DNA of 27,901 nt. Origin: Rhodocyclaceae bacterium. Its GTDB lineage: Bacteria; Pseudomonadota; Gammaproteobacteria; Burkholderiales; Rhodocyclaceae. Every line of letters starts with the position of its first letter. Position 1 is the first letter of the stretch. The DNA is taken from assembly GCA_013821865.1 (NCBI GenBank), contig PNJM01000002.1, positions 1 through 27,901 on the forward strand, written 5' to 3'. The notes below the pieces were generated by a model. It was not told the DNA's origin. It saw only the letters and a program-made list of their open reading frames with translations, and ran no database searches. Position numbers and translations under genes: made by a program. This document shows positions 1 through 27,901 of this stretch, piece by piece.

Positions 1-40
1 GGGTCTAAACAAAATCCTATTGCGGCCGTTACCGGAAGCA

Positions 41-1567
41 ATGAATACCTTACCCAGTCCGGACCGTGCCGCAAGCGTCGCAGGGTGCAACCTGCCGCCG
101 GAGGCTTTGGCGCTTCCTGCCGATGAGATGCTTCGCTCGCCGGAAGGCATCGAGCATGCCCTCGTCCCGGTATTCATTTACGACACCGAAAACCTTGCCA
201 TCCTGGCGGCCAATGCAGAGGCGCTGCGCCTTTACGGCTATGGCGCGGAGGAATTCCTGCGTTTGACCATTCTCGATATCTGCCCGCCGGAAGACGTCGC
301 CCGCATCAGGAATCTTCTCGCCGATGGCTCGCCGCCCGGCCTGCGCTATGCCGGCATATGGCGGCACAAGGCCAAGGACGGCCGGGTGCTCAAGGTGAAC
401 ATCATCAGCATGAACATTGTCCATGACGGGCGCGCGGCCCGCGTGGCCATCGTGTCCGACCTTACGCCGGCCATGTACGCGCCCGGCCCGTTGCCGGAAT
501 TCGAGCGCCTGATGTTTCCCTTCGCCGAACAGATGCATGAGGTCGCCTGGATACGTTCGGTCGAGGATGGCAGGCTCGTCTATGTCAATCCGGCCTTGGA
601 AAGGGTGTTCGGCATCCCGCGCGAAGTGGCTTATGCCGATCCGGGGGTGGTGTCGCGCATGGTTCATCCGGAGGATGCCGAGGCCTTTCAGCGCTACAAG
701 CAAGCACAAAAAACGGGGCCGGCCAGCGTCGAATACCGCATCCGCCGACCCGACGGCGCGTTGCGCTGGATATCGGCGCGCTGTTTTCCGCTGCTGGACG
801 CCTCGGGCGAGCGCATGGTGGCCGGCACGTCGAAGGATGTGACCGAGCGCAAGGATGCCGAGCAGAGGAGGCTCGACGCGGCCGCGGCCCAGCGCGACGC
901 CCTGGTGCGGGAGGTGCACCATCGCATCAAGAACAACCTGCAGGGCATCACCGGCATGCTGCGCCAGCTCGCGGCAGCCCATCCCGAGTTGCGGCCGGCC
1001 ATGGGGCAGGCCATCTGCCAGGTGCAGACCGTCGCCGTGATCCACGGCCTGCAGAGCAGGACGGCGACCGGCCAGGTGGCGCTATGCGAACTTGTGCCCA
1101 GCATCGCCGCCAGTGTGGAAAGCCTCATGCGGGGCCGCTTCAGTCTCGATGTGGCGGTCAGCCGTTCCCATGCCGCCCTTGTGTGCGAGGCCGAGGCTGT
1201 GGCTGTGGCGCTGCTGCTCAACGAACTCATGGTCAACGCAGTGAAGCATGGCTCGGCCGGAGAGGGGCGGGCCATCCGGGTTGCGCTGGGCGGCGAGGGT
1301 GCGCGTGCCGAGGTAAGGATCGTCAATCCGGGGCGCCTTGCCGCGGGATTCGATTTTTCCATGCAGAAGGGAACCGGCGTCGGGCTGCAGCTGGTCAGGT
1401 CGCTGTTGCCGCGCGAGGGAGCGCGCCTGTCCATCGGCAATTGCGCGGACGGGGTGGAAACCCTGCTGTCGCTTGAGCCCCCGGTCGTATCCATGGGGCA
1501 AATATCGGAGGTGCGTCATGAAGGAAGCCAGGAAGGCGGAGCCGCGCAAGATCCTGCTGGTCGATGA
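41..1567 (+). CDS. PAS-PAS sensor histidine kinase (HisKA_2 family)
   Basis: Predicted soluble sensor kinase that passes phosphate to the ANTAR regulator encoded next. No membrane segment is visible. From Met-41 (508 aa): first PAS domain about residues 40-145; second PAS/PAC about 160-270, with the PAC signature RRPDGALRW and ending DVTERK; a HisKA_2 dimerisation/phosphoacceptor segment with HHRIKNN (His about 293); then an HATPase_c domain with N-box LLLNELMVNAVKHG and glycine box GTGVGLQLV. An in-frame TTG lies at 20 and the frame stays open to the window edge, so the start could lie further upstream; ATG 41 is chosen because GGAA precedes it, though spacing is short. The 3' end overlaps the next gene by 50 bases, so the pair is very probably co-translated. 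HisKA_2 kinases paired with ANTAR regulators are a known arrangement (EutW/EutV type). The signal sensed is unknown; PAS domains may bind a cofactor such as heme or flavin, but nothing here shows which. Confidence 0.9.
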   Translation: MNTLPSPDRAASVAGCNLPPEALALPADEMLRSPEGIEHALVPVFIYDTENLAILAANAEALRLYGYGAEEFLRLTILDICPPEDVARIRNLLADGSPPGLRYAGIWRHKAKDGRVLKVNIISMNIVHDGRAARVAIVSDLTPAMYAPGPLPEFERLMFPFAEQMHEVAWIRSVEDGRLVYVNPALERVFGIPREVAYADPGVVSRMVHPEDAEAFQRYKQAQKTGPASVEYRIRRPDGALRWISARCFPLLDASGERMVAGTSKDVTERKDAEQRRLDAAAAQRDALVREVHHRIKNNLQGITGMLRQLAAAHPELRPAMGQAICQVQTVAVIHGLQSRTATGQVALCELVPSIAASVESLMRGRFSLDVAVSRSHAALVCEAEAVAVALLLNELMVNAVKHGSAGEGRAIRVALGGEGARAEVRIVNPGRLAAGFDFSMQKGTGVGLQLVRSLLPREGARLSIGNCADGVETLLSLEPPVVSMGQISEVRHEGSQEGGAAQDPAGR

Positions 1568-2129
1568 CGACAGGCTGGTTCTGGCGACGCTCGCCAACGG
1601 CCTGGAGCAGGCCGGCTATGCGGTGCAGGCCGCCGGCTCGGCCGAAGAGGCGCTGCGCGTGCTGGCCGTCGAGCTGCCGGACCTTGCGGTCCTCGACATG
1701 CGCATGCCCGGCCGGTCGGGACTGGACCTGGCGCGGCAGTTGCGGGAGACGGGCGAGGTGCCGTTCATTTTCCTCACTGCCTACAGCGAACCGGACATCG
1801 TGCGGCAGGCGGCCGAATGCGGCGCGCTCGGCTATGTCGTCAAGCCCGTCGATATGCCCCAGCTCGTGCCCGCCATCGAGGCGGCGCTGGCCCGCGCGGC
1901 GGAACTCGGGAAGCTGCGCGAAACCGAGAGGCAGCTGCAGACCGCGCTTTCCGAAGGCCGCGAAGTGAGCATGGCGATCGGCCTCATGATGGAGCGCCGC
2001 CGCCTCGACCGGCAGCAGGCCTTCGAGATGCTGCGTTCCACCGCGCGCAGCCAGCGGCGCAAGATCGGCGAAGTGGCGCAGGAAGTTCTCGCGGCCGCCG
2101 AATTGCTGAATATAGGCAGGGGGCAGTAG
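1518..2129 (+). CDS. Response regulator with ANTAR RNA-binding output domain
   Basis: 203-aa receiver-ANTAR protein. The receiver (about 10-125) has the acidic pair Asp16/Asp17, phosphoacceptor Asp60 (VLDMRMPG), Thr87 and Lys109 (KP dipeptide). After a short helical linker, the ANTAR domain (about 140-195) shows the typical AIGLMMERRRLDRQQAFEML pattern and continues to the C-terminus. ANTAR proteins bind paired hexaloop RNA hairpins and prevent transcription termination, so this pair should act after initiation rather than on promoters. The ATG at 1518 has GGAGGTG just upstream and lies inside the kinase gene in another frame; the 50-base overlap indicates translational coupling. Its RNA target is not evident. 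The next gene has its own sigma-28 promoter, which suggests the target lies elsewhere. Confidence 0.93.
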   Translation: MKEARKAEPRKILLVDDDRLVLATLANGLEQAGYAVQAAGSAEEALRVLAVELPDLAVLDMRMPGRSGLDLARQLRETGEVPFIFLTAYSEPDIVRQAAECGALGYVVKPVDMPQLVPAIEAALARAAELGKLRETERQLQTALSEGREVSMAIGLMMERRRLDRQQAFEMLRSTARSQRRKIGEVAQEVLAAAELLNIGRGQ

Positions 2130-2141
2130 CGCATGTCACGC

Positions 2142-2168
2142 GCCGGACGGCCGACGACGGCGCCCGGC
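2142..2168 (+). terminator. GC-rich hairpin downstream of the ANTAR regulator gene
   Basis: Imperfect stem: GCCGG (2142-2146) pairs with CCGGC (2164-2168), and an inner GCCG/CGGC (2150-2153/2158-2161) closes an ACGA loop, with a mismatch and one bulged base between. A TTTTATTTT run follows about 12 bases later, which is too far for a textbook terminator. It may end the kinase-regulator transcript. I do not claim it as an ANTAR target. Confidence 0.35.
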
Positions 2169-2241
2169 AAGAGAGCCGCGTTTTATTTTGCCCTGCCCGA
2201 GTGTCATAAAATATTGTAAAAGCAATAGGTTAATGTTTTCC

Positions 2242-2268
2242 TAAAGTTTTTGTCCTGCCGGCCGATGC
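2242..2268 (+). promoter_or_regulatory. Sigma-28 (FliA) promoter of the chemoreceptor gene
   Basis: TAAAGTTT (2242-2249), exactly 11 bases, then GCCGATGC (2261-2268). The enterobacterial flagellar sigma-28 consensus is TAAAGTTT-N11-GCCGATAA, so 14 of 16 positions match with ideal spacing. It lies about 70-80 bases upstream of the methyl-accepting chemotaxis gene, a classic class of sigma-28-dependent gene. The predicted start of transcription is near 2275. Confidence 0.85.
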
Positions 2269-2350
2269 TTTACTCATAAATATTCCCGGTTCTGCGCCCC
2301 GCGCTTTCAGCGAGAGACAGAAAGAGGAGTTTTTCATGGAGGAGACAAAC

Positions 2351-3973
2351 ATGTCCGGAAAACTGACTATTGCATTGCGGCTCACGCTGGGCTTCGGCCT
2401 GTTTTTCATCATGCTGCTCATCTCCGTCGTGCTGGGGCTGACGCGCCTCGACGCGGTGGACGACATGGTCGGGCGCATCGTCACCAAGGACTGGCAGAAG
2501 ACCGTGCTGGCCAACGATGCCATCGACCTGATGAACGCCAATGCGCGGGAAACCTTCCTGCTGTTCCATGTCTCGGAGCGCGGCCCGGTGAAGCAGCGCA
2601 TCGCGTCCAACGTTGAGGCCATCACGGCGAAGCTCGAGGAACTGGACAAGCTGCTCTACAAGCCGGAAGGCAAGGCCGCACTCGGCGAGATCCGGGAGAA
2701 GCGCAAGATCTATGTCGCTTCGTTCTCGAATGTCGGCAAGCTGCTCGACACCGGCAAGGATGGGGAAGCCTCGCGACTGATGGCGGCCGAAACCGTGCCG
2801 GCCCTTGACGCGCTGCTGGCATCGGTGGACAAACTGATCAAGGTCCAGGGCAAGATCCTGGAGGATACCGGACAGGCTTCCCATGACACCTATGTTGCCG
2901 CGCGCAACCTGCTGATGGCCTTCCTTGCCGTCGCGGCGCTGATCGCGGCCATGCTCTCCCTCTGGATCATCCGCTCGGTGACGCGCCCGCTGGGCGGCGA
3001 GCCGGACGAGGCCAAGGCGGCGGTGGAGAAAATCGCCCAGGGCGACCTTACCGCCGAGATTCGCCTCAAGGCCGGCGACGCCACCAGCCTGCTGGCGGCC
3101 ATGAAAGGGATGCAGCACAGCCTGCGCAAGATGATCGCCGACCTGACGGCCAACGCCGAGGGCGTCGCCAGCGCGGCCCAGCAGCTTGCCACGGCGTCGG
3201 AGCAGATCGCCACCAGTTCCGCGCATCAGAGCGAGGCTGCATCCAGCATGGCGGCGGCGGTCGAGGAGATGACGGTGAGCATCAACCATGTCTCGGACAG
3301 CGCCGCCGAGGCGCGCCAGGTGACTGATGAAACCGGAAGCCTGTCGCAGCAGGGCAAGGGCGTGATCCAGGGCACCGTGTCGGAGATGGAGCGCATTGCC
3401 AGGACCGTGGGCGAGGCATCCGCGACCATCCGGGCCATGGGGGAGAGCTCGCAGAAGATCTCCGGCATCGTGCAGGTCATCAAGGATGTTGCCGAACAGA
3501 CCAATCTGCTCGCGCTCAATGCCGCCATCGAGGCGGCGCGCGCGGGAGAGCAGGGGCGCGGATTCGCCGTCGTCGCCGACGAGGTGCGCAAGCTGGCCGA
3601 GCGCACGGCCCAGGCCACCACCGAAATCAGCGGCATGATCGATGCCGTGCAGTCGAGCGCGCTGGCGGCGGTCGGCACCATGCAGCAGGCCGTGACGCGT
3701 GTCGAAGAAGGCGTCGGCATGGCGGGCCGCGCCGGCGATTCCATGGCGGGCATCAGCGACGGCGCCCAGCGCGTGGTTTCGGCCGTGAACGAGATTTCCA
3801 GCGCGCTGAAAGAGCAGAGCGTGGCCAGCAACGACATCGCCGCCAACGTCGAGAAGATCGCCCAGATGTCGGAAGAGAACAGCGCGGCCACGCGCGAGGC
3901 GGCGGACACGGCGCATCAGCTGGAAGGGCTGGCGGCAAGCACGCGCGCCGCGGTCAGCGCATTCCGGGTGTAG
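2351..3973 (+). CDS. Methyl-accepting chemotaxis protein
   Basis: Inner-membrane chemoreceptor that signals to CheA/CheW. From the upstream ATG at 2336 (545 aa) it has TM1 at about 11-35, a short helical periplasmic domain of four-helix-bundle type at about 36-190, TM2 at about 191-212, HAMP at about 213-266, and a cytoplasmic signalling coiled coil at about 280-540. The conserved hairpin tip is present ([20 protein letters not shown], then [18 protein letters not shown]). It ends AFRV without the NWETF-like CheR/CheB docking pentapeptide. Two ATGs are plausible: 2336 (AGGAG, 6-base spacing) and 2351 (GGAGGAG, 6-base spacing); 2351 is preferred because TM1 then begins near the N-terminus as usual. 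The ligand cannot be predicted. The sigma-28 promoter ties it to the motility regulon. Confidence 0.95.
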
Positions 3974-3995
3974 GTCGGCCTGAAGGCCGATCTAC
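3970..3995. terminator. Hairpin between the convergent chemoreceptor and DUF2069 genes
   Basis: Twelve-base arms GTAGGTCGGCCT (3970-3981) and AGGCCGATCTAC (3984-3995) pair throughout, with one G-U pair and a two-base loop. The hairpin begins at the chemoreceptor stop codon and includes the stop codon of the converging minus-strand gene. No T-tract follows on either strand, so it may act as a Rho-assisted or RNA-stabilising structure, or be a dispersed intergenic repeat. Confidence 0.55.
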
Positions 3996-4378
3996 GTCTT
4001 CGACCGCATCGACGCCCGCCTCCCGCGGCGACTTCCTCCGGTCGTCAGCCGCGCATAGAACACGCAGGAAAAGAACAGCACCGAAGCCAGTACGATCTCG
4101 GCCGCGGCAAGCTGTTGCGACGGGCCGCGGTCGCTCATCGCCCGCACTATGCCCTCCGCCACATAAGCCAGCGCCAGCATTGACGTCCACTGGTGGGTGT
4201 AGCGCCGGCCGCGCAGGATGCCGAACACCGCCGCCATCAGCGGCAGCGGTTTCAGCGCCAGCATGGAGCCGCCCGGCCGCAGCGGCGCCAGCCACAATTC
4301 CCAGGCCAGGCTGAAGAAGATCAGCGCGACCAGGCTCGCGGCGGCCGTCAGGTTGAGCATGCGGACAGTGGGGATCAT
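3992..4378 (-). CDS. DUF2069 family small membrane protein
   Basis: A 128-aa protein with about four hydrophobic segments. The N-terminal half carries the family-typical run LAWELWLAPLRPGGS followed by LALKPLPLM and RGRRYTHQWTSML, which I recognise as DUF2069 (COG3308), a small proteobacterial inner-membrane family with no assigned function. The start at 4378 (MIPTVRML) is chosen because upstream codons in the same frame are basic and not family-like; Met at 4360 is an alternative. The basic C-terminal tail after the last membrane segment should be cytoplasmic. The gene is divergent from the YihY gene and convergent with the chemoreceptor gene. Function unknown. Confidence 0.8.
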   Translation of the reverse strand: MIPTVRMLNLTAAASLVALIFFSLAWELWLAPLRPGGSMLALKPLPLMAAVFGILRGRRYTHQWTSMLALAYVAEGIVRAMSDRGPSQQLAAAEIVLASVLFFSCVFYARLTTGGSRRGRRASMRSKT

Positions 4379-4394
4379 GCGAAAAATGTTCCGG

Positions 4395-4412
4395 TAGAAT
4401 CCCGTCATTCTA
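4395..4412. promoter_or_regulatory. Perfect inverted repeat TAGAAT-N6-ATTCTA in the DUF2069/yihY divergent gap
   Basis: TAGAAT (4395-4400) and ATTCTA (4407-4412) are exact inverted repeats separated by six bases, in the 52-base gap between two divergent start codons. TAGAAT also resembles a -10 hexamer in either direction, but no good -35 is seen. It may be an operator or back-to-back -10 elements. Weak evidence. Confidence 0.3.
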
Positions 4413-4430
4413 TCGGAGAGGTGTCGCTGC

Positions 4431-5270
4431 ATGCGCCTGGTGGGCCCGTTGCCGGATTTCATCTGCCGTTTCGTCGAGCGGTTCCGCGAGGAACGCTGCA
4501 TGCAGACGGCGGCGAGCCTCGCCTTCACGACGCTGCTGGCCCTCGTGCCGCTGCTCGCCGTGGCGCTGGTGCTGATTTCCCGATTCGAATTGTTTTCCGG
4601 CCTCGGCGAGGCGCTGCGCGGCTTCCTGCTCGCCAACCTGCTGCCCGAGAAGGCCGGCAAGTTTGTCGCGACCTATGCGCTGCAGTTCTCCCTCAAAGCC
4701 GGGAAACTCACGGCCATCGGCACGGCAATGATCGTGGTCACCGCGATCATGCTCATGCTGAGCGTCGATCACGCATTCGGCCGGATCTGGCGGGTGAAGC
4801 AGCCTCGCCCGCTCGTCCGGCGCGTGGCCATCTACTTCGGCGCGCTGGTGCTGGGGCCGATTGCGCTCGGCGCGAGCATTGCCGCCACGACCTATCTCGT
4901 CACCGCCTCCCTCGGCCTCGTCGATGAGCCGAGATGGGTGACGGACCTGTTCCTGAAGACGCTGCCCGTGGCGATGCTCGCCACGCTGTTCGCTTTTCTC
5001 TACTACGCCATGCCGAACCGCCGCGTCGAGCCGTGGCATGCCGTCGCGGGGGGGTCGGCCGCCGCCCTCGGCTTCTCGCTCGTACAGCGTCTGTTCGGCA
5101 TCTACGTGGCGAAGTTTCCGACCTACACGCTGATCTACGGCGCATTCGCCGCGGTGCCGATCTTCCTGGTCTGGCTCTACCTGCTGTGGCTGGTGGTGCT
5201 GGCCGGCGCGCTGGTGGCGGCCGTGCTCGGCGAATCGAACCCGGGGAGGCGCCGAGCCTATATCGGGTAA
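4431..5270 (+). CDS. YihY/BrkB family inner-membrane protein
   Basis: 279-aa multi-pass membrane protein of the YihY/BrkB (UPF0761) family, once misnamed RNase BN. Family marks are the N-terminal FVERFREERCMQTAASLAFTT region, then TLLALVPLLAVAL, the mid-protein FGRIWRVKQPRP loop, LYYAMPNRRV, and the C-terminal YGAFAAVPIFLVWLYLLWLVVL. About six transmembrane segments are expected. The ATG at 4431 is preceded by GGAGAGG with usable spacing. The protein is full length for a short-form member; many homologues carry an extra cytoplasmic C-terminal domain that is absent here. Its stop overlaps the stop of the converging gene by 13 bases. The biochemical role is not established; transport or envelope functions have been proposed for the family. 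Confidence 0.9.
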   Translation: MRLVGPLPDFICRFVERFREERCMQTAASLAFTTLLALVPLLAVALVLISRFELFSGLGEALRGFLLANLLPEKAGKFVATYALQFSLKAGKLTAIGTAMIVVTAIMLMLSVDHAFGRIWRVKQPRPLVRRVAIYFGALVLGPIALGASIAATTYLVTASLGLVDEPRWVTDLFLKTLPVAMLATLFAFLYYAMPNRRVEPWHAVAGGSAAALGFSLVQRLFGIYVAKFPTYTLIYGAFAAVPIFLVWLYLLWLVVLAGALVAAVLGESNPGRRRAYIG

Positions 5271-6739
5271 GGGTCGGGCTCGAACTGGAACAGTTCGATC
5301 GAGCCGGTCTGCAGGTCGAGGCTCAGGAGCCGTCCCTGCGTCACCTGGGTATTATGGTCGTCGCCGGAAACGATGAAGAAGCGGCGCGCACCGTAGCTGC
5401 CGGAGGGCGCCAGCAGCGCCGGATGGTCGCGCAGCGCGGGAATGGCCGGCAGCAGCAGGCCGGGCGTGGGCCGCTGGCTGGAGTCGCCGTTGCGAAACAG
5501 CAGTTGCACCGAGCGCGCGGTGGGGGCCACGAGTTCCAGCCCGAGTTCGATGTGCTCCGGGTTCTCGCTTTTCATCCAGCGCACGACACAGATGCTCCAG
5601 GGTTTTTCCGGCGCCTCGCGCAAGGCGATGGCGCTGCCCGGCACCAGGCCGTCGACCGCGCCCGATACGTGCATCACGGCAAAACCGCTCGGGCTCTCGT
5701 TCAGCACCATCCATTCCGTGGCATGCGGCGCGCCGGCCTGCACGCCTTCCGGCGCCTCGCCATGCTCGAGCAGGTGCCACAGATCGGCAAGGCCGATGCA
5801 GACCTGGGCGCGGTAGTTGTTGTGGCGGCGGGCGTGCTGGCGGTGGGGCGGGGACGACCAATGGGACTGCAGGCGCTTCAGCGCGCAGCGCCCGGCATGC
5901 CCGGCGGCATGCTCGGGCAGCCTGAGGTTGCCCGGCGGCATGCCGGCTTCGAGCGCGGCAATCTGTTCGCCGAGCAGTCGCGCCAGCCGCTGGAAGGAAC
6001 AGTAGAGCAGTTCGCCATGACGAGGCGGAACACGGCGGCCGGGCGGCACCGGCGGCATGTCTCGCTGGGTGTCGACCCAGTACCAGGTGCTGTCGCCCTC
6101 GGCCGGCGTTGCGGAGAGGAACTCCACCGCTGCGGAGAAGTGCGCCAGGTAGTCGCTCGCCAATGCGATTTCGGCGGGCGCAAAGCCCTCGGGCTGCGTC
6201 GCGGCGAGCGCCAGCATGGCCTTGTAGCCATTCTCCGCGTCGAGGCTGACGCCGGGCACCACGGTAGACGCCGGCTCGAAGTGCTCGCGCGCCGTGCGCG
6301 CCAGCGTGTGCGCCCGGCGCCACAGGTCGGGCGGGGTAGAGGTTGCCACCATGCAGTTCGTCTCGTACTGCTCGCCAAGGCTGCGCAGGGCGCGGCCGGC
6401 GATGACGGCCGGACTGCGCCGCTTGTTGTGGGCCAGCCGGTCGCCGGCGTCCTTGCTCACGCGCTCGTAACCTGCCGCGACCCGGCCGTGGGCTTCGATG
6501 AGCGAGGCGGCCATAGCGCGCAACTCGCGGTCGAGCGGCAGGTGCGCTTCACACAGCCGCGGCCTCAGTTCCTGCGAGAGCCGGTGCGTGCGGTCATAAA
6601 AGAGATCGAGGATGCGGTGGTAGCGGGCGGGATCGAGCAGCGACTGGTCGAGGGCGGTGAGATAGCGGTCGAGCGAAAGGAGGTCCTGCGCCGGATCGGC
6701 CGGAATCGGCGCGGCGAGCCAGGCCAGGATGTCGGTCAT
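5258..6739 (-). CDS. Conserved hypothetical protein, possible PilZ-like C-terminal domain
   Basis: 493-aa soluble protein with no signal peptide or membrane segment. The N-terminal two thirds look helical, rich in Leu, Ala and Arg. The last third contains WMVLNESPSGFAV, followed by VDGLVPGSAIAL and WSICVVRW, then ELGLELVAP. N-x-S-x-x-G followed by a beta-rich stretch with a late GxE-type segment recalls PilZ c-di-GMP-binding barrels. A clear RxxxR motif at the usual distance is not evident, so c-di-GMP binding is only a suggestion. The start at 6739 (MTDILAWLAAP) is preferred over longer in-frame starts because upstream residues look like translated non-coding sequence and GGAGGG lies just upstream, although closely spaced. 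Transcribed away from pyrF. I do not recognise a named family. Confidence 0.75.
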   Translation of the reverse strand: MTDILAWLAAPIPADPAQDLLSLDRYLTALDQSLLDPARYHRILDLFYDRTHRLSQELRPRLCEAHLPLDRELRAMAASLIEAHGRVAAGYERVSKDAGDRLAHNKRRSPAVIAGRALRSLGEQYETNCMVATSTPPDLWRRAHTLARTAREHFEPASTVVPGVSLDAENGYKAMLALAATQPEGFAPAEIALASDYLAHFSAAVEFLSATPAEGDSTWYWVDTQRDMPPVPPGRRVPPRHGELLYCSFQRLARLLGEQIAALEAGMPPGNLRLPEHAAGHAGRCALKRLQSHWSSPPHRQHARRHNNYRAQVCIGLADLWHLLEHGEAPEGVQAGAPHATEWMVLNESPSGFAVMHVSGAVDGLVPGSAIALREAPEKPWSICVVRWMKSENPEHIELGLELVAPTARSVQLLFRNGDSSQRPTPGLLLPAIPALRDHPALLAPSGSYGARRFFIVSGDDHNTQVTQGRLLSLDLQTGSIELFQFEPDPYPI

Positions 6740-6884
6740 ACCCTCCGGATGGCGGGGGTAAATGTTGTTGTCTGGGCGAGTCAAGCGGCGAAGGGGCCGG
6801 CGAAGCGGCCTGGGTGAGCCGATGATCAAACCATTGTAGAGGAATACCCCGGCATGTTGAAGCCGCAGCCGGATGGGCGTTTCG

Positions 6885-6913
6885 TTGTGCTGGGAGCGCC
6901 AAGCGCGGATAAT
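6885..6913 (+). promoter_or_regulatory. Sigma-70-type promoter for pyrF
   Basis: TTGTGC (6885-6890), 17-base spacer, GATAAT (6908-6913). It lies about 28 bases upstream of the pyrF ATG with optimal spacing. Predicted only from sequence match. Confidence 0.55.
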
Positions 6914-6941
6914 TGCGCCTTTTCCGGATGCAGAGCTTGCC

Positions 6942-7673
6942 ATGACCGCCGCCTCCCTGATTTCCGACAAGCCGATTCCGCCGCAGGAGCGCCTGATCGT
7001 TGCCCTCGACGTGGCCGATTCGGCCGCGGCGCGCGCCCTGGTCGAGCGCCTGGGCGATGCCGCGCATTTCTACAAGATCGGCCTGGAACTGTTCATGGCC
7101 GGCGGTTATTTCGAGTTGCTCGACTGGCTGATCGCGCAGAAGAAGAAGGTGTTCGTTGACCTCAAGTTCTTCGACGTTCCCGAAACCGTGCGCTCGGCGG
7201 TGCGGGCCCTGGCCGGGCGCGGCGCCACCTTCGCCACGGTGCACGGCAACCAGGCCGTCATGGAGGCGGCCGGCAAGGAGAAGGGCGACCTGAAGATCCT
7301 CGCCGTGACGGTGCTGACCAGCCTCGATCGCGGCGACCTGGACGACCTCGGCTTCCGGTGCGACGTGGACAAGCTGGTGCTCTCCCGCGCCCGCCGCGCC
7401 CTCGAGGCCGGCTGCGACGGCATCGTCTCCTCCGGCCTGGAGGCGCCGATGATCCGCCGCGAGCTGGGCAGCCGGCTGATGGTGGTGATTCCCGGCATCC
7501 GGCCGGTGGAGAACAAGCCGGCGGACGACCAGAAACGCACGGTGGATGTGGCCCAGGCCTTCAGGAATGGCGCCGACTACATCGTCGTCGGCCGGCCGAT
7601 CCGCCAGGCGCCCGACCCGCGCGCCGCCGCCCGGGCCGTGCAGGCCACCATCCGCGAGGTCTTCGGCGGCTGA
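6942..7673 (+). CDS. pyrF: Orotidine 5'-phosphate decarboxylase
   Basis: Last step of de novo UMP synthesis: decarboxylation of OMP to UMP. The 243-aa TIM-barrel protein has the first-strand LIVALDV, then FYKIGLELF, and the catalytic cluster VFVDLKFFDVP, with the Asp-x-Lys-x-x-Asp arrangement of the active site. Later come GCDGIVSSG, the phosphate-binding VIPGIRP with Gln/Arg residues, and the C-terminal YIVVGRPI. Length matches the bacterial group-I enzyme. The ATG at 6942 is preferred; the frame is open further upstream, but those residues are unlike the family and the -10 hexamer at 6908-6913 would lie inside them. Monocistronic between its own promoter and the rpsP promoter. Confidence 0.97.
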   Translation: MTAASLISDKPIPPQERLIVALDVADSAAARALVERLGDAAHFYKIGLELFMAGGYFELLDWLIAQKKKVFVDLKFFDVPETVRSAVRALAGRGATFATVHGNQAVMEAAGKEKGDLKILAVTVLTSLDRGDLDDLGFRCDVDKLVLSRARRALEAGCDGIVSSGLEAPMIRRELGSRLMVVIPGIRPVENKPADDQKRTVDVAQAFRNGADYIVVGRPIRQAPDPRAAARAVQATIREVFGG

Positions 7674-7689
7674 GGCGTTGCATTAAATC

Positions 7690-7718
7690 TTGTTTTTCCG
7701 GCGGTTTCTGCCTACAAT
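7690..7718 (+). promoter_or_regulatory. Sigma-70 promoter of the rpsP-rimM-trmD-rplS operon
   Basis: TTGTTT (7690-7695), 17-base spacer, TACAAT (7713-7718), ending 36 bases before the rpsP ATG. Both hexamers are close to consensus, and the position immediately upstream of a ribosomal protein operon supports it. Confidence 0.75.
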
Positions 7719-7754
7719 ACCGCCCTTTTTCCGATTTCAACCGAGGGTCAGCAC

Positions 7755-8009
7755 ATGGTCGTCATTCGACTTGCCCGTGGCGGCGCCAAGAAGCGGCCGT
7801 TCTACAACATGGTGGTCATGGATTCGCGCAAGCGCCGCGATGGCGCCTGTATCGAGCGCGTGGGCTACTACAATCCCGTTGCCGGCGAGAAGGAGCAGGG
7901 CCTGCGCGTCGATATGCAGCGCATCGAGCACTGGACCGGCAAGGGCGCCCAGATGTCGCCCACCGTGGCGCGCCTGGTCAAGCAGTTCGCCGCCCAGCCG
8001 GCCGCGTAA
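7755..8009 (+). CDS. rpsP: 30S ribosomal protein S16
   Basis: 84-aa S16, a small-subunit assembly protein that binds 16S rRNA. The N-terminus [20 protein letters not shown] and the following [18 protein letters not shown] are diagnostic. Length is typical. The start codon is preceded by GAGGG. First gene of the conserved rpsP-rimM-trmD-rplS operon, whose order here is the standard proteobacterial one; 17 bases separate it from rimM. Confidence 0.98.
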
Positions 8010-8026
8010 AAACGGAATAAGGACGC

Positions 8027-8533
8027 ATGATCGTCCTGGGGCGCATCACCGCCCCGTTCGGAGTCCGCGGCTGGGTCAAGATCCAGCCCTTCGGGGACGA
8101 CCCGGATTCGTGGATGCGCATGCCGAGCTGGTGGCTCGGCGCGGATGAGAAAGCCGCGGACGAGGGTTGGCAGGCCCATGAGATCAAGGATTGCACCCCG
8201 CACGGCAAGGGCCTCGTCGCCCATTTCGACGGTATCGACGATCGCAACGCGGCGGAAAAGCTGACCGGCCTTTATGTCGGCGCGCCGCGCGAGGCCCTGC
8301 CGACAACTGCCGGCGACGAGTTCTACTGGGCCGATCTGGTCGGCCTGGAAGTGGTGAATCTGGCGGATGAGCGTCTCGGCCATGTGGCCGATCTGCTCTC
8401 CGGCGGTGCGCACGAGGTGCTCCGCGTGCGCGCCGGAGACAAGGAGCGCCTGCTGCCCTTCGTGGCGGCGGTCGTGAAGGAGGTGGATCTCGCGGGACGC
8501 AAGATCCGCGTGGACTGGGCGTCGGACTGGTGA
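8027..8533 (+). CDS. rimM: Ribosome maturation factor RimM
   Basis: 168-aa factor that helps 30S head assembly through contact with S19. The N-terminal RimM domain begins [17 protein letters not shown], a strong family signature. The C-terminal PRC-barrel segment includes [13 protein letters not shown], then [14 protein letters not shown]. Full length for the family. AAGGA lies upstream of the ATG. The stop codon overlaps the possible GTG start of trmD, consistent with translational coupling inside the operon. Confidence 0.97.
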
Positions 8534-8535
8534 GC

Positions 8536-9282
8536 ATGAGCATCGCCTTCGACGTCATCACGCTGTTCCCGGAGATGTTCGCCGCGGTGGCCGAATCGGG
8601 CATCACGCGGCGGGCACGCGAGCAGGGGCTGTGGAGCCTCGACCTGTGGAATCCGCGCGATTTCGCGACGGACAATTACCGCACGGTCGACGACCGGCCC
8701 TACGGCGGCGGTCCCGGCATGGTGATGCTGGCCGAGCCGCTGGAAAAAGCGATCGGCGCCGCGAAGCGACGCCGGCCCGGCGCGAAGGTGATCTACCTCT
8801 CGCCGCAGGGCAAGCCGCTGACGCACCGGCGCGTGCTGGATCTGTCGAAGGAGCGGGGCGCGATCCTGCTCTGCGGCCGCTACGAGGGCGTGGACGAGCG
8901 CCTGATCGGGCGTTGCGTCGATGAAGAAATTTCGCTCGGCGATTTCGTCATGTCGGGCGGCGAGATCGCGGCGATGGCGCTGATCGACGCCGTGGTGCGG
9001 CAACTGCCCGGCGCGCTGAACGATGCCGATTCGGCGGCGGAGGAATCCTTCGCCGACGGATTGCTGGATTGCCCGCACTACACCCGGCCCGAGGTGTACG
9101 AAGGCGAGCCGGTGCCGCCGGTGCTGATGTCCGGCCACCACGCCGAAATCCGGCGCTGGCGGCTGAAGCAGGCCCTGGGGCGTACCTGGCTGCGGCGGCC
9201 GGATTTGCTGGAACGGCGCCCGTTGAGCAAGGAAGAATTGAACCTGCTTGAGGAGTTCAAGCGGGAGCAAGCGAAGCAGTAA
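8536..9282 (+). CDS. trmD: tRNA (guanine-37-N1)-methyltransferase
   Basis: SPOUT-class methyltransferase that makes m1G37 in tRNAs, preventing +1 frameshifting. The N-terminal [11 protein letters not shown] is diagnostic. The catalytic region has [13 protein letters not shown], and the trefoil-knot AdoMet site has [21 protein letters not shown], and [12 protein letters not shown]. The C-terminal tRNA-binding part includes [15 protein letters not shown] and [10 protein letters not shown]. The ATG at 8536 gives 248 aa; a GTG at 8530 overlapping the rimM stop is an alternative. Neither has a good ribosome-binding site, so coupling to rimM is likely. Confidence 0.97.
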
Positions 9283-9356
9283 TGACAAACGCGCGCATCA
9301 TGCCCCGGCATGCTCTGCACGGAAGGCCACAGGCCATTTGAAACAGGAGTGAAGCA

Positions 9357-9731
9357 ATGAACCTCATTCAGCAACTGGAACAGGAAGAAATCGCCCGCCT
9401 GGGCAAGACCCTCCCCGACTTTGCGCCGGGCGACACCGTCATCGTCAATGTGAACGTGGTCGAAGGCGAGCGCAAGCGCGTGCAGGCCTACGAGGGCGTG
9501 GTGATCGGCAAGCGCAACCGCGGCCTCAACTCCGCTTTCACCGTGCGCAAGATTTCCTCGGGCGAGGGCGTCGAGCGGACCTTCCAGACCTACTCGCCGC
9601 TGATCGCCGGCATCGAGGTGAAGCGCAAGGGCGACGTGCGCCGCGCCAAGCTCTATTACCTCCGCCAGCGCTCCGGCAAGTCCGCCCGCATTCGCGAGAA
9701 GCTGGCAATCAACAAGTCCGACGCCGAATAA
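9357..9731 (+). CDS. rplS: 50S ribosomal protein L19
   Basis: 124-aa L19, located at the 30S-50S interface. Signatures are the N-terminal [41 protein letters not shown], and [23 protein letters not shown] precedes the ATG. The last gene of the operon, separated from trmD by 74 bases that contain a short CATGCC/GGCATG hairpin, and followed by an intrinsic terminator. Confidence 0.98.
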
Positions 9732-9753
9732 CAATCCAGTCCTTCGAACCGGG

Positions 9754-9779
9754 AAAGGGGCGCTGCGGCGCCCCTTTTT
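9754..9779 (+). terminator. Intrinsic terminator of the rplS operon
   Basis: Perfect ten-base arms AAAGGGGCGC (9754-9763) and GCGCCCCTTT (9768-9777) enclose a TGCG tetraloop and run into a five-T tract (9775-9779), 22 bases after the rplS stop. A textbook Rho-independent terminator that separates the housekeeping operon from the nir operon. Confidence 0.95.
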
Positions 9780-9834
9780 CTTGGTGCGCCCGGCAGGGCG
9801 CACTCATCACATGAACCAAGCCTACCCGATGGCC

Positions 9835-9848
9835 TTGACAAATATCAA
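9835..9848. promoter_or_regulatory. FNR/DNR-type box upstream of the nir (heme d1) operon
   Basis: TTGAC-AAAT-ATCAA matches the Crp/Fnr-family consensus TTGAT-N4-ATCAA at nine of ten half-site positions. The centre is 9841.5. A weak -10-like CATTCT (9871-9876) is centred 32 bases downstream, the class II geometry, which predicts transcription from about 9883. Anaerobic and/or NO-dependent activation of heme d1 synthesis genes by FNR/DNR regulators is well known in denitrifiers. Confidence 0.8.
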
Positions 9849-9904
9849 CGCGCTGGCCGGCTGCGGCAGGCATTCTGCGGCTTAAAATGACTTGTCGTCC
9901 GGAT

Positions 9905-10246
9905 ATGGCCCACTTTCCCGACTGGGTGCTTGCCGCCCTGTTTTTGTTCCTGCTGGCGCCGGCCGCCTTGCTGGCGGCCGATCCCTCGCCCGGGCGGGCG
10001 CGCGAGCTGGTGCGCATGGTGCGGCAGGACTGCGGGTCATGCCACGGCCTGACGCTGAAGGGCGGCCTCGGCCCGCCCCTGCTGCCGGACGCCCTGCGCG
10101 AGAAGCCGGCGGAATCCCTCCGCTATACTGTGCTCCTCGGCCGGCCGGGCACGCCCATGCCACCCTGGAACGCCTTCATGACCGAAGCCGAGGCCGACTG
10201 GATCGTGCGCCAATTGATGGCCGGCTTTCCCGAAGAGACACGCTGA
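9905..10246 (+). CDS. nirC: Periplasmic c-type cytochrome NirC
   Basis: Small monoheme cytochrome c of 113 aa from this start. It has an N-terminal Sec signal (hydrophobic ALFLFLLAPAALLAA), one heme motif CGSCH, and a downstream Met region (TPMPPW) for the sixth ligand. NirC proteins of nir clusters are proposed electron carriers for nitrite reductase or NirN-linked heme d1 maturation. An ATG at 9887 in the same frame is the longer option, but transcription predicted from the FNR box starts near 9883 and would make it almost leaderless, so 9905 is preferred with low certainty; no strong ribosome-binding site is seen for either. Its stop overlaps the nirF start. Confidence 0.85.
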   Translation: MAHFPDWVLAALFLFLLAPAALLAADPSPGRARELVRMVRQDCGSCHGLTLKGGLGPPLLPDALREKPAESLRYTVLLGRPGTPMPPWNAFMTEAEADWIVRQLMAGFPEETR

Positions 10247-11415
10247 TGAAATTCCCGTTTTCCATCCTCGCCGCCCTGCTGCTTTCCGCCTGCTCCGGCG
10301 CTACTTTGCGCGGCACGGGCGATCTGGGCATCGTCATCGAGCGCGCCGGCGGCAGCGTGGCGGTGATTGACTCCAGCGCCCGCGCCATCCTCGGCCGTGT
10401 CGAGGGCCTGGGCGATCTCTCGCACGCCTCCGCCGTGTATTCACGCGACGGCCGCTACGCCTACGTCTTCGGCCGCGACGGCGGCCTGAGCAAGGTCGAC
10501 CTCCTGCGGCGGCGCATCGCCAGGCGTATCATCCAGGCGGGCAATTCCATCGGCGGCGCCATCTCGCAGGACGGCCGGCTGGTCGCCGCGCAGAACTACG
10601 AGCCGGGCGGGGTGAAGGTGTTCGATGCCGAGACGCTCGAGCTGCTCGCCGATATTCCCGCCACCTACGGCGATGGCAGCCGCCGCTCCAAGGTGGTCGG
10701 CCTGGCTGATGTGCCGGGCAACAAGTTTGCCTACGCCCTGTTCGATGCCGGCGAGATCTGGGTGGCCGATCTTTCGAAGCCGCGCGAACCTAAAGTCACC
10801 AAGTTCCTCAGCATCGGCAGCCAGCCCTACGACGGCCTGGTGACGCCGGATGGGCGCCACTACCTGGCCGGCCTCTTCGGCGAGGACGGCATCGCCCTGG
10901 TCGACCTGTGGAAGCCGGAGCAGGGCGCGCGGAAGATCCTCGCCAGCTACGGCAAGGGGATGGAGAAGCTGCCGGTGTTCAAGATGCCGCACCTGCGCGG
11001 CTGGGCGGTAGCCGGCGGGCGCGTCTACCTGCCCGCCATCGGCAAGCACGAAGTGCTGGTGGTCGACAGCGCGACCTGGCAGGAGGTCGGCCGCATTCCC
11101 GTCAAGGGCCAGCCGGTATTCGTCATGGCGCGGCCGGACGGCCGCCAGATCTGGGTGAACTTCGCCTTTCCCGACTACAGCCACATCCAGGTCATCGACA
11201 CGCTCGAGCAAAAGGTCGTGCAGACGTTCTCGCCGGGCAAGGCCGTGCTGCACATGGAGTTCACCCCGCGCGGCGAGAACGTCTGGATCTCGGCGCGCGA
11301 CGATAACCGCGTCTTGGTTTACGACACCGCCAGCTTCGCCAAATTGGCCGAGTTGCCGGCGCAGAACCCGTCGGGCATCTTCTTCACCAGCCGCGCGGCG
11401 CGCATCGGTTTCTGA
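10246..11415 (+). CDS. nirF: Heme d1 biosynthesis protein NirF
   Basis: 389-aa protein needed for heme d1 formation, with a predicted d1-type eight-bladed beta-propeller related to the C-terminal domain of NirS but no cytochrome c domain. The N-terminus is a lipoprotein signal with lipobox LSAC (Cys16), so it should be membrane-anchored in the periplasm. Family motifs include DLGIVIERAGGSVAVID, FGRDGGLSKVDL, NSIGGAISQDGR, and PHLRGWAVA with conserved His. Dehydrogenase activity on a late d1 intermediate has been proposed for the family. ATG overlaps the nirC stop (TGATG-type) and its own stop overlaps the nirDL start, so it sits inside a tightly coupled operon. Confidence 0.95.
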   Translation: MKFPFSILAALLLSACSGATLRGTGDLGIVIERAGGSVAVIDSSARAILGRVEGLGDLSHASAVYSRDGRYAYVFGRDGGLSKVDLLRRRIARRIIQAGNSIGGAISQDGRLVAAQNYEPGGVKVFDAETLELLADIPATYGDGSRRSKVVGLADVPGNKFAYALFDAGEIWVADLSKPREPKVTKFLSIGSQPYDGLVTPDGRHYLAGLFGEDGIALVDLWKPEQGARKILASYGKGMEKLPVFKMPHLRGWAVAGGRVYLPAIGKHEVLVVDSATWQEVGRIPVKGQPVFVMARPDGRQIWVNFAFPDYSHIQVIDTLEQKVVQTFSPGKAVLHMEFTPRGENVWISARDDNRVLVYDTASFAKLAELPAQNPSGIFFTSRAARIGF

Positions 11416-12407
11416 TGGATTCATTGGATTTCCGCCTGATCAACGAATTCCAGCGGGATTTTCCGCTGGAGGCGCAGCCTTTCGCGGAGATCGCCTGGCG
11501 CCTGTGCGCCGACGAGGAAACCGTCCTTGCCGCCCTGCAGCGCCTGCAGGCCGGCGGCGTGGTCAGCCGCGTCGGCGCCGTGTTCGCGCCGCGCCGCGTC
11601 GGCGCCAGCACGCTCGCCGCCCTGGCGGCGCCGCCCGAGCGGCTGGAAGAGATCGCGGCGCGCGTGAGCGGCAGGCCGGAGGTCAATCACAACTACGAGC
11701 GCGAGCATCGCTACAACCTGTGGTTCGTCGTCACGGCGCGCGACGAGGTGCATCTGGCCGAGGCGCTGACCGCCATCGAGCACAACACCGGCTGCCGGGT
11801 CATCTCGCTGCCGCTGGAGCACGAGTTCTACATCGATCTCGGCTTCGACCTCGCCGGCGTGTGCAAGGCGCCGTGCTCCACGCGCCGGATCGAGCCCGGC
11901 GACCTGCGCGAGCTGTCCGCGCAGGAACAGAAGCTGATGGGCGCGCTCCAGCACGGCCTCGATCTGGCGCCGCGGCCGTTCGCCCGGCTCGGCGAACAGG
12001 CGGACCTGGACGAGGCGGAGGTCATCTCCACGCTCAAGCGCTGGCGCGGCGAAGGCATCATCAAGCGCTTCGGCGTCGTGGTGCGCCACCACGAACTGGG
12101 CTACACCGCCAACGCCATGGTCGTCTGGGATCTGCCGGACGACGAGGTGGAGCGCGTCGGCGGACTGCTCGCCGCCGCGCCGGAAGTCACGCTGTGCTAC
12201 CGGCGCCGCCGCCATGCGCCGGAATGGCCCTACAACCTGTTCTGCATGATCCACGGCCGCGCCCGCGGCGAGGTCGAGGCGGCCGCCGCGTCGCTGCGCG
12301 AGCGCCTCGGCCTGTCACAGGTGCCGCACGCGGTGCTCTTCTCGCGCCGCCGCTTCAAGCAGCGCGGCGCCCATTACATCCCGCTGGCCGAGCCCGCCCA
12401 TGGATGA
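11415..12407 (+). CDS. nirDL: Siroheme decarboxylase NirD-NirL fusion
   Basis: 330-aa protein with two AsnC/Lrp-like halves: residues about 1-155 match NirD (N-terminal LDFRLINEFQRDFPL, NHNYEREHRYNLWFVV) and about 165-320 match NirL (LMGALQHGLDLAPRPFARL, GYTANAMVVWDLPDDE, WPYNLFCMIHG). Together with NirG and NirH it decarboxylates siroheme to didecarboxysiroheme in heme d1 synthesis; the winged-helix fold is used as an enzyme scaffold and not as a DNA-binding regulator. Pseudomonas has separate nirD and nirL, whereas fused NirDL occurs in other denitrifiers. ATG overlaps the nirF stop and the last eight bases overlap nirG. Confidence 0.94.
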   Translation: MDSLDFRLINEFQRDFPLEAQPFAEIAWRLCADEETVLAALQRLQAGGVVSRVGAVFAPRRVGASTLAALAAPPERLEEIAARVSGRPEVNHNYEREHRYNLWFVVTARDEVHLAEALTAIEHNTGCRVISLPLEHEFYIDLGFDLAGVCKAPCSTRRIEPGDLRELSAQEQKLMGALQHGLDLAPRPFARLGEQADLDEAEVISTLKRWRGEGIIKRFGVVVRHHELGYTANAMVVWDLPDDEVERVGGLLAAAPEVTLCYRRRRHAPEWPYNLFCMIHGRARGEVEAAAASLRERLGLSQVPHAVLFSRRRFKQRGAHYIPLAEPAHG

Positions 12408-12843
12408 GATCGACCGCGCCATCGTCAACGCCCTGCAGGGCGATTTCCCGATCTGCGACGAGCCCTACCGCGAGGCGGCGGAGAAGCTGGGCATCGCCGA
12501 GGCCGAGTTGATCGCGCGGCTTGGCCGCCTGCTGGAAGAAAAGACGCTGACGCGCTTCGGCCCGATGTTCCAGGTCGAGCGCATGGGCGGCGCCTTCGTG
12601 CTGGCCGCGCTGGCCGTGCCCGAGGCCGACTACGAGCGCGTGGCGGCGCAGGTGAACGCCCTGCCGGAAGTGGCGCATAACTACAGGCGCGAACATGCGC
12701 TGAATATGTGGTTCGTGCTGGCGACCGAAGCGCCGGAGGGGATTCAGGATGCGATCGGCCGGATCGAACGATCGACCGGCCTCGCGGTCTACCTTTTCCC
12801 CAAGCTGAAAGAGTACTTCGTCGAAATGAAACTGGCGGCGTGA
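12400..12843 (+). CDS. nirG: Siroheme decarboxylase subunit NirG
   Basis: 147-aa AsnC/Lrp-like heme d1 biosynthesis protein. It shows the helix-turn-helix-like N-terminus (IDRAIVNALQGDFPICDEPY) and the RAM-like domain with NYRREHALNMWFVLA, the same NY-REH-NLWF pattern as the NirD half of the previous protein, which is how NirG is distinguished from NirH. Expected to act in the NirDLGH siroheme decarboxylase. It overlaps nirDL by eight bases, and its final base is the first base of the nirH start codon. Confidence 0.93.
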   Translation: MDEIDRAIVNALQGDFPICDEPYREAAEKLGIAEAELIARLGRLLEEKTLTRFGPMFQVERMGGAFVLAALAVPEADYERVAAQVNALPEVAHNYRREHALNMWFVLATEAPEGIQDAIGRIERSTGLAVYLFPKLKEYFVEMKLAA

Positions 12844-13337
12844 TGGGTGCCGGGACCGTGCAACCCGATGCGGACGACCGCCGCCTGATCATGGCGACGC
12901 AGGGCGGCCTGCCGCTGGTGCCGCGCCCCTACCATGCCCTGGCCGAACAACTCGGCCTGGGGGCGGAGGACGTCATGGCGCGCCTCACCCGCCTGCTCGA
13001 CGCGGGCGTGATCCGCCGCATCGGCGCCGTGCCCAACCATTACGCCCTCGGCTACACCGCCAACGGCATGAGCGTGTGGGACGTGCCCGACGAGTGCATC
13101 GACAAACTCGGCGAGCAGGTCGGGCGCCTGCCCTTCGTCAGCCACTGCTACCATCGCCCGCGCCACCTGCCGCACTGGCCCTACAACCTGTTCGCCATGG
13201 TGCATGGCAAGAGCCGCGAGGAAGTGGAGACGCAGGTGCAGAGAATCGCCGACCTGCTCGGCGGCGACTCTCGCGCCCATGACGTGCTCTACAGCAGCCG
13301 GATCCTGAAGAAGACCGGCCTGCGCATCGGAGGCTGA
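12843..13337 (+). CDS. nirH: Siroheme decarboxylase subunit NirH
   Basis: 164-aa AsnC/Lrp-like protein with the NirH/NirL-type pattern: RPYHALAEQLGL, GVIRRIGAVPNHYALGYTAN, and CYHRPRHLPHWPYNLFAMVHGK, where the WPYNLF segment parallels the NirL half of NirDL. Part of the siroheme decarboxylase set. ATG at 12843 overlaps the nirG stop; the frame is open further upstream inside nirG but that portion is not family-like. The C-terminal ILKKTGLRI is typical. A small hairpin-rich insert follows it before nirJ. Confidence 0.93.
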   Translation: MGAGTVQPDADDRRLIMATQGGLPLVPRPYHALAEQLGLGAEDVMARLTRLLDAGVIRRIGAVPNHYALGYTANGMSVWDVPDECIDKLGEQVGRLPFVSHCYHRPRHLPHWPYNLFAMVHGKSREEVETQVQRIADLLGGDSRAHDVLYSSRILKKTGLRIGG

Positions 13338-13457
13338 GATGACGACCTATCCCCCGACCCCTTTCCCGAGGAAAGGGGTGACGATGGTTCAGCCGCTGCG
13401 CGGCTTCCATGTTGTTGACTTCACCCCTCCTTGGGGCGGCCCTGCGGAGGGCTGAGA
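13328..13457. repeat. Hairpin-rich insert flanked by near-identical direct repeats, between nirH and nirJ
   Basis: CGGAGG-CTGAGA (13328-13339) and CGGAGGGCTGAGA (13445-13457) differ by one inserted G and bracket about 105 bases. Inside are a nine-base perfect stem CCCCTTTCC/GGAAAGGGG (13358-13366/13370-13378) with a CGA loop, a GCCGC/GCGGC hairpin near 13392-13404, and a longer-range pair AGGGGTGA (13374-13381) with TCACCCCT (13421-13428). This is the only loose junction in an otherwise overlapping operon. It resembles a small MITE or REP-like insertion, or a duplication of the ribosome-binding-site region. No second copy is seen in the window. Confidence 0.55.
13339..13455 (+). CDS. Possible 38-aa ORF filling the nirH-nirJ gap
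   Basis: ATG at 13339 follows the nirH stop by one base and has GGAGG five bases upstream. The frame runs 38 codons to a TGA four bases before the nirJ GTG. The peptide is rich in Pro, Gly and Arg and covers the hairpin-rich insert, so it may be an accident of the insertion, with the ribosome-binding site once belonging to nirJ. Translation through it could keep ribosomes coupled to nirJ. No homologue is recognised. Confidence 0.25.
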   Translation: MTTYPPTPFPRKGVTMVQPLRGFHVVDFTPPWGGPAEG

Positions 13458-13459
13458 AC

Positions 13460-14602
13460 GTGTTCCGCATCTCGCAGTACATGGAAGAAATTTCCCACCC
13501 AACGCCGCTGGGGCCGAAGCGCAATCCGCCCGGCCCGGTGGTGATCTGGAACCTGATCCGCCGCTGCAACCTCACCTGCAAGCACTGCTACTCGATCTCC
13601 GCCGACAAGGATTTCCCCGGCGAGCTGTCCACCGCGGAAATTTACGGCGTGATGGACGACCTCAAGCGGCACCAAGTGCCGGTGCTGATCCTTTCCGGCG
13701 GCGAACCGCTGCTGCGGCCCGACATCTTCGACATCGCGAAACGCGCCAAGAGCATGGGCTTCTATGTCGGCCTGTCCTCCAACGGCACGCTCATCACCGA
13801 AGCCAACATCGACCGCATCGCCGAGATCGACTTCAACTATGTCGGCGTCAGCCTGGACGGCATCAGGGAAACGCACGACAAGTTCCGCCGCATGGCGGGT
13901 GCCTATGAGAAATCCCTCCACGGCATCCGCCTCTGCCGCGATCTCGGCCTCAAGGTCGGCGTGCGTTTCACCATGACGCAGGACAATGCCCACGATCTGC
14001 CCGGCCTGCTCAGGCTGGTCGAGGACGAGGGCATCGACCGCTTCTATTTCTCGCACCTCAACTACGCCGGCCGCGGCAACAAGAACCGCAAGGACGACGC
14101 CCACCACCAGATGACGCGCTGGGCGATGGACATGCTCTTCGACACCTGCTGGGACGATCAACAGCGCGGGCTGCGCCGGGAGTTCACCACCGGCAACAAC
14201 GACGCCGACGGCGTGTACCTGCTCTACTGGGTGCGGAAGAACTTCCCGCATCTCGAAGACCATATCCGCGCCAAGCTGGTACAGTGGGGCGGCAATTCCT
14301 CCGGCGTCAATGTTGCCAACATCGACAACCTCGGCAACGTGCATCCCGACACCATGTGGTGGCACCACACCCTCGGCAACGTGCGCGAGCGGCCGTTTTC
14401 GCAAATCTGGACGGACGTCTCGGACCCGATCATGGCCGGGCTCAAGGCCAAGCCGCGCAAGGTCGGCGGCCGCTGCGGCGCCTGCCGCCATTTCGACATC
14501 TGCGACGGCAACACCCGCGTTCGCGCCCAGCAGCTCACCGGCGATCCGTGGGCGGAGGACCCGGGCTGCTATCTCACCGACGAGGAAATCGGCATCCGAT
14601 GA
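13460..14602 (+). CDS. nirJ: Heme d1 biosynthesis radical SAM protein NirJ
   Basis: 380-aa cytoplasmic radical S-adenosylmethionine enzyme that removes the two propionates of didecarboxysiroheme during heme d1 synthesis. Radical SAM cluster Cys36-x3-Cys40-x2-Cys43 (CNLTCKHC), AdoMet-contact LSGGEPLLRPD, and a SPASM-like C-terminal auxiliary cluster region (CGACRHFDICDGN and DPGCYL). The N-terminus VFRISQYMEE matches the family, so GTG 13460 is chosen, with GGAGG nine bases upstream; an ATG at 13409 would add 17 residues encoded by the insert. The stop overlaps the nirN ATG. Confidence 0.95.
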   Translation: MFRISQYMEEISHPTPLGPKRNPPGPVVIWNLIRRCNLTCKHCYSISADKDFPGELSTAEIYGVMDDLKRHQVPVLILSGGEPLLRPDIFDIAKRAKSMGFYVGLSSNGTLITEANIDRIAEIDFNYVGVSLDGIRETHDKFRRMAGAYEKSLHGIRLCRDLGLKVGVRFTMTQDNAHDLPGLLRLVEDEGIDRFYFSHLNYAGRGNKNRKDDAHHQMTRWAMDMLFDTCWDDQQRGLRREFTTGNNDADGVYLLYWVRKNFPHLEDHIRAKLVQWGGNSSGVNVANIDNLGNVHPDTMWWHHTLGNVRERPFSQIWTDVSDPIMAGLKAKPRKVGGRCGACRHFDICDGNTRVRAQQLTGDPWAEDPGCYLTDEEIGIR

Positions 14603-16176
14603 AAGCGAGCTTTATTCTGCGTGGCCTGTTGCCGCTGGGTCTGGCATTTGTTGTTTCAAATCTGCTTGCAACTTCCCTCGCAGCCGCCGAGCCGGCGCAG
14701 GATCTCTACCGCAAGCATTGCGCCGAGTGCCACGGTGCCGACCGCTTCGGCTTGATGGGCCCGGCCCTGCTGCCGGAGAACCTCTCCCGCCTGAGGAAGG
14801 ACGCCGCCGCCGCGATGATCCGCGACAGCCGTCCCGCCGTACAGATGCCGCCCTTCAAGGACGTGCTGAAACCGGAGGAAATCCAGCAGCTCGCGGACTA
14901 CATCTACACGCCGATCACGCCCTTGCCGCAATGGGGCGAGAAGGAGATCCGCGCCTCGCGCATCGTGCATCACGCGCCGGGCAGCCTGCCCGACAAGCCG
15001 CAGTTCGTCGCCGACATGATGAATCTTTTCATCGTGGTGGAAGGCGGCGACCACCATGTCACGGTGCTCGACGGCGACAAGCTGGAGCCCATCCACCGTT
15101 TCCCCTCGCGCTTCGCCCTGCACGGAGGACCGAAGTTCACGCCGGACGGGCGCTATGTCTTCTTCGCCTCGCGCGACGGCTGGGTCTCGAAGTTCGACGT
15201 CTGGAACCTGAAGACCGTGGTTGAAGTGCGCGCCGGCATCAACACGCGCAATGCCGCCGTCTCAGGCGACGGCAAATACGTCGCCGTGGCCAACTATCTG
15301 CCGCACACGCTGGTCATCCTCGACGCCGATCTCAAGCTCGTGAAGATCCTGCCGGTGACGGACCAGGAGGGCAGGAGATCCTCGCGCGTCTCCGCGGTGT
15401 ACGACGCCGCGCCGCGCCGGAGCTTCGTCGCAGCGCTGAAGGACGTGCCGGAAGTATGGGAGGTGAGCTACGACCCGAAGGCGCCGGAAATCCCGGTCGG
15501 ACTGGTCCATGATTTCAAGTACCGCGAGGGCGCCTTCATACCCGGCTTCCTCAACCCGCGCCGTTCACCGCTCGACGACTACCTGGATGATTTCTATTTC
15601 ACGCAGGATTATTCAGAGCTGATGGGCTCCTCGCGCGACGGCAAGCAGGGCCAGGTGGTGCATCTCGACGTGCGCAAGAAGATCGCCAGCGTCGACCTGC
15701 CGGGCATGCCGCACCTCGGCTCCGGCATCTCCTGGATGCACGAAGGCCGGCGCGTCATGGCCACGCCCAACCTCAAGGAAGGCCTCGTCAGCATCATCGA
15801 CGTGAAGGACTGGAAGACCATCAAGCAGATCAGCACCCCCGGCCCCGGTTTCTTCATGCGCAGCCATGAGAACACGCGCTACGCCTGGGTGGACTCCATG
15901 ATGAGCCGCGAGCACAAGGACACGCTTACCGTCATCGACAAGAACACGCTGGAAGTCGCGGCACGGCTCAGGCCCGTGCCGGGCAAGACGCTGGCGCACA
16001 TCGAGTTCACTAAAGACGGCAAATACGCGCTCGCCAGCCTGTGGGAGAACGACGGCGCGCTGATTGTTTTCGACGCCGAGACTCTGAAGGAAGTGAAGCG
16101 CATCCCGGCGAAGAAGCCGGTCGGCAAGTACAACGTCTTCAACAAGGTCACCCGTTCGGCGGGCACCAGTCACTGA
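14599..16176 (+). CDS. nirN: Dihydro-heme d1 dehydrogenase NirN (cytochrome c / d1-propeller)
   Basis: 525-aa periplasmic protein: signal peptide (about 1-30), cytochrome c domain with heme motif CAECH (Cys41, Cys44, His45) and VQMPPF Met ligand, then an eight-bladed d1-type propeller (about 130-525). It resembles NirS but fits NirN. FALHGG (His175) corresponds to the d1 axial ligand region, PHLGSG (His372) keeps one active-site His, and in ATPNLKEG the place of the second catalytic NirS His appears to be Asn391. NirN oxidises dihydro-heme d1 to d1, the last step, before handing it to NirS. Last gene of the operon; its ATG overlaps the nirJ stop. Confusion with a divergent NirS is the main alternative. 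Confidence 0.87.
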   Translation: MKASFILRGLLPLGLAFVVSNLLATSLAAAEPAQDLYRKHCAECHGADRFGLMGPALLPENLSRLRKDAAAAMIRDSRPAVQMPPFKDVLKPEEIQQLADYIYTPITPLPQWGEKEIRASRIVHHAPGSLPDKPQFVADMMNLFIVVEGGDHHVTVLDGDKLEPIHRFPSRFALHGGPKFTPDGRYVFFASRDGWVSKFDVWNLKTVVEVRAGINTRNAAVSGDGKYVAVANYLPHTLVILDADLKLVKILPVTDQEGRRSSRVSAVYDAAPRRSFVAALKDVPEVWEVSYDPKAPEIPVGLVHDFKYREGAFIPGFLNPRRSPLDDYLDDFYFTQDYSELMGSSRDGKQGQVVHLDVRKKIASVDLPGMPHLGSGISWMHEGRRVMATPNLKEGLVSIIDVKDWKTIKQISTPGPGFFMRSHENTRYAWVDSMMSREHKDTLTVIDKNTLEVAARLRPVPGKTLAHIEFTKDGKYALASLWENDGALIVFDAETLKEVKRIPAKKPVGKYNVFNKVTRSAGTSH

Positions 16177-16192
16177 TCCGGGAAGCCCGCGT

Positions 16193-16233
16193 CCGGCCTG
16201 CCTGGGGGCGAGCAAGCCAAGGCGGGTGGCCGG
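16193..16233. terminator. Candidate hairpin between convergent nirN and the cytochrome b fusion gene
   Basis: CCGGCC (16193-16198) can pair with GGCCGG (16228-16233), with additional partial pairing of TGCCT with AGGC inside. It lies in the 74-base gap between two convergent stop codons. No T-tract is present. Confidence 0.35.
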
Positions 16234-16250
16234 CGCATGATACTCACGCC

Positions 16251-18188
16251 TCAGCGGCCATTTCTTTCCGGCTCCGCCGGCGCCTGTAGCGCCATCGAGC
16301 GACCCGAGATGCGGAAGGCGTCGGAGAAGCACATGCCTTCCTCGGCGCCCTGGTTCTTGAGCTTCGGGAAGATTGCCTCGACCATCTTCACCGAGCCGCA
16401 AGCGTAGATCTCGTTGCCGGCCAGGCTGGGGAAGTCCTGCAGGATGGCTTCGTGCACGAGGCCGGTGCGGCCGGTCCAGTGGTCTTCCGGTTTCGGCTCG
16501 GAAAGCACCGGGATGAACTTGAAGTTGCTGTGTTCGCGCTGCCATTGTTCGGGCAGTTGCGGCAGATACAGATCCTCCGGTCGGCGCACGCCCCAGTAGA
16601 GGCGGATCTCGCGCCTGATGCCGCGATGGAAGGCGTCCTCGACCATGCTCTTGACCGGCGCGAAGCCGGTGGCGCCGGCGACGAAGATGATTGGACGGCT
16701 GGATTCGCGCAGGACGAAATCGCCGAGCGGGCCTTCGAAGAGGATCGGGTCGCCTACCTTCATTTCCTCGAAGACGTGAGTGGTGAAGCGTCCGCCGGGC
16801 ACCAGGCGGATCTGCAGTTCGACGTTCTCGGCCTCGTGCGGCGCGCTGGCGAAGGAGAAGGCGCGTCTCTCGCCGTCATCGAGGAGGATGTTGATGTACT
16901 GCCCTGCGACGAAGGGAATCCTCTGCCCTTCAGGCAGCTTGATGATGACGCGCATGACGTCGTGGCTGAGCAGTTCCATTTTCTCGACGCGGCCTAGATA
17001 CTCCTTGACCAGGGTGCGCGCCAGCGCAACTTCCGGCACGTACTCGATCTCCACGTAGGAGAGCGGCGTGGCGCAGCACATCAGCACCTTGCCCATGGCG
17101 CGCTCCGCAGTGCTGAGCGCGCTGTTCTGGTACACGCCGGGATCGACTTCGCCGTTCAGCACGGCGCACTTGCACAGGCCGCAGCCGCCATTGCGGCATT
17201 CGTAGGGCAGGTTGATGCCCTGGCGCAGGCCGGCGTCCAGAATCGTTTCGCCGAAACGCGCCTTGATGGTCTTGTTGTCCGGATGCACGGAGATGTCGAG
17301 TTCGGCCTTGGCGCCGCGAAGCAGGTGCGGCGGCAGCCAGGGTGCGAGGAAGAGCAGCACGCTGGCGCCGATGAGCAGGATCCACAGGCGTTCGAGCGGC
17401 CAGTCGTAAATGAGCGGGTAGATCGGCAGCAGGAACCAGTCGAAATCGAGTGAGGTGACCTCCACCGAGAGGTTGGCCGGCCCCTGGCTCACTACCGGCT
17501 TGACTAGCGACAGCGCCAGGAAGGTGAGCGTCACGGCGATGGCGATCGCCCGCGGCGGGTTGATGTGGGCGCGCGGCACGCGCTGCACGTGGATCCACAT
17601 CAGCATCAGCACCACCAGCGGCGCGCCGAGGTGGATGAAGGCGAACAGCGTGAACAGGCGGTCGTTCACCGCGCCTTCGAAGATGAAATTGCGGATCAGG
17701 GTGCCCTTGAAGAGGGGCAGCCAGTCGAGCATTTCAGCGGTGGCGACGGTAACGAACTGTGCCAGCTTGTCCCACGGCAGCATGAAGCCGTTGATGCCGG
17801 AGATGCACACCAGCCAGATGAGGATCACACCGGTAACCCAGGAGAACCAGCGGAAGCCGCGGTATTTGTCGAAGCCGAAGTGGCGCACCATGTGCAGCAG
17901 CATGGTGAGGATCATGCCGTCCGAGGCGTAGCGGTGAATGCTGCGCATGATGCCGCCCAGCCACCACTGGCCGTGGGTGATCTGCTCCATGGATTCATAG
18001 GCGTCCTTGACCCCCGTGTCCATGAAGATGTAGAGGTAGAGCCCGCTGATCGAAACCAGCCAGAACTGGAAGAAAGTAATCGTGCCGAGGTGGTAGAGAG
18101 GGTTCAGCTTGTCGCCGAAGGCGGTGTTGAACACTGCTTCGGCGCGCATGAACAACCATTGCAGGAGCTTGTGGAAATACTTGAGCAT
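16251..18188 (-). CDS. Cytochrome b - [2Fe-2S] ferredoxin - FAD/NAD(P)H reductase fusion
   Basis: 645-aa three-module protein. Residues 1-290: cytochrome b/b6-type membrane domain with paired heme ligands His85/His99 and His186/His200 (both 14 apart) and FRWFSWVTGV. Residues 295-385: plant-type [2Fe-2S] ferredoxin, Cys331, Cys336, Cys339 and Cys371 (or 372). Residues 390-625: ferredoxin-NADP reductase fold, FAD motif RAFSFASAP, nucleotide motif VAGATGFAPVKSM, C-terminal YACGSVKMVEA. It should link quinones in the membrane to NAD(P)H in the cytoplasm. I recall a cytochrome b/b6 fused to flavin- and NAD(P)-binding domains being highlighted in the 'Ca. Accumulibacter' metagenome (Garcia Martin et al. 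2006) as a route for anaerobic quinol reoxidation; this looks like that family. Direction of electron flow is not settled by sequence. The promoter has an FNR-type box. Confidence 0.88.
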   Translation of the reverse strand: MLKYFHKLLQWLFMRAEAVFNTAFGDKLNPLYHLGTITFFQFWLVSISGLYLYIFMDTGVKDAYESMEQITHGQWWLGGIMRSIHRYASDGMILTMLLHMVRHFGFDKYRGFRWFSWVTGVILIWLVCISGINGFMLPWDKLAQFVTVATAEMLDWLPLFKGTLIRNFIFEGAVNDRLFTLFAFIHLGAPLVVLMLMWIHVQRVPRAHINPPRAIAIAVTLTFLALSLVKPVVSQGPANLSVEVTSLDFDWFLLPIYPLIYDWPLERLWILLIGASVLLFLAPWLPPHLLRGAKAELDISVHPDNKTIKARFGETILDAGLRQGINLPYECRNGGCGLCKCAVLNGEVDPGVYQNSALSTAERAMGKVLMCCATPLSYVEIEYVPEVALARTLVKEYLGRVEKMELLSHDVMRVIIKLPEGQRIPFVAGQYINILLDDGERRAFSFASAPHEAENVELQIRLVPGGRFTTHVFEEMKVGDPILFEGPLGDFVLRESSRPIIFVAGATGFAPVKSMVEDAFHRGIRREIRLYWGVRRPEDLYLPQLPEQWQREHSNFKFIPVLSEPKPEDHWTGRTGLVHEAILQDFPSLAGNEIYACGSVKMVEAIFPKLKNQGAEEGMCFSDAFRISGRSMALQAPAEPERNGR

Positions 18189-18243
18189 CGTGGTGTCCGT
18201 TAGTGTTGTGGCTTGGCGGCAATTAACCTTACTAAGTGTATGG

Positions 18244-18285
18244 AATATAAGGGTTTAATTATTTTTCTTCCATGATTTGAATCAA
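18244..18285 (-). promoter_or_regulatory. FNR/DNR box and -10 element for the cytochrome b-FNR fusion gene (shared divergent region)
   Basis: ATGAT-TTGA-ATCAA (18272-18285) matches TTGAT-N4-ATCAA at nine of ten positions. On the minus strand a TATATT hexamer (18249-18244) is centred 32 bases away, exactly class II spacing, predicting transcription from about 18237 towards the fusion gene. On the plus strand GAGAAT (18308-18313) is also centred 32 bases away, so one box could drive the DUF2249 gene as well. Confidence 0.7.
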
Positions 18286-18363
18286 GGCCGGTTCGGATGG
18301 CGGCGCGGAGAATCGGGCCGCCATCCGCATTCGGCAGTGATTAACCCCACCAGGAGGACAACC

Positions 18364-18624
18364 ATGTCTCATCCGCATCTGCATCTGCAAGCCGACCAGC
18401 TTTACCCTTTCGACGCGCGCGGCATCGCCAAGCGCTTCCGCCATGCCGCCATCTTCGGCGCGCTCGACGCGCTGTTCCCCGGCGAGACCATGCGCTTCTG
18501 CAACGACCACGATCCGCTGCCGCTGCTCGACCAGCTGCGCGCCCGCTACGGCGAGAAGGTCGGGATCCAGTACGTCAAGCGCGAGCCGGGCGAGATCGTC
18601 ATCGACTTCGCCAGGAAGCAGTAA
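18364..18624 (+). CDS. DUF2249 domain protein
   Basis: 86-aa soluble protein of the DUF2249 family (TusA-like fold). The N-terminal HPHLHLQADQ is His-rich; the family core is FDARGIAKRFRHAAIFGALDALFPGE, then NDHDPLPLLDQLRARYG. DUF2249 genes often sit beside denitrification or NO-response genes, but the function is not established. AGGAGG lies seven bases before the ATG. An upstream in-frame ATG at 18277 falls inside the FNR box and is rejected. Directly coupled to the next gene: the TAA stop is immediately followed by its TTG start. Confidence 0.85.
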   Translation: MSHPHLHLQADQLYPFDARGIAKRFRHAAIFGALDALFPGETMRFCNDHDPLPLLDQLRARYGEKVGIQYVKREPGEIVIDFARKQ

Positions 18625-19740
18625 TTGCTGCCGGTTCTTGTTGCCGCCGCCGTCGCCTGCGTCGCGGCGTCGGTCGCGCTGATTCTCTTCACTGTGGCGG
18701 CACCCGCCGCCGCGGCGCATCTCGCTTTCGCGGCAGGCATCATGCCGCTCATTTTTGGCGCCATGATGCACTTTGTGCCGGTGCTCACCCGCAGCCGCGC
18801 ACCGGCGCAGCCACTGCACTTCCTGCCTTTCGCCGCGAGCGGCGCCGGCCTGCTCGCGGCGGGCGCATTTTTTCTGCCTGAGTTCTTCAGTGCCGGCAGC
18901 CACGCCGGCGCCGCGCTGGCGCTCGCCACCTCGATCATCATGGCGGCGTGGATCGTGCGGCGCGCGAAGGCCGCGCTGGGCGCGCCGCACCCTTGCCTGC
19001 ACTGGTACCTGGCCGCGGTGCTTTGCCTCGCCCTGGCGCTCGTTGCCGCACTTGCCATGAGCGCGCTGCCGGGGCAGCGCGCAGCGTTGCGCGTCTTCCA
19101 TCTGCATCTGAATACGCTCGGCTTCATCGGCCTCACGGCCATCGGCACGTTGCAAGTGCTGTTGCCGACTGCCGCCGGACGTCCCGACCAGAAAGCGGGT
19201 GCCCGCCTGCGCGGCGACTTGCCGCTGGCCGTGGCCGGCGTGCTGCTCATTGCGGCCGGTGCCGCCTGGCTGAAGCCCGCCGCCTATGCCGGCATGGCGC
19301 TGCTGCTGATCGCCGTGGTGCGCCTCGGCACGGCCTGGGCCGCGCATTTCCCGAACGAGATGGGCCGGCTGCATGGGGCCGCGCCTTCTCTCGCCCTCGC
19401 CTTGTTCGGCTTTGCCGCGCTGCTGTTTGCCGGCGCCGGCCATGCCAACGGCCGTCTTGCCGGCAACGATGCCATATTCGGTTTCGTCATCGCCTTCCTG
19501 CTGCCGCTGGTCACCGGCGCGGCGAGCCAGCTGCTCCCGCTCTGGCTCAGGCCCGGCGTGCAGACGGCGTGGCATCACGAGGCCCGCACTGCTATGACTC
19601 GATTCGGCGGCGTGCGCGGACTGGCCTTCGTCGTTGCCGGGCTGTGCGTTGCCCTCGGCTGGCCTGTTGCGGCCTGGGCTGCCGCCGCGGCGCTGGCGGT
19701 CTTCATCGGGCAATTGTTGCGCGTGGCTGTACGGCGCTGA
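18625..19740 (+). CDS. Polytopic membrane protein, NnrS-like / heme-copper-like
   Basis: 371-aa protein that is almost entirely hydrophobic, with roughly 10-12 membrane segments. It has a conserved-looking FHLHLNTLGFIGLTAIGTL segment (His159, His161) and His residues at AHLAFAAG (32) and MMHFVP (49). HLHLN-GFIGLT motifs occur in NnrS-like and heme-copper-related membrane proteins; NnrS is a heme/copper membrane protein linked to NO stress. I assign the class, not the exact family. The TTG start at 18625 directly follows the DUF2249 stop and has AGGAAG six bases upstream; the first ATG is well inside the first hydrophobic segments. Its stop lies three bases from the converging HCO-like gene's stop. 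Confidence 0.6.
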   Translation: MLPVLVAAAVACVAASVALILFTVAAPAAAAHLAFAAGIMPLIFGAMMHFVPVLTRSRAPAQPLHFLPFAASGAGLLAAGAFFLPEFFSAGSHAGAALALATSIIMAAWIVRRAKAALGAPHPCLHWYLAAVLCLALALVAALAMSALPGQRAALRVFHLHLNTLGFIGLTAIGTLQVLLPTAAGRPDQKAGARLRGDLPLAVAGVLLIAAGAAWLKPAAYAGMALLLIAVVRLGTAWAAHFPNEMGRLHGAAPSLALALFGFAALLFAGAGHANGRLAGNDAIFGFVIAFLLPLVTGAASQLLPLWLRPGVQTAWHHEARTAMTRFGGVRGLAFVVAGLCVALGWPVAAWAAAAALAVFIGQLLRVAVRR

Positions 19741-19743
19741 GCG

Positions 19744-21153
19744 CTACCTCGAGCCGACGCGGATCGACTTGATCACCACCACCACGAAAACCAGTCCGCC
19801 GATGATGGCGACGAGGCCGCCCAGGCCCATGATGCCCATTGCCACGATTTCCTGCGTGCTGCGCAGAACCTGTTCGGCGCCGGCGACCTTGCGCTGCACG
19901 CCGTAGCCGCCCGACCACATCAGGCCGCCGATGTGCATGGCCTGGCCCACCGCGTAGCAGTAGGACGAGAAGGTGGCGGGCCTGCGCGCCGGCATGCCGT
20001 AGCCGAGGCGCGGCAGAAGGTGGTAGACCAGGCCCATCAGCGACAGCGTCACGCCGACGATGCAGCCGTGGTAGTGGGCGGGAATCTTGACGTTGTTGCC
20101 GGCGATCATGAACCCGATGATGCCGCCGAAGCAGAACAGCAGCAGCGACGAGTAGAGCGCCGCGCGCAGCGGCCGCGCATCCGGCTCGACCGGCGTGCCG
20201 GGGCGCAGCCCGGCGACCACCGCCAAGGCCACCGGCAGGATGGGCAGCCCGCCGCCCAGGCCCATGGCGAAAGTGAGCAGGTTGCGGTGCTCCACGGCAT
20301 GCACGGGCCAGAGCAGATAGGCGACCGGGATGACGAGCGCGCCCACCGTCGCCAGCGCGAACATCAGCAGGGCGATGCGCGGCTGCATCGGCACGCGCGC
20401 GCCGCAGGCGCTGGCCAGCCACAGCCAGGCCGCGATCATGAAGGCGGTCCAGATGAATTGCAGGGCGTGGCCGCCGCCCCAAAACAGTATCTCGTAGTAA
20501 GCCTTGCCGGAGAGCGTGCCGGGCGTGGTCAAGTACGACCATGCGAAGGCGGTCAGCGCAATGGCGGCGGGAACGAGGCCAAGGGTGAGCCCGGCGCGCA
20601 GCGCGCCGGCGCCGTCGAGCGGCCATGACAAACGCGGTGCCGCGACGAAACCGCGCAGCACGAGCAGGGACGAGCCCGCCCCGAGGATGATCAGCCCCCA
20701 CAGGAAGACCGGGTCTTCCAGCACGGGGATGTAGTTGGCCATGACCGGCCCGCCGCGGCCGATATAGGGCGAGGCCGTCATCAGCAGGGTGCCCAGCGCG
20801 GACACCGCCAGCGCCGCCTGCCCGAGCGGCATGGCGCGCGTGCTGCCGCTCAGGGACCAGAGAATGCCGCCGATCGAGATGAACCAGACCAGCACCGAGA
20901 GATCGACGTGCACCACCAGCGCGACGTGGAAGAAATCGGCCAGCGGGAAGAGCGTCTGCACGCCCGGCGTGCGGGAAACGACGAGCAGAATGGACAGGAT
21001 GCCGGAGCCGATCAGCGCCAGCAGGCCGAGCCAGAGCCAGCCGCGGGCGAGCTTCCTGAGCCGCGCGTCGGCGTCGGGCAGGATGTAGCCGGTCGCAACT
21101 GCGATTGCAGCCGCGGCTGTGGTGGACGGCAGGCTCTCGGCGGCGACGCTCAT
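19744..21153 (-). CDS. Divergent heme-copper-oxidase-superfamily-like membrane subunit
   Basis: 469-aa, about 12 membrane segments. The histidine pattern suggests the heme-copper superfamily: His82 (VVHVDLSVLVW) as helix II low-spin heme ligand; His229 (FWGGGHALQF) in the helix VI position; His285 and His289 (PVHAVEHR) in place of the usual adjacent His-His of helix VII; His360/His362 (IPAHYHG) as the helix X pair. There is no Tyr four residues after His229 (Phe233), so the O2-reductase Tyr of A/B families is absent; Glu221 and Glu288 flank the predicted site. It may be an NO reductase-type enzyme, or a heme protein without the binuclear centre. ATG overlaps the upstream gene's stop (ATGA), third gene of the trio with the one-TM protein and the cytochrome b-Fd-MvhD fusion. 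Confidence 0.7.
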   Translation of the reverse strand: MSVAAESLPSTTAAAAIAVATGYILPDADARLRKLARGWLWLGLLALIGSGILSILLVVSRTPGVQTLFPLADFFHVALVVHVDLSVLVWFISIGGILWSLSGSTRAMPLGQAALAVSALGTLLMTASPYIGRGGPVMANYIPVLEDPVFLWGLIILGAGSSLLVLRGFVAAPRLSWPLDGAGALRAGLTLGLVPAAIALTAFAWSYLTTPGTLSGKAYYEILFWGGGHALQFIWTAFMIAAWLWLASACGARVPMQPRIALLMFALATVGALVIPVAYLLWPVHAVEHRNLLTFAMGLGGGLPILPVALAVVAGLRPGTPVEPDARPLRAALYSSLLLFCFGGIIGFMIAGNNVKIPAHYHGCIVGVTLSLMGLVYHLLPRLGYGMPARRPATFSSYCYAVGQAMHIGGLMWSGGYGVQRKVAGAEQVLRSTQEIVAMGIMGLGGLVAIIGGLVFVVVVIKSIRVGSR

Positions 21154-21671
21154 TGAATGAAGACGACCCCGCCTTTCTCGGCGTCGAAGTCGATGACCAG
21201 AATCTGCGCCGGCTTGAGCGTCACCTTCTCGGCCTTGCTGAAGTTGAAGTCCTTGATGCGTACGCTGTCGTTCATTTTTACCGCCAGCGTGTGCTCGCCG
21301 GCCGGGATCTCGAAGCGCCGGTAGATGGTCGAGGTGCCGTCCCTGGAGAGCCCGGAGGGAGGCGCGATGCCCGCGAACAGCGGCTCGCCGTCCAGATCGA
21401 CCTGGACCCTGACCGGCGAGCGCTCGCGCACGCATTCCATCGGCGCGCGCATGTTGGGCGCCAGCCTGGCCAGCTCTTCCGGGGTGCGCTTGCGGCACTC
21501 CGCGACCGGCTGGCCATGGTGGCTGAAGGACAGCTTGATCAGCGCATGATCGGGCGGCAGGTGCTCGTATTTCGGCGCGGTGGAGAAGTAGCCGATGATC
21601 ACGGCGAAGAGGCCGTAGAGCAGCGCCTGGCCGGCGAGAGCGAGGGGGTTGAGAGCGGACTTGCTAACCAT
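21150..21671 (-). CDS. One-TM membrane-anchored protein of unknown function
   Basis: 173-aa protein with an N-terminal membrane anchor (LALAGQALLYGLFAVIIGYF) and an extracytoplasmic domain predicted rich in beta strands (VRVQVDLDGEPLFAG, then IYRRFEIPAGEHTLAVKM). The domain has two Cys (AECRKR, MECVRE) about 20 residues apart, which might form a disulfide, and no CuA, heme c or other metal motif. Start ATG 21671 overlaps the end of the cytochrome b-Fd-MvhD gene by eight bases, and its stop overlaps the HCO-like gene's ATG. Strict coupling implies a structural or assembly subunit of the same complex. I do not recognise a named family. Confidence 0.75.
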   Translation of the reverse strand: MVSKSALNPLALAGQALLYGLFAVIIGYFSTAPKYEHLPPDHALIKLSFSHHGQPVAECRKRTPEELARLAPNMRAPMECVRERSPVRVQVDLDGEPLFAGIAPPSGLSRDGTSTIYRRFEIPAGEHTLAVKMNDSVRIKDFNFSKAEKVTLKPAQILVIDFDAEKGGVVFIQ

Positions 21672-23238
21672 GGTAGGCGATCCTCCGGGGAGTATAAGCG
21701 CGCGGACGCTTTTCGTCCGCACCGAGATCCTGCAGATTCTTGCGGAATTCCGCCAGCGCCGCGGCGAGGCTGCCGGCTTCGGGCCGGTCGGCCCAGGCGA
21801 TGCGCAGGCGCTCCCGCGGCACCGTCGGGCGCAGGTGCGGTTCGCGCGTACCGGACATGCGCCCCTCCGTCCATTGCGCGCCGAAGCGGTAGGCGCAGCT
21901 GCCCTCGCGGCAGCCGGTGATGAGCACGCCGTCGGCGCCGCCGCGCAGGGCGTACTCGACGAAGGAGGGCGGCAGCAGGCCGCTGCACATCAGGTTCAGC
22001 ACGGCCGTGTCGGCGCTTTCCAGGCGGCGCGCATTGGCGGCGCACTCGCAGCCGAAGACGACGATTTTCGGCGAGGCGGCGAGCGCGGCGATCTTGCATT
22101 CCATTTCCTCGCGCAAAGCCGAAACCGGCTGCCGCGGCATGTCGATGCCGGTGACCAGCCGTTCGACGCTGCGGAAAGGCGTCGAGGAAGGGCAGGCGCC
22201 GGCGCAGATGCCGCAACTGGCGCACAGGTCGGGAACGACGCGGGCCAACTGGTGGCCGGGCTTGTCCGGGTGGGGCTCCATCACCACGGCGAAATAGGGG
22301 CAGTCCTCGAAGCAGCGCCGGCAGCCGTTGCAGTTGGCCGGATCCACGACAGCGACCGGCGGCTGCCTCGGGTGCGGCAGCAGGGGCAGAATGCACAGCA
22401 GCAGCGTCGCCACGGCAGCAATGGCCCACAGTCCCGCGGGCGAGGTGGCGTACATGAGCGGGTGCGCGAACAGGTAGTACCAGTCGATGCCGACGGTTTG
22501 CGGAACCATGGAAAGATCGGCGCGCCCGTGCGATACGGTCGGCTTGATCAGCGATAGCGCGGTCAGCATGGCGAAAGTGCCCCAGCCCAGCGAGCGCGAG
22601 GGAAAAACGTCGGCGCGCGAGATGCGCTGGATATGCACCCACAGCGCGAGCAGCAGCAGCAGCGGAATGCCGATGTGCAGGAACACCAGCAGCGTGAACA
22701 AGCGGTCGTTGACGGCGGCCGGAGTAATGAAGTTGCGCATGGCCGGGGTCGAAAAGATGGCGAGCCAGTCGAACCATTCGGCGCTGGCGATGGCGGAGAA
22801 CTGGCCGAGCTGGTCCCACACCAGCCAGTAGCCGCCGATGCCAGAGGCGTAGACCAGCCAGATGACGGGCACGCCGGTGATCCAGGAGAACCAGCGGAAG
22901 CCGTGGTAGCGGCCGTAGAAGAACTCGCGCGCCAGGTGCAGGAGCATCACGACGATGAGGGCGTCGGCCGAGTAGCGGTGCAGGCTGCGCAACAAGCCGC
23001 CGAGGTACCACTGCTCCTGCGTGTAGTACTCGATCGAGGTGTGTATGTCCTCGATGCCGGTGTCGAGGACGGCAAAGAGATAGATGCCGCTCGCCGCGGT
23101 CAGCCAGACGAAAAAAAAACCGAGCGCACCCAGGTGTCGCCAGGGGTTGCCGGCGGCATCGAAGAACACGTCGAAGAGGTTCTCGACACGCTGCTGGAGG
23201 GCAAGACCGCCCTCACGGAAGGCGGCAAAAAAACTCAC
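21664..23238 (-). CDS. Cytochrome b - 2x[4Fe-4S] ferredoxin - MvhD fusion
   Basis: 524-aa fusion. Residues 1-290: diheme cytochrome b with His87/His101 and His188/His202, clearly paralogous to the fusion at 16251-18188 (shared HRY, FRWFSW-TGV, VNDRLFTL). Residues 295-352: two [4Fe-4S] motifs CxxCxxCxxxCP (Cys303-313 and Cys339-349). Residues 390-460: MvhD/FrhD-type domain with Cys397, Cys399, Cys418 (MCSG), Cys443 and Cys448 (GCREGSC), ending in a basic tail. MvhD passes electrons to HdrA-like flavoproteins in methanogens, and QmoB of sulfate reducers carries a related domain. The protein likely connects membrane hemes/quinone with a soluble iron-sulfur or flavin partner not encoded here. GTG start, no clear ribosome-binding site; FNR-type box upstream. 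Confidence 0.88.
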   Translation of the reverse strand: MSFFAAFREGGLALQQRVENLFDVFFDAAGNPWRHLGALGFFFVWLTAASGIYLFAVLDTGIEDIHTSIEYYTQEQWYLGGLLRSLHRYSADALIVVMLLHLAREFFYGRYHGFRWFSWITGVPVIWLVYASGIGGYWLVWDQLGQFSAIASAEWFDWLAIFSTPAMRNFITPAAVNDRLFTLLVFLHIGIPLLLLLALWVHIQRISRADVFPSRSLGWGTFAMLTALSLIKPTVSHGRADLSMVPQTVGIDWYYLFAHPLMYATSPAGLWAIAAVATLLLCILPLLPHPRQPPVAVVDPANCNGCRRCFEDCPYFAVVMEPHPDKPGHQLARVVPDLCASCGICAGACPSSTPFRSVERLVTGIDMPRQPVSALREEMECKIAALAASPKIVVFGCECAANARRLESADTAVLNLMCSGLLPPSFVEYALRGGADGVLITGCREGSCAYRFGAQWTEGRMSGTREPHLRPTVPRERLRIAWADRPEAGSLAAALAEFRKNLQDLGADEKRPRAYTPRRIAYHG

Positions 23239-23277
23239 GGTGGGACACCCGCTTGCGGGATGGTTTATTAGAGTTTA

Positions 23278-23319
23278 ATGATATGACTTCGTGCCGAAAA
23301 GCGACTTGACCGGTGTCAA
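23278..23319 (-). promoter_or_regulatory. FNR/DNR box and -10 element for the cytochrome b-Fd-MvhD operon
   Basis: TTGAC-CGGT-GTCAA (23306-23319) is a perfect inverted repeat with the Fnr-family TTGA-N6-TCAA core. On the minus strand TATCAT (23283-23278) is centred 32 bases away, the class II spacing, predicting transcription from about 23271 and a leader of about 33 bases. The box overlaps the 3' end of the SCO gene. Confidence 0.75.
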
Positions 23320-24179
23320 ACCCCGCGGGTTTTGTTGGTCCTGAATCCGCGCCAGAGATACCAGACGATATAGAAGAAGAAGGTCAGGAAACCGCCGATC
23401 TCGAAGAACAGGGCATAGTTCAGACGATACTGGCCGGTGTTGGGGTCATATACCGAGCAGAGAATGCGCACGCGGTCGACGATGTCGGCGATGGGGTTGG
23501 TCTGCGCCACCGGCGCCCCCGTGACGAGTTGCTTGAGCGGCTCGACCAGCATGTCGGCGGTGAGCGCCTCGCCGTACACCTGGCGGTAAACCCTGCCTTC
23601 GGCGTCGACGATGGTGACCTGCACGACATGGTCGAAGCCGGCGGGAGTCGGCACGTAGCTGAAGCCGAAGCTCTTTGTCAGCTCGTCCAGGATGGCCGGC
23701 GCCGGGCTGAGGAACTCCCAGTTGGGGAAGACAATGCCGTTCTGCGAGGCAAAGGCCTTGAGCGCGGAAGGGGAATCGAAGGGCTGGTTGAAGCCGATGC
23801 TGACGACATTGAAGCGATCGGCACCCAGCGTCGCCACGGTATTGACGACGGCTTTTTGCAGGTTCCTGGTGGTGGTCGGGCAGACCTGGAAGCAGCCCGT
23901 GTACATGAAGCTCACCAGCAGCGGCTTGCCGCGATAGCCGGCCAGTCGCACCGGCTTGCCCTCGCGATCGAGCAGGGTGAAATCGCCGACGGGCTTGTTG
24001 ACCGCCGACTGGGACAGTTCCAGGGCCTTCTTCTGGTCGAGCGCCGGCACGTTCGGCGCCGCCGCCGGATCGAGCGGGCGGGAGGAAAGCTGCGTGTCGC
24101 CTTGTGCGGCGAAGAGAACCGTTGTCCAGCAAAGCAAAAGGGCAGGCAAGCAGCCTGCCCGGCGTGTGTTGATGTTCAC
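23316..24179 (-). CDS. SCO1/SenC family copper chaperone
   Basis: 287-aa thioredoxin-fold protein that delivers copper to CuA in subunit II. N-terminal signal or anchor (about 8-25); Cu ligands Cys96 and Cys100 in YTGCFQVCPTTT and His184 in GFDHVVQ; and, unusually, a hydrophobic segment near the C-terminus (about 255-280, IGGFLTFFFYIVWYLWRGF) giving a second membrane anchor. It lies 15 bases downstream of cyoE in the same direction, last in the CuA-reductase operon, which agrees with maturing the CuA site of the subunit II encoded at 26898-27437. The 3' end overlaps the FNR box of the next operon. Confidence 0.92.
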   Translation of the reverse strand: MNINTRRAGCLPALLLCWTTVLFAAQGDTQLSSRPLDPAAAPNVPALDQKKALELSQSAVNKPVGDFTLLDREGKPVRLAGYRGKPLLVSFMYTGCFQVCPTTTRNLQKAVVNTVATLGADRFNVVSIGFNQPFDSPSALKAFASQNGIVFPNWEFLSPAPAILDELTKSFGFSYVPTPAGFDHVVQVTIVDAEGRVYRQVYGEALTADMLVEPLKQLVTGAPVAQTNPIADIVDRVRILCSVYDPNTGQYRLNYALFFEIGGFLTFFFYIVWYLWRGFRTNKTRGV

Positions 24180-24194
24180 GAATTTGGAACTGCG

Positions 24195-25085
24195 CTAGAA
24201 GCGGGCGTCAATGATCGCCGTAGTGAGAACCAGCGTCAACTGCAGCAGCGAGGCATGGAAGCAGGCCAGCGCCGTCTTGCGGCCCGGGTTGCGCGCCAGC
24301 TGCCAGGCCTTGGCGATGAAGACGGTGCCGCCGATGGCTGCGCCGGCCAGGTAGATGGCGCCCAGGCCGAAAAAAACCGGCAGAAGGGACGCCGTGACCA
24401 GCGCCAGCGTGCTGGCGAAGATGGTGCGCGCGGCGCGCGCTTCGCCCACGACCACGGGCAGCATCGGCACGCCGGCTGCCGCGTAGTCCTCGCGATAGGC
24501 GATCGCCAGGCTCCAGAAGTGCGGCGGCGTCCACAGGAACAGCACGAACGCCAGCAGCAAGGGCACGGCGCCCAGTTGCGGATCGACCGCCGCGGCGCCG
24601 GCCAGAACCGCCCAGCTGCCGGCCAGGCCGCCGATGACGATGTTGAGCCAGGTGCGCCGCTTCAGCCACACCGTATAGACAATGGCGTAGAAAAAGGCGC
24701 CAAGGAAAGTGTAGAGCGCAGCCCAGACATTGAGGGCGAGCCAGGCCGCGGCGACCGAGGCGACGACGAGGAAGCCGATCAGCCAGAGCCAGGCCGGGCC
24801 GTGCTTGAGTTCGCCCGCGGCAAAGGCGCGCTTCTTCGTGCGCGACATGAGCGGATCGATGTCGTGCTCGTAGTACTGGTTGAAGGCGCCGGCGCTGGCG
24901 GAGGAGATCAGCACGGCCAGCGCGAGAATCGCCATCTGCCACCCCGACAATGCCGCCCCCGGAGTGACGGCAAGCCCGGCCAGGGCGGTGAACATGATGA
25001 CGAAGCCGATGCGCAGCTTGAACAGGCCGAGAATCCGGCGAAGCTGCGTGGCGACGGGTCGGGTTGGGGGGTGAGCCGATTCCAT
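24195..25085 (-). CDS. cyoE: Protoheme IX farnesyltransferase (heme O synthase)
   Basis: 296-aa UbiA-family prenyltransferase that adds a farnesyl group to heme b, giving heme o. The prenyl-diphosphate motif is AFNQYYEHDIDPLMSRT, followed by KKRAFAAGEL; the second conserved loop is YTVWLKRRTWLNIVIGG, and FLWTPPHFWSLA is diagnostic of heme O synthases. About nine membrane segments. Located between subunit I and SCO1, implying that the reductase carries heme o or a derivative such as heme a. Also called ctaB in oxidase operons. No strong ribosome-binding site is seen; a perfect 16-bp hairpin lies upstream. Confidence 0.95.
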   Translation of the reverse strand: MESAHPPTRPVATQLRRILGLFKLRIGFVIMFTALAGLAVTPGAALSGWQMAILALAVLISSASAGAFNQYYEHDIDPLMSRTKKRAFAAGELKHGPAWLWLIGFLVVASVAAAWLALNVWAALYTFLGAFFYAIVYTVWLKRRTWLNIVIGGLAGSWAVLAGAAAVDPQLGAVPLLLAFVLFLWTPPHFWSLAIAYREDYAAAGVPMLPVVVGEARAARTIFASTLALVTASLLPVFFGLGAIYLAGAAIGGTVFIAKAWQLARNPGRKTALACFHASLLQLTLVLTTAIIDARF

Positions 25086-25133
25086 CAGTCGTTGAGCGTG
25101 ATCCTTTTGAGACAGGCCCGGGAGCCCCTTTTG

Positions 25134-25167
25134 CCAGTCTGCCGGAGCGCACGCTCCGGCAGACTGG
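25134..25167. repeat. Perfect 16-bp inverted repeat between subunit I and cyoE
   Basis: CCAGTCTGCCGGAGCG (25134-25149) and CGCTCCGGCAGACTGG (25152-25167) are exact inverted repeats separated by CA. No T-tract follows on the minus (transcribed) strand, so a classical terminator is unlikely. It could be an mRNA processing or stabilising hairpin that lets the structural genes be expressed above cyoE and SCO1. Confidence 0.8.
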
Positions 25168-25200
25168 GTTTGATGCGCGGGGACCTCCGGCGGTGCCTTG

Positions 25201-26886
25201 TTATGCCAGACCCCACAGCGAGGACAGATACTTCCAGTTCACGAAGTAGTACAGGATGAACGACGTGAGGAAGATCAGCGCCAGCACCATGGTGCCCGGG
25301 GTGGAAGGAGCGTGGGCCGCCTGGCCGCCGGCCGGAGCCGGCAGGGTGAGCGGAACCGGCGTGCTGCGGGTCTCGCCTTCGTCCAGCTTCTTGCCGAAGA
25401 GCAGCGAGAAGACAATCTGCAGGATCCAGCCGCCGCCGCCGATGACGGCCACCACACCGGAGATGCCGGTCAGGCCCATCATCAGGTAGGCGGCACCCGG
25501 CCACTCGTAGGCGAAGGGCGAGCCGGCGAAGGCCATGTCCCAGTGCCGGCGGGAGACGCCCAGCGTGCCGGCGCCCATCATCACCAGCGCCATGACGTAC
25601 ATGGAGAGGCCGAAGAGATAGGGCTGCAGCTTGGCGAAGCCGGGGAACAGCACCTCGCGCTTGAACAGGACCGGGACCAGGAAGTAGGTCAGGCCCATGA
25701 ACGCCAGCGTGGTGCCGATCACGACCGTCGCGTGGAAGTGTCCCGGCACGTAGATGGTGTTGTGGATCAGCAGGTTGAGCTGTTCCGTGCCCATCATCAC
25801 GCCCGAGATGCCGCCGAGGAAGCCGAAGCCGATCAGCGAGAGGAACATCGCGGAGAACGCCGGGTTGCCCCAGGGCGCCTTGCGCAGCCACTCGAACAGG
25901 CCCTTGTTGAAGCCCTTGGCGCGCTGCGCCTGCTCGATGGCGCCCGGCACGGTCATGCCGTGGATCATCGAGGCCAGCACCGCGAAGTACATGAAGTACG
26001 AGGTGTTGACCACCTTCCATTCGGAGCCGACGCCCGGATCGGAGAGCAGGTGGTGGGCGCTGGCGAGCTGCAGGAACAGGATGTAGAGGAGGAAAGCGGT
26101 GCGGCTCACCTTCTCGGACATCGGCTTGGCGCCGAAGACGATGGCGGCGATGGCGTACCAGATGGCCACGTGCGCAGACACGTTGATCTGCTGCGAGCTG
26201 TGGCCCATCGCCCACCAGACGACGCGGTACATGATGGTGTCGATTTCGCGGATGTAGCCGACCGACCAGAGGAAGGTCGGGATCAGGATCACGGCACCGG
26301 AGGCGATGGTGAAGATGGCGATGATGGCGGCGGTCAGCGCGCCGAAGGTGACCAGCGGGATCGAGCCCTCGTAGGTCTTCTCCGCCTTGGCCACGACCAG
26401 GGTGCCGAGGAAGACGAAGCAGCCGAGCAGCGCGCCCACGGCGAAGAGGATCAGGCCGAGGTAGAAGTGCGGCTTGGCCTGCATCGGCACGTAGGACGTG
26501 AACATCACGCTCGATTCGCCCTGGAAGATGGCGACGTTGGTCATCACTGCGCCGATCGCCATGAGCCAGAAGCCGAGCCAGGCAATCTTCGGCGTCGCCA
26601 GGCGGCAGTGCAGCAGCGTGGACGAGGCGAAGTAGAGCACGGCCATCTCGAAGAAGATGATCCAGAACAGCAGCATGTCAACGCCGTGGGCCGTCAGGAC
26701 CATGTAGAACTGGTCCGCCGGCAGCAGGTGCACCGCCGGCCAGCGGGTGAGGATGACGCCCAGCGCCATGATGCCGCCGACGAGAAGGGCCAGCACGCCG
26801 GCAACGGCGTTCCAGCGCATCAGCTTCTCGGCGTCGGTGTCGAATTGCAGCCCGGATCGCGGGCAGATGCGGTAAGTCGTAGCCAT
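25201..26886 (-). CDS. Heme-copper reductase subunit I, eNOR-like (Tyr replaced by Gln)
   Basis: 561-aa, at least 12 membrane segments, likely an enzyme core with low-spin heme, high-spin heme and CuB. All six metal His are present: His67 (helix II), His229 (helix VI), His278-His279 (helix VII), His383 and His385 (GHFH, helix X). In O2 reductases of A and B families helix VI reads H-P-E/I-V-Y, with Tyr cross-linked to His. Here it reads MGHSSQQINVS, so the Tyr position (His+4) is Gln233. Codons at 26188-26202 confirm it. Loss of this Tyr, with a CuA subunit II, is what I know of the eNOR group of nitric oxide reductases. Automatic annotation would probably say ctaD/cytochrome c oxidase subunit I. 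AAGGGG precedes the ATG; 11 bases after subunit II. Confidence 0.88.
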   Translation of the reverse strand: MATTYRICPRSGLQFDTDAEKLMRWNAVAGVLALLVGGIMALGVILTRWPAVHLLPADQFYMVLTAHGVDMLLFWIIFFEMAVLYFASSTLLHCRLATPKIAWLGFWLMAIGAVMTNVAIFQGESSVMFTSYVPMQAKPHFYLGLILFAVGALLGCFVFLGTLVVAKAEKTYEGSIPLVTFGALTAAIIAIFTIASGAVILIPTFLWSVGYIREIDTIMYRVVWWAMGHSSQQINVSAHVAIWYAIAAIVFGAKPMSEKVSRTAFLLYILFLQLASAHHLLSDPGVGSEWKVVNTSYFMYFAVLASMIHGMTVPGAIEQAQRAKGFNKGLFEWLRKAPWGNPAFSAMFLSLIGFGFLGGISGVMMGTEQLNLLIHNTIYVPGHFHATVVIGTTLAFMGLTYFLVPVLFKREVLFPGFAKLQPYLFGLSMYVMALVMMGAGTLGVSRRHWDMAFAGSPFAYEWPGAAYLMMGLTGISGVVAVIGGGGWILQIVFSLLFGKKLDEGETRSTPVPLTLPAPAGGQAAHAPSTPGTMVLALIFLTSFILYYFVNWKYLSSLWGLA

Positions 26887-26897
26887 TTACGCGCCCC

Positions 26898-27437
26898 TTA
26901 TTTCACGTAGATGCGTCCGACCATCGTGTGATGGCCGATGCCGCAGTATTCGTTGCAGACGATGGAATAGGTTCCCGACTGGTTCGGCGAGATCTTGAGG
27001 ACGTGCTCGTAGTTCGGATGAACCTGGATGTTGATGTTCTGCGGCTGCAGCGAGAAGCCGTGCATGTAGTCCATCGCGGAAAGGTGCAGCTTGTACTGCT
27101 TGCCCTTTTCCAGTTCGAGGATCGGCCACCAGGCCCACAGGCGGCCGATCAGATACACGTCGGACCCGGCCGGCGGCTTGACCACGGGGATCTGCTGGTC
27201 CGTCTCGGTGCGCACCGTGTACTTGTCGACCATCGCCTGGGTCTTGGCGGCGAACATTTCCTTGGTGGTCTTGTAGGTCTCGTTGGCCAGGTTCTGGTTG
27301 CCGTAGATATGCCAGTAGACCATCATGCCGAACATCACCAGCGACCAGACGAACGCGATCGCGATCCAGGTCAACTCCAGCTTGTCCAGCGGCGCTTTCC
27401 ACCAGACTCGCTCGGCGGGTGGGCTGATTGCACTCAT
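26898..27437 (-). CDS. CuA-binding subunit II of the heme-copper (eNOR-like) reductase
   Basis: 179-aa electron-entry subunit that takes electrons from cytochrome c. One N-terminal membrane anchor (about 21-42), a helical linker, then a cupredoxin domain outside the cytoplasm. CuA ligands: His126 (DYMHGFSL), Cys161, Glu163, Cys165, His169 and Met172 in CNEYCGIGHHTM. WAWWP (101-105) is the aromatic electron-transfer patch usually near CuA. A single anchor and short length resemble B-type oxidase and eNOR subunits rather than A-type subunit II. GGGAGA precedes the ATG. It stands between the 49-aa peptide gene and subunit I. CuA rather than a heme c rules out classical NorC. Confidence 0.93.
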   Translation of the reverse strand: MSAISPPAERVWWKAPLDKLELTWIAIAFVWSLVMFGMMVYWHIYGNQNLANETYKTTKEMFAAKTQAMVDKYTVRTETDQQIPVVKPPAGSDVYLIGRLWAWWPILELEKGKQYKLHLSAMDYMHGFSLQPQNINIQVHPNYEHVLKISPNQSGTYSIVCNEYCGIGHHTMVGRIYVK

Positions 27438-27477
27438 CTTCTATCTCCCTCTGAATAACTGCAAGGCTCTCGGTCCG

Positions 27478-27627
27478 TCACCGGGCGACGGGTATGTTCG
27501 CGATTTCCATCACGCCCCACAGGATGTAGAGCACGGTGGGAATGGTGATGCCCAGGAAGAGCAGCAGGAACGGGTTGTCCAGTACCTGCTGCATCACGGG
27601 GACGCGTTCGTTTTCTTGATCTGCCAT
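27478..27627 (-). CDS. 49-aa single-TM peptide, putative small subunit (IIa-like)
   Basis: A small gene too short for usual ORF cut-offs. ATG 27627 has GGAGG six bases upstream; 49 codons end at TGA. The peptide has a charged N-terminus (MADQENERVP), then one membrane helix (about 18-38, NPFLLLFLGITIPTVLYILW) and a short tail (EIANIPVAR). It lies 40 bases before subunit II, in the same direction. Small one-helix subunits encoded next to subunit II are known for B-type oxidases (subunit IIa of Thermus ba3), so it probably belongs to the complex; that role is inference. Confidence 0.75.
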   Translation of the reverse strand: MADQENERVPVMQQVLDNPFLLLFLGITIPTVLYILWGVMEIANIPVAR

Positions 27628-27729
27628 GAAAGCCTCCGTTCTTGCGTCGCTGGCGCGGCGCGGTTTTTACAAAGACGAACTACCGGGATTTAACGCTGGA
27701 AAAGGTAACTCCCGACGAATTTCAATAGT

Positions 27730-27743
27730 TTGATCTAGGTTAA
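27730..27743. promoter_or_regulatory. Degenerate FNR/DNR-like box upstream of the CuA-reductase operon
   Basis: TTGAT-CTAG-GTTAA has one perfect and one two-mismatch half-site. A 32-base offset on the minus strand gives only a poor -10 (TACCTT, 27707-27702). It could serve the minus-strand operon or the plus-strand gene at 27865. Weak support. Confidence 0.35.
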
Positions 27744-27796
27744 GAAACACCAAAAAACGCAGGAACTTACATGCGGCAGTGCGTCATGATGTCGCA

Positions 27797-27802
27797 TATA
27801 AT
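27797..27802 (+). promoter_or_regulatory. -10 element TATAAT upstream of the partial gene at the window end
   Basis: A perfect TATAAT in an AT-rich context 62 bases before the ATG at 27865. No good -35 is seen at 16-18 bases, so an activator may be needed; the FNR-like box centre lies 63 bases upstream. Confidence 0.4.
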
Positions 27803-27864
27803 TCGCCCTTAAATCCTTCCTTGCCATTCAACTTTCCCATCCCGCTTTCGCCCGGATTCTGCCG

Positions 27865-27901
27865 ATGGATACCGCCGCCCGCCGCCAGGTCGCGATCTGG
27901 C
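27865..27901 (+). CDS. Start of a plus-strand gene, truncated by the window (possibly ctaA)
   Basis: Only 12 residues are visible: MDTAARRQVAIW, then the window ends. The RRxVAIWL-like start recalls heme A synthase (CtaA/COX15), which begins just before its first membrane helix, and ctaA beside cyoE and an SCO gene would make sense. Too little sequence remains to be sure; an ordinary membrane protein is the alternative. Confidence 0.35.
   Translation, partial: MDTAARRQVAIW

Follow-up and report, generated by a model that had tools for sequence, protein, structure and literature searches.

A conserved fusion of cytochrome b, dicluster ferredoxin, and MvhD domains accompanies a predicted eNOR-type nitric oxide reductase

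A 27,901-nucleotide stretch of DNA from a Rhodocyclaceae bacterium, referred to here as the window, encodes a protein in which a membrane cytochrome b is followed by two [4Fe-4S] motifs and an MvhD domain. The preliminary description of this locus noted denitrification genes nearby and suggested a quinone-linked exchange of electrons with a soluble Hdr- or ferredoxin-type partner. The locus raises the question of whether such a protein is a conserved entity and, if so, which enzyme it serves.

In Pfam searches, the Cytochrome_B match (residues 33 to 206, 54.2 bits) and the Fer4_7 match (residues 302 to 351, 35.4 bits) of the fusion protein were over their curated cut-offs. FlpD was matched at residues 401 to 506 with 65.8 bits against a cut-off of 22.3 (E 4.9e-18), which confirms the assignment of the C terminus to MvhD. 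Cytochrome_B, Fer4, and FlpD were all found in 38 of 38 aligned members, in agreement with the claim that one polypeptide joins the three modules, and the fusion is a conserved protein family rather than a product of split ORFs. Some genome matches carry one internal stop (e.g., 11 of 36 rows); even so, the open frame in these reaches 515 amino acids or more. Among NCBIfam models, residues 293 to 510, the iron-sulfur arm, correspond to HdrA2 columns 569 to 776 only and scored 99.5 of 1100 bits, below the cut-off, which places the protein outside HdrA2. The membrane part came nearest to models of ExtP and cytochrome b6, none of which reached its cut-off. A profile of residues ~205 to 295 matched subunit IV of the b6f complex (2e74_B, E 7e-5) and bc1 cytochrome b, and in the profile alignment the DW[FY] motif of the fusion falls on the EWY of the Qo-site PEWY, with Asp replacing Glu. 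In an AlphaFold2 model (pLDDT 85.3, pTM 0.82), helices A to F follow the order of bc1/b6f cytochrome b, and Foldseek matched the model to bc1 cytochrome b (8smr_D, E 9.4e-8) and to MvhD (5odc_D, E 4.9e-5).

Ligand conservation was read from an alignment of 46 rows, made up of the window and 45 of 48 extracted relatives, three having been dropped as truncated or armless. The heme ligands proposed earlier, His87, His101, His188, and His202, are invariant in all 46 rows and correspond to the bis-His ligands that helices B and D carry in the bc1/b6f complexes. The same holds for the eight cysteines of the two [4Fe-4S] motifs (C303, C306, C309, and C313; C339, C342, C345, and C349). For the MvhD domain, five cysteines had been named; C397, C418, C443, and C448 are invariant in 46 of 46 rows, but Cys is not conserved at position 399, where His is commonest (39%), which leaves four conserved. 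D252 is present in 44 of the 46 rows and W253 in every one. The alignment shows that a single polypeptide carries conserved predicted ligands for a pair of b hemes, a pair of [4Fe-4S] clusters, and an MvhD-type [2Fe-2S] cluster.

Each part has known relatives. Like the C-terminal module of HdrA2 and QmoB, the fusion has a dicluster ferredoxin and then MvhD, but it is without the FAD core of HdrA and has a membrane cytochrome b instead. It shares the four heme histidines and the helix order with b6 and subunit IV of b6f and with bc1 cytochrome b and has DW[FY] at the position of their PEWY, and it differs from them by its C-terminal iron-sulfur arm and by Asp for the Glu of PEWY. As the preliminary description had supposed, our searches brought up no characterized protein built in this way.

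Four genes lie upstream of the fusion on the same strand, in the order subunit II, subunit I, CtaB, and SCO (Table 1). The best-scoring solved relatives of subunit I are ba3-type oxidases; HSSQQ stands at the place of their GH-x-x-x-Y, and Q233 occurs in all 49 rows compared, namely the window and 48 of 54 extracted sequences (the remainder were truncated or off-target). Gln at the active-site Tyr position is given as the mark of eNOR in the available part of PMC8756737. The cupredoxin subunit II encoded beside subunit I has CuA-type ligands, and its COX2 match is just under the Pfam cut-off (20.9 of 22 bits). We read these neighboring subunits as a predicted eNOR-type nitric oxide reductase, and the UbiA-family gene as CtaB (heme O synthase) from its context.

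Table 1. Positions in the window of the fusion gene, its domains, and the neighboring genes
Feature	Position	Strand	Remarks
eNOR subunit II, cupredoxin	26898..27437	-	C161, C165, H118, H169, and M172 invariant in 52 rows
eNOR subunit I, heme-copper superfamily	25201..26886	-	Gln233 replaces active-site Tyr
UbiA-family prenyltransferase	24195..25085	-	PF01040, 178 bits
SCO1/SenC copper-delivery protein	23316..24179	-	PF02630, 52.9 bits
Fusion protein (cytochrome b6-type, petD-like, dicluster ferredoxin, MvhD/FlpD)	21664..23238	-	524 amino acids, GTG start
Cytochrome_B domain of the fusion, residues 33-206	22621..23142	-	heme ligands H87, H101, H188, H202
petD/subunit IV-like extension, residues 213-292	22363..22602	-	D252-W253-[FY] aligned to PEWY
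Dicluster ferredoxin, residues 295-352	22183..22356	-	eight invariant Cys
MvhD/FlpD domain, residues 395-508	21715..22056	-	C397, C418, C443, C448 invariant
memb190	21150..21671	-	N-terminal helix and beta-sandwich, two invariant Cys
COX1b, second divergent heme-copper subunit I-like protein	19744..21150	-	PF00115, 43 bits
cytbFNR: cytochrome b, [2Fe-2S] ferredoxin, FAD/NAD reductase	16251..18188	-	

Downstream of the fusion come memb190, COX1b, a gene pair on the plus strand, and cytbFNR. The chosen start of memb190 overlaps the stop of the fusion (the listed ORF begins at 21722). Its beta-sandwich is probably periplasmic, and a structure search returned generic beta-sandwiches only; a Pfam scan of 28 members gave no FixH/CcoH match at E up to 1. 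The start of COX1b is uncertain, its ORF beginning at 21498; H81, E220, H228, Q231, H359, and H361 of this protein are invariant in 28 rows, and H284 is poorly conserved. cytbFNR is 46% identical to residues 15 to 288 of the fusion, and the best NCBIfam match of its reductase part is BenC, an NADH-driven type, below cut-off. It is often found beside the fusion, Accumulibacter loci included. A cytochrome b/b6-FNR fusion was reportedly described for Accumulibacter by Garcia Martin et al. in 2006. By description only, cytbFNR has the same architecture, with FNR standing where the fusion protein has its iron-sulfur/MvhD arm. The available part of PMC2289847 remarks on "a novel cytochrome". The plus-strand pair (18277-19740, between COX1b and cytbFNR) encodes a DUF2249 protein and a 371-amino-acid protein without a Pfam match, which recur in 6 and 5, respectively, of 80 named loci (the best 80 of 544 relatives). 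Farther along, 9887-16176 (plus strand) holds genes that read as heme d1 biosynthesis (nir) genes; the last ORF there combines a cytochrome c part with weak matches to a propeller and is NirN-like by position.

We then compared the distribution of the fusion with that of eNOR in three samples. Among 150 genomes of the family, the fusion and eNOR were each found in 30, with both in 28, the fusion only in 2, and eNOR only in 2. The class sample (274 genomes) gave 24 and 24, with 23 having both and 1 and 1 having one alone; these counts include two genomes, G354 and G417, whose fusion was matched in pieces. The phylum sample (249 genomes) gave 32 with the fusion and 29 with eNOR, of which 28 had both, 4 the fusion only, and 1 eNOR only. 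Fisher p was <1e-25 in each sample, in tests that ignore phylogeny and on samples that share one genome (G000) and some genomes without either gene. The union of positives holds 84 genomes with the fusion, 81 with eNOR, and 77 with both. The seven fusion-only genomes are fragmented (74 to 96% complete, 160 to 730 contigs), and in them loss and gap look alike. In three of the four eNOR-only genomes (G014, G413, and G494), eNOR lies near a contig end where the fusion would follow, and in G014 a piece of the fusion is present at that end. The fourth, G017 (97% complete), is a real exception: it has eNOR, memb190, and a bare 295-amino-acid cytochrome b with no Fe-S or FNR part (L040, 11423-12944). 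Separately, tandem copies of the fusion occur in three genomes of one family, G558, G623, and G648 (L159, 7653-10994; L170; L171), and the two of these in which eNOR was found have a more distant eNOR (50 to 51% identity).

The suggested tie to denitrification is supported. The fusion tracks the predicted eNOR encoded in the same gene run, an association that the preliminary description had not named. Co-occurrence with nirS had been proposed as a check. A marker of the nirS pathway, nirJ, was present in 49 of 53 genomes with the fusion but also in 17 of 27 hand-chosen fusion-negative members of the family. The fusion follows eNOR more sharply than it follows nirS.

Gene content was counted with identity thresholds in 80 named loci, the best 80 of 544 confirmed relatives, to which the counts in this paragraph refer unless stated otherwise. 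Their hosts include Accumulibacter, Sulfuritalea, Curvibacter, Ramlibacter, Comamonas, Simplicispira, Gallionellaceae, and some Alphaproteobacteria. eNOR subunit I lay within the fetched locus in 68; for the other 12, a genome-wide search found eNOR elsewhere in 11, the miss being L102, a 3-kb contig, so that eNOR, linked or not, is present in 79 of 80. Accumulibacter genomes are among those with no eNOR within 10 kb of the fusion. memb190 lay no more than 2 kb from the fusion in 78 loci (74 within 1 kb, the other four at 1.6 to 1.9 kb) and next to it in 20 of 20 further loci, mostly picked because eNOR lay elsewhere or was unfound. SCO was present in 72, subunit II in 65, CtaB in 63, cytbFNR in 63, and a COX1b match in 58, 47 of them on the strand of the fusion. 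When the ORFs of 140 loci were clustered, the widest families were eNOR, the fusion, SCO, and memb190. Ten further clusters were annotated by a Pfam scan, among them a Cytochrom_D1 protein (40 loci), DUF1318 (28), a Crp-type regulator (19), hemerythrin (14), PCu(A)C (11), NnrS (8), and a small cytochrome c (8). Among the annotated clusters, we recognized no Rieske or c1 partner. Taken together, these results show that the fusion is inherited with eNOR and memb190 and that its pairing with memb190 is near constant.

What the fusion does for eNOR is a matter of weighing several readings. We tentatively favor, at somewhat less than an even chance, a membrane electron-transfer unit dedicated to eNOR and made up of the fusion and memb190. 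The co-occurrence with eNOR, the invariant redox ligands, and the petD-like part with its DW[FY] motif support this reading. The iron-sulfur arm would be cytoplasmic and would take electrons from a general donor, a ferredoxin or a flavoprotein encoded elsewhere. Electrons would then run from the [2Fe-2S] cluster through the two [4Fe-4S] clusters to heme bH and heme bL, and from bL to quinone or to a periplasmic-side acceptor near the PEWY-like DW[FY] site, and so to eNOR; in many relatives, cytbFNR would feed the same route from NAD(P)H. We favor electron input because cytbFNR puts a BenC-like, NADH-type reductase on a similar cytochrome b and because a published table has a similar ORF with an added cytochrome domain. 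That ORF, RME88945.1, is listed in Table A3 of PMC8756737, without discussion in the available part of the paper, with cytochrome b6, a DMSOR-beta-type ferredoxin, FlpD, and a C1 cytochrome homologue. The last of these sets it apart from our fusion and would add a further heme to the pathway. Apart from this trace, in a source available in part, the literature searched contained neither the fusion, whose parts are known, nor its tie to eNOR, and biochemistry on the fusion was not found there.

Several observations count against an electron-supply unit. No conserved electron-donor gene was recognized among the annotated clusters of the loci besides cytbFNR, and ORFs with CXXCH are few nearby: a scan of 120 loci, on the same strand and within 3 kb, gave one convincing ORF (543 amino acids, L153), the remaining matches being ferredoxin motifs inside fusions or short overlapping ORFs. 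The small cytochrome c cluster noted above reaches no more than 8 of 140 loci. The loci in which the fusion is unlinked argue against a tight subunit of eNOR, and neither the iron-sulfur arm nor the FNR arm is indispensable, because G017 has a bare cytochrome b beside eNOR and memb190.

The main rival, which we consider rather unlikely and yet close behind the favored reading, is that the fusion is a reductase for the assembly or maintenance of eNOR, similar to CcoG or to CrpH, a PepSY_TM protein with two hemes. The b hemes would carry cytoplasmic electrons across the membrane, where either Cu(II) or thiols in SCO, subunit II, or memb190 would be reduced so that CuA and CuB can be built, with memb190 in place of CcoH. 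This would fit the position of the fusion in linked loci, usually between SCO and memb190 and near CtaB, the presence of a PCu(A)C copper chaperone among the locus clusters (11 of 140 loci), and the nature of memb190 as a one-helix protein with two invariant Cys. The fusion and memb190 also stay paired where eNOR lies elsewhere, a behavior that would suit a factor acting in trans, and the related cytochromes b carry two alternative electron inputs. On the other side, copper reduction has no obvious need for a petD-like half that bears a PEWY-like motif, and no cluster of P-type-ATPase length was present among the 74 found in at least 8 of 140 loci. CcoG itself is not known to have a cytochrome b or an MvhD domain, and the CcoG/FixG Pfam domains, which define CcoG, were absent from the 25 families found in the scan of 38 fusion members; nor did any CcoG, CcoH, or PepSY_TM family appear when these and 28 members of memb190 were scanned. 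CcoG and CrpH are the precedents for this reading. The available part of PMC8267372 presents CcoG as a cupric reductase and has CcoH remain with the oxidase. In the cbb3 system, as here, a membrane dicluster Fe-S protein and a small one-helix protein go with a heme-copper enzyme. CrpH, according to the available part of PMC13038864, supports heme-copper oxidoreductases and overlaps with ccoG, copper reduction by it being speculation in the authors' words.

It is less probable still, though not negligibly so, that the fusion works as half of a Rieske-less cytochrome b pair, with a second fusion or cytbFNR and memb190, that splits the electrons of quinol. Quinol would be oxidized at DW[FY], the first electron going to eNOR and NO and the second up the b hemes and the Fe-S arm (or FNR) to a low-potential carrier, either ferredoxin or NAD. 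The Qo-type motif is kept, many loci hold a paired cytochrome b (cytbFNR, in the proportion of named loci given above), tandem fusions exist in three genomes, and NO and eNOR form a strongly oxidizing acceptor side. However, the Glu of PEWY is Asp in the fusion, no candidate acceptor for the first electron was recognized among the locus clusters, and G017 is without any cytoplasmic acceptor arm.

A soluble Hdr/Qmo-type flavoprotein that exchanges electrons with the fusion through the MvhD domain, as first suggested, now appears very unlikely. The arm does have its closest match in the C-terminal quarter of HdrA2. An HdrA flavoprotein core (HdrA2 profile, ~columns 1 to 606, at least 150 bits) was found in 27 of 53 genomes with the fusion, two of which are doubtful yet counted (G073, with an oddly long frame, and G316, with stops). 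The own assembly has two FlpD places, the fusion and a QmoB/HdrA-like protein on contig C191, where HdrC and HdrB stand beside it. By sequence reading, the order on C191 (L001) is a QmoB/HdrA-like ORF with a ferredoxin-MvhD end, then HdrC- and HdrB-like ORFs; we noticed no QmoC-like membrane subunit on this short contig. An Hdr-type partner as a rule is nevertheless not supported: an Hdr partner is not required, because in 26 of the 53 genomes no core reached 150 bits, and the strongest match among those listed was to an MvhD-type C terminus, in most cases that of the fusion itself. Of these 26 genomes, 23 have a completeness of 90% or more. The Qmo complex also combines a membrane b heme with HdrA/MvhD-like parts, in separate subunits and with flavoproteins. 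The fusion loci differ from it: in tblastn searches, the own genome's HdrC and HdrB matched none of the 165 fetched loci, and 38 of the 165 were matched by its QmoB-like protein solely through the ferredoxin-MvhD half, with no match to the flavoprotein part. That the fusion just travels along with a mobile eNOR cluster and plays no part in NO reduction is least credible of all, since the association with eNOR holds when the two are unlinked and every redox ligand is invariant, even though most copies are linked and the percent identities of the fusion and eNOR correlate across 38 rows (r 0.85), which genes inherited together would show in any case.

The hosts of the fusion are denitrifiers, including Accumulibacter and several isolates, such as Comamonas granuli NBRC 101663 (L151), Ramlibacter lithotrophicus RBP-1 (L144), and Simplicispira lacusdiani CPCC 100842 (L156). 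The companionship of the fusion with eNOR suggests an unrecognized link of this little-studied enzyme to intracellular redox chemistry. Putative eNOR genes occur in many bacteria and are often mislabeled as oxidases, according to the available part of PMC8756737, and a near-constant partner such as the fusion would strongly mark the presence of eNOR in genomes of Pseudomonadota. In the fusion, the Hdr-type MvhD module would also be employed beyond the chemistry of Hdr and Qmo. If quinol bifurcation were true, NO respiration would pay for low-potential reductant. More broadly, the fusion could reveal the electron source of eNOR or the way in which it is assembled.
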